A stretch of 64,000 nucleotides of DNA, taken from Sinorhizobium fredii USDA 257 (GTDB taxonomy: Bacteria; Pseudomonadota; Alphaproteobacteria; Rhizobiales; Rhizobiaceae). The position numbers and the translations under genes were made by a program. The notes beneath the pieces were generated by a model. That model was not told the DNA's origin. It did no database searches and was given only the letters and a program-made list of their open reading frames with translations. Positions 1-64,000 of this stretch are shown here, piece after piece (within the stretch, counting starts at the first letter, position 1; each line of letters opens with the position of its first letter). The stretch covers positions 5,675,001-5,739,000 of the forward strand of contig NC_018000.1 in assembly GCF_000265205.3 (NCBI RefSeq), in the 5' to 3' direction.

Positions 1-2
1 AC

Positions 3-191
3 GACGTCTTCGCTGAAAACGGCACGGTGGCAGCGAATGGCCGCATGATCCATGACATGTATCTGCTCGAGGTGAAGAAGCCGGAAGAGAGCAAGGAGCC
101 ATGGGATTACTTCAAGGTTCTTGCGACCATTCCCCGCAAGGAGGCCTTCATCGATCCGGCCCAGAGCGGCTGCGACCTCGTGAAATCCTGA
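3..191 (+). CDS. ABC transporter substrate-binding protein, C-terminal end (partial)
   Basis: The window opens inside an open frame that ends at a TGA at 189-191; only the last 62 codons are present. The residues (…WDYFKVLATIPRKEAF… and a final SGCDLVKS) resemble the C-terminus of type I periplasmic binding proteins of the branched-chain amino acid/urea/amide class. It sits 13 bp upstream of livG, in the usual order binding protein-ATPase-ATPase-permease-permease, so it most likely supplies the ligand-binding component of that importer. The ligand cannot be told from this fragment, and the start and signal peptide lie outside the window. Confidence 0.75.
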   Translation, partial: DVFAENGTVAANGRMIHDMYLLEVKKPEESKEPWDYFKVLATIPRKEAFIDPAQSGCDLVKS

Positions 192-204
192 CCGGCGACA
201 AGCG

Positions 205-987
205 ATGAGCGTCGCCGCGCCTTTGGAGAATGGAGCGCCGCGGGTGGTTTTGTCCGCCCGCGGACTCCGCCGCGACTTCGGCGGCTTCACCGCCGTCAAG
301 GACGTCGACCTCGATGTCCATCATGCCCGCGTGCATGCGCTGATCGGCCCGAACGGGGCCGGCAAGACCACTGTCTTCAACCTGTTGACCAAGTTCCTGC
401 AGCCGACCCGCGGGACGATCACGCTGCTCGGCGAGGACATCACCAGCACTGCACCCGACAAGGTGGCCCGCATGGGCTTGGTGCGCTCTTTCCAGATCTC
501 GGCGGTGTTCCCGCACCTTACCGTCATCGACAATGTCCGCGTCGCGCTGCAGCGGCCGAACGGCCTGGCGATCCAGTTCTGGAAACCGCTCTCGGCGCTG
601 GATGCCCTGAACGGCAAGGCCGAACAACTGATCCGCTCCGTGGGCCTCGACAAGGAACGCAACGCCGTCGCTGCCGACCTCTCCTACGGCCGCAAGCGCG
701 TCCTCGAGATCGCCACCACCCTGGCGCTCGACCCGAAGGTCCTGCTGCTCGACGAACCGATGGCCGGCATGGGCCACGAGGATGTCGGCATGGTGGCCGA
801 GATCATCCGCGAGGTGGCGAGCGAGCGCGCCGTGCTGATGGTCGAGCACAATCTCTCCGTCGTCGCCACGCTCTGCCATCACGTCACCGTGCTTCAGCGC
901 GGCGAGATCCTTGCAGAGGGCGACTACGCGACTGTCTCCGAGGATCCGCGGGTGCGCACCGCCTATATGGGCACGGAGGAAACCTGA
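205..987 (+). CDS. livG: Branched-chain amino acid/amide-type ABC transporter ATP-binding protein LivG
   Basis: 260 residues, the normal LivG length. It shows the full ABC ATPase set: Walker A GPNGAGKTT near residue 50, a signature region LSYGRKR near 160, Walker B VLLLDEP near 180, and the switch histidine in MVEHN. LivG and LivF form the cytoplasmic ATPase pair that powers uptake through LivH and LivM. It follows the binding-protein fragment by 13 bp and is followed by livF after one base, so it lies in the same operon. The ATG at 205 has no strong Shine-Dalgarno, consistent with translational read-on from the upstream gene. The N-terminal ~15 residues before the ABC domain are slightly long for the family. 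Substrate class is inferred from family only. Confidence 0.9.
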   Translation: MSVAAPLENGAPRVVLSARGLRRDFGGFTAVKDVDLDVHHARVHALIGPNGAGKTTVFNLLTKFLQPTRGTITLLGEDITSTAPDKVARMGLVRSFQISAVFPHLTVIDNVRVALQRPNGLAIQFWKPLSALDALNGKAEQLIRSVGLDKERNAVAADLSYGRKRVLEIATTLALDPKVLLLDEPMAGMGHEDVGMVAEIIREVASERAVLMVEHNLSVVATLCHHVTVLQRGEILAEGDYATVSEDPRVRTAYMGTEET

Positions 988-988
988 G

Positions 989-1690
<702 letters not shown>

Positions 1691-1693
1691 GTC

Positions 1694-2581
1694 ATGACGA
1701 CGATCTTCGGAATTCCGCTCCAGGCCCTTCTCGGACAGCTCTTGATCGGCCTCATCAACGGCTCCTTCTATGCGCTCCTGAGCCTCGGACTTGCCATCAT
1801 CTTCGGCCTGTTGCGCGTCATCAACTTCGCCCACGGCGCGCAATACATGCTCGGCGCCTTCATCGCCTGGTTGCTGCTCGCGCATCTCGGCATCGGCTAC
1901 TGGCCGGCGCTGATCCTCGCACCGCTCCTCGTCGGCCTCATCGGCGCCATCATCGAGCGCACCATGCTGAAGCGCCTCTATTCGCTCGACCCGCTGTATG
2001 GTCTGCTCTTCACCTTCGGCCTGGCGCTGACGGTCGAGGGGACGTTCCGCTACCTCTACGGCGCTTCGGGACAGCCCTATGCGACGCCGGCTCTGCTGGC
2101 CGGCGGCGCTAATCTCGGCTTCATGTTCCTACCCATCTATCGCGGCTGGGCGATCGCCTTTTCGCTATTCGTCTGCATCGGGACCTGGCTCGTCATCGAG
2201 AAAACCAAGCTCGGCTCCTATCTGCGCGCCGCCACGGAAAACCCGGTACTCGTGCAATCCTTCGGCATCAACGTGCCGTTCCTGCTGACGTTGACCTATG
2301 GCCTCGGCGCGGCGCTCGCCGCACTCGCCGGCGTGCTCGCCGCTCCGATCTACCAGGTGTCGCCGCTGATGGGATCTAACATCATCATCGTCGTCTTCGC
2401 CGTGGTGGTGGTCGGCGGCATGGGCTCGATCATGGGGGCGATCGTCACCGGTTACCTGCTCGGCGTCGCCGAGGGCCTGACCAAGGTCTTCTATCCGGAG
2501 GCCTCCAACATCGTGATCTTCGTGATCATGGCCATCGTTCTCCTGCTGAGACCCGCGGGCCTCTTCGGCCGGGATGCTTGA
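1694..2581 (+). CDS. livH: Branched-chain amino acid/amide-type ABC transporter permease LivH
   Basis: 295 residues, almost entirely hydrophobic with about eight predicted membrane segments and the LivH-type N-terminus (GLINGSFYALLSLGLAIIFG, then VINFAHGAQYMLGA). The conserved cytoplasmic coupling region KTKLGSYLRAATENP is visible near residue 175. It forms the inner-membrane channel with LivM. The ATG follows the livF stop by 3 bp and the gene abuts livM, so all belong to one transcript. The rest is family inference. Confidence 0.92.
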   Translation: MTTIFGIPLQALLGQLLIGLINGSFYALLSLGLAIIFGLLRVINFAHGAQYMLGAFIAWLLLAHLGIGYWPALILAPLLVGLIGAIIERTMLKRLYSLDPLYGLLFTFGLALTVEGTFRYLYGASGQPYATPALLAGGANLGFMFLPIYRGWAIAFSLFVCIGTWLVIEKTKLGSYLRAATENPVLVQSFGINVPFLLTLTYGLGAALAALAGVLAAPIYQVSPLMGSNIIIVVFAVVVVGGMGSIMGAIVTGYLLGVAEGLTKVFYPEASNIVIFVIMAIVLLLRPAGLFGRDA

Positions 2582-2582
2582 T

Positions 2583-3575
2583 ATGACGCTGACACTCGAA
2601 CTTGAAAAGCAGAAGGAACGCACACCGATCGTCGTCCAGACGGTGTTTCTCGGCGTGGGTCTCGCGCTTCTCCTGCTTGCCCCCCTGTTCTTCTACCCCG
2701 TCTTCCTGATGAAGATTCTGTGTTTTGCGCTCTTCGCCTGCGCCTTCAATCTGCTGCTCGGCTATACGGGGCTACTCTCCTTCGGCCATGCCGCCTTCTT
2801 CGGCGGGGCGGCCTATTTCACCGCCCATGCGGTCAAGGAATGGGGCTTCCCGCCCGAACTCGGCATCCTTGCCGGCGTTGTCGGCGCCGCCCTCCTCGGC
2901 GTGGTCATCGGCTTCTTCGCCATTCGCCGCCAGGGCATCTATTTTGCGATGATCACGCTGGCGCTGGCGCAGATGTTCTATTTCTTCTGCCTTCAGGCCG
3001 AGTTCACGCATGGCGAGGACGGCATCCAGTCGGTGCCACGCGGCCATCTGTTCGGCTTCATCGACCTCTCGCAGTCCTCGAACATGTATTACTTCGTGCT
3101 CGCCGTTTTTGTGATCGGCATTGCCATCATCTGGCGGATCATCAATTCGCCGTTCGGCATGATCCTGAAGTCGATCCGGGAAAACGAAACGCGGGCGATC
3201 TCGCTCGGCTATTCGGTCAGGAACTACAAGCTCGGCGCCTTCGTCATGTCGGCGGCATTGACCGGCCTTGCCGGAGGCTTGAAGGCGCTGGTCTTCCAGT
3301 TCGCGACGCTGACCGACGTCGGCTGGCAGATGTCCGGCGAGGTCATCCTGATGACGTTGCTCGGCGGCATCGGAACGCTGATCGGACCGCTCTTCGGCGC
3401 CGCACTCGTCGTGACGCTGCAGAATTATCTGGCGACCTCGGAATTTCCGGTGACGATCATTACCGGCGTCGTCTTCATGGTCTGCGTGCTTCTGTTCCGC
3501 CGCGGCATCGTCGGCGAGTTCTACAACTCGCGGCTCGGCCGCAGGCTCGGCTTCGAGCACCGGCACAAGCACTGA
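2583..3575 (+). CDS. livM: Branched-chain amino acid/amide-type ABC transporter permease LivM
   Basis: 330 residues from ATG 2583 (MTLTLELEKQ…); an in-frame ATG at 2574 would add three residues and overlap livH by 8 bp, so the start is not certain. A polar N-terminal tail of about 15 residues is followed by roughly nine hydrophobic segments. LivM hallmarks are LLGYTGLLSFGHAAFFG and the coupling helix FGMILKSIRENETRAISLGY. It is the second membrane subunit of the importer. The last gene of the transporter; the next gene follows after 35 bp on the same strand. Confidence 0.9.
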   Translation: MTLTLELEKQKERTPIVVQTVFLGVGLALLLLAPLFFYPVFLMKILCFALFACAFNLLLGYTGLLSFGHAAFFGGAAYFTAHAVKEWGFPPELGILAGVVGAALLGVVIGFFAIRRQGIYFAMITLALAQMFYFFCLQAEFTHGEDGIQSVPRGHLFGFIDLSQSSNMYYFVLAVFVIGIAIIWRIINSPFGMILKSIRENETRAISLGYSVRNYKLGAFVMSAALTGLAGGLKALVFQFATLTDVGWQMSGEVILMTLLGGIGTLIGPLFGAALVVTLQNYLATSEFPVTIITGVVFMVCVLLFRRGIVGEFYNSRLGRRLGFEHRHKH

Positions 3576-3610
3576 CCCTGGGTCCATAGGATCCGAACAA
3601 GAGAAAGCTC

Positions 3611-5209
3611 ATGGAAACGTTCGACTACATCGTCGTCGGAGCGGGGAGCGCCGGCTGCGTCCTCGCCAACCGTCTGTCGGAAAATCCGGCCCATCGCGTG
3701 CTGCTGCTCGAGGCCGGCGGCAGCGACAATTATCACTGGATCCACATTCCGGTCGGCTATCTCTATTGCATCAACAATCCGCGCACCGACTGGTGTTTCA
3801 CCACAGCCGCTGAAGAGGGCCTCAACGGCCGGTCGCTTGGCTATCCGCGCGGCAAGGTGCTCGGCGGCTGCTCCTCGATCAACGGCATGATCTACATGCG
3901 CGGCCAGGCGCGCGACTACGACCTCTGGCGTCAGCTTGGCTGCACCGGCTGGAGCTGGAACGACGTGCTGCCCTTTTTCAAGAAATCCGAGGACCACTAT
4001 CGCGGCGCGAACGATATGCACGGCGCGGGCGGCGAATGGCGGGTCGAGAAGGCGCGCGTCCGCTGGGCGGTGCTCGATGCCTTCCAGAAGGCAGCCGGCG
4101 AGGCGGGCATCCCCGAAACCGACGATTTCAACCGCGGCACCAACGAAGGCTCCGGCTATTTCGACGTCAATCAGCGCTCCGGCATCCGCTGGAACACCGC
4201 CAAGGCCTTCCTGAAGCCCGCAAGGCAGCGGCGCAACCTGACGATCTTGACCAAGGCGCATGTCCGCAAGCTGATCCTCGAAAAGGGACGCGTTGCCGGG
4301 GTCGAGTTCCAGCATGACGGCGTGACAAAAAGCGTACGCGCTCGGCGCGAGACGGTGCTTTCGGCCGGGGCGATCGGCTCGCCGCATATCCTGGAACTCT
4401 CCGGCATCGGCCGTCCGGAAATTCTGCAGGCCCACGGCATCGACGTCCGTCACGAACTGCCTGGCGTCGGCGAGAACCTGCAGGATCATCTGCAACTGCG
4501 CCTTGCCTACAAGGTCACGGGCGTTCCGACGCTGAACGAGAAGGCGAGCTCACTCATCGGCAAGGCGGCGATCGGCCTCGAATATCTCGTCCGCCGCTCC
4601 GGGCCGATGGCGATGGCGCCGAGCCAGCTCGGCATCTTCACCCGCTCGGGTCCCGAGAAGGACACGCCGGACCTGCAGTATCACGTCCAGCCGGTGACCC
4701 TCGAAAAATTCGGCGAACCGGTGCATTCCTTCCCGGCGATCACCGCCAGCGTCTGCAATCTGAGGCCGGAGAGCCGCGGCTCCGTACATCTGAAGGGCCC
4801 GGATTTCGCCGCCGCACCCGACATCCGCCCGCGCTATTTCACCGCCGAAGCCGACCGCGACGTGGCGGTGAAGGCGATCCGGCTTACCCGTCGCATCGTC
4901 TCGCAGCCCTCTTTCGCGCGCTACAAACCGGTCGAGTTCAAGCCAGGGCCGAGCTACGAGACGGACGAGGAGCTGAAGCGGGCCGCCGGCGACATCGGCA
5001 CGACGATCTTCCATCCCGTCGGCACCTGCCGCATGGGTGCGGACCCGGAGAGCGTCGTCGACCCGGAACTTCGGCTACGCGGACTGGAGGGCCTGCGCAT
5101 CGCAGACGCCTCGATCATGCCGACGATCACCTCCGGCAACACCAATTCGCCGACCATCATGATCGCCGAAAAGGCGGCCGCGATGATCCTCGCGGCAAAC
5201 CGTCCCTAG
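3611..5209 (+). CDS. GMC-family FAD-dependent oxidoreductase (choline/alcohol dehydrogenase-like)
   Basis: 532 residues. The N-terminus [22 protein letters not shown] is a Rossmann FAD-binding motif. The two GMC signatures are visible ([21 protein letters not shown] near 80 and [15 protein letters not shown] near 255), as is the C-terminal active-site block with HPVGTCRMG and [14 protein letters not shown]. Such enzymes oxidise alcohols (choline, polyols, aliphatic alcohols) to aldehydes with FAD; the substrate cannot be read from the sequence. The length matches the choline dehydrogenase-like group. It lies 35 bp after livM in the same direction and may be co-transcribed, suggesting that the imported compound or its alcohol relative is oxidised here. 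It ends one base from the stop of convergent metH. Confidence 0.85.
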
Positions 5210-5210
5210 A

Positions 5211-8200
5211 CTATTCCGCTGCCTCCGTTTCTGGCATCGGCACATAGTTGAGGATCGGCGAGAGCCAGCGCTCGACCTCGCGAACGCTCTTGCGCTTGCG
5301 TGTCGCATAATCCTCGACCTGGTCGCGCTCGATCTTGGCAACGCCGAAATAGTAGGCGTCCGGATGGCCGACATAGAGGCCGGAGACGGAGGAACCCGGC
5401 CACATCGCGTAGTTCTCCGTCAGGCTGACACCGATCGCCGCCTCCGCGTCGAGCAGCCGGAAGAGCGTTTCCTTCTCGGTATGGTCCGGTTGTGCCGGAT
5501 AGCCCGGCGCGGGACGAATGCCCGCGTAAGGCTCGGCGATCAGCTCCTGAGGCGTGAAGGATTCTTCCGATCCGTAGCCCCAGAGCTCCTTGCGGACATG
5601 TTCGTGCATGCGTTCGGCAAACGCCTCGGCGAAGCGGTCGGCAAGCGCCTTGACCATGATCGAGGAATAATCGTCATTGGCGCGCTCGAACCGCTCGGCG
5701 ATCGCCACTTCCTCGATCCCGGCGGTCACCACGAAGCCGCCGAGATAGTCCGGCCTGCCGCTGTCGACGGGAGCGACGAAATCGGCCAGCGCGACGTTCG
5801 GACGCCCGTCGCGCTTCGTCAGTTGCTGTCGGAGGGTGAAGAAGGTCGCAAGCTCCCGCTGGCGTTGCTCGTCGGTGAAGAGGCGGATATCGTCGCCGGC
5901 CGCGCCTGCCGGCCAGAAGCCGACGACCGCCTTCGGCGCGAACCATTTCTCCGCAATGATCTTCTCGAGCATCACCTGCGCATCGGCAAAGAGCTGCCGT
6001 GCCGCCGACCCCTGATGCTCATCGTCGAGAATGCGCGGATAGACGCCCTTCAGCTCCCAGGTCTGGAAGAATGGCGTCCAGTCGATATAGCGGGCAAGCT
6101 CCGCCAGGTCCCAGCTTTCGAAGACACGGGTGCCGAGGAACGAGGGCGTCTTCGGCTGATAAGCTTCCCAGTCGAGTTTCTGTGCATTGGCGCGGGCCTG
6201 CGACAGCGGCAGGCGGCGCTTCTCGGCCTCGTTCCGCGCATGCGTATCGGCGACCTTCAGATATTCGGCGCGGACCATCGCCTTGTAGCCGTCCCTCGCC
6301 GCCGGTGAGAGCAGGCTCGACACGACGCCGACAGCACGGCTGGCATCGGTGACATAGACGGTCTGGCCGAGGCTGTAGCGCGGATTGATCTTGACCGCCG
6401 TATGCACGCGGCTGGTCGTCGCTCCACCGATCAGCAGCGGAATGTCAAAACCTTCCCGCTCCAGTTCGGAGGCGACATACACCATCTCGTCGAGCGAAGG
6501 GGTAATGAGCCCTGAAAGCCCGATGGCGTCAACCTTCTCTTGCTTCGCCACGTCGAGGATCTTCGCCGAAGGCACCATGACGCCGAGATCGATGATATCG
6601 TAATTGTTGCAGGCGAGGACGACGCCGACGATGTTCTTGCCGATATCGTGCACGTCGCCCTTCACGGTTGCCATCAGGATCTTGCCGGCACTCTCGCGGG
6701 TCCCCGCGCCGCCATTGGCAAGCTTTTCCGCCTCCATATGGGGCAGCAGCACAGCCACCGCCTGCTTCATCACGCGCGCCGACTTGACCACCTGCGGCAG
6801 GAACATCTTGCCAGCGCCGAAGAGGTCGCCGACCACGTTCATGCCGGCCATCAGCGGTCCTTCGATGACGTGCAGCGGGCGCTCGGCGGCAAGCCGCGCC
6901 TCTTCCGTATCCGCCGCGATGAACTCGGTGATGCCGTTGACGAGCGCGTGCTCGAGGCGCTTCGCGACCGGCCACTCGCGCCAGGTTAGGTCCTTCTCTT
7001 TGCCCTGCGAGCCGCCCTGGCCGCGGTAACGCTCGGCGATCTCCAGCAGGCGCTCGGTCCCATCCTCACGGCGGTTGAGTACCACATCCTCGCAGGCCTC
7101 GCGCAGCTCCGGATTGATCGCGTCGTAGACGGCCAACTGGCCGGCATTGACGATGCCCATGTCCATGCCCGCCTGGATGGCATGGTAGAGGAAAACGGCG
7201 TGCATCGCCTCGCGCACCGGCTCGTTGCCGCGGAAGGAGAAGGAAAGGTTCGACACGCCGCCGGAGATATGGACATGCGGCATCGTTGCGATGATTTCAT
7301 GCGCCGCCTCGATAAAATCGACGCCGTAATTGTTGTGCTCTTCGATGCCGGTGGCGACCGCGAAGATATTGGGATCGAAGATGATGTCTTCCGGCGGGAA
7401 GCCGAGCTCTTCGGTCAGCAGCCGATAGGCGCGCCGGCAGATCGCGACCTTGCGCACCTTGCTGTCGGCCTGCCCCTTCTCGTCGAAGGCCATGACCACG
7501 ACGGCCGCGCCGTAGGCGCGCACCAGCCGCGCGTGATGCAGAAACGCCTCCTCGCCTTCCTTCAGCGAAATCGAGTTCACCAGCGCCTTGCCCTGGACGC
7601 ATTTTAGGCCGGCCTCGATCACGTCCCATTTGGAAGAATCGATCATCACCGGCACCCGGGCGATGTCCGGCTCGGACGCGACGAGGTTCAGGAACTCGAC
7701 CATGGCGCGGGTCGAGTCGATCAGCCCCTCGTCCATGTTGATGTCGATGATCTGCGCACCGTTCGCCACCTGGTCGCGCGCCACGTCGAGGGCCGCGGCA
7801 TAGTCGCCGGCGGTGATCAGCTTGCGGAACTTCGCCGAGCCGGTGACATTGGTGCGTTCGCCGATATTGACGAAGGGAATTTCGTCGGTGAGCGTGAAGG
7901 GTTCGAGGCCGGAGAGCCGCATGCGCCGTTCGATCTCCGGTATCTGGCGCGGCGGATATTTTTGGACGGCCTCGGCGAGGGCGCGGATATGGGCCGGCGT
8001 CGAGCCGCAGCAGCCGCCGACGATGTTGACGAGGCCATCGCGGGCAAATGCCTCGACCTGCGCCGCCATCGCCTCCGGGCTTTCATCGTAGCGACCGAAC
8101 TCGTTCGGCAGGCCGGCATTCGGATAGGCGCAGACGAGGGTGTCGGCGACGCTCGAAAGCTCGTCGATATGGGCGCGCATCGCATTGGCGCCGAGCGCGC

Positions 8201-8981
8201 AGTTGAGTCCGATGGTGAAGGGCGCCGCATGGCGCACCGAATACCAGAAGGCGGTCGGCGTCTGGCCGGAGAGGGTCCGGCCGGAAAGGTCGGTGATCGT
8301 GCCGGAGATCATCACCGGCAGGCGGATGCCCTTTTCGGCGAAAACTTCCTGGGTCGCGAAGATCGCTGCCTTGGCGTTCAGCGTGTCGAAGATCGTCTCG
8401 ATCAGGATGATGTCGGCGCCGCCGTCGATCAGGCCGCGGAGCTGCTCGGCATAGGCAATCCTGAGATCGTCGAAGCTGACGGCACGATAGCCGGGATTGT
8501 TGACGTCGGGCGAGATCGAGGCGGTGCGGTTGGTCGGCCCGAGCGCGCCGGCGACGAAACGCCGCCTGCCATCATCCGCTTCGGCGCGCTTCGTCGCACG
8601 CCGCGCCAGACGCGCGCCGTCGCGGTTGAGCTCGTAGACCGCGTCCTCCATGCCGTAATCGGCCTGGGCGATCCGCGTCGAGGAGAATGTGTTGGTTTCG
8701 AGAATATCGGCGCCGGCGATCGCGTAGCGGTAGTGGATCTCCTCGATCGCCTTCGGCTGCGTCAGGGTCAGGAGATCGTTGTTGCCCTGCTGATGGCAGG
8801 CGCAGCCACCGAAGCGCTCGCCGCGGAAATGGCCTTCAGCGAAACCGAGCTGCTGGATCTCGGTGCCCATCGCTCCGTCCATGATTAGGATGCGGTCGCT
8901 GGCCGCCTGCCGCAGGGCGCGGAAAATTTCCGAGCCATCGGGCCTGGGGGAGAGATCTCCAAAGAGGGACGCGGCGGACAT
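5211..8981 (-). CDS. metH: Cobalamin-dependent methionine synthase (5-methyltetrahydrofolate-homocysteine methyltransferase)
   Basis: 1256 residues, full MetH length, with all four modules in order. An N-terminal homocysteine-binding barrel ([10 protein letters not shown], and the zinc ligands in GGCCGSTP) comes first. A pterin-binding barrel follows ([16 protein letters not shown], near 365). Next is a cap plus B12-binding Rossmann domain with the cobalt-ligand motif [14 protein letters not shown]-terminal reactivation domain contains [12 protein letters not shown], which binds S-adenosylmethionine. It transfers the methyl group of methyl-tetrahydrofolate to homocysteine through cobalamin. 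The stop is 1 bp from the convergent GMC gene. The leader holds a perfect palindrome at 9029-9048 that probably regulates it. Confidence 0.97.
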
Positions 8982-9028
8982 GGGAAATCTCCCGTTCTGA
9001 AAACGACAATTATTTTCTCGATTAAGTC

Positions 9029-9048
9029 ACATAAAGATATCTTTATGT
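9029..9048. promoter_or_regulatory. Perfect 20-bp palindrome in the metH leader (candidate SahR-type operator)
   Basis: ACATAAAGATATCTTTATGT is a perfect inverted repeat centred about 58 bp upstream of the metH start codon; the flanking bases do not extend the symmetry. Many Proteobacteria control metH and SAM-cycle genes through ArsR-type SahR, which binds palindromes with an AAAGATATCTTT-like core. The identity of the regulator here is inference; the palindrome itself is directly seen. Confidence 0.6.
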
Positions 9049-9099
9049 CAACATACGATCCGATCACAATTTTGGCCAGAGACAATGAACAGCGGCAAT

Positions 9100-9127
9100 A
9101 AAAAAGCCCGCCGCAAGCGCGACGGGC
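9100..9127 (-). terminator. Rho-independent terminator after the sugar cluster
   Basis: Read on the minus strand, GCCCGTCGC and GCGGCGGGC form a 9-bp stem (one wobble) with a 4-base loop, followed by six T. It lies 28 bp past the stop of the leftward AGE-family gene and would end that transcript before the metH leader. Confidence 0.8.
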
Positions 9128-9154
9128 CATCATTGGCAGCGACGGAGCCCAAGC

Positions 9155-10324
9155 TCACATCCGCTTCAGGCAATCCGTGAGTTCGTAGATCGCGCAGAGA
9201 ATGTGATAGAAGCTGCTGGCCGGCGCAGGCTCGTCGATGAAGCTTCCATCCGCCTTCTGCTTGTCACGCCACAGACCGCGGGTCGGCGTGTCGAGGAACC
9301 GCTGAAGCGCCGCCGCGGCGCGCGAAGCCGAAGCGAGATAGCGTTGCCGCTCGCTGCCCTCCGAAAGCGTGGCGAAGCGGATCGCCGCCTTCAGCCATTC
9401 GGTCTGTGGCCAGAGCCGGGCCACCGAGTCGGCGACCGACAGATCGTCGAAGAGCGTCATGACCGCGACATCGCGCTCCGGGCAGATGCCGTGCGCTTCG
9501 CCGATTTCGAAAAGCCGCCGCGCCTTGACGATGGCTTGCGCCTTGCCGCGCCGCTCGGCCCAGCGCAGGAGCAGCCATGCCCATTCGAACTGATGACCGG
9601 GCTCGACGATGCGGCCCTTTTCACCTGGAAATGGCCTCCAGTCGTGATCGAAGAATTCGCGCAGCACGCCCGTCTCGGCGTCGATGAAGCAATCCATCGC
9701 CAGATGGGCGATCTCGTCGGCGAGATTGGCCCAGGCGACCCGGTCGAATCCCTCGACTGTTTCGCTGGCGAGACAGGCCTCGAAAAGGTGCATGTGTGGG
9801 TTGGAGCCAAGCGGCAGGCGCGGCGGCTTGTCCTCCTCGAAGCCGGCGACCGGATGCTTGCAATGGGCTTCCAGCTTGTGCCGAAGCTCGTCGCTGCGCG
9901 CGATCATCTCGGCCTTCCGCTCCGGAAGGACCTCGGCCAGATAGGCGAAGGCAAGCAGCGCGAAGGCCTGGTTGTAAAGGTCGAAGGACGGATCGATGAT
10001 TTCTCCGTCCGCATTGGCAAGCGCACCATAGAAGCCGCTCGGCTGCCGGTAGACGCGATCGAAATAGACAAGTCCGCCTTCGGCGACGGTGCGCCAGTCG
10101 CCGCGCCAGCCGCGCCGCCCCGCCTCGGCGAAGCAATAGACCTGCCGGGGCTGGACGCGCGAGCGGCGATTGGCTCGCGTCGGTTCGCCGGCCATGTCAA
10201 TCGTCTCGACGAAACCGCCGCCGGCCGCATCAAATCCCTTGTCGCGCCAGAGCGGCAGGGCGGCTTCCCCGAGCCAACGATCGAGCTCCCTCGCCTGCAA
10301 TGAAATCTCCATCGGCCCGCCCAT
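9155..10324 (-). CDS. AGE-family sugar 2-epimerase/isomerase (N-acylglucosamine 2-epimerase-like)
   Basis: About 389 residues. The fold is the (alpha/alpha)6 barrel of the N-acylglucosamine 2-epimerase/mannose isomerase family: RVQPRQVYCFAEAGRRG, DLYNQAFALLAFA, the paired catalytic-region histidines NPHMHLFEACLA and EPGHQFEWAWLLLRW, and a final FYHILCAIYEL. Members interconvert mannose and fructose, N-acetylmannosamine and N-acetylglucosamine, or similar sugars. I start at ATG 10324, which shares a base with the UPF0303 stop (TGATG), indicating coupling; an in-frame TTG three bases earlier is less likely. With the ROK kinase it suggests a route isomerising then phosphorylating a free sugar. 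The exact sugar is unknown. Confidence 0.85.
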   Translation of the reverse strand: MGGPMEISLQARELDRWLGEAALPLWRDKGFDAAGGGFVETIDMAGEPTRANRRSRVQPRQVYCFAEAGRRGWRGDWRTVAEGGLVYFDRVYRQPSGFYGALANADGEIIDPSFDLYNQAFALLAFAYLAEVLPERKAEMIARSDELRHKLEAHCKHPVAGFEEDKPPRLPLGSNPHMHLFEACLASETVEGFDRVAWANLADEIAHLAMDCFIDAETGVLREFFDHDWRPFPGEKGRIVEPGHQFEWAWLLLRWAERRGKAQAIVKARRLFEIGEAHGICPERDVAVMTLFDDLSVADSVARLWPQTEWLKAAIRFATLSEGSERQRYLASASRAAAALQRFLDTPTRGLWRDKQKADGSFIDEPAPASSFYHILCAIYELTDCLKRM

Positions 10325-10818
10325 CAATTCTCGAGACTCAGCGCGTCGTGATCCGCACCGAGAAGTTCGGACAGTGCTTCGACGACGAGAGTATGGTCGT
10401 CGCGCTGCGGCAGTCCGGATACGGTGACGGCACCGATGCAGCCGGTTCCCTTCACGACGATCGGGAAGCTGCCGCCATGCGCGGCGAACTCGGCATCTGG
10501 CAGCCCGAGCTTCGCCTGCAGGGTCGTCTGCTGCTTGAGAAGACTGAGACCGGTGGCGTAGCTGCTTCTGAACAGGCGGAAAACCGTGTTCCGCTTGCGC
10601 CGCACCCAGTTCGGATTGTCCGGCGTCGCGCCGTCGAGCGCCGCATAGAAGACCTGCATGGAAAACAGCGTGATGTCGATGACCACGGCTAGCTTGCGCT
10701 CTGCCGCCATGCGGCGGAGCGTCGAACCGAGCGTCCAGGCCGCGTCGAGATCAAAGCGGTCGAACTGCAACTCTTTTTCCTGTTGCGCGATCCGGCGCAG
10801 ATCGTTGTCGATATTCAT
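10324..10818 (-). CDS. UPF0303 / HbpS-GlcG-like family protein
   Basis: 164 residues matching the UPF0303 family in layout: an acidic helical start, then LAVVIDITLFSMQVFYAALDGATPDNPNWVRRKRNTV, a helical middle, and AAHGGSFPIVVKGTGCIGAVTVSGLPQRDDH. The last block is the glycine-rich GlcG/HbpS-type signature. The biochemical role of UPF0303 is not established; related proteins bind haem or corrinoids or accompany sugar and glycolate pathways. It overlaps the downstream AGE gene and is preceded by the ROK kinase on the same strand, so a role in the same sugar pathway is a reasonable inference. No signal peptide. Confidence 0.8.
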   Translation of the reverse strand: MNIDNDLRRIAQQEKELQFDRFDLDAAWTLGSTLRRMAAERKLAVVIDITLFSMQVFYAALDGATPDNPNWVRRKRNTVFRLFRSSYATGLSLLKQQTTLQAKLGLPDAEFAAHGGSFPIVVKGTGCIGAVTVSGLPQRDDHTLVVEALSELLGADHDALSLEN

Positions 10819-10913
10819 GATGCCTCCGCTGTCCTATTCGGTTCGGATGAGTGGGACGCGAGATACGGGTTGAAAATTCCCGTGTCTCTGTCGGCCGAAG
10901 CCTGGTGTGTACC

Positions 10914-11810
10914 CTAGTCCTTCCAGAGCCATGCGGCGCCGCGCACGCCGGAGCTGTCGCCGTGCACCGCCTTGCGTATCGGCGTCTCGAAACTATCGCC
11001 GAACAGATATCGGGTAATCAAATCGGGCAATTCGCCGTAAATCTCGTCGACATTGGACATGCCGCCGCCGAGCACGAAGACGTCCGGATCGACGATGTTG
11101 GTCAACAAGGCGAGGCTGCGGGCGAGCCGGTCGACGAAGCGGTTGTAGACGCCGGTGGCGGCCGCATCGCCCGCACGTTTAGCCTCGATGATGTCGCGGC
11201 CGCGGCGGTCGACGCCCGTCGTCAAACGATAGTCGAGCTCGAGCCCGGTGCCGCAGGCATACATGTCGAGGCAGCCGAGCTTGCCGCACCAGCATTTGTG
11301 GCCGGGATATTCGTCTTGCCGCATCCACGGCAGCGGATAGTGGCCAATCTCCGCGGCGACGCCCTGGTAGCCGGCATGCACCTTCTTGTCGATCGCCAGC
11401 CCGCCGCCATGGCCGGTGCCGACGATGATGCCGAAGACGACATGCGCATCCCTGCCGGCTCCGTCGACCGCTTCCGAGACCGCCAGGCAATTGGCGTCGT
11501 TGGCAAGGCGCACCTCTCGGCCGAGCGCCGCCTCGATGTCGCGTCCGAGCGGCTTGCCGTTGATGAGAACGGCGTTGGAGTTGCGGACGATGCCGCTGCG
11601 CGGATTGGGGCTGCCGGGAATGCCGATGCCGATCGACCCGCGCTGACCCGCCGTCTGTTCGGCGGCGGCGACGAGATCGACCACGGCGCGAATGCACGCG
11701 TCATAGCCGCTGGTCGGGGTTGCAACACGGTGCCGCGCACGCGTCTCGCCATCGCGGTCGAGCGCGATGACTTCCATTTTGGTGCCGCCCCAATCGATTC
11801 CGATAAACAT
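10914..11810 (-). CDS. ROK-family sugar kinase
   Basis: 298 residues. The N-terminal phosphate-binding motif is FIGIDWGGTKMEV; SIGIGIPGSPNP and GIIVGTGHGGGLAI follow. The ROK zinc motif is GHKCWCGKLGCLDMYACG, in which the usual GCLE is GCLD. The family phosphorylates hexoses (fructose, glucose, mannose, allose, N-acetylglucosamine) with ATP. Length is normal. It heads a leftward cluster with the UPF0303 protein and the AGE-family isomerase (95 bp gap to the former). An isomerase next to a fructokinase-like ROK suggests mannose to fructose to fructose-6-phosphate, but this is inference. Confidence 0.88.
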   Translation of the reverse strand: MFIGIDWGGTKMEVIALDRDGETRARHRVATPTSGYDACIRAVVDLVAAAEQTAGQRGSIGIGIPGSPNPRSGIVRNSNAVLINGKPLGRDIEAALGREVRLANDANCLAVSEAVDGAGRDAHVVFGIIVGTGHGGGLAIDKKVHAGYQGVAAEIGHYPLPWMRQDEYPGHKCWCGKLGCLDMYACGTGLELDYRLTTGVDRRGRDIIEAKRAGDAAATGVYNRFVDRLARSLALLTNIVDPDVFVLGGGMSNVDEIYGELPDLITRYLFGDSFETPIRKAVHGDSSGVRGAAWLWKD

Positions 11811-12037
11811 GTGCGGATCAGGTCTCAGATGGATGTCGCTTCGGGAAGGGCGGCATCTCCTCCGATCGCCGCCGGCCCCTGCTTAGCATTCACCCCGTCG
11901 GTGACGCTAGCCCCATGATTTCGCATCGCCGATCGCCCCTCGCCACGCGCAACCCTGTCTCCGGCGGCAAATCGCCAGCCTCGAACGCAAAAACACTTGG
12001 CGAAAAGGCCTCGCTTTTGTATGGGTCTATACCGAGT

Positions 12038-12114
12038 GGTCCCGTAGCTCAGCAGGATAGAGCACCAGATTCCTAATCTGGGGGTCGCGCGTTCGAATCG
12101 CGCCGGGATCACCA
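12038..12114 (+). tRNA. tRNA-Arg (anticodon CCT)
   Basis: The 7-bp acceptor stem GGTCCCG pairs with CGGGATC (one G-T). The D arm GCTCAGCAGGATAGAGC, anticodon stem CCAGA/TCTGG around loop TTCCTAA (anticodon CCT, codon AGG), the T arm with GTTCGAATC, and an encoded CCA are all present. The 3' half from the anticodon loop onward is the left attachment repeat of the mobile element, so integration keeps this gene intact. Confidence 0.97.
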
Positions 12115-12115
12115 T
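12070..12115 (+). repeat. attL: 46-bp direct repeat in tRNA-Arg 3' half
   Basis: From the anticodon loop through CCA plus one base, this sequence is identical to 27420-27465 (46 of 46); the next base on each side differs. A tyrosine integrase lies beside the other copy. This is the classical product of tRNA-targeted site-specific integration. Confidence 0.95.
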
Positions 12116-12170
12116 AGATAATCCAGTATTTTCAATGGTTTAAGAAAGTCGCAAGCTCACATAGGGCGGC

Positions 12171-12266
12171 TTTTCATGTTGCATCGGGTTGCAACAATTT
12201 GCGTTGATTTCCAATGATTACCAACCTGTTGCGGCGACTCCATGCGACATGGAATGCAACATGAAG
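12171..12266. repeat. Left arm-type repeats (TGCRACATGGAA)
   Basis: Tandem copies TGCGACATGGAA (12243-12254) and TGCAACATGAAG (12255-12266) and an inverted copy (12171-12183). The same pair, in the order TGCAACATGGA-TGCGACATGGAA, lies at 27361-27383 beside attR. Short direct repeats flanking both att sites are the usual arm-binding sites of lambda-type integrases. Confidence 0.6.
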
Positions 12267-12268
12267 AG

Positions 12269-12294
12269 CCCGCCCAATCCATCGGACGGGCGGG
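12269..12294 (-). terminator. Hairpin after the left-end operon
   Basis: CCCGCCC and GGGCGGG form a 7-bp GC stem around a 12-base loop, 29 bp past the stop of the 93-residue leftward gene. There is no long T tract (CTCTTC follows on the minus strand), so termination strength is uncertain. Confidence 0.45.
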
Positions 12295-12323
12295 AGAGCT
12301 AGGGTCGGCTGTTTTCTTTGGGT

Positions 12324-12605
12324 TCAGGCAGTCGGCGCCGGCAGGAAGCCGGATATCAGATCCGCTCGGGTAAACTCCGCGTCGCCACCTTCTCCGCCAA
12401 CGAAGACGAAGCAGCTAATCATGTATCCGGCCTTGATGTGCACTCCCTCGAGCGTTGCTGGCCGGTAGGCGCACAAGGCCGCTGCGGTCGTGTCCATCTG
12501 GGTTACGACGTCGTCCGGTATGGTTCCGTCCGGACTGGCGTCGAAGCGCTCCATTGCGGCCTGGTGGGCATCTATCAGGGCTTGGACGGTCGAAAGGTCA
12601 TGCAT
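12324..12605 (-). CDS. Hypothetical protein of the element's left-end operon
   Basis: 93 residues from the ATG at 12605, which has a good ribosome site (AGGGAGG six bases upstream) and overlaps the upstream S24-like gene by 8 bp; a frame starting at 12632 would overlap more and lacks such a site. The N-terminal third is a helix (STVQALIDAHQAAMERFDA), followed by a mixed region with VHIKAGYMISCFVFVGG. I do not recognise the family. As last gene of the leftward operon downstream of the XRE-controlled promoter region, it may belong to the lysogenic or accessory set. Confidence 0.6.
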   Translation of the reverse strand: MHDLSTVQALIDAHQAAMERFDASPDGTIPDDVVTQMDTTAAALCAYRPATLEGVHIKAGYMISCFVFVGGEGGDAEFTRADLISGFLPAPTA

Positions 12606-12966
12606 GGCTGGCCTCCCTGAGGAAGCGTTCATCCTTCACCTTGATCTCGGCGATCATGAAGGCGACGACAACCTCCTCGAATTTCTCGATGCTCAGCACG
12701 TAATCCTTGTCGTAGCGCTTGTTGTCTCTGAAGAGACGCAGGCCTTTGCCGAACTCGGGCTCGACGCGGAACAGCTCAGGCACCCCGAACCCGTCGAAGA
12801 TCGCATAGACACCTTCACCGACGTAGCTCGAGACCGGCGCCAACAAGACATAGTCGCGGTTGCTTTTAAGCGTTGGCTCCATCGCGTCGGACAGGACCGG
12901 ATGGACGCGAAACTTGCTGGAGAGGATGTTCTCGGCCGGAATAGGCGCGGATATCAGCTCGTTCAT
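12598..12966 (-). CDS. S24-like (LexA/CI C-terminal fold) protein with substituted catalytic residues
   Basis: 122 residues. The core HPVLSDAMEPTLKSNRDYVLLAPVSSYVGEGVYAIFDGFGVPELFRVEP aligns by eye with the peptidase S24 domain of phage repressors (GDSMEPTL…GDYVLV…GIYVL…VKRV). The serine of SMEPTL is alanine here, and the lysine expected on the later strand reads as arginine (LFRVEP). There is no DNA-binding HTH in the N-terminus. It is therefore probably a non-cleaving relative used for binding or dimerisation; function unknown. Its ATG overlaps the upstream gene stop (ATGA), so it is translationally coupled. Confidence 0.65.
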   Translation of the reverse strand: MNELISAPIPAENILSSKFRVHPVLSDAMEPTLKSNRDYVLLAPVSSYVGEGVYAIFDGFGVPELFRVEPEFGKGLRLFRDNKRYDKDYVLSIEKFEEVVVAFMIAEIKVKDERFLREASHA

Positions 12967-13211
12967 TTCAGCATCTCCAGCAGGTCTTCGACGCGGTCGC
13001 GCAGCGAAGCGATGTCCTTGTTGATCTGCATCGACAGAGCCTGCAGCGCGTCGCAGTGGCGGGGCTCGTCGATCGCAGCGGCGGCCAGGAACAGAGCATC
13101 GTTCAGGCAGGCGATGGCGCCGAGGCGGTCGTCGACCGTGCGCAGGTCGGTTGAGGAGATGCGGTTTATCGGCAAGCCTTCGGCGGCTGCCTGAATCGGT
13201 CGATCAAGCAT
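12963..13211 (-). CDS. Small helical hypothetical protein
   Basis: 82 residues, mostly alpha-helical. The C-terminus ALSMQINKDIASLRDRVEDLLEMLK has heptad-like leucines suggesting a coiled coil. It precedes and overlaps the S24-like gene by ATGA. No family recognised. It lies downstream of the 24-codon membrane ORF and the operator region on the leftward side, so it is likely controlled by the element's XRE repressor. Confidence 0.6.
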   Translation of the reverse strand: MLDRPIQAAAEGLPINRISSTDLRTVDDRLGAIACLNDALFLAAAAIDEPRHCDALQALSMQINKDIASLRDRVEDLLEMLK

Positions 13212-13257
13212 TTCAGATACTCCGGATTGTCGGGTTGCGGACTAGTGGGCGGCCGGC

Positions 13258-13332
13258 TTAGGCCAGGTAGATGTCTTGCAGGAACCAAGCGACTGCGAAG
13301 GCCAAGACAGTGATGGCAAGCGCTTCCAACAT
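13258..13332 (-). CDS. 24-residue hydrophobic membrane peptide
   Basis: A 75-bp frame with a near-ideal ribosome site (AAGGAG, seven bases before ATG 13332). The product starts MLEALAITVLAFAVAWF and is a single hydrophobic helix ending in a polar tail QDIYLA. It starts only 18 bp from the first of three operator palindromes, which makes it the first gene of the leftward repressor-controlled transcript. Size and topology resemble small phage or toxin-type membrane peptides, but nothing more specific can be said. Confidence 0.55.
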   Translation of the reverse strand: MLEALAITVLAFAVAWFLQDIYLA

Positions 13333-13349
13333 AATGTCGCTCCTTCGAG

Positions 13350-13412
13350 TAACGTTTTTCGTTATGGATAACGTAATACGTTGCCACTGTTCATGTCAAA
13401 CGATTTTCGTTA
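13350..13412. promoter_or_regulatory. Three TAACG-N5-CGTTA operator palindromes
   Basis: The divergent region holds TAACG-TTTTT-CGTTA (13350-13364), TAACG-TAATA-CGTTG (13369-13383) and AAACG-ATTTT-CGTTA (13398-13412). Three 15-bp sites with the same half-sites between a leftward operon and a rightward XRE gene are the arrangement of a phage switch region (OR/OL type). The binding protein is inferred to be the XRE product at 13444-13698. Confidence 0.7.
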
Positions 13413-13443
13413 TGGTGAGCGAAATTGGTTTTGGAGGGAACGC

Positions 13444-13698
13444 GTGATTACACCTGATCAGTGCCGGGCAGGACGCGCCCTAGTAAATCTCTCGCAGGAG
13501 GAATTGGCCAAACGCGCAAAAGTCGGGCTGTCGACTGTGCGAAACTTTGAGGCGGGCCGATCGACCCCTGTCACGAACAATCTGGAGGCAATAGGGGGCG
13601 TGCTCGAAGCTGCCGGCGTCATATTCCAGGCCGATGGCGAGACGACCAGCGGCGGCCCTGGGGTGAGGCTGGGTCTGAAAGGCAAAGGCGATCTGTGA
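13444..13698 (+). CDS. XRE-family helix-turn-helix regulator (element repressor candidate)
   Basis: 84 residues from GTG 13444, which has GGAGGG six bases upstream; longer in-frame starts run through the operators and are rejected. The HTH is clear: [55 protein letters not shown], the Cro/CI-type domain with a short Gly-rich tail and no cleavage domain. It is divergent from a leftward operon across three operators and probably controls both directions. A 33-codon frame (13698-13799) overlaps its stop as TGATG, but shows no recognisable content. Confidence 0.85.
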
Positions 13699-13859
13699 TG
13701 AGGCGCACGGTCGGAAAGATCATCCTCGATAAGTGGTTTCCCGCGCGAAATCCCCTTGCAGGAGGCCTATTTCCGCCGTCCCGCATCGCGCCGGCATAGA
13801 GACACCGGAACAGCCTTGCCAGAGAGTTTTTCCGCTGTAGGAGTGGCTGAAAAGTGTAC

Positions 13860-14156
13860 GTAATTCCGTACACATTTCCGGGACATCTTCTCAACAAGCT
13901 CGGGGATGCCTTCGTCAACGACGGCCTTGGCTTGGCGGTAAGTTTCAGGGTTGCCAAAGCCCGCTTTGGAAGCAGCGACTTGGCGCGTCTCCGTGCCTTT
14001 CACTTCCGCAATATTTTGCGGATGTCCAATGTCCGTCCGCTGTCCTTGGCGCTTGCCAATCGCAGCCTCTACAGCGCGACCGATCGCCACCTTTTCGGAA
14101 GACTCTGTTTCCAAACAGAAAATGACTATGCCGTGGCAATGCCGGATCGATGCCGG
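13860..14156 (-). pseudogene. Remnant of a ParB-like phage/plasmid protein
   Basis: One minus frame reads CHGIVIFCLETESSEKVAIG, then GRAVEAAIGKRQGQRTDIG, then KGTETRQVAASKAGFGNPET and YRQAKAVVDEGIPELVEKM. This is the style of the middle of ParB/Spo0J-like proteins with an HTH found in alphaproteobacterial phages. Upstream the frame is closed by a TAG and no ATG/GTG start with a ribosome site exists. Downstream the frame runs into unrelated residues (SRKCVRNYVHF…). Both ends are missing, so I read it as a deleted remnant. Family assignment rests on pattern recognition only. Confidence 0.4.
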
Positions 14157-14190
14157 AGACTATGCCGAGCGTCACGCCTTGATTTCCGAT

Positions 14191-14219
14191 TTGATTAAAA
14201 TTCGATCGGTGCTTACATT
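14191..14219 (+). promoter_or_regulatory. Sigma70-type promoter of small RNA copy A
   Basis: TTGATT (14191-14196), 17-bp spacer, TACATT (14214-14219). It is placed about 7 bp before the predicted 5' end of the structured RNA; the homologous copy at 27565-27593 has TTGCCA-N17-TACACT at the same place. Confidence 0.6.
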
Positions 14220-14225
14220 GGAGGC

Positions 14226-14316
14226 ATTCATACGCCTCGCGTCGTTGACCACGGATGTACTGGCAGCGGCGTGAGGCGATGACGGAAGGTCGGGGCCAGC
14301 GTTCCCGGCCTTTTTT
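14226..14316 (+). ncRNA. Structured small RNA, copy A (inside the element)
   Basis: A promoter is followed by a 14-bp hairpin (14234-14247 with 14264-14277) around the 16-base loop ACCACGGATGTACTGG, and then a terminator hairpin GGTCGGG/CCCGGCC with six T (14288-14316). Copy B at 27600-27682 has the same loop, the same architecture and a stem that differs by pair-preserving changes (G-T to T-G, T-G to C-G). Multi-copy small RNAs of this size occur in rhizobia (the alpha-r8/MmgR-suhB family is a candidate), but I cannot confirm the family. The loop ATG also opens a short frame (MYWQRRE…) in both copies. Confidence 0.7.
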
Positions 14317-14506
14317 GTTTGTCTCTCCAAGCAAAGCGCCCGCTGATTAGACGGGCGCCGGAGTCGTCTCTTGGACTCTTCGCTCCTTTTTGGGGTCGCA
14401 TAGGGCATGTATGCGTAGAGCGATCTGATATAACGACTCAGTGCTCAAAAGGTTCCCCGAAGCGAGCTCCGCAATCCTTGGTCACAAGTGCTCGGGTCAA
14501 CCTGCG

Positions 14507-14695
14507 TCAATATTCGCCGATCATACCCATGATCTCGTCAGGCGACTCGTTAACCTGGAGCGTGACGCAGATCCCGCTTTTAGTCGCGCAGGTGACGAGA
14601 GTGGTGCGCCGCTGCCCCTCTATCCGCTGGAAGTGCGTAACGGTGTCCATGTTGACGAATATCGGTCCATTGCTGTCGTGCAATTCGAGCCACAT
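14507..14695 (-). CDS. Small conserved-looking hypothetical protein
   Basis: 62 residues starting MWLELHDSNGPIFVNMDTVT. AGAGGA lies eight bases upstream of the ATG. The pattern (beta strand, residues IFVNMDTVTHF, then TTLVTCATKSGICVTLQVNESPDEIMGMI) looks like a compact beta-rich domain of the FlbD-like or surface-binding kind seen in small phage proteins. It is monocistronic, convergent with nothing close. Function unknown. Confidence 0.6.
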   Translation of the reverse strand: MWLELHDSNGPIFVNMDTVTHFQRIEGQRRTTLVTCATKSGICVTLQVNESPDEIMGMIGEY

Positions 14696-14920
14696 GCATT
14701 GGTCCTCTCTGAGATAGCGTGTCTCAAGGATAGCACCAAAAGGGCCAGGGAAAGTCTCGTCTAGCGGCTCTGGAGGGCGGTTGGAGAAGGTTTCAGCGAT
14801 TTACCGATGGATGATGAGGAACGGCGGGAAATCGCGTCTATCCCGTTGAATTGAGCGGCCGGCATCTGCTGCCCGGAACATTCACTCAGCTTGGATGTTT
14901 TGTCTCTTTGGACGGGCCAC

Positions 14921-15106
14921 ATGAAGAAGCCCCACACAAACTTGGCGAGGCGTATCCGGCGGACAATGGCCACCGCTCGCAACGTCGATTTCCTCCGATC
15001 TCTTCCCGTGTTCAAAGTCAAGCCACAACTGCCCGCGAAGATAAGAGATCTCCTGCAGCGGTTACATGATGTGGAGAACTCAAGGAATGACCGCTCCCCT
15101 AAGTAG
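14921..15106 (+). CDS. Small basic hypothetical protein
   Basis: 61 residues, MKKPHTNLARRIRRTMATAR…, strongly basic at the N-terminus and helical (FKVKPQLPAKIRDLLQRLHDVE). The ribosome site is weak (GGACGGG), and an in-frame ATG ten codons earlier is possible. The frame shows a consistent amphipathic composition, whereas the overlapping minus-strand frame at 14761-15021 does not, so I prefer this strand. Unknown function. Confidence 0.4.
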   Translation: MKKPHTNLARRIRRTMATARNVDFLRSLPVFKVKPQLPAKIRDLLQRLHDVENSRNDRSPK

Positions 15107-15187
15107 GACGGGCGGGGGCCTTTTTTGTTGCCTGCTGCTCGCGAGGTGCCAATCTATGCAGTTGTCAGATGTGATGGGAGAGATGAC

Positions 15188-15415
15188 GTGGCGAGAAGCA
15201 AGGAACACATCGATAACCTGCTGAGATTGCGTCAGGAATTGGTCGAGCGTCGACGCGATGTTGCCAGCAATAGGGAGCCAGGGGAGATCGTGGCAACTGC
15301 AAAGGGCGTGATTGAATTTCAGATGAGCATCGAGGCGATCGATCGAGCCATAGACGACGAAAAAAGGCTGCACGGGGCTTCAGTAGCCCGTTTAGGCGAA
15401 TCCCCTAATTCTTGA
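15188..15415 (+). CDS. Small helical hypothetical protein
   Basis: 75 residues from GTG 15188, preceded by GGGAGAGA. The product is almost entirely helical (ARSKEHIDNLLRLRQELVER, then IEFQMSIEAIDRAIDDEKRL) with charged heptads, suggesting a coiled coil. Accessory gene of the element, family not recognised. Confidence 0.5.
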   Translation: MARSKEHIDNLLRLRQELVERRRDVASNREPGEIVATAKGVIEFQMSIEAIDRAIDDEKRLHGASVARLGESPNS

Positions 15416-15476
15416 CTGCAACGTGCACTATGAGAACCTTACGACCTCTTGGTTGTAGTGCGTTTGGGGCAAATGA

Positions 15477-15941
15477 ATGAATATTTCCACTGCTGCACTT
15501 CGCCTAATCGTTGCCTGTGTTGTCTGCCTTGTCGGCTTTGTCGGCTTTCTCGGCTTGGTCATGGTGATGATCGGCGAGTGCGATCGCCCCCTGCCTCCGC
15601 TACTGCTCAGTTTGACGGCCGACGACGAAGGCGACATGTGGACCCCCGGGTGTGGACTTCCCAAGGGGAAAAAACAGTCCTTCTCACCGGAGCTCACAAA
15701 ACGCTTGCAGAGGCTGTTTCCCGCCGGCAGTGATGCGGCCGCTGTAGAACGTGACCTTCAAGCCTTGGGGTTCAAAGTCGTTTCACCCTGCCCGAACGTG
15801 CCAAGTGCCCGTCTTGCGCAGTTTCTCCAAAAGGGATGTGCGTGGCCGATGAACGCCACGCTAGTTTGGCACCGGACCGAAGACGGTAAAGTGGTTGACC
15901 TCAGCGGACACGTATTTTTTAAGCCTGGCGGCGAGTACTGA
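15477..15941 (+). CDS. Membrane-anchored hypothetical protein
   Basis: 154 residues. Residues 7-32 form a hydrophobic helix (ALRLIVACVVCLVGFVGFLG…) that would anchor the protein in the inner membrane. The remainder is periplasmic or cytoplasmic, with a region FSPELTKRLQRLFPAGSDAAAVERDLQALGFKVV and a C-terminal beta segment WHRTEDGKVVDLSGHVFF. The latter resembles small anchored proteins of prophages. Its 3' end is convergent with the leftward operon (17 bp gap). Role unknown; possibly a lysogenic conversion gene. Confidence 0.6.
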   Translation: MNISTAALRLIVACVVCLVGFVGFLGLVMVMIGECDRPLPPLLLSLTADDEGDMWTPGCGLPKGKKQSFSPELTKRLQRLFPAGSDAAAVERDLQALGFKVVSPCPNVPSARLAQFLQKGCAWPMNATLVWHRTEDGKVVDLSGHVFFKPGGEY

Positions 15942-15958
15942 CTCTCTCGCGCCGACAG

Positions 15959-16582
15959 TCACGCCGCCGACCGCTCCTGCTGGTCTGCCTCCCTGGCGAG
16001 GCGCATGGCATTGACCGCGCGGAAATACGAAAGTCCCGCCTCCTGAAGATATCCCTTCCACTGACTAGGCCGAGGACGGGCCCGGGTCTTGAGCAGTTGG
16101 CGGCCGAGCTCGAGGCGCCGGTTGCGACTGTTCGTGACGCCGGCTCGCTGCCGCAGGCCGTATCCGGAATCCTTGTTCGACAGGCCATAGCCGGCCAGCG
16201 AAGAGAGGCGGGAATAAATCAGGGCCGCCAGGGCATGCCTGACCGGAGTGGTGCCCCTCAAATGGTCCGCGGCGAGCATGATCGAACCGAGTTCAAGACG
16301 GTCCCATAGTTCAAGCCACGCCGAAGCGTTTTCATCGATCCACTCAGAACAGACCAGAATCAGGTCGGAAATCCAAAGGCTGCATTCCTCGATAAGCCAT
16401 TGATTTCCCTCGGTCTCCGCCAGCGTGGAGACGACGAGCCTCAAATGGCCATCGCCATGCTTCTCGAGGATTCGGCGCATCGTCGCGACGGCTCGAGTCT
16501 GTCCCGGCTTCGGAAACTCGTTCGCCGGGATGATCTCGATTTCGAACTCGGCACAGATTGACCGGACCAAAGCTTCGGACAT
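15959..16582 (-). CDS. Hypothetical protein at the end of the terminase/tape-measure operon
   Basis: 207 residues, no membrane segment. The N-terminal half looks alpha/beta (RSICAEFEIEIIPANEFP, then GHLRLVVSTLAETEGNQWLI) and the rest helical (SLWISDLILVCSEWIDENAS). I do not recognise it as a tail or lysis protein. It follows the tape-measure gene by 2 bp and is the last gene of the long leftward operon. In a normal tail module the gene after the tape measure encodes a distal tail protein, but nothing in this sequence supports that. Confidence 0.6.
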   Translation of the reverse strand: MSEALVRSICAEFEIEIIPANEFPKPGQTRAVATMRRILEKHGDGHLRLVVSTLAETEGNQWLIEECSLWISDLILVCSEWIDENASAWLELWDRLELGSIMLAADHLRGTTPVRHALAALIYSRLSSLAGYGLSNKDSGYGLRQRAGVTNSRNRRLELGRQLLKTRARPRPSQWKGYLQEAGLSYFRAVNAMRLAREADQQERSAA

Positions 16583-16584
16583 GC

Positions 16585-19461
16585 CTATCTCCTGACTGCC
16601 TGTTGAACCGCACGGCGGAATTCATCGGCCATGGCCTGGCGGGAACGCGCGTCTGCCATGTCGCCGCCATTGAAGTTAACGCTGAGGTTGATAGGCCGCT
16701 CGGACTCGGCCGGCCGCTGGTCACCCGATCGGTCGTCGGAAACCTTGCTGTCGTCGACAATGATCACCCGCTCGCCCCGCTTCTTGAACAGTTCGACCTT
16801 CATGTCTTCACCCGGCATGATCTGGCCGCCGGTGGCGAAGCCTACCTGACGCTTCATCCGATCGAGCAAGGTCGGGGCATAGCCCGCGCCGCCGATCTGA
16901 AGCCGCTGCAGATAGGTTCCGCCCATGTAGCCCGGACCCTGGCTGACACCATTCAAAGCGCTGGTATTGCCGTTCAGCATGGCGTCGGCGACCGGATCGT
17001 ATCGTCCACCGCCCGTGCCGGCGAAGTTGCGCGCCGCGTTGAACGCGTTGAAATAGTAGGCCGCGTACGGGTCGAGATGGCTTTGGCCTCCCGAGCCGGA
17101 AGAACCACTGCTGTAGGAGCCGCGCGACGACGAATAGGCCGAGTCCGCACTGTAAGACGAAGATCCGCTCCCGATCGACTTCAAGGCCTTGAGACAAGCG
17201 ATCATCTCGAGGCTATCGCTCTCGAAAGTCTCGAAATAATCGGAGTGGACCCTGAGCTCCTGCACGATGTCGAAGAGATGCCCCTCCATGAGAGACAACG
17301 AGTCGCGTCCACCGGCCAGGATTGACGCCGTCGCCCCTGCACTGGAGACGTGGCCGGAACCGCCCATCGCAAGCAGTTCCGGCCCTTCCTCCCCGACCAA
17401 GTAAGTCCCGCCGGCGGTTACAGGGCCGCCAGCCGCACGGGCACCGCTGATCTGGTAACCGAGGGTCTGGTACATCGTGTCCATGTCGGACTGATCGACC
17501 AGATAGCTCCGCGTCCGGTAGGCTGGGGCAATTGCCGCGGCGGGGACCGGCGTGCCGTCGCTGTAGAAAGCCCCGCCATCCGACCGGGAAGCCTGTTGAA
17601 TGACACCAGCAAGCCGCAGTGCCTCCATCTGTCCGGCGACAAACTTGTCAATGAGAAGGTCAACCCAGGCAGCATCGCCGCCCATTGCCTTGAGGCTTTG
17701 GCGGATCATCTCGATTGCCTCATGCACGGTCTGCGCCGTAGCGCCGCCATCCTTCATCGCGGCGAAGAGCTTTTCGATATTGGTGGCGGCTTCCGCAATG
17801 GCTTCGGCCCCGGCCTTTCTGGTCACGCTGTCGCCGAAGATTTCAAACGGCGGGATATTCGCGGCTTCCTTCAGCGCCATGCTGATGTCTGCCAGATCCC
17901 TTTTTGCGGCGCGAAGCTTGGCACTCGACTGCTCCATGGCAGAGAGTTGCTTGAACTGGGCAATAGCGAGGCTCTGCGTCACGTCGATGGTGCCCGAGTA
18001 GGCCGCTTCCACGTTGGTGATCGCCGCGGAAAGGTCGTTGGCGCCTTTGGTGGCGGGTCCGAAAAGATCGGAGGAACCGGAAGAACCGCGATCGAGAAGG
18101 CGGTTCAGGTAATCCTGTCGCTCTCTTTTCTCGGCAATCCGTTTTTCGGCCTGCTTTTGGGATTCGTACAGAGCGAGATTGCCCATGTCGGCGCGGTTGG
18201 TCATGCCTTGCGACAAAAGCATGCCGTTGGGCCCGCGATCGTCGAACAGACGGCGGCGCTCGATCTCCGCTTCGCGGATGGCTTCGGCCAACTGCTTGAA
18301 GGGCTGCAAGGCTGCGACCGCTTCGGCCGCCATAGCCTTGAGCCCGCTGTTGTTCGTTGCTTGCCCGAATGCCTCCAGGTTCTGGATGAGCTCAAGCACA
18401 ACGGGCGAGCCGCGAAGAGCTTCCTTGTGAAGATCCCCGAGATCGACCTGCAACTGTTTGAACAGCGTCGTGCCGCGGAACTGACGAGCCGTGAGCCCAG
18501 CAAGATCGCGGTTGCTGTTGATCGCGGCGGTAATGGCGGCGCCGATCGATCCGTCATCGATGCCCTCGCGCAGCCGCTTGGAGAGCGCCGTGATGTTGTT
18601 TTCCAGGTTGAACGATGCGCCAGCGGTGCTGTCGCGACCGTATCGGCTGCGCTGGTCTGCTGCCTCGCCCCAGAGGTCGCGGACACGCGCAATGGCGTCC
18701 ACCTGTTGATCCAGCAGTTTTTCCATCGAGTCGGCGCCGCTTTCGGCCGTCGAGAAATACTGGAGCGCAGCCGCGCCAGCGCCGACAAAGGCCATCGTGG
18801 CTAGGGAGACCGGATTAATGAGCGATGCGAAAGCAGCCCCGAGCCCACTGACAACGCCTGTCGCTCCCATTGGGCCCAGGACAGCGGCCATCTGCGTGCC
18901 CTGCTGCAGAGCGATCTGGAGCGGCGACATGCCCATTGCCGACGTGATTGCGACGTCTTGAAGCTGTGCGGCTATGTTGGCGGAGTTGAAGTTCTGGCCG
19001 CCCATAGGAGCGGACGCATTCGCCGCCTTCACGGCAGCGCCGGCCGTCGTGGCCGACGTTTTCAGCCGCTCATACGTCATCCGTTCCCGATCGAGCGCGT
19101 TCGTCATCTGCTGCGCGCTGATGACACCCATCCGATGGGCACGCTGGATCTCGCTTACGGTTGCCTCGTATCGCTTACCGGCGGCGGCCAAGGGCTGATA
19201 CTTCATCGTCAGCCGTTCGACTTCCTCGCGGAAGGCGCGGACGTGCTCATCCTGTTGCACGAAGGGCTTGGCGGCCGGCGGCACCTTCTTCGTCTCGTCG
19301 CCGACCTTTTTGAGAGCATTGGCAAGAGCCCCAGCCGACGACGTGAGGCTATCCGCGGCCGATTCCATCTTTTCGGCCGCAGCGTACAGCTTCGACAGAT
19401 CGGCAGCGGCAGACGATGCCTGCGAGCTATCAATACGGAAACCCAGTGTCGCCTCGGTCAT
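16585..19461 (-). CDS. Phage tail length tape-measure protein
   Basis: 958 residues. The N-terminus MTEATLGFRIDSSQ is followed by long helical, Ala-rich, coiled-coil segments. The block NSANIAAQLQDVAITSAMGM and the following LQIALQQGTQMAAVLGPMG (near 160-195) is the signature of the prophage tail tape-measure family (TMP_2), and a hydrophobic stretch follows (SLATMAFVGAGAAAL near 225). The C-terminus PINLSVNFNGGDMADARSRQAMADEFRRAVQQAVRR is typical of the family. Such proteins set tail length in siphoviruses. No tail tube, chaperone or baseplate gene accompanies it, which is unusual. Next upstream gene 15 bp away. Confidence 0.88.
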   Translation of the reverse strand: MTEATLGFRIDSSQASSAAADLSKLYAAAEKMESAADSLTSSAGALANALKKVGDETKKVPPAAKPFVQQDEHVRAFREEVERLTMKYQPLAAAGKRYEATVSEIQRAHRMGVISAQQMTNALDRERMTYERLKTSATTAGAAVKAANASAPMGGQNFNSANIAAQLQDVAITSAMGMSPLQIALQQGTQMAAVLGPMGATGVVSGLGAAFASLINPVSLATMAFVGAGAAALQYFSTAESGADSMEKLLDQQVDAIARVRDLWGEAADQRSRYGRDSTAGASFNLENNITALSKRLREGIDDGSIGAAITAAINSNRDLAGLTARQFRGTTLFKQLQVDLGDLHKEALRGSPVVLELIQNLEAFGQATNNSGLKAMAAEAVAALQPFKQLAEAIREAEIERRRLFDDRGPNGMLLSQGMTNRADMGNLALYESQKQAEKRIAEKRERQDYLNRLLDRGSSGSSDLFGPATKGANDLSAAITNVEAAYSGTIDVTQSLAIAQFKQLSAMEQSSAKLRAAKRDLADISMALKEAANIPPFEIFGDSVTRKAGAEAIAEAATNIEKLFAAMKDGGATAQTVHEAIEMIRQSLKAMGGDAAWVDLLIDKFVAGQMEALRLAGVIQQASRSDGGAFYSDGTPVPAAAIAPAYRTRSYLVDQSDMDTMYQTLGYQISGARAAGGPVTAGGTYLVGEEGPELLAMGGSGHVSSAGATASILAGGRDSLSLMEGHLFDIVQELRVHSDYFETFESDSLEMIACLKALKSIGSGSSSYSADSAYSSSRGSYSSGSSGSGGQSHLDPYAAYYFNAFNAARNFAGTGGGRYDPVADAMLNGNTSALNGVSQGPGYMGGTYLQRLQIGGAGYAPTLLDRMKRQVGFATGGQIMPGEDMKVELFKKRGERVIIVDDSKVSDDRSGDQRPAESERPINLSVNFNGGDMADARSRQAMADEFRRAVQQAVRR

Positions 19462-19476
19462 GCCCGATCCCCTCGC

Positions 19477-20346
19477 TTAGGCTGCGTTGAGCTCGGGGTC
19501 GTTGTAAACGAGCGCCCCGGTATCCGAATGGTATTCGTAAGCCCTGGTGTTGAGGGCCTCAATGCGCCGCTCGTTGAGTGCCGATCTGCGCTGTTCCTCA
19601 TCCGAGGGCTTGAGCGCCGCGGATCGCGCGAATGATTCGCCCGTCTGCTGCTTCTGCAGTCGCTCGGCCTCAACCTGGCGATCCACTTCAACGGAGACGT
19701 GATCGAACCAGTCCCGGAAGGTTCTATCCCGCTGGTCGAACATCAGGCACTTAGCCATGTCCATCAGCGTGACCTGGACCACGTTGTTTGCGATCGTGAC
19801 CGCCTCGCTGACGTCATCAATCTGCTTCAACACAGGCGCGTGATGGATCTCGATAAGCTTTTCCTGGACGTCATCCATGAACTTCTTGTCGGCGCCGATC
19901 ATTGCCGGCGGCACTTCATAGGCGGCCAGAAGGACCTCTTCCGGAGCGTCTTTCGCCATAAGCACGGCTGCAAGCTCGCCACGATTGAGCGATTTCAACC
20001 AGTTACGGACATCCATCCGCAGGATTGCGCCGGCTACATCCGACTTGTCGGGTTTAGGTACCTTCAGATTGGCCTTGGACTGGTCAAAGCCTCGACGGAA
20101 ATCGTCGACGACGTGACCGGCCTTGCGGATGACTGGTGCGGCATCTTTGCCGGCGAACGCCTTCATCTCTTCCATCAAACCGGCGGGAGAGAATCGGTTG
20201 GACTTCCGCAGATCGGCAAGCTTGGTCTCGAGCCGTTCGATGGCCATGATGGGCGCGTCGACCGAGGCGGTGATGCGGTTCATGCCGACATCCTTGCGCC
20301 ATTCGTCGCGGTATCGGCTGGTGATCATATGGTAGCGGCTATTCAT
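19477..20346 (-). CDS. Hypothetical protein between terminase and tape measure
   Basis: 289 residues, soluble, largely helical; the middle KAGHVVDDFRRGFDQSKANL and the C-terminal region rich in charged residues (VEAERLQKQQTGESF) suggest an elongated structure. No known phage motif is visible. The position, between a small 98-residue gene and the tape measure, is where portal and head genes would be expected; it has neither portal nor capsid features. Conserved unknown is the fairest call. Confidence 0.6.
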   Translation of the reverse strand: MNSRYHMITSRYRDEWRKDVGMNRITASVDAPIMAIERLETKLADLRKSNRFSPAGLMEEMKAFAGKDAAPVIRKAGHVVDDFRRGFDQSKANLKVPKPDKSDVAGAILRMDVRNWLKSLNRGELAAVLMAKDAPEEVLLAAYEVPPAMIGADKKFMDDVQEKLIEIHHAPVLKQIDDVSEAVTIANNVVQVTLMDMAKCLMFDQRDRTFRDWFDHVSVEVDRQVEAERLQKQQTGESFARSAALKPSDEEQRRSALNERRIEALNTRAYEYHSDTGALVYNDPELNAA

Positions 20347-20358
20347 GGGCGTGCTCCT

Positions 20359-20655
20359 TTAGGCGGATACGTTGCTGATGACCTGATCGGCCAATGACTT
20401 CACCTGGCCACGCCAGTCCGGATAGTAGGTGCCGAACTGGGGATGACGGAGCGACAGAGGCACGTCGTCGGCGATGCCGTGAAACGTCTGATAAAGGCCG
20501 AGTTGTCTCCCTGAGACATTGCGATTCATAAGCGCCACGTCGTAAGCGGCGAGCTCGATCAGCGAATCCTGGAGTTCGGCGATTGCAGCCGAGTATCGGG
20601 CGCCGGCAGCGGTCCGAGCGGTCTGCAGTTCTTCCAAGTTGGTCGGTATTGCCAT
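20359..20655 (-). CDS. Small hypothetical protein after terminase
   Basis: 98 residues: helical N-terminus LEELQTARTAAGARYSAAIAELQDSLIELAAYDVALM, then an aromatic region LYQTFHGIADDVPLSLRHPQFGTYYPDW. It starts 6 bp after the terminase stop and precedes the 289-residue gene by 12 bp. The length and helical start could fit a head-tail joining protein, but no motif supports it. Confidence 0.55.
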   Translation of the reverse strand: MAIPTNLEELQTARTAAGARYSAAIAELQDSLIELAAYDVALMNRNVSGRQLGLYQTFHGIADDVPLSLRHPQFGTYYPDWRGQVKSLADQVISNVSA

Positions 20656-20661
20656 GTCGGT

Positions 20662-22110
20662 TTACCTCGCGGTTGAGTGGTAGAAGTTTCGTTGAGTGCC
20701 GGCGGAACCGTCATAGGTGCCGAACAAGGCAGTCGGAGCTTTATTCACTTCGGCGCAAAGCCAGACCGCGCCGGCCACGCTGTTGGCCAGGTCGTCATGC
20801 CCTCCCGGCGCGTGGTCGATTGACTCCTTGCCGCCACGGGAGACGCGGCGCTCGAGGCCGACGATCTGGTTTACGAGGGCCGGACTGTCGAGGAGATCGG
20901 CCTTGCCGCTATTCAGGTTCGGCAGGAGTTCGATGTACAGGTCGGTTCGGGGCTTATCGCTGAGGCGATAGCCGATCCCATGCTTGCGGAAATGCTCCCG
21001 CGGGAACTCCCCGCCGTAACGGTCGCCATGCACTTCCGTGATGCCGTAATCCTTCAGGGTCTTGCAGAACTCGGCGATCGTCGCCTCGGGAGAGAAAGGC
21101 GGTTTGCGTTCCCGGGTCAGGTCGTGAACGATCCGACCGTCCTCTCGGTGGGCAATGGCCATCGTAAAGCTGTCGTTTGAGCCGCCCGAGGGGTCGACAA
21201 AGGCCTTGTACTTCGTGCCGCGGACGAACGGACGCTCATGGACACCGGGCGACACACAAGCCTCGACGACTTCGCGGGTAACGAATGCCTCGATGTCCGA
21301 CCGGAACTCGGCCATGTATTCGGCCATTGCCGATGCATGATCACGCTCGAGCGCACGATCTATGTGCGATTGAGGGATGCTGGGGTTCATTTCCCGCGTT
21401 GTCGCCTTCCAGACGAGCGGAGTACCGTCCTTGCCATAGAACCGACGAAAGGCATCCCAGAGAGCCCCTTTTCGAGCGTAGGGCGACGACATGCACAACA
21501 GCATCGCGTTCGGGATTGTCGCCATGCCAGGCCGGATAGCGTCCAAGATCGCGAAATCGGGCTCGGCCGCATCGTCGGTTCGCCAAAAGGCGATCTCATC
21601 GCACAGAACGGCGACATAGGTGTAGCCGCGGCTGGACCGGAATGAAGCTGTGCCGACTTCGATGCTGACCGCATTGTCGAGATCGAAGCCGTTGGCGGTC
21701 TCACGCGCCTTCATTTCCTTCAGCATTTCGATGCCATTCAGCATCGCGGCGATATAGCGAAGGATCACCCGGGCCTGTTTCTTGTCCGCAGCGATGACCA
21801 TGATCGTGCCGCGCTCACCCGGTGCCAGATAAGGCCGGTAGTCGAAGAAACACGCCAGGAAGACGGCCACGAGAGCGGCTACGAACGACTTGCCGCCGCG
21901 ACGACCAATCACCAGCCAAGCCTCGCTATTCGCTCCCGTGGGCCGCTCCTGCCGGCCTGTGTGATTCTTGTAAACGGCGAACTGCTCATCGGTCATCGCC
22001 AAACCAAAGAGCGCTGCCAAGAATGCGAACCACGCGCCGAAACTGTCCCGCTTACCGCGGAACCAAGGCTCGAATAGCTCTGGGTGATCAATCGCCTGGA
22101 GGATGTTCAA
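20662..22110 (-). CDS. terL: Phage terminase large subunit
   Basis: 482 residues. The ATPase has an adenine-binding/Walker A region GRRGGKS (residues 69-75) and Walker B VAVLCDE (166-172), followed by the motif III-like MLLCMSSPYARKG. The nuclease half carries acidic residues at FVDPSGG (near 305), HGDRYGGEF and HDDLANSVAGA near the end. The enzyme cuts concatemeric DNA and pumps it into a procapsid. The start is TTG, overlapping the upstream gene's stop as TTGA, so it is translationally coupled. Presence of an intact packaging motor without any capsid gene in the element is notable. Confidence 0.9.
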   Translation of the reverse strand: MNILQAIDHPELFEPWFRGKRDSFGAWFAFLAALFGLAMTDEQFAVYKNHTGRQERPTGANSEAWLVIGRRGGKSFVAALVAVFLACFFDYRPYLAPGERGTIMVIAADKKQARVILRYIAAMLNGIEMLKEMKARETANGFDLDNAVSIEVGTASFRSSRGYTYVAVLCDEIAFWRTDDAAEPDFAILDAIRPGMATIPNAMLLCMSSPYARKGALWDAFRRFYGKDGTPLVWKATTREMNPSIPQSHIDRALERDHASAMAEYMAEFRSDIEAFVTREVVEACVSPGVHERPFVRGTKYKAFVDPSGGSNDSFTMAIAHREDGRIVHDLTRERKPPFSPEATIAEFCKTLKDYGITEVHGDRYGGEFPREHFRKHGIGYRLSDKPRTDLYIELLPNLNSGKADLLDSPALVNQIVGLERRVSRGGKESIDHAPGGHDDLANSVAGAVWLCAEVNKAPTALFGTYDGSAGTQRNFYHSTAR

Positions 22111-22496
22111 GCGGCAGCCCCCTGGCCGATGATGTCTGCAAGGCTGCGCTTCGGTTTCTGCCCACGGGGCTTGATGTCGAGTTGCTTCACCAGCCGTGCC
22201 TGCAGGTTGTTCAACCGCACAAGGTTCTCGGGATCGACGGACTCACCCCGCACGATGGCGGCCTGCAGTTTCTCGCTTTCGACCGTAACGGCGGCCACCT
22301 GTCGGATCAGTGCGCGCTGCGGTTCATTGAGGGAAGCAGCCCCGCCCAGGTCCTCGGCGAAGCTGATGCACAGGTCACGGAAGCGACGGCCAAGTGCGCT
22401 CCGGTTGTCCACGCCTTCTAGCAGCCACGATCCGTTTGAAATCGCAGAGCGATTGCGAGTGGAGTTGCTATCAATCTGGGTTCGATTTGTGCTCAT
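22107..22496 (-). CDS. Small protein upstream of terminase (candidate small terminase subunit)
   Basis: 129 residues from ATG 22496; a TTG at 22532 would add 12 residues. A polar N-terminus precedes helices (RFRDLCISFAEDLGG, NEPQRALIRQVAAVTVESEKLQAAIV, VRLNNLQARLVKQLDI) and a basic tail RGQKPKRSLADIIG. Position directly before terL with a 4-bp overlap is the place of terS, and the helical-bundle plus basic tail is compatible, but I see no clear HTH. The ribosome site is weak. Confidence 0.55.
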   Translation of the reverse strand: MSTNRTQIDSNSTRNRSAISNGSWLLEGVDNRSALGRRFRDLCISFAEDLGGAASLNEPQRALIRQVAAVTVESEKLQAAIVRGESVDPENLVRLNNLQARLVKQLDIKPRGQKPKRSLADIIGQGAAA

Positions 22497-22600
22497 AAAC
22501 CCAGAAATGACTGGGTTTCGTCGGCACTTCAATGGCGGGAATAGGCCCTACGGATAGGCCCGTATCAACACGTAGAGATACGTTTCACGAGGCTCTGATT

Positions 22601-23251
22601 CTACTGCTGGTCAATGGTACGGTCAAGGATACGCTTCACCGTCATCGCCTGCAGCCCGTGGGTTTCGCCGATCTTCCGGAAGCTCTCACCCTTGGCCCTG
22701 GCGTCCCTCATTTCCTGAAGAGAGGCCTGCTGGAGGGGGTTTTTCACGAGCCTGCCATCTATGACGTCGTACCCATAGGGCGCCTTGCCACCGCCGTAAA
22801 TTCCCTGTGCAGCAAGGTGCCTTTTCACTTCCCGGATACGCTCGCGGATGCGCTCCCGCTCGTTCTCGGCCACGGCAGAGAGGATGGTGAAGACGAGCTT
22901 GGAGATACCGTTGCCGGTGACGTCGCCGCCGAGGTCGATCATAACCAGTCCGACGCCCTGAGCCTTCAATTCCTCAAGCGTACCAAGGGCATCCGAGGCA
23001 GAACGGAACATGCGATCAAGCTTGGGAGTGATGACCATATCACCCTTCTCGACGACGCCCAGGAGACGCTTGCCCTGCGGCCGATCGGCAAGAGGAACCG
23101 AGCCTGAGACGCCGCCCTCGACGAAGATCTCCGAGACTTGCCAGCCCTGCATCATCGCGTAGCCGGTGATCTTGGCCTTCTGGGTTTCCAAGCTGTCGCC
23201 GTTCGCTGCCTGCTCGCTCGTCGACACTCTGACGTAGCCGAAAACCTTCAT
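22601..23251 (-). CDS. Small serine recombinase (resolvase/invertase family)
   Basis: 216 residues. The N-terminal catalytic domain is complete: FGYVRVSTSEQAANGDS with the nucleophile serine, then LDRMFRSASDALGTLEELKAQGVGLVMIDLGGDVTGNG, and the helix AENERERIRERIREVK. The C-terminal half is a DNA-binding HTH (KGESFRKIGETHGLQAMTVKRIL). It resembles Tn3-type resolvases in size. It may resolve multimers or invert a segment; a candidate site lies just upstream (23267-23316). It is in the same direction as the packaging genes but separated from them by about 100 bp. A second recombinase in addition to the tyrosine integrase is unusual for a small element. Confidence 0.88.
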   Translation of the reverse strand: MKVFGYVRVSTSEQAANGDSLETQKAKITGYAMMQGWQVSEIFVEGGVSGSVPLADRPQGKRLLGVVEKGDMVITPKLDRMFRSASDALGTLEELKAQGVGLVMIDLGGDVTGNGISKLVFTILSAVAENERERIRERIREVKRHLAAQGIYGGGKAPYGYDVIDGRLVKNPLQQASLQEMRDARAKGESFRKIGETHGLQAMTVKRILDRTIDQQ

Positions 23252-23266
23252 TGCTGTATCCCCTTG

Positions 23267-23316
23267 TGTAACGTCGCTTTAGCTATGTTACATTTTAGGC
23301 AATGTTACAGGCCTAA
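23267..23316. promoter_or_regulatory. Repeat cluster upstream of the serine recombinase (candidate res site)
   Basis: TGTAAC (23267-23272) is inverted to GTTACA at 23287-23292, which recurs directly at 23304-23309. TTAGGC/GCCTAA (23295-23300, 23311-23316) brackets the last copy. Resolvase genes normally lie beside their own recombination/operator sites. Assignment is inference. Confidence 0.35.
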
Positions 23317-23378
23317 GCAATGGGAATTCGTCCGGAATTCTGGACGATCTCCGGGGAGAGGGCAGAAAATACAGGCGG

Positions 23379-23732
23379 TTAGGCCTTTTTGTCCTCATGG
23401 CATCCAAAGACATAAACCCGGATTAGCTTAGGGTCTGCCTGCAGCTTTCCAATGATGTCATCGACGAATTTCTGCACCCTTCCTTCAGCTTCCGAAGGGT
23501 CCTTACCCACTTCAATCAAGTCTCTCTTGCCTTCCTGGTAGTGACGGTCTGCCTTCACCCTCTGGGCTGCTTCTGAGACCTTGTTGCCTGCGTGCCTGTA
23601 GGCCTCCGCTAAAATCCGGTGCACGGCAGTGCAGTGGAAGTAATGGTACCTTGGGATGCGTCGCTTCTGTTCCTGTGCAGAAACAACGGTCGGAAGGGAA
23701 AGTATGAGAGCCGCAACAAGCTGAAGTTTCAT
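23379..23732 (-). CDS. Exported hypothetical protein
   Basis: 117 residues with a clear signal peptide (MKLQLVAALILSLPTVVSAQ, cleavage after VSA). The mature part has two conserved-looking cysteines (FHCTAVHRILAEAYRHAG and VYVFGCHEDKK) that could form a disulfide, and a helical middle. It lies between the recombinase and the HTH gene, same strand. A periplasmic accessory protein of the element; function unknown. Confidence 0.6.
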   Translation of the reverse strand: MKLQLVAALILSLPTVVSAQEQKRRIPRYHYFHCTAVHRILAEAYRHAGNKVSEAAQRVKADRHYQEGKRDLIEVGKDPSEAEGRVQKFVDDIIGKLQADPKLIRVYVFGCHEDKKA

Positions 23733-23761
23733 ATCGGATTAAGCCCCTTGCCCCGAAGACC

Positions 23762-23989
23762 CTAGTCAGCCCTTTTCTTCGCACCTCGTCTAGCCTGTTC
23801 TTTCTCCTGATCCTGTACCCACTGCAGGAGAGTGCTCTTACGGGCTGCCACTGTTCTGCCTATCCGGAAGGTCGGAAGGTTGCCTTGCTCGTCATGCCAC
23901 GAGATCTGTCTGGGAGACATCCCGAGGAAGCGGGCAATAGCCTTGGTGCCGGTGAGGATATCGGAGTCGGCTGGCGCGTGAATGTTCAT
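23762..23989 (-). CDS. Small MerR/AlpA-like DNA-binding protein (excisionase candidate)
   Basis: 75 residues from ATG 23989, which overlaps the upstream stop (ATGA). The core DILTGTKAIARFLGMSPRQISWHDEQGNLPTFRIGRTVAARKSTLLQWVQDQE is a winged-helix of the AlpA/excisionase type: helix-turn-helix, a wing GNLPTFRIG, and a final helix. Such proteins direct excision or activate integrase genes. The assignment as excisionase is inferred from size and context. Confidence 0.65.
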   Translation of the reverse strand: MNIHAPADSDILTGTKAIARFLGMSPRQISWHDEQGNLPTFRIGRTVAARKSTLLQWVQDQEKEQARRGAKKRAD

Positions 23990-24177
23990 GCGGCCTCCGC
24001 TTCGTCTCGGGGTTGCGTTGCACAAGCGTTGCACGGACCGGTGATATTCTGCTCCAGCCATTGCCGATATCGATCGAGGGCGGGGGCGATGTCTTCCCCC
24101 GTCGACCGTCTAAAGGCTTCCCGGGTCGAATTATGGATGATTGCCCATCCGAGGGCGGCGAGGTGCTTGTCTGTCAT
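23986..24177 (-). CDS. Small hypothetical protein
   Basis: 63 residues (MTDKHLAALGWAIIHNSTREAF…, C-terminus with two cysteines in NACATQ). ATGA overlaps on both sides place it in the coupled operon. No family recognised. Confidence 0.55.
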   Translation of the reverse strand: MTDKHLAALGWAIIHNSTREAFRRSTGEDIAPALDRYRQWLEQNITGPCNACATQPRDEAEAA

Positions 24178-24488
24178 GCGGCACCCCGCGGGTCATGGCT
24201 GCCGGCGCCGGAGCTCTGATAGGTCAGGCGAAGCACCTCCTGCTCGACCTTCGTCCAGAACGCATCGATCTGCTGATCTCGTTCATGCGGCGGAATCCCC
24301 AGCCGATCGAAATGGGCGGTCAGACCGTCGGTGACCTGCTTCGCGTAGTATCCGGCATGGCGCTCGGTGGTCTTCTCGGCGAGCTTTCTCGCAACATCCC
24401 GGATCTTGCCGACGCGATTGGCCATCGGGAAGGCGATCAGCTTGCAGGGAGGCTGCCAAGCGAAGAGCGGAAGATCGCGATCACGCAT
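24174..24488 (-). CDS. DUF6074-family protein
   Basis: 104 residues. The N-terminus DLPLFAWQPPCKLIAFPMANRVGKIRDVARKL matches the DUF6074 pattern (LF-W-PP-K-I-FP---R-GKI), a rhizobial phage- and ICE-associated family of unknown role. The C-terminus is helical (ERDQQIDAFWTKVEQEVLRLTYQ). Overlaps the downstream gene by ATGA. Located directly after the iteron region. Confidence 0.75.
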   Translation of the reverse strand: MRDRDLPLFAWQPPCKLIAFPMANRVGKIRDVARKLAEKTTERHAGYYAKQVTDGLTAHFDRLGIPPHERDQQIDAFWTKVEQEVLRLTYQSSGAGSHDPRGAA

Positions 24489-24539
24489 GCTGCACCTCCG
24501 GACCGCCTATGCCGGCGCATGATGTGGCTAGACTAGATA

Positions 24540-24691
24540 CTGTGTGCTGTGGGCATACCATGATGGTCGAAAAACAGGGCTTATCGTGTGTCATGGGCAT
24601 ACACTCCAGCCTTTATGGTGTGCTCTCGGCATACCATTGCGTCGTCGATGGTGTGCTTAGGGCATACCAATGGTGTGCTCTCGGCATACCG
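24540..24691. repeat. Five helically phased iterons (candidate replication origin)
   Basis: Five 21-bp copies of TGGTGTGC-N4-GGCATACCA, itself an imperfect inverted repeat, start at 24540, 24584, 24616, 24649 and 24671. The offsets are 44, 32, 33 and 22 bp, close to multiples of 11, so all copies face the same side of the helix. Copies 3-5 lie inside the 3' end of the initiator-like gene, copy 2 begins right after its stop, and copy 1 lies beyond. Iterons within an initiator gene are known from lambda O. Confidence 0.8.
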
Positions 24692-25102
24692 TTGTTTTTC
24701 TTCCGGCTTCCACCGCATGAATTCCTTCGTCGCTACCAGCGAGCGCTCGGGAACGTCGACAGGGTATTCCGTCAAGATCCAGCGGGTGGATCGCCGCCCT
24801 GGCGCCCGGTTCTTCCATTGAAATGAACCGCGTGTCGCGACTTTGATGAAGCCTTTCTCGATCAATCCCTTGAAGGCCGCGGCGACAGGTTTGTTGCTGC
24901 AGTTTATGAGCACTGCCGCTTCACGATGCGAAAGAGCGATGTCACCGTTGTTCTGACCGTTATGGAGCTGCTTAAGCTCGAAATAGAGGGCCCTCTCAAA
25001 CGGAGTGGTCGCTTTCCAGGCCGCGGAGTTCAGGAGCCAGACATGCATCTGGAAGAACCGATCTGACGGGGCAGTTCGCTTATGCCTCTTTCCCTTGCTC
25101 AT
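24581..25102 (-). CDS. Replication initiator-like protein (winged helix, lambda O-type organisation)
   Basis: 173 residues. A basic start KGKRHKRTAPSDRFFQMHVWLLNSAAWKATTPFERALYFELKQLHNGQNNGDIALSHREAAVLI followed by AAAFKGLIEKGFIKVATRGSF is the winged-helix layout of phage/plasmid replication proteins. The C-terminal 30 residues are encoded by the iterons and show the repeat at protein level (VCPKHTID, VCREHTIK, VYAHDT). ATGA overlap with the upstream gene. Role as origin-binding initiator is inferred from fold plus iterons; there is no helicase loader or primase nearby, so host proteins would have to be recruited. An alternative is a transcription regulator. Confidence 0.6.
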   Translation of the reverse strand: MSKGKRHKRTAPSDRFFQMHVWLLNSAAWKATTPFERALYFELKQLHNGQNNGDIALSHREAAVLINCSNKPVAAAFKGLIEKGFIKVATRGSFQWKNRAPGRRSTRWILTEYPVDVPERSLVATKEFMRWKPEEKQRYAESTPLVCPKHTIDDAMVCREHTIKAGVYAHDTR

Positions 25103-25284
25103 CCGAACACTCTCCTAAGCATCCGGAACCGATCGGACATCGCGGCCGCCTCGGTTGCCTCGAGGGCGCTAAGATTGAACCGCTCCCGCAAGGCAGGGAT
25201 GATTGGCCGCGGTGGCTGCGCTTGATCGGCGAGCCATTGAGCGGCCAGGGTGACGCTTTCGTTGTCGGGGTGGTAGCAGGTCAT
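25099..25284 (-). CDS. Small hypothetical DNA-binding-like protein
   Basis: 61 residues from ATG 25284 (MTCYHPDNESVTLAAQWLAD…), which overlaps the upstream stop by ATGA; the longer frame to 25383 lies inside the neighbour. The second half (IPALRERFNLSALEATEAAAMSDRFRMLRRVF) reads like a helix-turn-helix. Just upstream of the initiator-like gene and coupled to it. Confidence 0.55.
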   Translation of the reverse strand: MTCYHPDNESVTLAAQWLADQAQPPRPIIPALRERFNLSALEATEAAAMSDRFRMLRRVFG

Positions 25285-25562
25285 GCGGCCTCGCTTTCCT
25301 TGAAATCCTGCTCCACGGAGCCGTTTTTCATCTTCGCGGCGGTGTAGGGATGGATACCCGCTCGAAATGCCCACAGTGGGCAATTTACCGCCTCACACGC
25401 GCGGACTTCTGAGGGCTGGCCGCTGCTGCAGTCGAGGCACTTCAGCCTGATTGCCGCCATCGGAGACATCTGCTTATGCCCCGCAGACTTTGCGACGGCT
25501 GCGGTCGGCGGCCAGGTTGCGGCCAGGTCGGTTCGATTGATGGGTGTGGGATTCGTCTTCAT
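25281..25562 (-). CDS. Cysteine-cluster (zinc-binding-like) phage protein
   Basis: 93 residues. The core SPMAAIRLKCLDCSSGQPSEVRACEAVNCPLWAFRAGIHPY contains four cysteines in a CxxC…C…C arrangement that is recurrent in alphaproteobacterial phage and island proteins, presumably binding zinc. The N-terminus is disordered. ATGA overlaps at both ends. Function unknown. Confidence 0.65.
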   Translation of the reverse strand: MKTNPTPINRTDLAATWPPTAAVAKSAGHKQMSPMAAIRLKCLDCSSGQPSEVRACEAVNCPLWAFRAGIHPYTAAKMKNGSVEQDFKESEAA

Positions 25563-25786
25563 GCCGCATCTCCATGCATTTCGCGACGGAAGACGCGGAG
25601 GCTCAGAGCCCAGCGGCGGCCGATCTTTCGGGCGCCAGGGATTTGGCCCTGTTGCAGCATGTAGAAGACGCGGCGAAGGTCCGGTTCATCCACAGCCTCG
25701 GCAATCGCATGGACGCCATAGACGATCTCGGGATTGGGTTTTGTCTTGCTCGCGGAGGCGGACTCGTGAATAACAGATGTCGGCAC
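25559..25786 (-). CDS. Helix-turn-helix protein heading the leftward operon
   Basis: 75 residues if the GTG at 25786 (GGGAGAT upstream) is used; a TTG at 25918 would give 119 residues with a low-complexity Ser/Thr-rich extension. The C-terminal part (IVYGVHAIAEAVDEPDLRRVFYMLQQGQIPGARKIGRRWALSLRVFRREM) is a MerR/excisionase-like wing-helix fold: helix, turn, helix, then KIGRRW as the wing. It is the first gene of the coupled series and faces away from the integrase. A recombination directionality factor or regulator is likely. Confidence 0.6.
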   Translation of the reverse strand: MPTSVIHESASASKTKPNPEIVYGVHAIAEAVDEPDLRRVFYMLQQGQIPGARKIGRRWALSLRVFRREMHGDAA

Positions 25787-26123
25787 GACGGTGGATCTCC
25801 CATCGTTGGTGTTGGAAACGGTGGCGGGGCTGTTCGAAGTCGCCAAACCAGAGGCAGCCCTGCCGCTTTCTTCGGTACAGAATCTCAGTGATTTGTACGT
25901 GGATGTAATTAGCCGCAAAAATAGACGCTAAAGAAAGGGGTTTCGCAGGCTTTTCCCAAATGCAGGCGCCTCATTTTACTTAATGCATTGATTTTTTTGC
26001 ATATTCTTTCATGACGGCCTGTGCGTAACGGGCGCGACTTTGCGCGACTTTGCCGTTGATCTGTCCCCGTTCTGCTTGCAGTATTTTTTCCATAAGTCGA
26101 AAACTCAACGTTGGACCCTGATC

Positions 26124-27359
26124 ATGTCCGTCCGTAAGCGCACCTGGACCACCCCGAAGGGCGAGGAGAAATCCGCCTGGGTCGTCGACTACCTCGATGC
26201 AGCGGGCAAGCGCCGGCTGAAGACCTTCACGAAGAAGAAGGATGCCGATGCATTCGCCGCTACGGCAAAGGTAGAGATCCGGGAAGGCGTTCACGTTGCC
26301 GACAGTGCCAGCGCCACAGTAGAGGAAGCCGGTAAGCTGTGGCTCGCTAGCGCCCGCGCCTCCGGTCTCGAGCGCGCGACGATCGATGACTATGAGCGCC
26401 ACCTTCGAATGCACATCGTTCCCTTCCTCGGCGCATCGAAGCTGCCGGCCCTGTCGATTGCGAAGGTGAGGGCTTTTGAAGACCAGTTGCGCGAAGCTGA
26501 CCGATCACCGGCCATGGTCAAAAAGATCTTGGTGAGCCTCGGCTCACTGATTGCTGACGCCCAGGAGCGCGGACTCGTCGCCCGGAGCGTCGTAAGGGAC
26601 ATGAAAGGACAGCGCGGCTCTGGTGAGAAACGGCAGGAGAAGCGCCAGAGAGGGCGATTAAAGATCGGCGTCGACATCCCGGCCCGTGATGAGGTCAAGG
26701 CGCTGATCGGCGTGATTTCGGGCCGCTGGAGGCCTCTTTTCCTGACGGCGGCCTTCTGTGGCTTCAGAGCTTCCGAGCTCCGCGGCCTCCGATGGCAGGA
26801 TATCGATTTCGACAAGGGACAAATTCGCGTTCACCAACGGGCGGATCGGTTCAACGATATCGGCCGGCCCAAGTCTCACTCAAGCGAGCGGACGGTCCCG
26901 GCGCCGCCAATGGTGATCAACGCCTTGCGTGAGTGGAGACTGTCATGCCCGAAACGCGAAACCGGCAAGGTCGATGACGCGGGCCAGAAGGTTAAGGCTC
27001 TTGAACTCGTATTCCCGAACGGTCAGGGCAAGGTTGAGCAGTTGAACAACATTCTTCGGCGCGGGCTTCATCCGGCCTGGATCACTGCCGGCGTCGCTAT
27101 TGACACTGGAGAGGTTGACGAGAAGGGAAAGCCCGTGCTTGCGCCGAAATATACCGGGATGCACTGCCTTCGCCATTTCTTCGCCAGTTGGTGCATCAAC
27201 CGCAAGGAAGACGGCGGACTCGGCCTGACACCGAAAATCGTTCAAGAGCGCATGGGACACTCGACGATCGCGCTCACCATGGACCGCTATTCGCACTTAT
27301 TTCCGAAGGACGATGACGCCGACGAAATGGCAGCAGCTGAGCGCGCCTTTCTCGCGTGA
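26124..27359 (+). CDS. Tyrosine site-specific integrase
   Basis: 411 residues from ATG 26124 (MSVRKRTWTTPKGEEKSAW…). A three-stranded arm-binding domain leads (WVVDYLDAAGKRRLKTFTKKKDADAFAA), followed by a core-binding SAM-like domain (EAGKLWLASARASGLERATIDDY) and the catalytic domain. The catalytic set is complete: R215 (GFRASELRGLRW), H347/R350 (MHCLRHFFASW), H379 (ERMGHSTIALT) and nucleophile Y389 (MDRYSHLF). It lies 60 bp from attR, transcribed towards it, the standard place. It catalyses insertion into the tRNA-Arg gene. Confidence 0.95.
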   Translation: MSVRKRTWTTPKGEEKSAWVVDYLDAAGKRRLKTFTKKKDADAFAATAKVEIREGVHVADSASATVEEAGKLWLASARASGLERATIDDYERHLRMHIVPFLGASKLPALSIAKVRAFEDQLREADRSPAMVKKILVSLGSLIADAQERGLVARSVVRDMKGQRGSGEKRQEKRQRGRLKIGVDIPARDEVKALIGVISGRWRPLFLTAAFCGFRASELRGLRWQDIDFDKGQIRVHQRADRFNDIGRPKSHSSERTVPAPPMVINALREWRLSCPKRETGKVDDAGQKVKALELVFPNGQGKVEQLNNILRRGLHPAWITAGVAIDTGEVDEKGKPVLAPKYTGMHCLRHFFASWCINRKEDGGLGLTPKIVQERMGHSTIALTMDRYSHLFPKDDDADEMAAAERAFLA

Positions 27360-27360
27360 C

Positions 27361-27383
27361 TGCAACATGGATGCGACATGGAA
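27361..27383. repeat. Right arm-type repeats beside attR
   Basis: Tandem TGCAACATGGA and TGCGACATGGAA immediately after the integrase stop, matching the pair at 12243-12266. See the left arm-type repeats. Confidence 0.6.
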
Positions 27384-27419
27384 GGCTCTACGCCTGGCAG
27401 CACAAGGCTTTAAAGCGGT

Positions 27420-27465
27420 TTCCTAATCTGGGGGTCGCGCGTTCGAATCGCGCCGGGATCACCAT
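27420..27465 (+). repeat. attR: 46-bp copy of the tRNA-Arg 3' half
   Basis: Identical to 12070-12115. It contains only the anticodon loop to CCA portion, so it is not a functional tRNA; it marks the right boundary of the element and the resumption of chromosomal sequence. Confidence 0.95.
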
Positions 27466-27564
27466 TTGTTACGTCTCTTCCTCGGGCGATCAGCCGTGAG
27501 GCGCCCGGTGGAAGCTCTCTGGCTGAAGCTGTACTCACCAAACACCCTCACCCTTTTGATCGTC

Positions 27565-27593
27565 TTGCCACTGTAACAATCGCCGCCTACACT
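27565..27593 (+). promoter_or_regulatory. Sigma70-type promoter of small RNA copy B
   Basis: TTGCCA, 17-bp spacer, TACACT, ending 7 bp before the predicted RNA start. Same relative position as the promoter of copy A. Confidence 0.65.
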
Positions 27594-27599
27594 GCCCTT

Positions 27600-27682
27600 A
27601 CTGTCCCTCTCGCCGCTGACCACGGATGTACTGGCAGCGGCGGGAGGTGGCGATGAAAGGTCGGGCTGAGCCCGGCCTTTTT
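27600..27682 (+). ncRNA. Structured small RNA, copy B (chromosomal, next to attR)
   Basis: A 13-bp hairpin (27606-27618 with 27635-27647) carries the loop ACCACGGATGTACTGG, identical to copy A, followed by a terminator GGTCGGGC-tga-GCCCGGCC and five T (27659-27682). Conserved loop, conserved promoter spacing and pair-preserving stem changes against 14226-14316 argue for a selected RNA. It ends 12 bp before a convergent small gene. Target unknown; the family may be alpha-r8/MmgR-like. Confidence 0.75.
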
Positions 27683-27694
27683 GTTTGGTGCTCC

Positions 27695-27856
27695 TCAGCG
27701 CTTGCCCCGCTGCGGGTCCTTGCCGGCCGCCTGGCTGCTCTTCTTGACCTCGTCTTTCTTGACCGCGTCTCTCTTGGCCTGGTCGCCGGCGCGGTTTCCG
27801 CCGTGCTTTCCACTGGAACTCTTGGGCGCCTTGCCGTCCTTCATGTTGGTAGCCAT
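27695..27856 (-). CDS. Small Lys/Ala-rich basic protein
   Basis: 53 residues (MATNMKDGKAPKSSSGKHGG…, ending DPQRGKR), highly charged and probably disordered. GAGGAG lies about 6 bases before ATG 27856. An RpoE2-type promoter (27895-27919) lies 39 bp upstream. Similar short, lysine-rich, stress-induced proteins are common in rhizobia; function unknown. Confidence 0.7.
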   Translation of the reverse strand: MATNMKDGKAPKSSSGKHGGNRAGDQAKRDAVKKDEVKKSSQAAGKDPQRGKR

Positions 27857-27894
27857 TGCGCTCTCCTCGAAGATCTCGGTTCACGGGAGCGTGC

Positions 27895-27919
27895 AACCGG
27901 AAAATCGCAAGAAAGTTCC
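27895..27919 (-). promoter_or_regulatory. RpoE2/EcfG-type promoter for the 53-residue gene
   Basis: Minus strand GGAAC-N16-GGTT. Spacing and both boxes fit the alphaproteobacterial general-stress consensus. It is divergent from another at 27968-27992. Confidence 0.65.
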
Positions 27920-27967
27920 GCAATTCTACTCCTCTTGCCGCGCTCGATCGTCGCTCGAGTACACCGC

Positions 27968-27992
27968 GGAACCAAACCATGCCCGGCCGGTT
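27968..27992 (+). promoter_or_regulatory. RpoE2/EcfG-type promoter for the PepSY-like gene
   Basis: GGAAC-N16-GGTT, 38 bp before ATG 28031. Confidence 0.65.
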
Positions 27993-28030
27993 TGGTTGGT
28001 CGGGAAACGATCCCCGAGAGAGGAAAGGCT

Positions 28031-28342
28031 ATGAAAATCACGATCTTTGGCGTTGCAGTGCTTTTAAGCGCTGCCGCAATGCCGGCCTTTGGGCAGTCGG
28101 CAACCTCGGGCGGAAGCACACCGGCGATCGCCACGCCCGGCACTCAAAACCCCGAAGCTCCCGTCGCAGGCAAGAACAGCTTTACGGAAGACCAGGCGCG
28201 CGAGCGGATCGAGGGAGCCGGTTACGCCGACGTCACGGGGCTGAAGCTCGACGACCAGGGAATCTGGCGTGCAACCGCGATGAAGGACGGCAAGTCCGTT
28301 GCCGTTTCTCTCGATTACCAGGGCAACGTCACCGCGCTCTAG
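28031..28342 (+). CDS. Exported PepSY-like small protein
   Basis: 103 residues from ATG 28031 with GAGAGGAAAGG upstream; longer frames run through the small RNA and are rejected. A signal peptide (MKITIFGVAVLLSAAAMPAFGQ) is followed by a Ser/Pro-rich linker and a PepSY-like domain (NSFTEDQARERIEGAGYADV and GLKLDDQGIWRATAMKDGKSVAVSLDYQGNV). It would be periplasmic. An RpoE2-type promoter precedes it. Function unknown; PepSY domains are thought to modulate proteases or bind surfaces. Confidence 0.75.
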   Translation: MKITIFGVAVLLSAAAMPAFGQSATSGGSTPAIATPGTQNPEAPVAGKNSFTEDQARERIEGAGYADVTGLKLDDQGIWRATAMKDGKSVAVSLDYQGNVTAL

Positions 28343-28418
28343 GTCACGATGATTTCGGTCGGAAACGGGCGGAAATCTGCTCGCTTCCGTTTCCAGCGCT
28401 ACAGAAAGGGAGAAGAAG

Positions 28419-29024
28419 ATGAGAACTGTGGCAGGGCTTTTCGACGACTACCATGACGCTCGACAGGCGGTGAACGACCTGGAGGCAGCCGGCATTCCGT
28501 CGGAGGATATCAGCTTGGTCGCCAATAATGTCGGCGATCGCTATTCGGGCGAGAGTTCCGGGGCTGCAGAAGGCGCCGGCGTCGGTGCAGGGCTGGGTGC
28601 GACCGGCGGCGGCGCGGTCGGCCTCCTGACCGGGCTGGGGCTGATGGCCATACCGGGCGTCGGGCCTGTCGTCGCTGCCGGTTGGCTCGCATCGACAGCC
28701 GCGGGTGCCATCGCCGGAGCGGTGGCGGGTGCCGCCACCGGTGGCATCATCGGTTCGCTGACGGATTCGGGCATACCGGAGGAGGACGCGCATCTTTACG
28801 CAGAGGGCGTGCGCCGGGGCGGCACGCTGGTGGTGGCCAAGGTCGACGAGGCGCTGGTCCCGCAAGCCGATGCCATCCTCAGGAACCGTCATGCCGTCGA
28901 CACCTCGGTTCGCAGGCGCGCCTACACCGAAGAAGGCTGGAGCACTTTCGACGCGGCCTCCGCGCCCTTGAGCCTCGATGAGGTTCAGCGCGAGCGTGAA
29001 CGCTATCGCCCCCCGGCACTTTAA
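28419..29024 (+). CDS. YflT-like (general stress protein 17M-type) protein with glycine-rich membrane segment
   Basis: 201 residues. The N-terminus RTVAGLFDDYHDARQAVNDLEAAGIPSEDISLVANN is the YflT/heat-induced-stress type domain. A glycine/alanine-rich hydrophobic centre (about residues 48-110, GAGVGAGLGATGGGAVGLLT…) looks like glycine-zipper membrane insertion. The C-terminal half repeats an alpha/beta unit (HLYAEGVRRGGTLVVAKV). A good ribosome site (AAAGGGAGAAG) precedes the ATG. Same strand as the PepSY gene, 76 bp apart. Confidence 0.75.
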   Translation: MRTVAGLFDDYHDARQAVNDLEAAGIPSEDISLVANNVGDRYSGESSGAAEGAGVGAGLGATGGGAVGLLTGLGLMAIPGVGPVVAAGWLASTAAGAIAGAVAGAATGGIIGSLTDSGIPEEDAHLYAEGVRRGGTLVVAKVDEALVPQADAILRNRHAVDTSVRRRAYTEEGWSTFDAASAPLSLDEVQRERERYRPPAL

Positions 29025-29118
29025 CGCTCGACATTGACTGCGGGCGCGGCCGGTTGCGGCTGCGCCCGTGAATTCATCTCTCCCACAGCACTTCCGGCAG
29101 CGTTCGCCTCGATGCTGC

Positions 29119-29144
29119 GGAACCTAGCCGAGTTCTCGGGTGTT
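29119..29144 (+). promoter_or_regulatory. Weaker RpoE2-type promoter before the nucleotidyltransferase gene
   Basis: GGAAC-N17-TGTT, 31 bp upstream of ATG 29176. The -10 box deviates from CGTT/GGTT. Confidence 0.4.
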
Positions 29145-29175
29145 GTCGTAGGTGTTCCTTCGCAGGAGAGAAAGC

Positions 29176-29985
29176 ATGCCATCGGCAATGCCACCGAAGT
29201 CGAAGTCGCCGCGAACGACCCGCGCTCCCCTTGCCCTGCCGCAACTCGTCGACGAGAAGGCCGAGGCCTTCGTCGCCACGTCCATAGCCGAGCTCGTCAA
29301 ATGCAAGATCCCCTTCCTGATCGCCGGCACCTTCGCCGTCAGCGCCTATACCGGCATTTCAAGGCCGACGAAGGATCTCGACGTGTTCTGCAAGGCCGGC
29401 GACTACACCCGCATCCTCAAGCATTTCAAGTCGCGCGGTTACTCGGTCGAAATCGAGGACGACCGGTGGCTCGGAAAGGTCTACAAGGGCAAGTTCTTCT
29501 TCGACGTCATCTTCGCCTCGCCGAACGGCACCATGCTCGTCAACGATGCATGGTTCGAACATGCCTTGCCGGTGGAGATCAGCGCGTCCCCGGTGTCGAT
29601 CGTCGCTCCGACCGAATTGGTCTGGTCGAAATCCTTCATCCAGCTTCGCGAGCGCTACGACGGTGCCGACGTCGCCCACACGATTTTAAAGACCCACGAC
29701 CGGATCGATTGGCGCCGGCTGCTCGAATATATGGAAGCGCACTGGGAGGTGCTGCTGATCCATCTCCTCAATTTCCGGTGGATCTACCCCTCTGAGCGCG
29801 ACAGGGTTCCCCTGTGGCTGATGGACGAGCTGCTGAGCCGGCTGGCGGCCCAGCGGGACTTGCCGCTGCCCCAGACGAAGATTTGCCGCGGCAGGATGTA
29901 CTCGCGGCGCGATTACGAGATCGACGTGACCGAATGGGGATTTGCCGACGTCGGCGGCGACCTCGAGATGCGGACAGGAAAATAG
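29176..29985 (+). CDS. Nucleotidyltransferase-fold protein
   Basis: 269 residues from ATG 29176 (AGGAG upstream). The motif FLIAGTFAVSAYTGISRPTKDLDVFCK (near 50-75) is a nucleotidyltransferase core of the type GG/GS…D-x-D, here GTFAVSAYTG-RPTKDLDV. A later acidic residue lies in KFFFDVIFASP. This fits the NTP_transf/AbiEii-like superfamily, though without the antitoxin partner. It forms a likely two-gene unit with the metallophosphoesterase 12 bp downstream. Substrate unknown. Confidence 0.7.
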   Translation: MPSAMPPKSKSPRTTRAPLALPQLVDEKAEAFVATSIAELVKCKIPFLIAGTFAVSAYTGISRPTKDLDVFCKAGDYTRILKHFKSRGYSVEIEDDRWLGKVYKGKFFFDVIFASPNGTMLVNDAWFEHALPVEISASPVSIVAPTELVWSKSFIQLRERYDGADVAHTILKTHDRIDWRRLLEYMEAHWEVLLIHLLNFRWIYPSERDRVPLWLMDELLSRLAAQRDLPLPQTKICRGRMYSRRDYEIDVTEWGFADVGGDLEMRTGK

Positions 29986-29997
29986 GGAGTTGTTACC

Positions 29998-30711
29998 ATG
30001 GGCAACAAGCTGAAGGTGGCCGCGGTTGCCGACCTCCACATGAAAGAGGATGGTTCGGTCTCCTATGCGGAACTGTTTTCGGAAGTGTCGAAAGTCGCCG
30101 ATGTGCTGGTGATCGCCGGCGACCTGACCGATCTCGGCAAGCCCGCCGAGGCGGAGCTTCTCGCCTCCGACCTGAAATACTGCACCGTCCCTGTGGTGGC
30201 GGTTCTCGGAAACCACGACCACCAATGCAATGCCGTCGAGGAGATCTCGTCGATCCTCATGAAGGCAGGTGTCCACCTCCTTGATGGGCAGGCGGTCGAG
30301 ATCGCCGGCATCGGCTTTGCCGGCACGAAAGGATTTGTCGGCGGCTTCGGGCGTCACATGCTCGGTTCTTTCGGCGAAACAGCCCTGAAGACGATGGTTT
30401 CCGCCACCGTCGACGAAGCGATGCGCCTCGAAAACGCCCTGCGAAAAACCAGTGCCCAGCACTCCGTGGTCGTGCTCCACTACGCGCCGATCGCCGAGAC
30501 CGTTGCGGGAGAGCCGGAAGAGATCTATCCCTTCCTCGGCTCCTCTCGTTTCGCCGAAACAATCGACCGGTTCCACGTCAGCGCCGTCGTCCACGGCCAC
30601 GCTCACAAGGGCACTTACAAGGGCACGACGCCAGGCGGCGCGCCCGTCTTCAATGTCGCCGCCCATGTGGAGAAGCCGACTGGCCGGCCCTATGCGATCC
30701 TGGAATTCTGA
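29998..30711 (+). CDS. Calcineurin-like metallophosphoesterase
   Basis: 237 residues. The metal-binding motifs appear in order: ADLHM (near 12), AGDLTD (near 40), LGNHDH (near 68), LHYAP (near 160) and HGHAHKG (near 200). It hydrolyses phosphomono- or diesters with a dinuclear metal centre; the substrate is unknown. Cytoplasmic. It follows the nucleotidyltransferase gene by 12 bp with GGGAG as ribosome site; a nucleotidyltransferase next to a phosphoesterase suggests addition and removal of a nucleotide or phosphate from a shared target. Confidence 0.85.
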   Translation: MGNKLKVAAVADLHMKEDGSVSYAELFSEVSKVADVLVIAGDLTDLGKPAEAELLASDLKYCTVPVVAVLGNHDHQCNAVEEISSILMKAGVHLLDGQAVEIAGIGFAGTKGFVGGFGRHMLGSFGETALKTMVSATVDEAMRLENALRKTSAQHSVVVLHYAPIAETVAGEPEEIYPFLGSSRFAETIDRFHVSAVVHGHAHKGTYKGTTPGGAPVFNVAAHVEKPTGRPYAILEF

Positions 30712-30743
30712 TCACGCCGAGGCGGGATAGCGACATCTTCCGT

Positions 30744-31913
30744 TCAAGGTTTCAGGACAACCTTCACGCAGCCGTCCGCCCTCTTGTTGAATGTCTGATA
30801 AAGGTTTGGCCCGTCGTCCAGGGAGCCCCGGTGGGTGATGACGAAGGAGGGATCGATCTCGCCCTTGCGGATGCGATCGAGCAGCAAGGGCAGGTAGCGC
30901 TGAACGGGTGTTTGCGCCATGCGGAAGGTCAGCCCCCGATTGATCGCCGAGCCGAAGGGTATCTTGTCGAGATAGCCGCCATAGACTCCGACGATGGAGA
31001 CCGTACCGAAATTCCGGCAGCAGTGGATCGCCTGGCGCAGCACATGCGGACGATCGGTGCCGAGGTAGGTGGCGACCTTGACGCGGTCGACGAGGGAATC
31101 GAGGCTTGCCCGGCTGTCGGCCTCCGTCCCCACCGCATCGATGCAGGCATCCGCGCCGCGCCCATGGGTCATCTCCATGATGCGGTCGTAGATATCCTCC
31201 TGCATGTAGTCGAGCGTGACCGCGCCTGCCGTTTCCGCAAGCCGCAGCCGCTCGGGAACCGTATCGACGGCGATCACCCGTTCCGCCCCGAGCAGGAAGG
31301 CCGAACGGATCGCCATCTGGCCGACAGGCCCGCAGCCCCAGATGGCGATCGTGTCGCCCGGCTCGATGCCGCAGAATTCGGCAGCCATGTATCCGGTCGG
31401 AAAGATATCCGAGAGGAACAGGACCTGCTCGTCGGTGAGTTCCTCCGGTACCTTGATCGGCCCTACATCGGCGTGCGGCACACGCAGATACTCGGCCTGG
31501 CCGCCGCGGTAGCCGCCGAGAAGATGTGAATAGCCGAACAGGCCCGAGGGCGAATTGCCCCACATCTTCATCGCTTTCTCCCGGTCGGGATTGGTTCGCT
31601 CGCAGGCGGAGTAGAAGCCCCGCTGGCAGAAGAAGCACGCGCCGCAGGCGATGGTGAAGGGCACCACGACGCGCTCTCCGACCTTTAGCTTCGTCGCAGC
31701 CCTGCCGACCTCGACGACCTCGCCCATGGCCTCGTGACCAACGACGTCGCCATGCTCCATCGCCGGTATCAGCCCGTTGAAGATGTGCAGATCGGAGCCG
31801 CAGATCGCGCAGGCAGTAACCTTGATGATGGCGTCGTGCTGGTCCTCGATTATCGGATCGGGAACACTCTCGCACCGAATGTCGCCCTTGCCGTGCCAAG
31901 TCAGAGCCTTCAT
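30744..31913 (-). CDS. Zinc-dependent alcohol dehydrogenase (MDR family)
   Basis: 389 residues from ATG 31913 ([26 protein letters not shown] upstream); longer frames extend into non-coding sequence. Catalytic zinc site: [13 protein letters not shown] and GHEAMGEV. Structural zinc site: [20 protein letters not shown]. Cofactor site: [25 protein letters not shown]. This matches the glutathione-independent formaldehyde dehydrogenase/threonine dehydrogenase-like branch, with a long insert ([20 protein letters not shown]). It is downstream of the SDR gene on the same strand (53 bp) and probably co-transcribed under the shared stress promoter. Confidence 0.85.
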
Positions 31914-31966
31914 TGCGAGATCCCTCCACTGTTGTCGAACGCGCTCTGTGCCCGGCAAGCGAGCCT

Positions 31967-32950
31967 TCAGTGCCGTCGATACGAGGTGCGGGGTACGCCG
32001 CCGATCACCGCCGCGAGCGCAAGGCCAACGACGGCCGCGGCCGCAACGGCGGCGATTGGAACTCTGCGCTCCGAACGCCACCCGCCTTCGATGCCGCCGG
32101 GATTTGCAGGGGCCCTGAACAGGTTGCCGTTGCTCCTTTCGGCGCGCGGCGCTCGCCTGAGATAGGACGAGGTCAGGCGGGCCAGCAGGCGGGAGGTCGT
32201 ATTGGGGGCGAGAAAATGCGCGAGCCGCGCCAGGTCGGCGACGACGCCGACGGTGACGGCGCTGCGTGGATATTGCGCCAGGCGGACGACGGCGCGGGCG
32301 GCCCGGCGCGCATCATAGACTGGAGGCGGAACGCTGAGCCTGCGGCCGGTGTAGTTCGCGCCATGCGCGACGCCGGGCGTATCCATGAAGGTTGGATAGA
32401 CATCGCAGATGTGAATGTCGGGTTCATCGGCGAGTTCGGCACGCAGCGCTTCGGAAAAGCCTCGGAGGCCGAACTTGCTGGCACTGTATGCCGCCGCAAA
32501 AGGTGTCGAGGCAAAGCCGCCGAGCGAGATCATGTTGATGAAAGTGCCGTGGCCCTGCTTCAGGAAGACGGGAATGGCGGCATGCGCATCGTTGACGTGC
32601 CCGATCAGGTTCGTGCGAATGACCTGCTCGTGAGCCTCGATCGGCGTTTCCTGGAAGCGGCCGACCGCGCCGACGCCGACATTGCTGAACCAGACGTCGA
32701 TTTTGCCGAAGCTCAAGGCCTTTCTTGCCAGGTCCCTGACCGCATCCGCATCGGTGACATCGGTCGGCACGACCAGCACAGCCGCCCCGAGATCACGGCA
32801 GGTGCGCGCCACCTTTTGCAGCGCCACCGCGTCGCGCGCGGCCAGCACGAGTCTCGAACCTTGCCGGGCAAATTCCTCCGCCGTCGCCTGTCCGACTCCG
32901 GACGAGGCTCCGGTAATCACCACCACCGCATCTTTCAACGCTTTCCGCAT
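31967..32950 (-). CDS. Short-chain dehydrogenase/reductase with C-terminal membrane segment
   Basis: 327 residues. Cofactor motif [26 protein letters not shown] near 85, and catalytic serine plus YSASK ([22 protein letters not shown]). Beyond the usual ~250-residue SDR core there is a tail with a transmembrane helix ([22 protein letters not shown]) ending in RTSYRRH, so the enzyme is probably tethered to the inner membrane. This layout is typical of a stress-associated rhizobial SDR group. Substrate unknown. Divergent from topoisomerase IB. Confidence 0.85.
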
Positions 32951-32979
32951 CGCGCGTCTTCCTCTGGAACGACATCGCC

Positions 32980-33035
32980 GTGCGTCTTTGAAAACACAAA
33001 GGCCGCTTCAGCACATTGATGCGCCGATGGAACCA
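32980..33035. repeat. Degenerate RIME-like intergenic sequence
   Basis: GTGCGTCTTTGAAAAC, then ACAAAGGCCGCTTCAGCACA, then TTGATGCGCC follow the same word order as the better preserved element at 61795-61886 (GTGCGTC…GACGCACAAAGGTCGCTGCAGCAC…TTGAATCGC), with decayed pairing. Confidence 0.4.
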
Positions 33036-33055
33036 CCTGCGGCCGATAATGTTCC
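33029..33055. promoter_or_regulatory. Bidirectional RpoE2-type promoter (SDR and topoisomerase IB)
   Basis: GGAAC and GTTCC face each other. On the minus strand this reads GGAAC-N16-GGTT towards the SDR gene (80 bp). On the plus strand it reads GGAAC-N16-TGTT towards topoisomerase IB (125 bp). The two promoters occupy the same 27 bp. Confidence 0.6.
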
Positions 33056-33177
33056 GCTGCCAATGCGGGCTTCGCCGAGGAAATCGATCCGGCGGCGCAT
33101 CCGGCATGGAACCCGACCCGCATGGCAGGGCGTTAGTCTGCGATCGAAATTTCACCGCCTGAAGGAAGACCCCGTCC

Positions 33178-34353
33178 ATGCCGCTGCAAGTCAGTTCCAA
33201 TTCGGCCCGCCATGCGGCGGCGATGCGTGATCGATCCGGCGCCGGGCGCAGCCGCAATGGGCGCGATGTAGCGGCAGGCGAAGGTCCCGCGAAGGAAAGC
33301 GGGCTCGTCTATGTCAGCGATTCGGTGCCGGGCATCAGGCGGCAACGCTCCGGCAAGGGGTTCGTCTACCGGCTGCCGGACGGCTCGATCCTGACCGACC
33401 CCGTCGTGAAGGCCCGTATCGCATCGCTGGGCCTGCCGCCGGCCTACGAGAACGTGTGGATTTGCCTGGACGAGAACGGGCACCTGCAGGCGACCGGCTA
33501 TGACGCGCGCGGTCGAAAGCAATACCGCTATCACACGGAATGGCAGGTGCAGCGGAGCGGCGACAAGTTCGCTCAGCTCCTTCTCTTCGGCAAGGCGCTG
33601 CCGAGGATCCGGCGCACGACCCGCCGCCACATGGAAGGAGGAGCCGGCGACGCACGGACGGTGCTCGCCGCTCTGGTCGCCTTGCTCGACGAAGCGCATC
33701 TGCGAACCGGAAGTCCCGCCTATGTCGAGGCGAATTCGACCTATGGCGCGACGACGCTGTTGAAACGCCATTTGCGGCTCCTCGACGGTTACATAGAGCT
33801 GCGGTTTATCGCCAAGGGAGGCAAACGCGTGCAGCGGCGGCTGCGGCGCCCGAAACTGCAGCGCCTGCTCGAGAACATCGCCGACCTGCCGGGACGGCAG
33901 CTCTTCGTGTGGAGGGACGACAACGATGTCCTGCGCCCGGTCGACTCGGGGCGTCTCAACCGCTATCTGGCGGAGATTGCCGGCTTCTCGGTTTCGGCCA
34001 AGACGTTCCGGACTTGGGCGGGCAGCGTTGCCGCCTTCACGGCAGCACGCGAAGCACTGGAGAGAGGCGAGCGCCCGACCGTCAAAACGATGTGCGAGGC
34101 GGCTGCCGCGGCTCTCTGCAACACGCCGGCTATCTGCCGCAAAAGCTACATCCATCCGTATGTCATCGCTCTCGCGGATACCGGCTCTGCTGTCTCCGCC
34201 AAACAGCTGCGCCGCCGCGGACGCGCAAACCCTGAGCTACGGGTGGAGGAAGCGCGCATGCTCAATTTTCTTGTGCGCGCCGCACGTTCGGAGACCAAGG
34301 CAGCGGCCACGATGAACGGAATAACGGCGGGACCGAGCCCCGCCGTTATCTGA
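33178..34353 (+). CDS. DNA topoisomerase IB (poxvirus/eukaryote-like)
   Basis: 391 residues. The N-terminal domain binds DNA (VPGIRRQRSGKGFVYRLPDG and LPPAYENVWICLDENGHLQATGYDARGRKQYRYH). The catalytic domain contains RTGSPAYVEANSTYGATTLLKRH (R197 region), KTFRTWAGS (R278) and the nucleophile Y324 in CRKSYIHP. These enzymes relax supercoils by a 3'-phosphotyrosyl nick without ATP. Widespread but non-essential in rhizobia and often stress-regulated. The N-terminal ~40 residues are a poorly conserved basic extension. It shares a promoter region with the divergent SDR. Confidence 0.93.
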   Translation: MPLQVSSNSARHAAAMRDRSGAGRSRNGRDVAAGEGPAKESGLVYVSDSVPGIRRQRSGKGFVYRLPDGSILTDPVVKARIASLGLPPAYENVWICLDENGHLQATGYDARGRKQYRYHTEWQVQRSGDKFAQLLLFGKALPRIRRTTRRHMEGGAGDARTVLAALVALLDEAHLRTGSPAYVEANSTYGATTLLKRHLRLLDGYIELRFIAKGGKRVQRRLRRPKLQRLLENIADLPGRQLFVWRDDNDVLRPVDSGRLNRYLAEIAGFSVSAKTFRTWAGSVAAFTAAREALERGERPTVKTMCEAAAAALCNTPAICRKSYIHPYVIALADTGSAVSAKQLRRRGRANPELRVEEARMLNFLVRAARSETKAAATMNGITAGPSPAVI

Positions 34354-35043
34354 TCAGAGATTTTGATTGCTTCCGCCCGGGTTCCAGCCGGACGTTCCCC
34401 CGGACGAACCGGCGCCTCGAAGGCGAATATTGTTCTGGACGTGGCTAACGCCGGAGACGTTTTCCGCCAGGTCCTCGGCGCGGCGTTTCGCCCATTTGGT
34501 CTCGACGAAACCGCTGAGCTGAACCTCGCCACTTGTGACCGAGACCTCGATGTCGGAAGCGTCGAGTGCCCCGTCATCGCTCAGACGGTCGCTGACATCT
34601 TCCTGGATGCGGCTGTCGGAGCGGGTATAGCCCTTCGGCCCTTTGCCACGATGCTGATCCATTTGGCGCCGGCGCTCGGCATCTTCGTCACCGAACCATG
34701 AGGCTACCTCGTCGCCGGCCCGTTCGAAGAAGCCTCGCTCCTCGTCCCAGTCCCGGCTGGACCGCGGAGAGGACGGCCGCCCCCGATAGCCGTAGTCGGA
34801 ACCATAACCGCCATAACCACGCTCCCAGCTCGAACGCCCGTAGTCCTCACCCATCCTGCCATAGGGACCGGCACTGGATTCCGCATCCGGGAAATACTCG
34901 GAATTCTCGTAATCGGCGCCGCGCGGTTCGACCGTCTCCGCAAAGCGCCGCCGGGCGCCTCTCTCATCGCCGTACCAATCCCTGCCGGATTCGCGCGAGC
35001 GCCAATAGGGATCGTCTCGCCTCCAATCTTTTCTCCTGGGCAT
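34354..35043 (-). CDS. BON-domain protein with disordered Arg/Gly/Tyr-rich N-terminus
   Basis: 229 residues. Residues 1-100 are low complexity (RDDPYWRSRESGRDWYGDERG…, repeated Tyr-Gly). A conserved linker, FFERAGDEVASWFGDEDAERRRQMDQHRGKGPKGY, follows, and then a BON domain (RIQEDVSDRLSDDGALDASDIEVSVTSGEVQLSGFVETKWAKRRAEDLAENVSGVSHVQNNI). BON domains bind lipids or envelope components; this architecture, with SWFGDEDAERRR, is common in stress-induced alphaproteobacterial proteins. An RpoE2-type promoter lies 46 bp upstream. No signal peptide. Confidence 0.8.
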   Translation of the reverse strand: MPRRKDWRRDDPYWRSRESGRDWYGDERGARRRFAETVEPRGADYENSEYFPDAESSAGPYGRMGEDYGRSSWERGYGGYGSDYGYRGRPSSPRSSRDWDEERGFFERAGDEVASWFGDEDAERRRQMDQHRGKGPKGYTRSDSRIQEDVSDRLSDDGALDASDIEVSVTSGEVQLSGFVETKWAKRRAEDLAENVSGVSHVQNNIRLRGAGSSGGTSGWNPGGSNQNL

Positions 35044-35088
35044 CTGTTGCTCCTTTCCTTTCGATTCCTTGACGACTTCGACGATTCA

Positions 35089-35113
35089 AACCACCGAACA
35101 GCGTCTCGGTTCC
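35089..35113 (-). promoter_or_regulatory. RpoE2/EcfG-type promoter for the BON gene
   Basis: Minus strand GGAAC-N16-GGTT. Confidence 0.65.
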
Positions 35114-35160
35114 GGTGCGCGGCACGCATCGGCCAAGCGCCCCAGCCGAGCGGCGCGGGC

Positions 35161-35355
35161 TCAGTCGTCCTTTGTCTTGAGGGCGTCCGAGGGTTTGCCT
35201 CGGTGCGGGTCCTTCAGGTTTTCGCCGGCCGCATCCCGGTCATGCTCCGGGTCATCCTTCGCCGGCAAATAGCCTCTTGGCCGCGTCTCCTTCGGCCCTT
35301 CCCACCGCGGCGATTGCTCCGTGGTGCCGGGCGCTCCATTTTTTGGGGTCTTCAT
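35161..35355 (-). CDS. Small hydrophilic hypothetical protein
   Basis: 64 residues, MKTPKNGAPGTTEQSPRWEG…, highly charged and disordered. AGGAGAAAGATC precedes the ATG. It lies 27 bp downstream of the 81-residue gene and is probably read from the same RpoE2-type promoter at 35658-35682. Confidence 0.65.
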   Translation of the reverse strand: MKTPKNGAPGTTEQSPRWEGPKETRPRGYLPAKDDPEHDRDAAGENLKDPHRGKPSDALKTKDD

Positions 35356-35382
35356 GATCTTTCTCCTGTGCAGCCCGCTGTG

Positions 35383-35628
35383 TCACTCCTGGTCTTTCAT
35401 TGTCGGAAGCGGGAAGCGCTGGTCTTCGTCCTCGAGGTCGGACTCGACGACATAATCGTCCCTTTTCCTGCGCATTGCCTCGCGCGCGGCCCGCTTTTGG
35501 ATGAGTTCGTCCGGCTCCAGCGGCTGCGTGCCGGCTTCCGGATGCAGGTCGCTGTCGGTCTTGACGGGCTCACTGGAACCGGTCCTGACGTCCGGGACGC
35601 GCTTGGATTTGTTTTCGACTTTTCCCAT
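35383..35628 (-). CDS. Small hydrophilic hypothetical protein
   Basis: 81 residues, charged (MGKVENKSKRVPDVRTGSSE…, with a helical EPDELIQKRAAREAMRRKRDDYVV). GAGGAGGG lies close before the ATG. A consensus RpoE2 promoter lies 30 bp upstream. Function unknown; typical of the many short stress-induced proteins of this region. Confidence 0.7.
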   Translation of the reverse strand: MGKVENKSKRVPDVRTGSSEPVKTDSDLHPEAGTQPLEPDELIQKRAAREAMRRKRDDYVVESDLEDEDQRFPLPTMKDQE

Positions 35629-35657
35629 TTCGCCCTCCTCGGGGTTGCCGCTTGGTC

Positions 35658-35682
35658 AACGCCAGCCCGGAGGCGAAGTTCC
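35658..35682 (-). promoter_or_regulatory. Consensus RpoE2/EcfG promoter
   Basis: Minus strand GGAAC-N16-CGTT, exact match to the general-stress consensus, serving the two small leftward genes. Confidence 0.75.
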
Positions 35683-35715
35683 ATCGTGGGCCGCGCCAAC
35701 GAGGCTCTCGGCCTC

Positions 35716-35741
35716 GGAACAAAGCCCGGCGAGCCCGAGTT
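35716..35741 (+). promoter_or_regulatory. Candidate RpoE2-type promoter for the SDR gene
   Basis: GGAAC-N17-AGTT, 72 bp before ATG 35814; -10 box imperfect. Divergent from 35658-35682. Confidence 0.45.
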
Positions 35742-35813
35742 AGGAATCGCGCCCGTTATCGACGACTGGCCGAACAATCATTCGCGCCGAAATCCAAGAA
35801 GGAGGCCTGGACC

Positions 35814-36671
35814 ATGGAGAGTTACCCGCGCCCGCCGTTCAAGCGTCAGAGCCAGCCGATGCCTGGAACCACGGACCGTATGGACCCCCTGCCGGACCAC
35901 GGGGAGAAAACCTACCAGGGGTCGGGCCGGTTGCAGGGTAAGAAAGCCATCATCACCGGCGGAGACAGCGGCATTGGCCGAGCTGTGGCAATCGCCTACG
36001 CACGAGAGGGCGCCGATGTCCTTATCTCTTACCTGAACGAGCACGAGGACGCGAAATCGACCAAGACGCTTGTCGAAGAGGCGGGACGCAAGGGCGTCCT
36101 CGTCGCCGGCGATATCCAGACATCGGACCATTGCAAGCGAATTGTCGAGACGGCGCTCAACGAACTCGGCGGTATCGACATCCTTGTCAACAACGCCGCG
36201 CACCAGGCCTCCTTTCCGGATATCGCAGACATCTCCGACGAGGAATGGGAACTGACCTTCCGCGTGAACATTCATGCGATGTTCTATCTCACCCGCGCAG
36301 CGGTCCCGCATATGAAACCGGGCAGTTCGATCATCAACACCGCCTCGATCAATGCGGATGTCCCGAACCCGATCCTGCTGGCCTATGCGACCACCAAGGG
36401 TGCGATCCAGAATTTCACCGCCGGCCTGGCGCAAATGCTTGCCGACAAGGGCATACGCGCCAATGCGGTGGCGCCGGGCCCGATCTGGACACCGCTGATC
36501 CCCTCCACCCTTCCCGAGGATTCGGTCATGAATTTCGGCAAGCAGGTGCCGATGAAGCGGCCCGGGCAACCGGTGGAACTCGCCTCGGCCTATGTCATGC
36601 TGGCGGATCCGCTGTCGAGCTACGTCTCGGGCGCGACAATCGCCGTCACCGGCGGCAAGCCGATACTGTAG
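35814..36671 (+). CDS. Short-chain dehydrogenase/reductase (YghA/YhdF-like)
   Basis: 285 residues from ATG 35814 (MESYPRPPFKRQSQPMPG…, AAGGAGG upstream). The N-terminal extension with MPGTTDRMDPLPDHGEKTYQGSGRLQGKKAIITGGDSGIGRAVAIAYAREGADV is diagnostic of the YghA/YhdF branch of SDRs. NNAAHQ and the catalytic Ser/Tyr/Lys (NTASINADVPNPILLAYATTKGAI) are intact, and the C-terminus GATIAVTGGKPIL is normal. NAD(P)-dependent; substrate unknown, often linked to osmotic or oxidative stress. Followed after about 120 bp by the Pcm-esterase fusion. Confidence 0.88.
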   Translation: MESYPRPPFKRQSQPMPGTTDRMDPLPDHGEKTYQGSGRLQGKKAIITGGDSGIGRAVAIAYAREGADVLISYLNEHEDAKSTKTLVEEAGRKGVLVAGDIQTSDHCKRIVETALNELGGIDILVNNAAHQASFPDIADISDEEWELTFRVNIHAMFYLTRAAVPHMKPGSSIINTASINADVPNPILLAYATTKGAIQNFTAGLAQMLADKGIRANAVAPGPIWTPLIPSTLPEDSVMNFGKQVPMKRPGQPVELASAYVMLADPLSSYVSGATIAVTGGKPIL

Positions 36672-36716
36672 CCGCACCCGTTGCCGTCAGCGGCAATGCC
36701 ATGTCTCGCGGGCATG

Positions 36717-36741
36717 GGAACATTGGCAGCGTTTCGTGGTT
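36717..36741 (+). promoter_or_regulatory. RpoE2/EcfG-type promoter for the Pcm fusion gene
   Basis: GGAAC-N16-GGTT, 54 bp before ATG 36796. Confidence 0.65.
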
Positions 36742-36795
36742 GTCGGCCCGAGCGACGCCCGTGCTGGCGGTTGCGGCGTTTCAGGAGGGTCCGTG

Positions 36796-38772
36796 ATGAT
36801 CGATTTTTCCCATGCCCGCGAAAGAATGATCCTATCCCACCTCTCCCGCCGCGGCATCCGGGACCCCGATGTTCTCGAAGCGATGCGCATCGTTCCGCGC
36901 GAGGCCTTTGTCGACCCCGGCTTCGAAGAGTTTGCCTATGAGGATTCGGCACTGGCGATCGGCCACGGCCAGACCATTTCGCAGCCGTTCATCGTCGCGC
37001 TGATGACCGAGCAGGCCGAGGTCCAGCCGGGCGATACGGTCCTCGAGATCGGAACGGGATCCGGCTATGCGGCGGCTGTGTTGAGCCGCATCGCCGCTCA
37101 CGTCTACACCATAGAGCGCCACGCCGGCTTGGCCGAGGCGGCCCAAGGGCGCTTCGCCAAGCTCGGCTACGACAATATTTCCGTACGCGTCGGGGACGGC
37201 ACGACGGGTTGGCCGGACGCCGGGCCGTTCGACGCCGTCCTCGTGGCAGCGGGCGGTCCGGACGTACCGCAGGCTCTCAAGGAGCAGTTGGATCTCGGCG
37301 GCCATGTGGTCATTCCGGTCGGCCCACGCGACGAGCAGCGCCTGATGAAGATCACCCGCGTCAACGCCACCACATTCGAGCAACAGGACCTCGGCGGCGT
37401 CAGGTTCGTGCCGCTCATCGGCGAGCAGGGCTGGAAGGAAGCGGGGACAGAACTGCGCGCCAAACCCAGCCGCACGCCCACGCTGCCCGTATTGATCGCC
37501 GACGCGGCCGAGCCGCTGCCGGATCTCGACGACCCCGCCTTCGGCCGTCTTTTCGACCGCTTCGCCGAGCGACGGCTGGTGCTGCTCGGCGAGGCAAGCC
37601 ACGGCACGTCGGAATTCTATCGGGCCCGCGCGGCCATTACCCGCCGGCTGATCGAGGCGCATGGCTTTACCATCGTCGCCGTCGAGGCGGATTGGCCGGA
37701 CGCGGCGGCGGTCGATCGCTACGTCCGTCACCGGCCGCCCAGTGCCCGGCTGCAGGTTCCTTTCCAGCGCTTCCCCGCCTGGATGTGGCGAAACCGCGAG
37801 GTGATGGACTTCGTCGAATGGCTGCGCCGGCACAATGAAGACAAGGCCGAAGCGCAGAGAGCGGGATTCTACGGCCTCGACATCTACAACATGAGCGGCT
37901 CGATCGCCGCCGTCCTCGAATATCTCGACAAGGTCGATCCGCAGGCGGCAGCGATTGCGCGCCAACGCTATGGATGTCTGACGCCCTGGCAAAACGAGCC
38001 GTCCACCTATGGCCGGGCGGCGCTGAGCAGGAGTTTCCACAAATGCGAGGAGGCGGTCGTCCGCCAATGCCGCGACTTGCTGGAGAAACAGCTCCAGGCG
38101 GGGCAGGAAAACGGCGACGATCTTCTGGACGCGGCACAGAATGCGCGGCTCGTCGCCTCAGCGGAAAAATACTACCGCATCATGTACTACGCCGGTGCCG
38201 AGTCCTGGAATATGCGCGACTCCCATATGTTCGAGACGCTGCAGCACGTTGTCGACGCGCGCGGATCCGGCGCAAAAGCCGTCGTCTGGGCCCACAACTC
38301 GCATATCGGCGACGCCCGCCACACCGACATGGGAATGGCCCGCGACGAGCTCAATATCGGTCAGCTTTGCCGCGAGCATTTCCCGCATGAGACGGCGCTC
38401 ATCGGTTTCGGCACCCATGACGGACATGTCGCCGCGGCAAGTGACTGGGGAAGCGAAATGGAGGTGAAGGCGATACGGCCGTCGCTCGACGACAGCTACG
38501 AGCGCCACTTCCATGATTCCAAGGTCCGACGCTTTCTCCTGGATTTCTCTCGAGACCGAGTGCTCCGCGACCGCCTGCTGGAGCCGAAGCTCGAGCGGTT
38601 CATCGGCGTGATCTACAGGCCGGACACCGAACGGCTGAGCCACTATTCCTATGCCTCGCTGCCGCGACAGTTCGACGCCTTCGTTTGGTTCGACAGCACG
38701 TCGCCTATCACGCCGCTCGGGCCCGAACATATAGGATCGGGCGTGCCCGAGACCTTCCCGTTCGGTCTATAG
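36796..38772 (+). CDS. Fusion of protein-L-isoaspartate O-methyltransferase and erythromycin esterase-like domain
   Basis: 658 residues from ATG 36796 (GGAGGG upstream; a GTG one codon earlier is possible). Residues 1-215 are a complete Pcm: MILSHLSRRGIRDPDVLEAMRIVPREAFV, GQTISQPFIVALMTE, and the SAM motif VLEIGTGSGYAAAVLSRIA. Residues about 250-640 are an erythromycin esterase (EreA/succinoglycan biosynthesis-like) domain: RLVLLGEASHGTSEFYRARAAITRRLI, VAVEADWPDA and VVWAHNSHIGDARHTDMG. Pcm repairs isoaspartyl residues in ageing proteins; the esterase-like domain is of uncertain activity outside macrolide resistance. An RpoE2-type promoter points to stress or stationary-phase expression. Confidence 0.9.
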   Translation: MIDFSHARERMILSHLSRRGIRDPDVLEAMRIVPREAFVDPGFEEFAYEDSALAIGHGQTISQPFIVALMTEQAEVQPGDTVLEIGTGSGYAAAVLSRIAAHVYTIERHAGLAEAAQGRFAKLGYDNISVRVGDGTTGWPDAGPFDAVLVAAGGPDVPQALKEQLDLGGHVVIPVGPRDEQRLMKITRVNATTFEQQDLGGVRFVPLIGEQGWKEAGTELRAKPSRTPTLPVLIADAAEPLPDLDDPAFGRLFDRFAERRLVLLGEASHGTSEFYRARAAITRRLIEAHGFTIVAVEADWPDAAAVDRYVRHRPPSARLQVPFQRFPAWMWRNREVMDFVEWLRRHNEDKAEAQRAGFYGLDIYNMSGSIAAVLEYLDKVDPQAAAIARQRYGCLTPWQNEPSTYGRAALSRSFHKCEEAVVRQCRDLLEKQLQAGQENGDDLLDAAQNARLVASAEKYYRIMYYAGAESWNMRDSHMFETLQHVVDARGSGAKAVVWAHNSHIGDARHTDMGMARDELNIGQLCREHFPHETALIGFGTHDGHVAAASDWGSEMEVKAIRPSLDDSYERHFHDSKVRRFLLDFSRDRVLRDRLLEPKLERFIGVIYRPDTERLSHYSYASLPRQFDAFVWFDSTSPITPLGPEHIGSGVPETFPFGL

Positions 38773-38801
38773 GAGTGCGCGTCGGCTTAGCGCGGCGATA
38801 C

Positions 38802-39125
38802 TCAAAGCTCGGTGGAAATAATGTTGTCGACGGTGACTTGGCCGGCGATCACGCCGCGGTTCGAACCCGGCGGTGCCGGTCCCTCTTCGATCACGGTGTA
38901 GAGCTTTTCGCTGCGAAAGGCGCTCGCCATGTCGGTGGTCACACCCTCTGCCGGTTTCGCATCGATCTCGCGGAAATCGAGCTCTGCCTCCGAGGCAACA
39001 ATCCTGGCATCTCCGCTGGAGCGCGCAACGACCACCACTTCCCCTTGGTACTTGGCGTTCTGCCAGTTGGGATCAGAGGGCCCGGCCAGCGGCGACAACC
39101 GGTAAATCTTCAGTTCTTCCTGCAT
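38802..39125 (-). CDS. Hypothetical protein, rhizobial type
   Basis: 107 residues from the ATG at 39125 (MQEELKIYRLSPLAGPSDPNWQNAKYQGEVVVVARSSGDARIVASEAE), chosen because GAGG lies six bases upstream; an in-frame ATG two codons earlier is possible. Alpha/beta, soluble; the C-terminus VDNIISTEL is well formed. I do not know the function. Within the stress cluster, downstream of the 43-residue membrane peptide gene. Confidence 0.65.
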   Translation of the reverse strand: MQEELKIYRLSPLAGPSDPNWQNAKYQGEVVVVARSSGDARIVASEAELDFREIDAKPAEGVTTDMASAFRSEKLYTVIEEGPAPPGSNRGVIAGQVTVDNIISTEL

Positions 39126-39142
39126 GAGCATCCTCGATGTGG

Positions 39143-39274
39143 TCATTCGGACTGATCGATCGCATGCGGCGCCGGCTGTCCCTCTTCCGACGGACCATCG
39201 AACGGAAAAATCGTCCAGAGCACCGCGACCAGTATCAGAACGACGATCCCTGCTGCGGCTACGCTTTTCGACAT
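39143..39274 (-). CDS. 43-residue membrane peptide
   Basis: MSKSVAAAGIVVLILVAVLW… forms one transmembrane helix followed by an acidic tail PSEEGQPAPHAIDQSE. The ribosome site GGAAG is close; an adjacent ATG (39277) could also be used. A GGAAC-N16-GATT sequence (about 100 bp upstream, minus strand) is a weak RpoE2 candidate. Precedes the 107-residue gene by 17 bp. Confidence 0.55.
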   Translation of the reverse strand: MSKSVAAAGIVVLILVAVLWTIFPFDGPSEEGQPAPHAIDQSE

Positions 39275-39395
39275 CATACTTCCGGCATTTGCTGTGATTG
39301 GATCAGAAAAATCTGCGGTTTTACCGCCTCTCCTATCAATCGCCAGGCATTGGAATTGTTCCCCCGCCGAGGCGTCGCTTCGCACCCTCCCGTTC

Positions 39396-39420
39396 GGAAC
39401 CATTCGCCATACGGCCGGTT
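39396..39420 (+). promoter_or_regulatory. RpoE2/EcfG-type promoter for the DUF892 gene
   Basis: GGAAC-N16-GGTT, 28 bp before ATG 39449. Confidence 0.7.
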
Positions 39421-39448
39421 GGATCACCTTTTAGAGGAGGAAAGCGCG

Positions 39449-39955
39449 ATGCATAAGGCGAGCGACCATTTGCAGGCCTGGCTGAGGGATGCGCATGCGA
39501 TGGAAGAACAGGCGATCACGATGCTCACCAGTCAATCCCGGCGGCTGGAAAACTACCCTGAGCTCAAGGCGCGGATCGATCGGCACCTACAGGAAACCCG
39601 CGATCAGGCCGCAATGCTCGAGCGTTGCCTTGAACGATTGCACGGCGGGAGCTCGGCCATCAAAGATATCAGCGGCAAGATCGTAGCCATCGGACAGGGT
39701 CTGAGTGGGCTCTTCGTCAGCGACGAAGTCGTCAAGGGCTCGCTTGCCAGCTATACGTTCGAGCATATGGAAATCGCCAGCTACAAGATCCTAATCGCTG
39801 CCGCCGACTACGCGGGCGATCAGGAAACGAAGCGGATCTGCGAGACCATTCTGCAGCAGGAAGTCGAGATGGCCGAGTGGCTCGACCAGCATGCCGCGGA
39901 AATCACCCGCACGTTCCTGGAACGGGATCAGCGCGGCGTGACGGCCAAGCACTGA
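39449..39955 (+). CDS. Ferritin-like DUF892 (YciE/YciF) protein
   Basis: 168 residues from ATG 39449 with AGGAGG upstream. The four-helix ferritin-like pattern has carboxylate/histidine ligands (LRDAHAMEEQAITML, HLQETRDQAAMLERCL, YTFEHMEIASYKILI, ILQQEVEMAEWLDQHAAEI), as in the DUF892/YciF family. Family members are stress-induced and probably bind iron; enzymatic role not established. A good RpoE2-type promoter lies 28 bp upstream. Confidence 0.85.
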   Translation: MHKASDHLQAWLRDAHAMEEQAITMLTSQSRRLENYPELKARIDRHLQETRDQAAMLERCLERLHGGSSAIKDISGKIVAIGQGLSGLFVSDEVVKGSLASYTFEHMEIASYKILIAAADYAGDQETKRICETILQQEVEMAEWLDQHAAEITRTFLERDQRGVTAKH

Positions 39956-40076
39956 CAGGTGAGCGGCGCGACGAGCCTCCTCCTGGGGCGGCGCAGGATA
40001 GATCGCCGGTGAAGCTTGAGCTGCACCCGAAGTCGAAACGTCATCACGCCAGACTGGCGACGAGACGGTGATGCAA

Positions 40077-40108
40077 ATGAGGCCCGCCTTAGCCAAGGCG
40101 GGCCTCAT
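40077..40108 (-). terminator. Strong hairpin between convergent DUF892 and DUF1236 genes
   Basis: A perfect 14-bp stem (ATGAGGCCCGCCTT / AAGGCGGGCCTCAT) with loop AGCC. No long T tract on either side, but position between two convergent genes suggests bidirectional termination. Confidence 0.6.
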
Positions 40109-40128
40109 CGCTGACGGCGTTTCGCCGG

Positions 40129-40647
40129 TCAGGCGATGACCGCGACAATGTGCATGTTGTTCGGATCGACAATGACGATCCGGCCATCTGCGAGCATGAA
40201 GTATTTGTAGCTCTTGTAAGCGGGAACGATCTCGACAATCCGCGGCGGCAAGGCGTGGAGAGTCACGCTCTGCGGCACGGCAACGCCGACGGACACGTCA
40301 AAGTCCACCTTGTCAACCGGTTGAACGCTGCTTTCCTTTATGACGCTGCGCAGCTGGGTTTGCTGCTCGGCCGTCACTTCTACTCCAGCCGAAGAGCTGA
40401 TGGCGCCGGTCGTACCGGTGTCAGGGGTTTTTGGGCAGTCGGCCGGCGCATTGGGTTTCGAGCAACGATCGTCCTTCTGGCCGGTTACGGCCTGACTGTC
40501 GCTACCCGGCATTTGCTGGGTCTCGGTCCCCTGCGACTCCGGGGCTTGCTGCTGCGGTTGTTGGGTGTCCTGTGCCACGGCAACTCCACCAAGAGCGAGG
40601 GGCGATACGGCGAGTGCGAATGCGAGTACTGAGTGCCTGAATTTCAT
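40129..40647 (-). CDS. DUF1236-family exported protein
   Basis: 172 residues. A signal peptide (MKFRHSVLAFALAVSPLALGGVAVAQ) is followed by a Gln/Ser/Thr-rich linker and the DUF1236 domain (LPPRIVEIVPAYKSYKYFMLADGRIVIVDPNNMHIVAVI). These proteins occur in rhizobia as periplasmic or surface stress proteins; activity unknown. GGAGGAAAC precedes the ATG, and an RpoE2-type promoter lies at 40678-40702. Confidence 0.8.
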   Translation of the reverse strand: MKFRHSVLAFALAVSPLALGGVAVAQDTQQPQQQAPESQGTETQQMPGSDSQAVTGQKDDRCSKPNAPADCPKTPDTGTTGAISSSAGVEVTAEQQTQLRSVIKESSVQPVDKVDFDVSVGVAVPQSVTLHALPPRIVEIVPAYKSYKYFMLADGRIVIVDPNNMHIVAVIA

Positions 40648-40677
40648 TGTTTCCTCCTTCCCGGATTTCGGCGCTCC

Positions 40678-40702
40678 AACCGCGTCGCCGAAGATTTGTT
40701 CC
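40678..40702 (-). promoter_or_regulatory. RpoE2/EcfG-type promoter for the DUF1236 gene
   Basis: Minus strand GGAAC-N16-GGTT, 31 bp upstream of the start. Confidence 0.7.
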
Positions 40703-40745
40703 TGCTAATATAAGTGATCCCACAACAGCCACTCGTTGACACAGC

Positions 40746-40770
40746 GGAACAAAGTGCTGGTCTTTGCTTT
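40746..40770 (+). promoter_or_regulatory. Candidate RpoE2-type promoter for the 86-residue gene
   Basis: GGAAC-N16-CTTT, 24 bp before ATG 40795; -10 box imperfect. Confidence 0.4.
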
Positions 40771-40794
40771 CCCCTCTCAGGAAGAAGGAGGGAT

Positions 40795-41055
40795 ATGATG
40801 GCACGCAACAGCACCAAGAAACCCACCCGCGAGAAACCCATGCTGCCGACCGATGAAGAGCCGGCTGGCACGCCGAAAAGCATGAAAGTGCAGACGGTCG
40901 TTCAAGGCCGGGTCCGCCCGGTGCGCAGCAGAGACGAGCAGAATGTAGATCCGGACGAAACGCTTCCCAACGACGAGGAAGAGCAGTCGATTGCCGACAA
41001 TCCCTCGCGCGAAGAAGTGCGCTTTGGCGAGGTGAAAACGCCAAAGCCCGACTGA
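40795..41055 (+). CDS. Small hydrophilic hypothetical protein
   Basis: 86 residues (85 if the second of two adjacent ATGs is used), MMARNSTKKPTREKPMLPTD…, charged and probably disordered (NVDPDETLPNDEEEQSIADNPSREE). AAGGAGGG lies just upstream. Short stress-region protein, function unknown. Confidence 0.65.
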   Translation: MMARNSTKKPTREKPMLPTDEEPAGTPKSMKVQTVVQGRVRPVRSRDEQNVDPDETLPNDEEEQSIADNPSREEVRFGEVKTPKPD

Positions 41056-41080
41056 CTTGCGAGCAAACGCGTTACGACCA

Positions 41081-41105
41081 GGAACCTTCGCCGGCAACGC
41101 CGGTT
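41081..41105 (+). promoter_or_regulatory. RpoE2/EcfG-type promoter for the 57-residue membrane protein
   Basis: GGAAC-N16-GGTT, 27 bp before ATG 41133. Confidence 0.7.
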
Positions 41106-41132
41106 GGCTTCACTGCAAGGAGGCACCGAAAC

Positions 41133-41306
41133 ATGTTGATGGACTATTTCTGGCTACTGGTGACCGGCGGCGGTGCCTTCATCCTGGGCGCTGTGATTGC
41201 CTATGCGGTCATGCGGCAGAAGCCGCTCCCGCCCGTGACCAAGGAAGCGCAGAAGCGGGAAATCGACAGGCTGTACGAGCGCCCGCCGGAAAACAAGGCC
41301 CGCTGA
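41133..41306 (+). CDS. 57-residue single-pass membrane protein
   Basis: Starts MLMDYFWLLVTGGGAFILGA; one membrane helix (about residues 5-26) followed by a charged cytoplasmic tail TKEAQKREIDRLYERPPENK. AAGGAGG lies 10 bases before the ATG. The size and layout resemble many stress-induced rhizobial membrane peptides. Function unknown. Preceded by a good RpoE2-type promoter. Confidence 0.7.
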   Translation: MLMDYFWLLVTGGGAFILGAVIAYAVMRQKPLPPVTKEAQKREIDRLYERPPENKAR

Positions 41307-41332
41307 TTCAGCCCATTGACGTCGCACTGGCC

Positions 41333-41614
41333 TCAGGGCTCACTCGGCCGAGCTTGGAGGACGAGTGCCTTTGCGCGTTTCAGCGCCGCGAAGGCCGCCT
41401 CCTCGGAGCGACACAACAGCTTGAGCTCGGGACGCCGGAGGGCAATTCGGATATGATGCGGTCCGAGCACGCGGATCAGCCCGTAGCCGGGAAAGTGTCC
41501 ATTGCCCGGGCCGCGATTGTTCCAGCGATTGATCTTGAGGGAGCGTGGCGCCTCATATGCGTGCGAGGCTCCAAGGATGCGCGAACACTCCTCGTAGAAG
41601 GCACTTCTGTTCAT
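41333..41614 (-). CDS. Small conserved-looking hypothetical protein
   Basis: 93 residues from ATG 41614 (MNRSAFYEECSRILGASHAYE). The centre KINRWNNRGPGNGHFPGYGLIRVLGPHHIRIALRRPELKLLCRSEEAAFAAL is compact alpha/beta. No known domain. Convergent with the 57-residue gene. Confidence 0.6.
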   Translation of the reverse strand: MNRSAFYEECSRILGASHAYEAPRSLKINRWNNRGPGNGHFPGYGLIRVLGPHHIRIALRRPELKLLCRSEEAAFAALKRAKALVLQARPSEP

Positions 41615-41773
41615 AGCTGCAGGCTCGATCAATAGAGAACATCATCGGCTTTCCGCACGGTGAAACCAGTCGGCGGGATCGCCATCTCCCTCCGCCGTGC
41701 CCACCGTCTCGACACTCCAGAGGTTCAGACGTGGGCGTCACCGCAAAGCCGCTTTTGCACCAGAACCAGATCG

Positions 41774-41798
41774 GGAACAAACGCCCCGCGAGTCGGTT
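41774..41798 (+). promoter_or_regulatory. RpoE2/EcfG-type promoter for the 114-residue gene
   Basis: GGAAC-N16-GGTT, 25 bp before ATG 41824. Confidence 0.7.
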
Positions 41799-41823
41799 GT
41801 TCTGACGGCAGAAAGGAACAAGC

Positions 41824-42168
41824 ATGTCCAAGTTGCACAAGAGCAACCCTGCACAGGTGCGGGGGGACATCCAGCACGGAAGGACCGGCGACAAGAAGCC
41901 GGGCTTCGATCCGGCCGCAGCGCCGCTTGAAACCGACGGCGAGGCGGCGGGCACTCCGCTCAGCGCGGAGGCAACGCAAAAAGCCCGGGCAGCGCAGCTT
42001 CATGGCGCACCAACTTTGTCGACCGAATTCGGCGATGCGATGCGCCCCTTCGCCACGGCCGAACCCGGTCAGTCCTCCAGGCCGCAGTTGGGACTGTCGC
42101 TGCTGATCTCAGGCGTCGTGCTCGCGGCAACCGTTCTGGTCTACGCTATCGCCGCCGATTGGGTGTGA
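41824..42168 (+). CDS. Small protein with C-terminal membrane anchor
   Basis: 114 residues. The first 80 are hydrophilic (MSKLHKSNPAQVRGDIQHGRTGDKKPGFDPAAAP…); residues about 89-111 form a transmembrane helix (LGLSLLISGVVLAATVLVYAIAADWV) at the extreme C-terminus, so it is a tail-anchored protein. GAAAGGAAC is the ribosome site. An RpoE2-type promoter lies 25 bp upstream. Function unknown. Confidence 0.65.
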   Translation: MSKLHKSNPAQVRGDIQHGRTGDKKPGFDPAAAPLETDGEAAGTPLSAEATQKARAAQLHGAPTLSTEFGDAMRPFATAEPGQSSRPQLGLSLLISGVVLAATVLVYAIAADWV

Positions 42169-42231
42169 CGCCGGTTGGAGACGCCCCTCCTGCCGCAACG
42201 GAGACAACGAGGCGAACCGAAGGAGTTTCGA

Positions 42232-42363
42232 ATGCCTGATCCTCGCCCCGATAGAAGAAACCCGCTCCCGGAACTGTCCGCCCGGGAAGAGGCGCTTTAC
42301 CTGCGCCGGTCTTCGACACGCTTTCTCGAATGTGCCATTCACCTCTGTGTGCCACGCACATGA
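42232..42363 (+). CDS. 43-residue hypothetical protein, possibly frameshifted
   Basis: MPDPRPDRRNPLPELSAREE…, with AAGGAG seven bases before the ATG. The helical part ALYLRRSSTRFLECAIH ends abruptly at VPRT. A second frame, starting at ATG 42360 and overlapping the stop by ATGA, continues as helix (MTLEEVAELLEKEAEQLRRFG, 42360-42425). Either two coupled peptides or one gene split by a small frameshift. Confidence 0.45.
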   Translation: MPDPRPDRRNPLPELSAREEALYLRRSSTRFLECAIHLCVPRT

Positions 42364-42425
42364 CGCTTGAAGAGGTGGCCGAGCTGCTCGAGAAGGAAGC
42401 GGAGCAGCTGAGGCGGTTTGGCTGA
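42360..42425 (+). CDS. 21-residue helical peptide (or 3' part of a split gene)
   Basis: Amphipathic helix TLEEVAELLEKEAEQLRRF with no ribosome site of its own; overlaps the preceding gene by four bases. See 42232-42363. Confidence 0.3.
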   Translation: MTLEEVAELLEKEAEQLRRFG

Positions 42426-42491
42426 TCGCATCGCGTGGTCGTCAACGATCCACAGCGCAAGGAAAAGCGCCGGTGACGTTGACTGCATGCT

Positions 42492-42767
42492 TCAGTCGAA
42501 GATGGCCCCTTTTGCGCCCTCGTATTCCCGCGCGAGGGTTTCAATGGCGGCAGACGCCTCTTTGAAACTCCATCCGGCCTCTTCGGCCCTGTGCGCCAGA
42601 GCGACCAGATCGCCAGTCATTTCTCCGCCGATGGCCGCAACAATGCTGTCCTGGGACGCTGCAGCAAGGTCCGCCACGGCCGGCCTCAGAGCGGCAATAC
42701 AGTCTGCCTGCCGGCCCGGATAGTCGGCGTCTCGCTGCGGACGGGAAATCGCCTGTGAGTCCTCCAT
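42492..42767 (-). CDS. Small helical hypothetical protein
   Basis: 91 residues: polar N-terminus MEDSQAISRPQRDADYPGRQ, then helices (CIAALRPAVADLAAASQDSIVAAIG and ALAHRAEEAGWSFKEASAAIETLAREYEGA). GAGAGA lies before the ATG. Family not recognised. Confidence 0.55.
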   Translation of the reverse strand: MEDSQAISRPQRDADYPGRQADCIAALRPAVADLAAASQDSIVAAIGGEMTGDLVALAHRAEEAGWSFKEASAAIETLAREYEGAKGAIFD

Positions 42768-43080
42768 GTCTCTCTCCTTCGCGTTTGGATCCCTCTTGCA
42801 CGGAGGGAGTAATGATCGGATTCCGCGAATTGTTCCTGCGGCGGTGGTCCACCGCTGTTATTCGGCGATGATCCGGAACACTCGAGCACGCAGAAAGGCT
42901 GCCGAACTATGAGGTGGAGTGCTGGGCGAGCACGCCGGCTTCGCTTTCCCAGGTTCCGGAACAATTTTCTGCGTGGCGAATTATCTAGGCATCGCCCCAC
43001 AGATGGGAGCGACAATCAAGTCCCCCACCTTCGCTGTAGGCAGTGTCCGCATCTGCGGGCACTGCTGGGATGTTTGCCGG
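42768..43080. other. Intergenic region without recognisable gene
   Basis: No frame with convincing composition or ribosome site on either strand. One GTTCC (near 42835) might belong to a weak RpoE2-type promoter for the leftward 91-residue gene. Nothing else seen. Confidence 0.5.
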
Positions 43081-43524
43081 CTAACCGGTAATGCCCGACG
43101 AGGTTGGCTGTGCCGAGGTAAGGCGCATGACAGACGCGCCGTCCGGTCCCGTCAGAGTAAGCGTCGCGCCATCCACTTTCCAGGTGAGCTCTTTTTTCAG
43201 CGTGCCGAGGAATCTCTGCTCCTGCTCCATTATGGCGGGGGCGCAGATGGTGCGCCCTGCTTCGACCGAGCCGAAGGCGATGGTTCGTTCCGATAGGCTG
43301 AGCACGCCGGTGAACATGTTGCAGCCACCGATGCCGCCATAAGTACCGTCCTCGCGGATATCGAGAACCGCCTCCGGGTCGCCGATAGCTCCGCCATCGC
43401 CGACGTCCTCGGCGCGCCAGGAGCCGATCAGTTCCCCCGGCACGTTCACCGCAGCGACGGGGCGCACGGAGGCAAGTTCGATCAGGACGCAGGCACAGGA
43501 TGCGACCGACAGGGCGTTCAGCAT
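43081..43524 (-). CDS. META/HslJ-like exported protein
   Basis: 147 residues from ATG 43524 (MLNALSVASCACVLIELASVRP). A hydrophobic N-terminal segment with a possible lipobox-like SCAC suggests export. The rest is a META domain: IGSWRAEDVGDGGAI, LDIREDGTYGGIGGCNMFTGVLSLSERTIAFGSVEAGRTICAPAIMEQEQRFLGTLKK, and WKVDGATLTLTGPDGASVMRL. META-domain proteins (HslJ-type) are small envelope proteins of uncertain function tied to stress resistance. Divergent from dxr. Confidence 0.8.
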   Translation of the reverse strand: MLNALSVASCACVLIELASVRPVAAVNVPGELIGSWRAEDVGDGGAIGDPEAVLDIREDGTYGGIGGCNMFTGVLSLSERTIAFGSVEAGRTICAPAIMEQEQRFLGTLKKELTWKVDGATLTLTGPDGASVMRLTSAQPTSSGITG

Positions 43525-43686
43525 CGAAACTCCTGATGCGAATCGGCACGGCATTGTCGCCGCGCCGATCGTTACTCCAGCGGTGCTGCATGGAGAAGAG
43601 CGGCCGCATCTACCCTTGTTGCCGGCCGCTTTCGGCTGTAGAGCCTATCTAAATCGTTCAAACAAGAAGAATACGGGATTTTGGCA

Positions 43687-44862
43687 ATGGCATCCGGCGA
43701 CGAAGGCAAGCGCCGTCTGACGATCCTGGGCTCCACCGGGTCGATCGGAACCAACACGCTCGACGTCGTCGCCCGGGTCGGCGGGCGCGACCGCTTCGAA
43801 ATCGCCGCTTTGACCGGAAACGGCAACATACCGCTTCTCGCCGACCAGGCGCGACGGATGGGTGCGGAACTGGCGGTCACCGCCGACGAACACCGCTATG
43901 GCGAACTCAAGGATGCACTTTCCGGCAGCGGTATCGAAGTCGCCGCCGGGCGGAGCGGCCTGATCGAGGCGGCCGAACGCGATGCCGGTTGGGTGATGGC
44001 GGCAATCGTCGGCAATGCCGGGCTCGGCCCCACCCTTGCAGCCGCCCGCCGTGGTGCTGACATCGCGCTTGCCAACAAGGAATGTCTTGTCTCCGCCGGC
44101 AGTCTGTTCATTGAGGCCGTCGCCAGGGGTGGCGGCCGGCTGCTGCCCGTCGACAGCGAGCACAACGCGATCTTCCAGGTGCTGGAGAACGATCAGCGCC
44201 ATGCCGTCGAGCGCGTCGTCCTGACGGCCTCCGGCGGCCCGTTCCGCACCAAGTCCCTTGAGGAGATGCGGCATGTGACGGCCGACATCGCCCGCGCCCA
44301 TCCGAACTGGTCGATGGGGCTGAAGATCTCGATCGACAGCGCCTCGATGTTCAACAAGGCGCTGGAAATGATCGAAGCCCGCCATCTCTTCCGGCTGCGC
44401 CCCGACCAGATCGAGGTGATCGTCCATCCGCAGTCGGTCATCCACTCGATGGTCGGCTACAGCGACGGATCGGTGCTGGCGCAGCTCGGCTGCCCCGACA
44501 TGCGCACGGCGATCGGCTATGCCCTATCCTATCCGAAGCGCTGCGACCTGCCGATCGAGCGGCTCGACTTCGCCAAGCTTGCCCGGCTTGATTTCGAGGC
44601 ACCGGACGAGGTCCGCTTCCCGGCTTTGCGCCTGGCGCGGCGCGCCATGGAGACGGGCGGCAGCCAGGGTGCGGTGTTGAACGGCGCCAAGGAAACCGCC
44701 CTCGAGGCCTTCATCAAGGGCCGCATCGGCTTTCTTGCCATGGCGGAGATCGTCGAAGAGGTGATGGACAGCCTCTCCGACTTGCCGGCTGCTGTGACCA
44801 TGGACGATGTCTTCGCAGCGGATGAAAAAGCCCGGCAGACGGCTGCCGGGCTGATCAGTTAA
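43687..44862 (+). CDS. dxr: 1-deoxy-D-xylulose 5-phosphate reductoisomerase
   Basis: 391 residues from ATG 43687. NADPH motif LTILGSTGSIGTNTLDVV at the start; LANKECLVSAG and LPVDSEHNAIFQ carry metal and substrate ligands; ASGGPFRT; the flexible loop and SMFNKALEMIEARHLF are intact; the C-terminal domain includes HPQSVIHSMVGYSDGSVLAQLG. It converts DXP to 2-C-methyl-D-erythritol 4-phosphate, the committed step of the MEP isoprenoid pathway. The ribosome site is weak. The last 40 bp also encode a terminator for the convergent hemA. Confidence 0.97.
   Translation: MASGDEGKRRLTILGSTGSIGTNTLDVVARVGGRDRFEIAALTGNGNIPLLADQARRMGAELAVTADEHRYGELKDALSGSGIEVAAGRSGLIEAAERDAGWVMAAIVGNAGLGPTLAAARRGADIALANKECLVSAGSLFIEAVARGGGRLLPVDSEHNAIFQVLENDQRHAVERVVLTASGGPFRTKSLEEMRHVTADIARAHPNWSMGLKISIDSASMFNKALEMIEARHLFRLRPDQIEVIVHPQSVIHSMVGYSDGSVLAQLGCPDMRTAIGYALSYPKRCDLPIERLDFAKLARLDFEAPDEVRFPALRLARRAMETGGSQGAVLNGAKETALEAFIKGRIGFLAMAEIVEEVMDSLSDLPAAVTMDDVFAADEKARQTAAGLIS
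44825..44852 (-). terminator. hemA terminator embedded in the dxr coding end
   Basis: On the minus strand a perfect 10-bp stem (AGCCCGGCAG / CTGCCGGGCT) with a 4-base loop is followed by TTTTT. It lies 32 bp past the hemA stop and inside the last codons of dxr. Confidence 0.85.
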
Positions 44863-44883
44863 CAGAATTCGGTTCGCCGCACC

Positions 44884-46098
44884 TTACGCGACAGCCCTCG
44901 CCAGCGCACAGCGCGACCACAGGGAATGCAGGGCGCTGACCAGATGGTCGATATCGGCATCCGAATGCAGCGGCGTCGGCGTGATGCGCAGCCGTTCGGT
45001 CTTCTTTGCCACCGTCGGATAGTTGATCGGCTGGACATAGACGCCGAAATTGTCGAGCAGCAGGTCGGAGATCCACTTGCACTTGGCCGCATCGCCAACG
45101 ATCACCGGGACGATATGGCTCGGATTGACCATGTGCGGGATGCCGCGCTGGTCGAGCAGCGAGCGCAGCCGACGCACGCGCTCCTGATGGGCGAAGCGCT
45201 CGAGCTGACTTTCCTTGAGATGCCGGATCGAGGCGAGCGCGCCGGCGGCCAGTGCCGGCGGCAAGGCGGTCGTGAAGATGAAGCCGGAGGCGAAGGAGCG
45301 GATGAAGTCGCAGAGCGCGGCCGAACCGGTGATGTAACCGCCCATGACGCCGAAGGCCTTGCCGAGCGTACCCTCGATCACCGTCAGCCGGTGCATCAGA
45401 CCCTCGCGCTCGGCGATGCCGCCGCCGCGCGGACCGTACATGCCGACCGCATGGACCTCGTCGAGATAGGTCATCGCCCCGTATTTGTCGGCGAGATCGC
45501 AGAACTCCTTGATCGGCGCGATGTCGCCATCCATCGAATAGACCGACTCAAAGGCGATGATTTTTGGCGCACGCGGATCAGCGGCGGCGAGCTTGGCTTC
45601 AAGATCGGCCACCGAATTGTGCTTGAAAATGACCCGCTCGCATTTCGAATGACGAATCCCCTCGATCATCGAAGCGTGATTCCCGGCGTCCGAGAAGACG
45701 ATGACGCCAGGAATCTTCGAACAGAGCGTGCCGAGCGCCGCCCAGTTGGAGACATAGCCGGAGGTGAAAAGCAGCGCCGATTCCTTGCCGTGCAGATCGG
45801 CAAGCTCGCGCTCGAGCAGGACGTGGTAGTGATTTGTGCCGGAGATGTTGCGGGTTCCGCCGGCGCCGGCGCCGCATTCGTCGATCGCCTGCTTCATCGC
45901 TTCGGTGACGATCGGCGACTGGCCCATGCCGAGATAATCATTCGAGCACCAGACCGTGACCTCCTGGGAGCCGTCGGCCGTATAGCGCGTCGCCTTGGGG
46001 AATTCACCGCGGTGGCGGGCGAGATCGGCAAAAACCCGATAGCGGCCTTCCTGGTGCAGCCCGTCCAGCTCGATCTTGAAGAAACTCTCGAAATCCAT
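44884..46098 (-). CDS. hemA: 5-aminolevulinate synthase
   Basis: 404 residues from ATG 46098 ([31 protein letters not shown]); in-frame ATG/TTG one and two codons earlier exist but GGAG is best placed for this start. Catalytic features: [62 protein letters not shown], and PLP lysine in [16 protein letters not shown] (about residue 245). It condenses succinyl-CoA and glycine to 5-aminolevulinate, the first step of heme synthesis in alphaproteobacteria. A FixK/FNR-like box lies 140 bp upstream. Confidence 0.98.
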
Positions 46099-46237
46099 CA
46101 TCAACTCCAGTGCCTTGCCGTCTTTTTTCCTTCAAAGCGACCAGGGGTCAACCCCGGAACGGCCCCCACGCCTGCGGCAAAAGGCCCTTAGTTTTGAACT
46201 ATTCCAAAACAGCTAACGCAACTCAATCCCTTCAACT

Positions 46238-46251
46238 TTGATCGAAGTCAA
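46238..46251. promoter_or_regulatory. FixK/FNR-like box upstream of hemA
   Basis: TTGAT-CGAA-GTCAA matches the TTGAT-N4-ATCAA consensus at 9 of 10 positions, about 140 bp upstream of the hemA start. Rhizobial heme genes are often under low-oxygen control; regulation here is inference. Confidence 0.45.
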
Positions 46252-46265
46252 GCAATTGTGACAAA

Positions 46266-46288
46266 GGACGGCCGCAGCCGCCCTTTTT
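46266..46288 (-). terminator. Terminator after the molybdenum hydroxylase genes
   Basis: GGGCGGC-TGCG-GCCGTCC (one G-T pair) followed by TTTGT on the minus strand, 20 bp after the stop of the medium subunit. The opposite strand has T5 as well, so it may act in both directions. Confidence 0.5.
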
Positions 46289-46307
46289 CACGACTTAAGT
46301 AGGCCCC

Positions 46308-47105
46308 TCAGGCCGCAGCCACCGCGCGCTTCGTCATAACCTTGACGAGGTTGGCGCGGTACGCCGCGCTGGCGTGAAGGTCTGTCAGCAAATCCGAGGC
46401 ATCGACCGTCACATTCACCACCGCATCCGGCGACCAATTGGCGGAAAGCGCCGCCTCGAGGCCCGGATGGCGGAAGACGCCGCTCGAGCCCGCCCCGGTC
46501 ACCGCGACACGGACACCGCCATTGTCGCGCCTGGCCACAAAGACGCCGGCCATGGCATAGCGCGAGGCCGGATTGGCAAACTTCTGGTAGGCCGCCTTCG
46601 CCGGCGCGTCGAAGCGGACCGCGGTGATGATTTCGCCCTCCTCCAGCGCAGTTTCGAAGAGACCCGTGAAGAAGTCGCCCGCCTTGATCTCGCGCCGGTC
46701 GGTGACGATCATCGCGTCGAGCCCGAGCATCGCGGCCGGGTAGTCGGCCGCCGGGTCATTGTTGGCGATGGAGCCGCCGATCGTGCCCATATGGCGCACC
46801 GCGGGATCGCCGATGTGACTGGCGAGGCCGCAGAGCGCGGGACAGAGGGCCCGCAATTCGACCGAGGTGGCGACCTCCTCATGCGTGGTCGCAGCGCCGA
46901 TCCGGACCGACCGGCCATCGACCGTGATCCCCTTCATCTCCGCAATGTGGCGGAGATCGACAAGGTCGCTCGGCGCGGCGAGCCGCAGCCGCATCGTCGC
47001 GATGAGCGTCATACCGCCGGAGAGATATTTACCCTCGGTCGCGGCCGCCATCGTTTGCACTGCCTCCTGGACCGAGGAGGCTCTGTGATAGTTCGTCTGG
47101 TACAT
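46308..47105 (-). CDS. Molybdenum hydroxylase FAD-binding (medium) subunit
   Basis: 265 residues. FAD motifs of the CoxM/xanthine dehydrogenase family: KYLSGGMTLIATMRLRL, DLVDLRHI, VRIGAATTHEEVA, and HMGTIGGSIANNDPAADYPAAMLGL (the GTIGG motif). The protein passes electrons from the iron-sulphur subunit to the acceptor. It is the last of three leftward genes (small-large-medium read from 50007), 15 bp downstream of the large subunit. Confidence 0.92.
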   Translation of the reverse strand: MYQTNYHRASSVQEAVQTMAAATEGKYLSGGMTLIATMRLRLAAPSDLVDLRHIAEMKGITVDGRSVRIGAATTHEEVATSVELRALCPALCGLASHIGDPAVRHMGTIGGSIANNDPAADYPAAMLGLDAMIVTDRREIKAGDFFTGLFETALEEGEIITAVRFDAPAKAAYQKFANPASRYAMAGVFVARRDNGGVRVAVTGAGSSGVFRHPGLEAALSANWSPDAVVNVTVDASDLLTDLHASAAYRANLVKVMTKRAVAAA

Positions 47106-47120
47106 CTCGGTTCCTCCCGG

Positions 47121-49466
47121 TCAGTTGGCGGCGTGAGCGGCTGCCCAGACTTTTTCCGCCGTCGCCGGCATGGTCAGTTGATTGTTGCCGATCGCGTCGG
47201 TGATCGCGTTGATCAAGGCCGGCGGCGAGCCGATCGCGCCTGCCTCGCCGCAACCCTTGATGCCGAGCGGATTGTTCGGACAGGGCGTGTTCGAGGTCGA
47301 CACCTTGAAGGACGGCACGTCGTCGGCGCGCGGCATGGCGTAGTCCAGGTAGCTCGCCGTCAGCAGTTGACCGCTGTCGTCATAAGTGACCCCCTCGAGC
47401 AGCGCCTGGCCGATGCCCTGCGCCAGGCCGCCATGCACCTGGCCCTCGACGATCATCGGATTGATGATGTTGCCGAAATCGTCGGCTGCGACGAACTGGA
47501 CGACCTTCGTCCGGCCCGTCTCCGGATCGACCTCGACCTCGCAGATGTAGCAGCCGGCGGGGAAGGTGAAGTTGGCCGGATCGTAGAAGGCGCTCTCCTT
47601 CAGCCCGGGCTCGAGGCCGGGTGGCAGATTGTGGGCGGTATAGGCCGCAAGCGCCATCTGGAACCAGGGGACCGACTTGTCGGTGCCGGCGACCTTCAGC
47701 GCGCCGTCTTCGATGACGATATCGCTCTCGTCCGCCTCCATCAGATGCGCGGCGATCTTCTTCGCCTTGGCCTCGACCTTGTCCAGCGCCTTGGCGAGAG
47801 CCGACATGCCGACCGCACCGGATCGCGAACCGTAGGTGCCCATGCCCATCTGCACCTTGTCGGTGTCGCCATGCACGATGTTGATGCTGTCGATCGGCAG
47901 GCCGAGTCGGTCGGCAACGAGCTGGGCGAAGGTCGTCTCGTGACCTTGGCCGTGGCTATGCGAGCCGGTCATCACCTCGATGGTGCCGACCATGTTGACC
48001 TTGACCTCGGCCGACTCCCACAAGCCGACCCCGGCACCGAGCGATCCGACGGCCGCCGAGGGCGCAAGTCCGCAGGCCTCGATGTAACAGCTCATGCCGA
48101 TGCCGCGTTTCATTCCGCGCTGTTCGGCCTCGGCCTTGCGTGCCGCGAAACCGTTCCAGTCGGAGGCCGCCATCGCCGCGTCGAGCGAGGCTTCATAATC
48201 GCCGGCATCGTAATTCATGATGACCGGCGTCTGGTGCGGGAAGGAGCGGATAAAATTGGTGCGACGGAGCTCGGCCGGCGAGATGCCGAGCTCGCGCGCC
48301 GCCGTCTCCATTGTCCGCTCGAGAAGATAGGTCGCCTCCGGACGGCCGGCGCCGCGATAGGCATCGACCGGAACGGTATTGGTATAGACGGTGCGGACGT
48401 TGGCGTGGATCGCCGGGATATCGTATTGCCCGGAAAGCAGCGTCGCATAGAGATAAGTCGGCACACAGGAAGAGAAGAGCGACATGTAGGCGCCGAGATT
48501 GGCGATGGTGTCGACCTTCAGCGCGGTGATCCGGTTGCCGGCGTCAAAGGCCATCTTCACGGTCGAGACGTGATCGCGGCCGTGGGCGTCGGTGAGGAAG
48601 GCTTCGGTGCGGTCGCACGTCCACTTCACCGGCACGCCGGTCCGTTTCGAAGCCCAGAGACAGACGATCTCCTCCGGATAGATGTAGATCTTCGAGCCGA
48701 AGCCGCCGCCGACGTCGGGCGCGATCACTCTCAACTTGTTTTCCGGCGCGACATTGTAGAAGGCGCTCATCACCAGCCGCGCCAGATGCGGATTCTGGCT
48801 GGTCGTGTAGCAGGTGTAATGTTCGTCGCCGGCATCGTATATCCCGAGCGTCGCGCGCGGTTCCATCGGATTGGGCGCCAGACGGTTGTTGAAGATTTTC
48901 AGCTCCGTCACATGCGCCGCGGCCGCAAGCGCCCGATCGACCACGCCGGCATCACCGAGCTCCCAATCGAAGATCAGGTTGTTCGGCGCTTCGGGATGAA
49001 GCTGCGGCTGGCCGTCGGCGAGCGCCTGGACCGGATCGGTGACGACCGGCAGGAAGTCGTAATCGACGACGACCGCTTCCGCCGCATCGCGCGCCTCGGC
49101 GACACTGTCGGCGACGACGATCGCGACGGCGTCGCCGACGTAGCGCACCGTCTTGTCGGCAAGCGGCCGCCAGGCGCCCATCTTCATCGCCGAGCCGTCC
49201 TTGGAGTGGATCATCCAGCCGCAGATCAGGTTGCCGATCCCGTCGGCGAGCAATTGCTTGCCATCGAGCACGTCGATGACGCCGGGCATCGCCTTGGCTT
49301 CCGTCGCATCGATCCCGACGATGGTCGCGTGCGCATGCGGACTGCGCACGAAAACCGCATGCTTCATGCCGGGCACCGACATGTCGTCCGTGTAGCGTCC
49401 CTTGCCGGTCAGGAACCGCCTGTCTTCTTTGCGCGCCACACGCGCGCCGATGCCATCAACTCCCAT
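47121..49466 (-). CDS. Molybdenum hydroxylase large (molybdopterin-binding) subunit, form II CODH-like
   Basis: 781 residues. Molybdopterin-binding motifs of the xanthine oxidase family: GGGFGSKIYIYPEE, AYRGAGRPEATYLLER, GTYGSRSGAVG and GCGEAGAIGSPPALINAI (with the conserved glutamate). The active-site loop reads AYRGAGR; true aerobic CO dehydrogenase (form I) carries AYRCSFR, so this is form II, whose natural substrates are mostly unknown aldehydes or heterocycles. Binds molybdopterin cytosine dinucleotide. Middle gene of the three-subunit operon. Confidence 0.93.
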   Translation of the reverse strand: MGVDGIGARVARKEDRRFLTGKGRYTDDMSVPGMKHAVFVRSPHAHATIVGIDATEAKAMPGVIDVLDGKQLLADGIGNLICGWMIHSKDGSAMKMGAWRPLADKTVRYVGDAVAIVVADSVAEARDAAEAVVVDYDFLPVVTDPVQALADGQPQLHPEAPNNLIFDWELGDAGVVDRALAAAAHVTELKIFNNRLAPNPMEPRATLGIYDAGDEHYTCYTTSQNPHLARLVMSAFYNVAPENKLRVIAPDVGGGFGSKIYIYPEEIVCLWASKRTGVPVKWTCDRTEAFLTDAHGRDHVSTVKMAFDAGNRITALKVDTIANLGAYMSLFSSCVPTYLYATLLSGQYDIPAIHANVRTVYTNTVPVDAYRGAGRPEATYLLERTMETAARELGISPAELRRTNFIRSFPHQTPVIMNYDAGDYEASLDAAMAASDWNGFAARKAEAEQRGMKRGIGMSCYIEACGLAPSAAVGSLGAGVGLWESAEVKVNMVGTIEVMTGSHSHGQGHETTFAQLVADRLGLPIDSINIVHGDTDKVQMGMGTYGSRSGAVGMSALAKALDKVEAKAKKIAAHLMEADESDIVIEDGALKVAGTDKSVPWFQMALAAYTAHNLPPGLEPGLKESAFYDPANFTFPAGCYICEVEVDPETGRTKVVQFVAADDFGNIINPMIVEGQVHGGLAQGIGQALLEGVTYDDSGQLLTASYLDYAMPRADDVPSFKVSTSNTPCPNNPLGIKGCGEAGAIGSPPALINAITDAIGNNQLTMPATAEKVWAAAHAAN

Positions 49467-49518
49467 TGCCTATCTCCTCCCGAGACATTCAGCTGGATTG
49501 GTTCGAGCAGTCTGCCAC

Positions 49519-50007
49519 TCATTCCGCGGCCTGGCGCACGCCGCCCATTTCATGGGCTGCGGCGAGGATCGCCTTGACGATGTTGTGGTAGCCGGTGCAG
49601 CGACAGATATTGCCCTCGAGTTCGGAACGCACCGTCGCCTCGTCGAGATCGCTGCCGTGACGTCGGATCATGTCGACCGCCGTCATTACCATCCCGGGCG
49701 TGCAGAACCCGCATTGCAGGCCGTGATGCGCCTTGAAGGCCGCCTGCACCGGATGGAGCTCGCCGTTTTGCGCCAGCCCCTCGATGGTCGTGATCGACGA
49801 CCCCGCTGCCTGTGCGGCAAGGATCGAACAGCTCTTCACCGACTGGCCATCCATATGGACGACGCAAGCGCCGCACTGCGACGTGTCACAGCCGACATGC
49901 GTACCGGTCAGTCCGAGATTTTCGCGGATAAAGTGCACCAGCAGCGTCCGGTCCTCACAGACACCGCTCACCTGGCGGCCGTTAACCGTCATTGTTATTT
50001 TCGCCAT
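49519..50007 (-). CDS. Molybdenum hydroxylase small (2x[2Fe-2S]) subunit
   Basis: 162 residues. First [2Fe-2S] cluster: [24 protein letters not shown] (CxxxxCxxC…C). Second: [10 protein letters not shown] and [10 protein letters not shown]. The N-terminus [27 protein letters not shown] is typical of CoxS/YagT. No Tat signal, so the complex is cytoplasmic. First gene of the operon, 52 bp upstream of the large subunit. Confidence 0.94.
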
Positions 50008-50433
50008 TTCGCTCCTCCGGGGTCGGTCCGTACCAAGGCGAGCGCGGCTTCAAATCGGGTGAGATACGTTCACGCGACTGAAAGTACGCGCCAGGATATC
50101 AATGCCCTTTGCCAGCGGCCCGCTCCTCCCGGACCGATGGCGACGTTGTATCATTTGTTTTTTTCCGAATGTCGCAACCGTCTCGGCCGCAGAAGGGCAA
50201 AAAAATGCGATCTGGCATGTAACGCCGGAAACAGCGCCTTCATCTTCTGTTCAGGAAGGATCGCATTATCTTGCAGCCGGACGATCTCGCCGCCTCCAGT
50301 GGACTTTCCTGGGCGGCGGGGTATTTTCCGCATTGCAAGTTCAAGTGGAGGGACGCGGGCTGCGTCTCGCCACCATTATTGAAGAGACGGACGAAGCGGT
50401 AGGCTGACATCCGTAGAGATCGGAGAGGACAAT
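50008..50433. other. Intergenic region without recognisable gene
   Basis: Between the divergent molybdenum hydroxylase operon and the lipoprotein gene. A frame at 50102-50407 lacks a ribosome site and has an unbiased composition; I regard it as chance. No repeat or hairpin of note. Confidence 0.5.
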
Positions 50434-50685
50434 ATGAAGAAAGCCATCGCACTTGTTCTGGTCGCCCTGTCGGTCGCAAGCTGCACGCAGACGGAAAAGG
50501 GTGCCGGCATCGGCGCCGCGTCGGGCGCGATCATCGGCGGCGCCATCACCAACGACGTGCGCGGCGCGGCCGTCGGCGCCGCCATCGGCGGTGTTTCCGG
50601 CGCCGTGATCGGCAATGTCACCGAACAGCCGGGCCAGTGCTATTATCGCGACCGCTACGGCCGCCGCTACATCGACCGTTGCTGA
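50434..50685 (+). CDS. Glycine-zipper outer-membrane lipoprotein
   Basis: 83 residues. Lipoprotein signal peptide MKKAIALVLVALSVASC with a lipobox ending in cysteine 17. A glycine-zipper repeat follows (GAGIGAASGAIIGGAITNDVRGAAVGAAIGGVSGAVIGNV), then a Tyr/Arg-rich C-terminus with two cysteines (CYYRDRYGRRYIDRC). Similar to YMGG/OmpA-like small lipoproteins of rhizobia. GGAGAGGACAAT precedes the ATG; a terminator follows. Confidence 0.82.
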   Translation: MKKAIALVLVALSVASCTQTEKGAGIGAASGAIIGGAITNDVRGAAVGAAIGGVSGAVIGNVTEQPGQCYYRDRYGRRYIDRC

Positions 50686-50711
50686 TTGCCGCGGCAATCA
50701 TCGGACAGACG

Positions 50712-50737
50712 GCCCCGGAGCGATCCGGGGCTTTTTT
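50712..50737 (+). terminator. Rho-independent terminator of the lipoprotein gene
   Basis: GCCCCGGA-GCGA-TCCGGGGC, perfect 8-bp stem, then six T. Confidence 0.9.
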
Positions 50738-50980
50738 GTGTGGAACGGGGAGCGGCCGAGGGATGCGAACCATAGCGGACCTGATTTCATCCATCTAAGA
50801 TCTCGAGACAACCTGAACAGCCGGAGCGACCCGCGAGGGAGTCATCGAGTCTCTCGGGGAAAAATGGCCGACGAAGCAAGTCCATCAGCTCGGTACGATC
50901 GACCTAAATCGCGAGAGGGAAGATAGCTCTCCGTGTCCCACCAGAAATTGACGACCTAAAACCTGATATAAATCTCAACC

Positions 50981-51787
50981 TCACCGGCACTGTTTGCGCG
51001 GCCCGCCATCATAAGGCTGGTAACTGTTGTCTTCCGGGCGGTATGACCGATAGCGGCTGAAGCAATAGCTGACGTGTTCCTGCGTCAGGACTGTACCTTC
51101 ATTGGCATCGGCCGATAGGTAATCCATCTGGACTGATGGGTCGTCTACGTCTTCCGCATAGCTGTCGGGCGGTGGCGGCGAAACGTCTTCCGACGACTCC
51201 CCGGCCGCATCCATATGGGGCGAGATGCAGGTCCGCCGGCCACCACTGAAGGAAGTGTAGCTGTTATCGTGTGGACGGTAAGACCGGTAGCGGTTCGCGC
51301 ACCATTCGACGTGAGCAGCCGGCCAATTCGATGACATCGCTTCCTCCTCGCTGGACATCGATTGAATCGAGGCGGTGACTGTCCTGTCCAAAGGCTCCGA
51401 AGGGAGCTCCTTCTCTGCGTCATTGCCGATTGTGGTCACGCTAGGCTCCGAAGGAGGCACCTGCTCAGCCTCGTTGCCAATTCTGGTCACGCTAGGCCCC
51501 GACGGGAGGATCTTCTCGACCCCATTTCCCCTTGCGGTAACTCCAGGGTCTCTGGAAGAGAGATCCGTTACGGCCGAGCGGGCCGCGGGCGCAGGGAGTC
51601 GCTCGAATTGCTGGGCCGCGGTCTCCACTGCCCGCGGGTGCTCGGTCCATATTTCCGACTGATTCATGTCCAGCCGTGGCTCGCGCACTGGATTCCCGGT
51701 GAGTATGAAAGTGGCCACAGCCGCCCCGCTTAGGAATAACGCGAGAGACAGTGCGAATCCGCAAAGTCCCGCCAACAACCCTTTCAC
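50981..51787 (-). CDS. BA14K-like protein with two copies of the motif
   Basis: 268 residues from a GTG with GGAGGATT upstream. A membrane anchor or signal ([22 protein letters not shown]) leads. Next comes a linker with three near-repeats of about 19 residues ([28 protein letters not shown], ending PSEP). Then two BA14K-type motifs: [20 protein letters not shown] near 165 and [20 protein letters not shown] near 240, each followed by a GG and a cysteine. BA14K proteins of Brucella and rhizobia are surface-exposed and immunoreactive, with lectin-like activity. An RpoE2-type promoter (N17 spacing) precedes. Confidence 0.8.
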
Positions 51788-51816
51788 TTAAATCCTCCTT
51801 CGTGGTTCATACCAAG

Positions 51817-51842
51817 AACGCCACGGCTCCATCTCAAGTTCC
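51817..51842 (-). promoter_or_regulatory. RpoE2/EcfG-type promoter for the BA14K-like gene
   Basis: Minus strand GGAAC-N17-CGTT, 30 bp upstream of the GTG start. Confidence 0.6.
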
Positions 51843-51964
51843 AGCAAGGCATGAGAATGCTTGAGCCACGGGCGGCTGTCGCCCGGCCCCGGACTCCGAT
51901 ATTTTCGACTCACTGAGAGGGGAGAGTGCCCTTTGTCCTCTTTCAGGATGAAGGTAGGACGGCG

Positions 51965-52397
51965 TCAACGCGAAGTACCGACCTCGATCGGGGAGGCTTC
52001 CCCCTTGAGCTCCAGCATACGGTCGCTGCTCGGCAAGTCACGGGGCCTGCCTCTGCTCCACGCTGCCTCTATGACCGGAAGCTCGCCGGGGCCCGCCCGA
52101 GATGCCAGGCGTGCCGCTACATTCACCACATCTCCCACTGCGGTGAAATCGCCGGCCAATCCCTCCCCGATGGAACCGACATAAGCCGTGCCGGAGTGGA
52201 CGCCGATGCCGATGCCGATGGCAGCCAAGGTCCACAGGGCTCGCCATGCGCGTTAGCCGAAAGCAGGCGGTGGCGGAATGGTCGGCGACGAGGGCGGGAA
52301 GGAACAGGCCAACAACCTCGTCACCGGCAAACTTGTCCACCAGCGCATCGCCGCCGGTCAAAAGATCGAGCTGCCACTCGGCGGTAGCGTGAAGCAT
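51965..52397 (-). pseudogene. Class III adenylate cyclase remnant (truncated and frameshifted)
   Basis: One minus frame (from 52397) reads LLTGGDALVDKFAGDEVVGLFLPALVADHSATACFRLT, the metal-binding part of a class III cyclase catalytic domain. At about 52250 the homology jumps to another frame: RALWTLAAIGIGIGVHSGTAYVGS, then GEGLAGDFTAVGDVVNVAARLASRAGPGELPVIE. The latter is the second half of the same domain, ending LELKGEASPIEV. The N-terminus is missing and the next gene starts immediately upstream. Rhizobia have many cyclases, so loss of one is plausible. Confidence 0.75.
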
Positions 52398-52415
52398 GTC
52401 TGTGGCTGGCCCGGC

Positions 52416-52874
52416 TCATGCGCTCCTTGGTTTCTTCTGGGAGCGGCCGGCGGCTCGCACCGACATATTCAGCGCCACGGCGGCGCGAATGAGCGCCTTC
52501 AGCGCCTCTTCATCGATCTCGTCGTTCTGATGGATATCGATGGCACGCCTGGTATTGCCTTCGAGGCTGGAGTTGAACAGCCGTGAAGGGTCCTCCAACG
52601 AGGCGCCCTTGGCGAAGGTCAGCTTCACGACATTCTTGTAGGTCTCGCCGGTACAGATGATGCCGGCGTGCGACCACACCGGAACCCCCCGCCACTTCCA
52701 CTCCTCGATCACCTCGGGATCGGCCTCTTTGATAAGCGTCCGGACCCGAGCGAGCGTCTCGCCCCGCCAATCGCTCAGTTCGTCAATTCTCGCATCTATC
52801 AGCTGAGAGGGAGAGATTTCTCCTTCCTTCGAGCCGCTCATGCTCTTCTCCATGGCTGTTGTCGCTTTCTTCAT
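52416..52874 (-). CDS. DUF1801-family protein
   Basis: About 152 residues if ATG 52874 is used; starts at MEKS or MSGS a little downstream are equally possible and no site is clearly best. DUF1801 hallmarks: LSDWRGETLARVRTLIKEADPEVIEEWKWRGVPVWSHAGIICTGETYKNVVKLTFAKGASLEDPSRLFNSSLEG and IDEEALKALIRAAVAL. A small alpha/beta fold of unknown function, often stress- or DNA-associated by context. It lies 45 bp downstream of another DUF1801 gene on the same strand. Confidence 0.8.
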   Translation of the reverse strand: MKKATTAMEKSMSGSKEGEISPSQLIDARIDELSDWRGETLARVRTLIKEADPEVIEEWKWRGVPVWSHAGIICTGETYKNVVKLTFAKGASLEDPSRLFNSSLEGNTRRAIDIHQNDEIDEEALKALIRAAVALNMSVRAAGRSQKKPRSA

Positions 52875-52919
52875 GATTGTTGTCGCTCGGCCGTCACGCA
52901 CGCACGTCGTTCTGGCCGC

Positions 52920-53501
52920 TCACATTCGTTCGCCCGGCAATTGGCTGGCTTGCTTCACCCAATCGGCGAACTGGGCCTCGTCGAGCGCGTCGTCCTCGTG
53001 AAGGTGAAGATAGCGCACCTCCTTCTGCTTCGACTCGCCGGGAGGGACAGGATGCAGCGATGCGCCGCGAAAGAAAGCCACTTTGATGTATTTCGTGAAG
53101 CAATGGATGCCGAGGAACCAGCATTGGTCCTCCATGCCGTATAGCGGCGAGTTCCATTTGACCGCCTTGCGCACATCGGGGACGGTGCGCTCGATGAGCG
53201 CGTCGAGGCGCCGCCCGACGTCGCTTTTCCAGCCCGGCATGGCCGCGATGTACGCCTGCACGGGTGCGTCGCCGTAGCCTTTGGCGATCTGCGGGTTTCC
53301 GCCTGAAAGGAGGGTCGGCTTCGTCGCCGCTGCGGAACCCTCGCTGTTTGTTTCCGTGGTTTCGGGCACTGCATGGTGCGCCGGCAGTCCGTTCGCAGCG
53401 GCGTTCCTCGGCTTGCGGGCCGCCGATTCGGTGACCGACTTACGCGGCTCGGCCACCTTTTTTACCACCTTTGTCGACTTGATGGGCGTCTTCTCGGCCA
53501 T
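52920..53501 (-). CDS. DUF1801-family protein with Lys/Ala-rich N-terminal tail
   Basis: 193 residues from ATG 53501. The N-terminal ~80 residues are basic and disordered (MAEKTPIKSTKVVKKVAEPRK…), possibly nucleic-acid binding. The DUF1801 domain follows: VQAYIAAMPGWKSDVGRRLDALIERTVPDVRKAVKWNSPLYGMEDQCWFLGIHCFTKYIKVAFFRGASL…. Forms a tandem with the next DUF1801 gene; the two differ too much for a recent duplication. Confidence 0.8.
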   Translation of the reverse strand: MAEKTPIKSTKVVKKVAEPRKSVTESAARKPRNAAANGLPAHHAVPETTETNSEGSAAATKPTLLSGGNPQIAKGYGDAPVQAYIAAMPGWKSDVGRRLDALIERTVPDVRKAVKWNSPLYGMEDQCWFLGIHCFTKYIKVAFFRGASLHPVPPGESKQKEVRYLHLHEDDALDEAQFADWVKQASQLPGERM

Positions 53502-53719
53502 TGAGCTCACTCCACTGATAGTGTGCCGCACAGGATATGCTGCGCCGAGTGGCAGATGTTGCCATCTATACCAGCGCGTGTGCCCGAAATGATAGCGTCT
53601 CACTGTGGCTGTAACCAGCCTCCCGGTCAGGTCGGCAGTGCTTTGGGCGAGTCAGCATGTAGGCGTTCAGACGCGGCCGGCAGCGATCGAGGGACGTGCA
53701 AAGAGCGCAGCCCGAGCGA

Positions 53720-55723
53720 TCAGCCTTCCAGCCAACGCACCTCTTCCGGAGCAAGCGAGATCTGAATGGCCGAGAGGCTGTCTTCCAGTTCCGCCACGGT
53801 CCGTGGGCCGATGAGCGGGATGATCGGGAACGGCTGGGCGATGACATAGGCGAGGGCGATATGGATCGGGCTGCAGCCGTGCTTCTTGGCGAGTTCGATT
53901 GCGCGGTCGCGGCGTTCGAAATTGCGGCCGGAATACCAGACCCGGACGATTTCCTCATTATCATGCTTGTCGCGCCCTGCCCTGTCGGTGAAAAAGCCCC
54001 GCCCCTGGCTCGACCAGGCGAAGTTGGGAATCTGTCGCTTCTTCAGCCAGTCTTTCCAGCAGTCGTCGGACGCCGCGACGCAGCCGGGCCAGATGGGATC
54101 GAGCATCTGCGCCAGCGAGAAGTTGTTGGAAAGAGCGGCCGGGCCCGCCTTACCGTTCTTCTCGGCATACACGATCGCCTCGTCCATGCGTTCGCGCGTC
54201 CAGTTGGAGCCGCCGAAAATGCCCCGGATACGCCCGCGCCGGAGCTCGGCGTCCATGGCATCGACGAATTCGCCGACCGGGATGTCCGGATTATCGCGAT
54301 GCATGAAGTAGACGTCGACATAATCCGTCTTCAGCCGTTCCAACGACTGAGCCAGTTGTCTGGCAATCACGTCCGGATAGCAGAGCGGCGAATGGGCGCC
54401 CTTGCCGATCAGAACGATGTCCTCGCGGTTGACCTTGCGGCTCGTATGCCAGTCGCCGAAAATCCTCTCGGTCCTGCCGGCACCGTAGACGAATGCGGTG
54501 TCGAACAGATTTCCGCCCGCCTCGTAGAAGGCATCCAGCGTCAGCGAGGCGGAGGCGAAACTTGGGAAGAACTCGAAGCCCAGCGCAACCGTGGAGGCCG
54601 GCTTGGCCACGCCAGGGATCTGCCGTTTGAGCACGTTCTTGCCGGCAACGACGGCCACGCCCGCTAGGTTGGTGGTCCGCCTGGCGGCCGTCTCGATCCC
54701 GTATTCGAGACCGACGGATGCGCGCCAGCGATCGAGAACGCTGAGATTGGCGCGCGTATCTTCGGCGTTCATGCCGGGGAAGGCGAATTCGGTGCGGCCG
54801 GCACGGATCGCCTCGCCCACCGCATCGACCTCGAACGAGTAGAGATGGCGCTTCTCCTCGACCTTGATTGCCTGCTGTCCATCGTTCCGGATGATTTCGA
54901 TGCACCCGACCCCGCCCTGCTGACCGGAGGCGAACCAGAAGTCCTTCACCTCAATGCGGCCTTTCGAACCGATGATGCGCAGCATGTTGTCCTGCTGTGC
55001 CATGATCGAGCAGGACACCTCCGCGACTATGTCGTTGGGGAACTTGAGGACCGCCGACGCCCACTCGTCGACGCCGGACGGCCCCAGCCGGGCAGCGCCA
55101 GACACCGTCAGCGGCTCGAGGAAGGGGTTTTTCTCGGCAGCACCGGCGAGCATACACACCATCGAGACCGGGTAGCCACCGACATCGAGAATGCCGCCGC
55201 CGGCGAGATCATTGGCAAAGAGGCGGTGCTCAGGGCGATAGCCACCCATGTCGAAGCCGAAACTCGAGCGGATAATCCGCACTTCGCCGATCGTACCGTC
55301 CCGCACCAGTTCGACGAGACGGGCCGTCTGCGGATGGAACCTGTACATATAGGCTTCGCCGGCGAAGACGCCGGCCTTTGTCGCCTCGTGGAAGATCGAT
55401 TGTGCATCGAAGGCTGAAAGCGCCATCGGCTTTTCGACCAGCACATGCTTGCCGGCGCGCACCGCCTTGACCGCCCATTCGGCATGGCTGGTATGTGGCG
55501 TGGCGATGTAAACCGCGTCGATCGCCGGATCCGCGAGAAGCGTGTCGTAACCCTTCATGATGCGCGCGGCCGGAAAGCCCTCGCCGAGGCCGGGCTTGTC
55601 CGGATTGCGGGTGGCGATGGCCAAGAGGCGGCCGGTCGCCGAATGGGCAATCCCTTCGGCGAATGTCCGCGCGATGGTGCCAGGGCCGATAATACCCCAA
55701 CGGATCGGTTGTTCTGAGCTCAT
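53720..55723 (-). CDS. Fusion of Gfo/Idh/MocA oxidoreductase and aldo/keto reductase
   Basis: 667 residues from ATG 55723 (AAGGATATTCC upstream). Residues 1-340: NAD(P)-binding WGIIGPGTIARTFAEGI, the EKP motif in HVLVEKPMALSA, and FHPQTARLVELV. From about residue 370: aldo/keto reductase with VALGFEFFPSF, the catalytic Asp/Tyr (NLFDTAFVYGAGRTE), lysine (VLIGKGAH), histidine (DVYFMHRD) and NADPH-binding C-terminus IPLIGPRTVAELEDSL. Both halves look intact, suggesting two successive redox steps on a sugar or cyclitol. The AraC gene is divergent and probably regulates it. Confidence 0.9.
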   Translation of the reverse strand: MSSEQPIRWGIIGPGTIARTFAEGIAHSATGRLLAIATRNPDKPGLGEGFPAARIMKGYDTLLADPAIDAVYIATPHTSHAEWAVKAVRAGKHVLVEKPMALSAFDAQSIFHEATKAGVFAGEAYMYRFHPQTARLVELVRDGTIGEVRIIRSSFGFDMGGYRPEHRLFANDLAGGGILDVGGYPVSMVCMLAGAAEKNPFLEPLTVSGAARLGPSGVDEWASAVLKFPNDIVAEVSCSIMAQQDNMLRIIGSKGRIEVKDFWFASGQQGGVGCIEIIRNDGQQAIKVEEKRHLYSFEVDAVGEAIRAGRTEFAFPGMNAEDTRANLSVLDRWRASVGLEYGIETAARRTTNLAGVAVVAGKNVLKRQIPGVAKPASTVALGFEFFPSFASASLTLDAFYEAGGNLFDTAFVYGAGRTERIFGDWHTSRKVNREDIVLIGKGAHSPLCYPDVIARQLAQSLERLKTDYVDVYFMHRDNPDIPVGEFVDAMDAELRRGRIRGIFGGSNWTRERMDEAIVYAEKNGKAGPAALSNNFSLAQMLDPIWPGCVAASDDCWKDWLKKRQIPNFAWSSQGRGFFTDRAGRDKHDNEEIVRVWYSGRNFERRDRAIELAKKHGCSPIHIALAYVIAQPFPIIPLIGPRTVAELEDSLSAIQISLAPEEVRWLEG

Positions 55724-56016
55724 GGAATATCCTTTTCGGTCAGTCCTGGGAGAGGGATGGGATCGATCAGCGCAGCCGCTTGCCTTCAGCATCGACCGCT
55801 AAGCAACGCCTGACATAGCTGGTAGACCGAGATGCTCCGCGACTACGCGGAGGGAAAGGCCGGCGGCGCCTCCGCCACTGCCTGATTGGCCGGATCGCCA
55901 CGAGAGGTGCCCCGAAATGCCTGAAGCACATTGAAAACCTCCCTTTTCAATTGTCGTCCTTCAGCGAACATGGGCACATTATCGTCGGGCGAAAATCTGT
56001 CTCGCACAAAGGGAAC

Positions 56017-56907
56017 GTGGATTTGGCGAAAAGTAAGATTGTCGAACGAGCGACCTATCAGCCGGGTGCCTGCAGCATTGAGGGCATGCCGACCAGGCTG
56101 CATTTCTTCCACGCCCATCCCCCGATCATGCTGCACGCGCATTGGCATGCGCAGATCGAGGTAAACTACGTGATGCGAGGCTCGGTGCATTACCGCATGG
56201 CCGGCCATGATCTGAGGCTCGGCGCCGGACAGATGTGTCTGTTCTGGGGCGGGCAGCCGCACCGGATGGACGAATCCTCCGACGATTCCATCTATGCAGG
56301 CGCTCATCTGCCGCTGGTGCATTTCTTCCGCATGCGGCTGCCGCCGGCAATCTCGCAAATGCTGATGGGCGGCGCTACAATGCTGACATCCGCGACGGAT
56401 TGTGCCGACGACCGTAACTTTCCACGCTGGCGCAGCTGGGCTAATTCCGGAGACGAGGTGAAGGCCCAGCACGCTGTGGAAGAACTGCTGCTGCGCGTCG
56501 AACGAATGTTCATGGAGCCTTACACGATCATTTCATCCGGCAAGGAATGCGAGGCCGAGAGCGCCTCGGCCCCGCCCTCGCTCGGCGTCGTGCGCATGTG
56601 CGATTTCATCGCTGCCAATTTTCTCGAGGAGATCGATGCGGTCGATATCGCCGCCGCAGCGGGATTGCATCCGAAATACGCCATGAACTTGTTTCGCAAG
56701 TCGACGGGCATGACGCTGATCAAGTACGTGACCCTGCTGCGGCTTTCACGGGCGCAAGCCATGCTGATGAATGGCAACGACGGCATTCTGCAGGTAGCCC
56801 TGGATAGCGGCTTCGGTTCGGTGAGCGCCTTCAACAAGGCTTTCCGGCAAATCGCGGGCATGCCGCCCTCGGAATTCCGCCGCGACGTTCGCGCCGCGGC
56901 TAGGTGA
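56017..56907 (+). CDS. AraC-family transcriptional regulator
   Basis: 296 residues from GTG 56017; no start has a good ribosome site, and TTG alternatives exist at 55951 and 56023. The N-terminal cupin binds a ligand (FFHAHPPIMLHAHWHAQIEVNYVMRGSVHYRMAGHDLRLGAGQMCLFWGGQPHRM). The C-terminal part has two HTHs (ANFLEEIDAVDIAAAAGLHPKYAMNLFRKSTGMTLIKYVTLLRLSRAQAML and GILQVALDSGFGSVSAFNKAFRQIAGMPPSEFRRD). Divergent from the Gfo/AKR fusion gene with about 290 bp between, hence its likely regulator in response to a sugar. Confidence 0.88.
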   Translation: MDLAKSKIVERATYQPGACSIEGMPTRLHFFHAHPPIMLHAHWHAQIEVNYVMRGSVHYRMAGHDLRLGAGQMCLFWGGQPHRMDESSDDSIYAGAHLPLVHFFRMRLPPAISQMLMGGATMLTSATDCADDRNFPRWRSWANSGDEVKAQHAVEELLLRVERMFMEPYTIISSGKECEAESASAPPSLGVVRMCDFIAANFLEEIDAVDIAAAAGLHPKYAMNLFRKSTGMTLIKYVTLLRLSRAQAMLMNGNDGILQVALDSGFGSVSAFNKAFRQIAGMPPSEFRRDVRAAAR

Positions 56908-57256
56908 GCGTCAAGAAACGTCCGTTTACCTGCCTGCATCTCGCCTCTCCAGTCCGGCAATCGACGGTTTTCCAAGCGTTGGCCTTTCCGGCGAGGGAGA
57001 CCTGATCAACACTTTCGCCCCGTCAGGTCCGGCGGGGGAGTTCAACGCCGCGCGAAATTCAAGATCTCGAGGGCCCCCCGCTTCACTTGCCGGCCGTAAT
57101 CAGTGGCTTCGTCGGAATCCCGACGTAGTTGTTACTCGCATCATTGATGTTCCGGTGCCAAAGTATCCGAAGATCCGCAACGAGCGATGAGCAGTGAATG
57201 GACCTGCGCCTCGGCCACGAGGCGCGGCAATTCCCACAAATTTGGAGGTGTAAGCC
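56908..57256. other. Intergenic region without recognisable gene
   Basis: Between the AraC gene and the DUF899 gene. No convincing frame, RNA structure or repeat. GGAGGT for the next gene ends it. Confidence 0.5.
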
Positions 57257-58051
57257 ATGACCACAGCCACCGAGAACGGACGGAAAGGCGGGGAGCCCGC
57301 CATGCACACACCACCGGTCGTGTCGCCGCAGGCGTGGGAGACCGCCCGCCAGCAGCTGCTGGTGAAGGAAAAGGCCCAGACCCGCGCCCGTGACGCGCTC
57401 GCCGCCGAGCGCCGGCGTATGCCGTGGATGGCCGTGGAGAAGGCGTATCAGTTCGACGGGCCCGCCGGCAAAATCAGCCTCACCGACCTGTTCGACGGTC
57501 GGCGTCAGCTGATCGTCTATCGCGCATTCTTCGAGCCAGGAGTGTTCGGCTGGCCGGATCACGCCTGCCGCGGCTGCTCCATGGTGGCCGATCAGGTCGC
57601 CCACCTCGCCCACCTGAACGCCCGTGACACCACCCTCGTTTTCGTCTCGCGGGCACCCCAAGCAGATATCGCAAGGCTGAAGGCGCGGATGGGCTGGGAG
57701 ATGCCGTGGTTTACCATCACGGACAGCTTCGACGCCGACTTCGGCGTGGACGAGTGGCACGGCACGAACGTGTTCTACCGCGACGGCGACCGCGTCTACC
57801 GCACCTACTTCATCAACAACCGCGGCGACGAGCAGATGGGGAGCACCTGGAACTATCTCGACATCACGCCGCTCGGCCGTCAGGAAGTCTGGGAGGATTC
57901 GCCCGAGGGCTATCCTCAGACGCCGACCTACAAGTGGTGGAACTGGCATGACAGCTACGTCGAAGGTGCTGCGCCCGACAAGAAGTGGGTCGAGGTGTCG
58001 AACGCCGGAGAGGCGGCGTTCCGAAACGAGGACGTGAACACGAAGCCCTGA
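57257..58051 (+). CDS. DUF899-family (thioredoxin-like) protein
   Basis: 264 residues; GGAGGT eight bases before ATG. Family pattern: VSPQAWETARQQLLVKEKAQTRARDALAAERRRMPWMAVEKAYQFDGPAG, RRQLIVYRAFFEPGVFGWPDHACRGCSMVADQVAHLAHLNARDTTLVFVSRAP, and FTITDSFDADFGVDEWHGTNVFYRDGDRVYRTYFINNRG. DUF899 proteins have a thioredoxin-like fold; the CRGC pair is conserved-looking, but catalytic activity is unproven. Cytoplasmic. The VOC gene follows at 143 bp. Confidence 0.85.
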   Translation: MTTATENGRKGGEPAMHTPPVVSPQAWETARQQLLVKEKAQTRARDALAAERRRMPWMAVEKAYQFDGPAGKISLTDLFDGRRQLIVYRAFFEPGVFGWPDHACRGCSMVADQVAHLAHLNARDTTLVFVSRAPQADIARLKARMGWEMPWFTITDSFDADFGVDEWHGTNVFYRDGDRVYRTYFINNRGDEQMGSTWNYLDITPLGRQEVWEDSPEGYPQTPTYKWWNWHDSYVEGAAPDKKWVEVSNAGEAAFRNEDVNTKP

Positions 58052-58194
58052 GCCATGTCCCGGTGCATCCGATAGGTGGCGGCGAGATCGACGCTTCCGG
58101 GGGTGGAGAAAAGCAGTTGGCTACCTATTTCGGAAGAGAGCGGATGGGGAAACACGGCCGAAATCTTGGCTTCACAGCGAAAGGAACACTCAAA

Positions 58195-58668
58195 ATGGCA
58201 AAGAATACGATTTGCCTCTGGTACGACAAGGACGCCGAGGCTGCCGCCCGCTTCTACTCCGAGATCTTTCCTGACAGCGTGGTGAGTGCCGTGCACCGTG
58301 CACCGGGCGACTACCCAGCCGGCAAAGAGGGCGATGTGTTGACCGTCGACTTCACGGTTGCGGGCATTCCTTGCATCGGCCTCAACGGGGGTCCCGCGTT
58401 CAAGCACAACGAAGCCTTCTCGTTCCAGATCGCTACCGACGATCAGGAGGAGACCGACCGCTACTGGAATGCCATCGTCGGCAACGGCGGCCAGGAGAGC
58501 GCATGCGGCTGGTGCAAGGACAAGTGGGGGATTTCCTGGCAAATCACTCCACGCGTCCTGACTGACGCGATGGCGGCCGGCGGCGATGAAGCAAAGCGCG
58601 CGTTTGATGCCATGATGACCATGAAGAAAATCGATGTCGCCGCGATCGAGGCGGCGCGGCGCGGCTGA
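58195..58668 (+). CDS. VOC/PhnB-like (3-demethylubiquinone methyltransferase-type fold) protein
   Basis: 157 residues from ATG 58195; a longer frame overlaps the non-coding spacer. The beta-alpha-beta-beta-beta pattern (NTICLWYDKDAEAAARFYSEIFPDSVVSAV, VDFTVAGIPCIGLNGGPAFKHNEAFSFQI, CGWCKDKWGISWQITPRVL) is that of PhnB-like proteins in the glyoxalase/bleomycin-resistance superfamily. No metal site is certain. Role unknown. Confidence 0.85.
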   Translation: MAKNTICLWYDKDAEAAARFYSEIFPDSVVSAVHRAPGDYPAGKEGDVLTVDFTVAGIPCIGLNGGPAFKHNEAFSFQIATDDQEETDRYWNAIVGNGGQESACGWCKDKWGISWQITPRVLTDAMAAGGDEAKRAFDAMMTMKKIDVAAIEAARRG

Positions 58669-58799
58669 CGCTCCATCGGTCGTGCGGCCAAATTGCTGCC
58701 AGAGCGTGTCGCTTGCTGACATGCTGTGCCCTGCGCTCCGCGCAAGGCTGCGATGTTACCTAGGGCACTATTCAGCGATGCGGATTGATCTATCCTCAC

Positions 58800-58915
58800 C
58801 ATTGTCAAGTGCAGCTCCTCCTCCCGCTGCGCACGACCTCGATCGGTTCCACTCCTCCTCCCAGGACCGATTGGTTTCAAGACCCCGACGCCTCCTCCCG
58901 GCTCGGGGTCTTTTT
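58800..58915 (+). ncRNA. Alpha-r14-type small RNA with three anti-Shine-Dalgarno loops
   Basis: Three hairpins each expose CCTCCTCCC in the loop: GCAGC/GCTGC around 58815-58825; ATCGGTTCC/GGACCGAT around 58852-58862; and the terminator GACCCCGA/TCGGGGTC around 58891-58899 with five T (58911-58915). Repeated CCUCCUCCC loops are the hallmark of the alpha-r14 family of Rhizobiales and the CcsR/cuckoo RNAs of Rhodobacter, which pair with ribosome-binding sites. The 5' end is approximate and I could not identify the promoter. Confidence 0.8.
58881..58915 (+). terminator. Terminator of the alpha-r14-type RNA
   Basis: Perfect 8-bp stem GACCCCGA/TCGGGGTC, 14-base loop, five T. Confidence 0.85.
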
Positions 58916-58998
58916 GTGTCGCACCGCGCGTCAACATCCTGCTTCCTTGACCACCCGTCTTCCCTTACAATTCCTCCCGGACACAGAGGAGTTCCGCC

Positions 58999-59190
58999 AT
59001 GAGCGAAGACGCCTTCAACATGTCGACCCGCAAGTTCCTGAAGGAAGTCGGCATCACCTCGCAGCGCAAGATCGAGGAGACGGTGCGCGACGGGCAGACC
59101 GGCGGCAAGAAGCTGAAGGTCCGCATGACGCTCACGGCAGAAGGCACCGACCTCAACCACGTGGTGGACGGCGAGATCGAACTTCCATGA
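58999..59190 (+). CDS. DUF6494-family small protein
   Basis: 63 residues, MSEDAFNMSTRKFLKEVGITSQRKIEETVRD… and a C-terminus KKLKVRMTLTAEGTDLNHVVDGEIELP. This is the DUF6494 pattern, a small widely conserved alphaproteobacterial protein of unknown function. Ribosome site GAGGAG. 84 bp downstream of the sRNA terminator, same strand, so it has its own promoter. Confidence 0.85.
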   Translation: MSEDAFNMSTRKFLKEVGITSQRKIEETVRDGQTGGKKLKVRMTLTAEGTDLNHVVDGEIELP

Positions 59191-59352
59191 GAAGCATCAA
59201 GCGGGACGTCCCGTCCCACGTCATTTCCCTGAGGGAACACGTCAGCACCGGACTCATCCACCATTGGCTTCAATGGCTACGGCGTCGTTGTCCGCAAGGC
59301 TGGGGGAGCCATCACGAGCTACCTTGGCGAGCGGCCGCCATTCACCGATACC

Positions 59353-59559
59353 GTTGAAAAAGTCCGTTTTCTGGGACCTCTGATTTTTTGGAGGGCCGTA
59401 GAGGCCAACAAAGAAAATTGAGGTGGGGGACCTACCAATTCTGCGATCAAGGAGCGTGTGAGCCGCGTAGCGGAATTGAGATGGCATTGAGCAGTAACAT
59501 TCGCTGAGATCGCTAATTGGCCGACTTTTCGGCGAGCCCCGAGTTTGGACTTTTTCAAC
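59353..59559. mobile_element. MITE-like element or IS remnant with 13-bp terminal inverted repeats
   Basis: GTTGAAAAAGTCC (59353-59365) and GGACTTTTTCAAC (59547-59559) are perfect inverted repeats bounding 207 bp without a coding frame. Terminal repeats beginning GTTGAAAAAGTC occur on rhizobial insertion sequences, so this is probably a non-autonomous derivative. No clear target duplication is seen. Confidence 0.6.
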
Positions 59560-59821
59560 ACTATCCACCCATTCCGCTCATTCCGGACCGCTTCGACACG
59601 GCCGCTCTAGCCCGAAGTCGCCTGAACCATGGCGGTATCCATCCTCCTCCTTTGTGCCCGAAGCACCACAGAACGAGTCCTTTTGCCGAGAATCCGACCA
59701 GAATCGACGCTTCGGGGGTGGATGCGGCCGGCCCTGATCGTTAACAAATGGAAAACTTTGGCCTGCTAGAGTGCCCATTGCCGCACATGCAGGCAGTGAG
59801 TAAAGAGTCGCCTGAAACGGG
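59560..59821. other. Intergenic region before tamA
   Basis: No gene or structured RNA recognised on either strand; probably holds the tamA promoter, which I could not place. Confidence 0.45.
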
Positions 59822-61744
59822 ATGCGGAGGATGTCTCCACCACGCTCGAGTATTGCGTATCGAAAGGCGGCGACGGCATTCGCTCTTGCGGCCTCGACGG
59901 CGCTCGGGCCGATTTTCGCCGGCCAGGCTCACGCGATCCGAATCTTCGGCATGCGCTTTTTCGAGAGCGCCGAAGAACAGGTTCAGGTTCTCGATCCCGT
60001 CAACTATGCCCTGACTTTCGAGCCCGGCACGGACGATGAGGAACTGCGCGAGGCGCTCGAAAACGCCTCGCAACTCAACCAGGATCAGGAAAAGCCGGTC
60101 TCCGGCGACCTCGGCCTCTTGATCAAGGCGCGCGACGACCGGGAGCGGCTGCTTGCCGCCCTCTATGAAAAGGCGCACTACGGCGGCACCATCACGATCC
60201 TGATCAATGGCCAGGACATCGACAGCCTGCCGCCCGACCCCTCCTTCCCCGATGGCCAGGCCGTGCCGGTGACGGTGCGCGTCATGCCTGGGCCGGCCTT
60301 CACGCTCAATTCGATAAGGTTCGAGGGCGATGCCGCGGGGCTCGATCCGGCGACCTACGATCTGACGCGCGGCGCCCGCGCCGACTCGACGCTGATCATC
60401 AAGGCGGGCGAGCAGATCGTCACCGATCTCAAGGAACAAAGCCGGCCGCTCGCCAAGATCACCGAACGCAGCGTCGTCGCCGACCATGCCACCTCGACCG
60501 TCGACGTGACGATCAGGGCGGATTCCGGACCTGTCGCGCCCGTCGGCGCTCTCACCGTCACCGGCACCAAGACCGTCGACCCGGGTTTCGTGCGCGACTA
60601 TTCGCGGCTCAATCATGGTCGGCCCTATTCGCCGGAGAACATTCGCAAGGCCGCCGAGCGGCTGCGGACGCTGAACGTCTTCTCCAGCGTCACCATCGTC
60701 GAGGCCGATCAGCTTGCGCCGGATGGCACGATCCCGATGAACATCCAGGTATCCGAGGGCAAGCACCGCTATTTCGGTTTCGGCGGCCAGTTCTCGACCA
60801 CCGACGGCCTCGGTCTGCAGGGCTATTGGGGCCACCGCAATCTCTTCGGCCGTGCCGAGTCGCTCCGCATCGAGGGCTCCGTCGACCGGATCGGCGAGAC
60901 CACCGACGTCGGCGGGCTCGACTATTCGGCCGGCATTCTCTTCGCCAAGCCCGGCGCCTTCGGGCCGGCATCGACCTTCACGGCGAGCGTCAAGGCGGCA
61001 ATCGTCGATCCGGATGCCTATAATGCCAAGACGATCACCGCCGCGGCCGGCGCCGGTTTCGAGCTTTCACCCGAGGATACGGTATCCGTCGGGGCGGAGC
61101 TGGGCTGGGCGGATATCGACGACGCCTTCGGCTCGAATTCCTATCTGACCGCGGCGATCCCGCTCGAATATGTCCGCGACACCCGCGACGACAAGCTGAA
61201 CGCCACGGAAGGCTACCGGGCGATGCTCAACGCGAAGCCGAGCTATGAGATCGAGGGAAAGACCTTCTTCAGCTCCTTCGAGACCTCCGCCTCCACCTAC
61301 TATGCGCTGGGCAGCGAAAAGCGTTTCGTGCTTGCCGGCAAGCTTGGCGCCGGCGTGCTTGTCGGCGGCGACGAACTTTCCGACATTCCGGCGACCCGGC
61401 GCTTCTTCCTCGGCGGCGGCGGCTCGGTGCGCGGCTATGCCTTCCAGGAAATCAGCCCGCGCAATGCCGATAACGAGCTCACCGGCGGCCGCTCCTATGT
61501 GAACGGCTCGCTGGAGGTCCGCATCGCGGTAACCGATACGATCGGCCTCGTGCCCTTCATCGACGCCGGCAGCGTATCGTCAGGCACCGCGCCGGATTTC
61601 TCAGACATCCGCGCCGGGGCCGGCATCGGCCTGCGCTATGCGACGCCCTTCGGGCCCATCCGTCTCGACTTCGCGGTACCGCTCAACAAATATCCGGGCG
61701 GCACCGACTACGGCATCTATGCAGGCATCGGCCAGTCTTTCTGA
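59822..61744 (+). CDS. tamA: Translocation and assembly module subunit TamA (Omp85 family)
   Basis: 640 residues. A signal peptide of about 37 residues (ending GQAHA) is followed by POTRA-like repeats (LTFEPGTDDEELREALENASQL, VTVRVMPGPAFTLNSIRFEG, PVAPVGALTVTGTKTVDPGFVRDYSRLNHGRPYSPENIRKAAERLRTLNVFSSVTI). The C-terminal half is a 16-stranded bacterial surface antigen barrel (LQGYWGHRNLFGRAESLRIEG, FFLGGGGSVRGYAFQEISPR, and a final GPIRLDFAVPLNKYPGG). It inserts outer-membrane proteins with TamB. tamB follows after about 200 bp on the same strand. Confidence 0.92.
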   Translation: MRRMSPPRSSIAYRKAATAFALAASTALGPIFAGQAHAIRIFGMRFFESAEEQVQVLDPVNYALTFEPGTDDEELREALENASQLNQDQEKPVSGDLGLLIKARDDRERLLAALYEKAHYGGTITILINGQDIDSLPPDPSFPDGQAVPVTVRVMPGPAFTLNSIRFEGDAAGLDPATYDLTRGARADSTLIIKAGEQIVTDLKEQSRPLAKITERSVVADHATSTVDVTIRADSGPVAPVGALTVTGTKTVDPGFVRDYSRLNHGRPYSPENIRKAAERLRTLNVFSSVTIVEADQLAPDGTIPMNIQVSEGKHRYFGFGGQFSTTDGLGLQGYWGHRNLFGRAESLRIEGSVDRIGETTDVGGLDYSAGILFAKPGAFGPASTFTASVKAAIVDPDAYNAKTITAAAGAGFELSPEDTVSVGAELGWADIDDAFGSNSYLTAAIPLEYVRDTRDDKLNATEGYRAMLNAKPSYEIEGKTFFSSFETSASTYYALGSEKRFVLAGKLGAGVLVGGDELSDIPATRRFFLGGGGSVRGYAFQEISPRNADNELTGGRSYVNGSLEVRIAVTDTIGLVPFIDAGSVSSGTAPDFSDIRAGAGIGLRYATPFGPIRLDFAVPLNKYPGGTDYGIYAGIGQSF

Positions 61745-61794
61745 TGCTAGGCCGCGATGCCGTGGTAGAATAGGCAATTCCGCCCTACAGCGCC

Positions 61795-61886
61795 GTGCGT
61801 CTTCTCAGACGCACAAAGGTCGCTGCAGCACTTTGAATCGCTGCATGTTTCCCCAAATCGGCTACGATTCAAGGAAACATGCAGCA
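61795..61886. repeat. RIME-like palindromic intergenic element
   Basis: Two inverted repeats: GTGCGTCT/AGACGCAC (61795-61802, 61807-61814) and a 13-bp perfect pair GCTGCATGTTTCC/GGAAACATGCAGC (61840-61852, 61873-61885), joined by AAAGGTCGCTGCAGCACTTT. This matches what I remember of the Rhizobium-specific intergenic mosaic elements. It lies between tamA and tamB. Confidence 0.65.
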
Positions 61887-61947
61887 GGGGCGATGCGCTT
61901 CCGTGCTGCCGATTCCAGAGCGGCGTAAGATGGTCTATGGATAGGAC

Positions 61948-64000
61948 ATGAATCAGGTCATCGGCACATTTGGATCAGCGCTGCGCTACTTTTTCGCCTT
62001 TCTCGGCGCAGCTTTGGTCGCGTTGGTTCTCCTCGTCGCGTTTCTGGGCTTCACCGTGCCCGGCGCGCGCGTCGTCGCCTGGGCGATCGAAAAATATGCG
62101 GCAACCCCCGACCAGATCGTCCGAATCTCCGATCCGGGCGCGCTGCTCACCGGCGACTTCACCGCCGGAACCGTGACGCTCTTCGACGGCGAGGGGATTT
62201 ATGCGGAGGTCCGCGACCTCTCGGTCGCCTGGACCCCGGCCGAACTTCTGTCGATGCGCTTCGATGCAAGCAGCATCTCGGCGGCTTCCGTCCGCCTCGA
62301 GCGGCTGCCGGTCCCCTCCACCGAAACGAAAGAGGTGCGAAGCACACTCGCCCTGCCGGTGGACGTGAACATCGATGCCCTCGATCTCAAGGAGGTCGTC
62401 ATCGGCAAGGCGATCGCCGGCCAGGACCAGTTCCTGACCGCCAAAGGCAGGGTCAACGCCACCAACTCGAGCATCGCACTCGCCTTCGATGCGGCCGAAC
62501 GTGACCGGCCCGAGGCGCGCGCCGTCGCCGATCTCGTCTTCAATCCGGCCGGAAACGAGCTGAAGCTCGAGGCTGAGGTCGCCGAACCCAAGGGCGGACT
62601 GCTGGCGAAACTGCTGCGGCTGCCGGGCGAACCTTCGGTCGATATCCAGCTCACCGGACAAGGACCCCTCTCCGACTGGACGGGCTCCGGCACCGCATCG
62701 CTCGACGGCAGCGAGATTCTGCGGCTTGAGGGACAACACGTGCTGACGGCCGACGGCATGCACAACCTGAAGCTCTCCGGCGGCGGTGCTTTCGCCCAGC
62801 TGATGCCGCCCGCCTTCAGGCCGCTTTTCGAGGGATCGACCAGCATCGACCTGACCGCCGCCTTCGACGAAAAGAGCCGTGTCCGGATCGAAGCGGGCAA
62901 GGTTGCGACCGGCTCCCTGACGCTGAACGCCTCGGGAACGGTTGACAGCCGCGGCGAGAACAACCTTCAGGCAAGCGTAGCCGGCGCCAGCGGCCCGTTC
63001 GATTTCCGCTGGCCGCTGAAGGACGGAGAGCTGCAGGCACGGATCAACACCGCCAACCTGTCGCTGATTGGCGATGGACAATCGGCGATCCTCGACATCG
63101 CCGCCGATGTCGCCTCGCTCGGCCTGCCGCAGGGGAATCTCGGCGCCATCCGGCTCTCGGCGCAAAGCGACGCCTTCAACCTCGAAACGCAGTCGGGGTC
63201 GCTGAAGACGGCCGTGGAAATCGGCGAAACCCGCTTCGCAAGCGCCGATCTTGACCGGGCGATCCAGGCTCCCGTGAAGCTCGCCGGAACGATCGCGATC
63301 GCACCGGACGACATCCGCTTCGACCCCGTGACGATCGAGAGCGCCAGCATCGGCGGCTCCGTGACGGGCAGCCTCGATCGCGCCGATATCTCGCTCGAGG
63401 CGGCATTCAAGCTCTTTGCCGTTCCGGCCGTGCTGCCGACGGGGCTCGCGGAAAAGTTCGAGAAGACGATTGCCGTCTCCGGCAATCTGGTGACCGAAGA
63501 GGACGGCAGCGTCCAGGTGAGCGGCCTCGAACTCCAATCCGAAGCGGTCGAGGCCTCCGGCTCGCTCACACTTTCAGGCGAGACCCTGACGGCCGATTTA
63601 AAGGGCACGGTCCCAGATCTCGGCCGATTTCTGCCTGAGGCAAAAGGTAGCGCGGCCTTCCAGGCCGCCGCCTCCGGTCCGTTGAGCAAGCTCGGCGTCA
63701 AGGCGGAGATAAAGTCGAGCGGCGCGACGCTCGCCGGGCGCAGCTTGAGCGATCTGACGATCAATGCCGATGCGACGGCGACGCCCGGCAGCCCCGAGGC
63801 GAAGCTCTCCGCCACCGGCACGCTCGACGGTCAGGTGATCGACATTCGCGCCGACGTGGTCTCGAAAGACGGCCGCACGTCCGTTCCCGCACTCGAAGCG
63901 AAAATCGGCGGCAACACGCTCACCGGCGCGATCGACCTGACGGCGGACTTCAAGCCGAACGGCAAGCTCGACTTCAGCCTCCCAGACCTTGGGCTTCTCG
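61948..64000 (+). CDS. tamB: Translocation and assembly module protein TamB (partial, N-terminal part)
   Basis: Open to the window end; 684 codons visible from ATG 61948 (MNQVIGTFGSALRYFFAFLG). A membrane anchor (residues 12-35) is followed by a long series of amphipathic beta strands with AsmA/TamB-like repeats (LTGDFTAGTVTLFDGEGIYAEVRDLSVAWTP, then LRLEGQHVLTADGMHNLKLSGGGAFAQLMPP, and VSGLELQSEAVEASGSLTLSG). The family averages well above 1300 residues; only about half is here, without the C-terminal DUF490 domain. TamB spans the periplasm as a hydrophobic groove and cooperates with TamA; it probably also carries lipids. Confidence 0.9.
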   Translation, partial: MNQVIGTFGSALRYFFAFLGAALVALVLLVAFLGFTVPGARVVAWAIEKYAATPDQIVRISDPGALLTGDFTAGTVTLFDGEGIYAEVRDLSVAWTPAELLSMRFDASSISAASVRLERLPVPSTETKEVRSTLALPVDVNIDALDLKEVVIGKAIAGQDQFLTAKGRVNATNSSIALAFDAAERDRPEARAVADLVFNPAGNELKLEAEVAEPKGGLLAKLLRLPGEPSVDIQLTGQGPLSDWTGSGTASLDGSEILRLEGQHVLTADGMHNLKLSGGGAFAQLMPPAFRPLFEGSTSIDLTAAFDEKSRVRIEAGKVATGSLTLNASGTVDSRGENNLQASVAGASGPFDFRWPLKDGELQARINTANLSLIGDGQSAILDIAADVASLGLPQGNLGAIRLSAQSDAFNLETQSGSLKTAVEIGETRFASADLDRAIQAPVKLAGTIAIAPDDIRFDPVTIESASIGGSVTGSLDRADISLEAAFKLFAVPAVLPTGLAEKFEKTIAVSGNLVTEEDGSVQVSGLELQSEAVEASGSLTLSGETLTADLKGTVPDLGRFLPEAKGSAAFQAAASGPLSKLGVKAEIKSSGATLAGRSLSDLTINADATATPGSPEAKLSATGTLDGQVIDIRADVVSKDGRTSVPALEAKIGGNTLTGAIDLTADFKPNGKLDFSLPDLGLL

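Follow-up and report, generated by a model that had tools for sequence, protein, structure and literature searches.

Two hairpin RNAs with the same loop

Why should an integrated phage element carry a small structured RNA whose loop is also displayed by an RNA encoded just outside that element? The question is raised by a 64,000-nucleotide stretch of Sinorhizobium fredii USDA 257 (the window, whose positions are used below). A first-pass annotation, made from the letters alone, described a pair of structured small RNAs here, one of them on a mobile element. Both folding and the features of the element support this description. The two RNAs, copy A and copy B, are predicted to be ~85–90 nt long, and each consists of one long hairpin followed by an intrinsic terminator.

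14191..14219, +: copy A promoter, TTGATT-17-TACATT (sequence inspection; none reported there by the consensus scan)
14226..14316, +: copy A, prophage-borne ar35-type RNA (ends predicted; RF02346 52.5 bits, fold z -6.7)
14228..14282, +: copy A main hairpin (fold)
14247..14264, +: copy A conserved 18-nt tip, GACCACGGATGTACTGGC (sequence)
14284..14314, +: copy A intrinsic terminator (terminator search)
27565..27593, +: copy B promoter, TTGCCA-17-TACACT (passes the consensus scan)
27600..27682, +: copy B, resident chromosomal ar35-type RNA beside attR (ends predicted; RF02346 40.1 bits, fold z -6.9)
27602..27652, +: copy B main hairpin (fold)
27618..27635, +: copy B conserved 18-nt tip (sequence)
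27655..27681, +: copy B intrinsic terminator (terminator search)

The folding energies are -53.2 kcal/mol for copy A (z -6.7) and -55.8 kcal/mol for copy B (z -6.9), and in neither case did any of 200 shuffles fold equally well. The copies are identical at 73 of 90 aligned positions. The loop stretch had been reported as identical over 16 bases, and the identity in fact reaches 18 nt. The compensatory stem change noted earlier as G-T against T-G is real: eight pairs outward from the 18-mer, copy A has a G-U pair and copy B a U-G pair. The shared loop, the covarying stem and the terminator stems, the latter found by a terminator search in both copies, are thus confirmed at 14226–14316 and 27600–27682. 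Promoters with a 17-bp spacer had been claimed for both RNAs. That of copy B passes a consensus scan, whereas that of copy A is recognized by inspection and is not reported by the scan. Both are sigma70-type, which points, for copy A, to expression that is not under stress control. The same loop, and little besides, is exposed in both predicted folds, so the two RNAs would be expected to share partners by way of that loop.

Membership in the ar35 family

Copy A matches the Rfam family RF02346 (ar35) with 52.5 bits, above the gathering cutoff of 45. Copy B scores 40.1 bits, below the cutoff (E 2e-6 in 301 nt), and is a sub-threshold ar35 relative with the same tip, stem type and terminator as copy A. 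We therefore place both firmly in the ar35 family, known in Sinorhizobium meliloti as SmrB35 or SmelB053. The loop, the terminator and the multi-copy habit are common to that RNA and to copies A and B. Both copies contain the second ar35 hairpin with its GGAUGUA loop, the published loop motif of the family in the available part of PMC3927594, and the 3' terminator. They differ from SmrB35 in that the first (5') hairpin is absent, copy A lies on a prophage and copy B falls below the cutoff. In copy A hairpin 1 of the model aligns to the promoter with mismatched pairs, and in copy B the model mostly skips that part. The same text describes the first hairpin of the family as its most variable domain, which is sometimes missing (PMC3927594).

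The suhB/MmgR family (RF00519) had been proposed as the first to test. It is not among the covariance matches of either locus at E values up to 10, and this identity is rejected. The similarity is not confined to this locus, as ar35 matches with E 0.001 or better occur in 88 of 297 genomes of the order, 38 of them above the cutoff. Much about the family is already in print, including copy number, loop, cold-shock gene relatives, nearby mobile elements and an S. meliloti transcript (PMC2780559; PMC3927594, both available in part). According to the available text the transcript is 139 nt long (PMC2780559), is moderately raised by luteolin and is not detectable in nodules (PMC2780559; PMC3927594). 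A second copy, on pSymB, is described in the accessible part of PMC2573895.

A cryptic prophage in tRNA-Arg

Copy A lies within an element bounded by an exact 46-bp repeat, the left copy of which overlaps a tRNA-Arg gene (anticodon CCU).

12038..12114, +: tRNA-Arg (CCT), integration target (ARAGORN)
12070..27465, unstranded: cryptic prophage, 15.4 kb, between att repeats (exact 46-bp repeat, phage-gene matches, tRNA)
12070..12115, +: att core, left copy (exact 46-bp repeat)
26040..27359, +: tyrosine integrase of the prophage (PHROG phrog_1 3.9e-59, PF00589)
27420..27465, +: att core, right copy, attR (exact 46-bp repeat)

Besides the tyrosine integrase, profile matches identify a resolvase, a large terminase, a tape measure protein and a helicase-loader-like protein. 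In a scanned subset of 12 element ORFs, neither a head nor a portal gene turned up. We read the region 12070–27465 as a cryptic (decayed) prophage. Copy B starts 135 bp after the attR core, exactly the distance first given for it.

Kinship of the two copies

Searches with RF02346 and with the 15-mer CCACGGATGTACTGG identified nine family copies in this genome, seven with the exact 15-mer and two with one change (GGAUGGAC). Given this number, A and B are no special pair. At C1:3056090 there is a decayed copy. The partial match at C1:592475 has CGGATGTAC within a different terminator-like hairpin, and was left out of the count. Neither the number of copies nor the existing Rfam entry was noticed in the first-pass annotation.

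That annotation had paired the two RNAs as a host original and an element-borne mimic. This pairing fails: copy A is nearest to C1:5234696, 0.45 Mb distant (129 of 142 aligned positions), and agrees with its neighbor B at only 73 of 90. The copy at C1:5234696 is also the best match of A, after itself, across 33 genomes of the genus, all of which contain family matches to A and to B. Among the 324 copies compared, the next-nearest relative of A is the viral copy L130 and the best match of B is the viral copy L155. Closer relatives of B, up to 96% identical, are found in genus genomes, and the closest of all are its own orthologues there. Seven genus genomes have B at 89% identity or more. In three of these an intact tRNA-Arg(CCT) precedes the tip by 140–373 nt, too little to accommodate an element; in the other four no tRNA is present within the stretch examined. 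The presence of B next to an intact tRNA-Arg without the element indicates that B is the resident of this site and that the prophage came between them.

A fixed tip on a covarying stem

We examined the tip in 76 places chosen by covariance-model hits (7 from this genome, 29 best-scoring and 40 middle-scoring). The 18-mer is exact in 60 of them, carries one to three changes in 13 and is missing in 3. A broader collection of 252 distinct 34-mers from all loci was admitted with at most three mismatches and the pattern GGA.G.AC, so that six loop letters are fixed by construction; likewise, every contig found by scanning with the 18-mer has the tip by design. Among the 252 sequences stem pairing is far above that of shuffles, covariation is seen at the outer pairs and at the inner A-U pair (the latter is replaced by G-C in 3), and the bulged A and the closing pairs are almost as constant as the loop. 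For 63 sequences hand-chosen for diversity, the covariation score is 0.396. Shuffled alignments give 0.168, with none of 500 reaching the observed value, and sliding the pairing gives no more than 0.214. Double-change cells number 138, against 58.3 in shuffles. Counting the pairs that show a double change is less telling (9 against 8.0, matched by 15 of 500 shuffles). G-U pairs occur among the covarying pairs.

The combination of a fixed loop, a conserved bulged A, conserved closing pairs and a stem free to vary is typical of hairpins that bind proteins, such as the operators bound by phage coat proteins. We infer that the tip is a fixed recognition motif comprising the bulged A, three pairs CCA/UGG and the 9-nt loop CGGAUGUAC, carried by a stem of free sequence.

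Copies in the 3' UTRs of cold-shock genes

Three of the nine copies in this genome are preceded by cold-shock protein (csp) genes (C1:1383733, C1:3112252 and C1:4600622). The last is the top ar35 match of the genome with 64.4 bits, and lies in a csp 3' UTR; the Rfam model thus fails to separate small RNAs from csp 3' UTRs. Among 122 genome matches, a loose test classes 67 as csp-type and a stricter test 55. When 337 genomes were sampled across the class, the exact 18-mer was found in 8 genomes outside the order, where a csp ORF precedes all 9 tips; one locus, L304, has two tips in tandem.

The available text of PMC3927594 describes hairpins in rhizobial csp 3' UTRs, and these have the same arrangement of tip and terminator as A and B. 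Unlike them, A and B have their own promoters, and no csp gene is seen before either copy.

Copies in viral contigs and plasmids

The exact 18-nt tip is present in at least 120 viral contigs of IMG/VR, and the reversed word used as a control in none. Two narrower viral scans returned only contigs already among the 120, which are probably nearly all that IMG/VR holds. Copies of the A type also match 191 of 72,556 plasmid records, mostly from Rhizobium and Sinorhizobium. Applied to the 330 nt before each tip, a loose test for csp motifs divides the viral matches into 49 csp-type and 71 others; a stricter test retains 38 of the 49, and at least two of the 71 (L084 and L139) are cut off near the contig start.

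Of 50 viral contigs, 32 have more than 5 kb on either side of the tip. In the other 18 an end lies within 5 kb of the tip, and the flank there could be host DNA. The large-terminase profile phrog_2, one of several kinds, matches 14 of the 50, including a contig of 436 kb. We compared neighboring genes with PHROGs. The comparison took in 58 of the 68 ORFs upstream, 55 of the 67 downstream, 3 overlapping ORFs and, for csp-type copies, 80 of the 128 ORFs nearby. The families recognized include head, portal, tail, terminase, endolysin, primase, helicase and antiterminator proteins, and many neighboring ORFs match no phage family. In L069 the gene before the tip encodes a major head protein, and in L166 a head-tail adaptor. 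In the 436-kb contig (L105) it lies between phage tRNA genes and has a 9-bp flanking stem.

The hairpin is not found in every related phage. Eighteen viral relatives of the prophage terminase have no tip in the stretches examined, and we reject on this ground the idea that the hairpin is constant throughout the prophage lineage; a search with the tape measure protein yielded no relatives. Phage 16-3 matches part of L137 at 76% identity, and the primases of RHph_X2_26 and L165 are 49% identical; neither phage contains a tip within five substitutions that keep GGAT. Together with the terminase relatives, these phages indicate that the hairpin is accessory. Searching the named phages in INPHARED with copy A gave no significant match (three weak Arthrobacter matches, E 5), nor did searching with one viral-type copy. 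No paper on phage-borne ar35 hairpins was found in the literature searched, which left out most subscription journals. As far as this literature reaches, the residence in a prophage and in many viral contigs, the placement after phage genes for structural proteins and tRNAs and the promoter group described below are new. The occurrence of the same hairpin in many phage sequences points to an RNA-recognition signal of the host that phages exploit.

A stress-type promoter motif before one group of viral copies

The sequence GGAAC-N16-19-GTT occurs in 22 of 63 distinct upstream regions of viral non-csp copies, where 0.34 would be expected from shuffles. Among the other upstream regions, it is found in none of the 32 from viral csp copies, in none of the 67 from host csp copies and in 1 of the 52 from host non-csp copies. 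With the spacing fixed at 17, it is present in 21 of the 63, always 24–25 or 42–43 nt before the tip; the rate within the same loci predicts 0.34. GGAAC-N16-CGTT is given as the R. etli EcfG motif in the available text of PMC3892343.

The viral copies with this promoter belong mostly to one related group, so the 21 are not independent events. In 20 of 23 related viral copies, chosen by their stem end and not by promoter, GGAAC lies within a few nucleotides of the same place; in the remaining three (L111, L158 and L177) an ORF ends 15–16 nt upstream. The spacers are diverse, with 18 distinct sequences among 19 rows picked by promoter and a mean identity of 0.56. GGAAC-N16/17-CGTT is not found upstream of A, B or five other copies in this genome. 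The EcfG motif together with the tip occurs in 0 of 397 genomes of the order, and the link to stress is not replicated outside viral contigs. An EcfG-controlled small RNA, GsrN, is described for Caulobacter in the accessible part of PMC5869019. GsrN shares the EcfG-type promoter with the one viral group, acts on katG via a C-rich loop, and differs from A and B, which lack the EcfG promoter motif.

Possible functions of the tip

The interpretation we tentatively favor, at somewhat short of an even chance, is that the tip in csp mRNA 3' UTRs is read by a trans-acting RNA-binding factor, probably a protein, and that stand-alone ar35-family RNAs such as A and B compete for it in trans as decoys. 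Copy B would be the resident of the tRNA-Arg locus and copy A an accessory RNA on a prophage, one of many phage-borne copies. Phage copies with the host general-stress promoter motif may supply a decoy made under stress. We favor a shared factor because of the appearance of the loop, the lack of an Hfq signal, the lack of enrichment of the loop complement, and the occurrence of the tip both in csp 3' UTRs and in small RNAs. The sponge or decoy idea in the first-pass annotation gains from the phage survey to this extent, as a decoy for a reader of the loop and not as a mimic of the neighboring RNA. Titration of a protein by a repeated loop is familiar from sponges of the CsrB/RsmZ type, which have the titrating-loop idea in common with this reading, although no CsrA was found in the host here. 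A shared factor with decoy RNAs has been proposed before, aimed at RNA decay (PMC3927594, available part).

An unlikely but substantial alternative is that these are antisense RNAs, in which the 9-nt loop serves as a seed for mRNAs with GUACAUCCG-like sites and copies A and B together raise the dose. The family is catalogued as trans-acting small RNAs in the accessible parts of PMC3927594 and PMC7143759, and the loop is the main exposed stretch of the fold. Against this, the full-length loop complement GTACATCCG is in no excess over the reversed word, a result that concerns the loop as a whole. It has 27 sites in this genome, 7 of them family copies, compared with 56 for the reversed word, and is the rarer of the two in 12 of 12 genomes, although this control is crude and codon use can shift the counts. 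With up to two mismatches the 15-mer has 15 sites, nine of them family copies, compared with 20. The near constancy of the bulged A and closing pairs and the frequent placement inside csp 3' UTRs also argue against antisense action. So does the absence of a co-immunoprecipitation signal of SmrB35 with Hfq, although this may reflect low affinity (both in the available text of PMC2848018).

We regard it as improbable that the element serves mRNA 3'-end stability, with hairpin and terminator slowing or steering decay and the stand-alone RNAs intercepting the decay machinery or arising as by-products. The positions after csp genes, after the phage head and head-tail adaptor genes and within a tRNA array would fit, as would the 'interceptor' proposal in the available text of PMC3927594. 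However, a pure stability hairpin needs no fixed loop, and the tip hardly varies in the places picked by covariance. A DNA-level repeat or integration hot spot (REP-like or att-like) without RNA function would account for the scattered multiple copies, sometimes adjoining tRNA genes, but is very improbable in view of the G-U pairs among the covarying pairs, the promoter upstream and terminator downstream, and the detection of a family member as an S. meliloti transcript (available text of PMC2780559). Hardly any weight can be given to a CsrA/RsmA-type sponge: although the tip holds CANGGANG (CACGGAUG), a match to the CsrA consensus, in a hairpin loop, CsrA (PF02599) is absent from this genome and present in 1 of 61 family genomes, while the E. 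coli, B. subtilis and T. maritima controls match, and with no CsrA in the host this candidate is rejected.

Significance

The family has been in print since 2007–2011, and the literature consulted holds no demonstrated function for it. Its presence in viral contigs, its position after csp genes and after phage genes for structural proteins, and the group with stress-type promoters together turn the identity of a host reader of the loop into a testable question. It is possible, though we would not count on it, that the bulged A, CCA/UGG and CGGAUGUAC loop form an ancient alphaproteobacterial signal read by a putative protein that governs cold-shock mRNAs, and that phages repeatedly took this signal over, behind head genes, among tRNAs and as decoys driven by a stress sigma factor. 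If a protein does read the loop, it would be a regulator common to rhizobia and other Alphaproteobacteria, and phages would be using the host stress response by way of an RNA.

Copies on viral contigs

The conserved 18-nt tip of ar35-type RNAs, borne on a freely varying stem, is found in the 3' UTR of cold-shock (csp) genes on viral contigs, where gene and hairpin occur together at 49 loci (e.g. L060, L066 and L140). These loci were called by a loose csp-motif test on the 330 nt upstream, and 38 of the 49 were retained under a stricter csp test. Tape measure, terminase and endolysin genes are among the neighbours of the csp-type viral copies.

On a 436-kb viral contig (L105) the hairpin, at 522-539, is located within a phage array of 11 tRNA genes in 4.5 kb and is immediately preceded by tRNA-Arg. 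Genes for tRNA-Thr, tRNA-Lys or tRNA-Ser are also present near copies in relatives from the genus (L404, L406, L407, L408, L380 and L388).

The tip and stem are located at the 5' end of an ORF in two cases, L083 (9743-9760) and L095 (5311-5328). Because the L083 ORF matches a phage integrase, this hairpin appears to lie inside coding sequence.

Clustered copies and other RNAs

The USDA 257 genome contains a cluster of further ar35-type copies.

C1:5489486-5491929 (L025 8787, 10339 and 11216): three copies in 2.4 kb

Two of the three share the loop variant GGAUGGAC. The upstream block GATCGGCGG is present at all three, and a sigma70-like pair is absent from this block in each.

The word CGGATGTAC is found in the loop of a terminator-like hairpin of a different kind at C1:592475-592528 (L029, about 9876-9929), with a luxR-type gene on one side and a gene of the Mrp type on the other. 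A second known alphaproteobacterial sRNA is present in the window.

58798-58915, + strand: Rfam ar14 (RF02344), 72.1 bits against a cutoff of 58.8

Tandem double hairpins were identified at two loci, and the pair at L304 is preceded by a csp ORF.

L304, 1431 and 1500: tandem double hairpin
L241, 1291 and 1377 (given as minus-strand positions): tandem double hairpin

The viral contig L130 carries two copies, one of which is the nearest viral relative of copy A, the prophage-borne RNA of the window.
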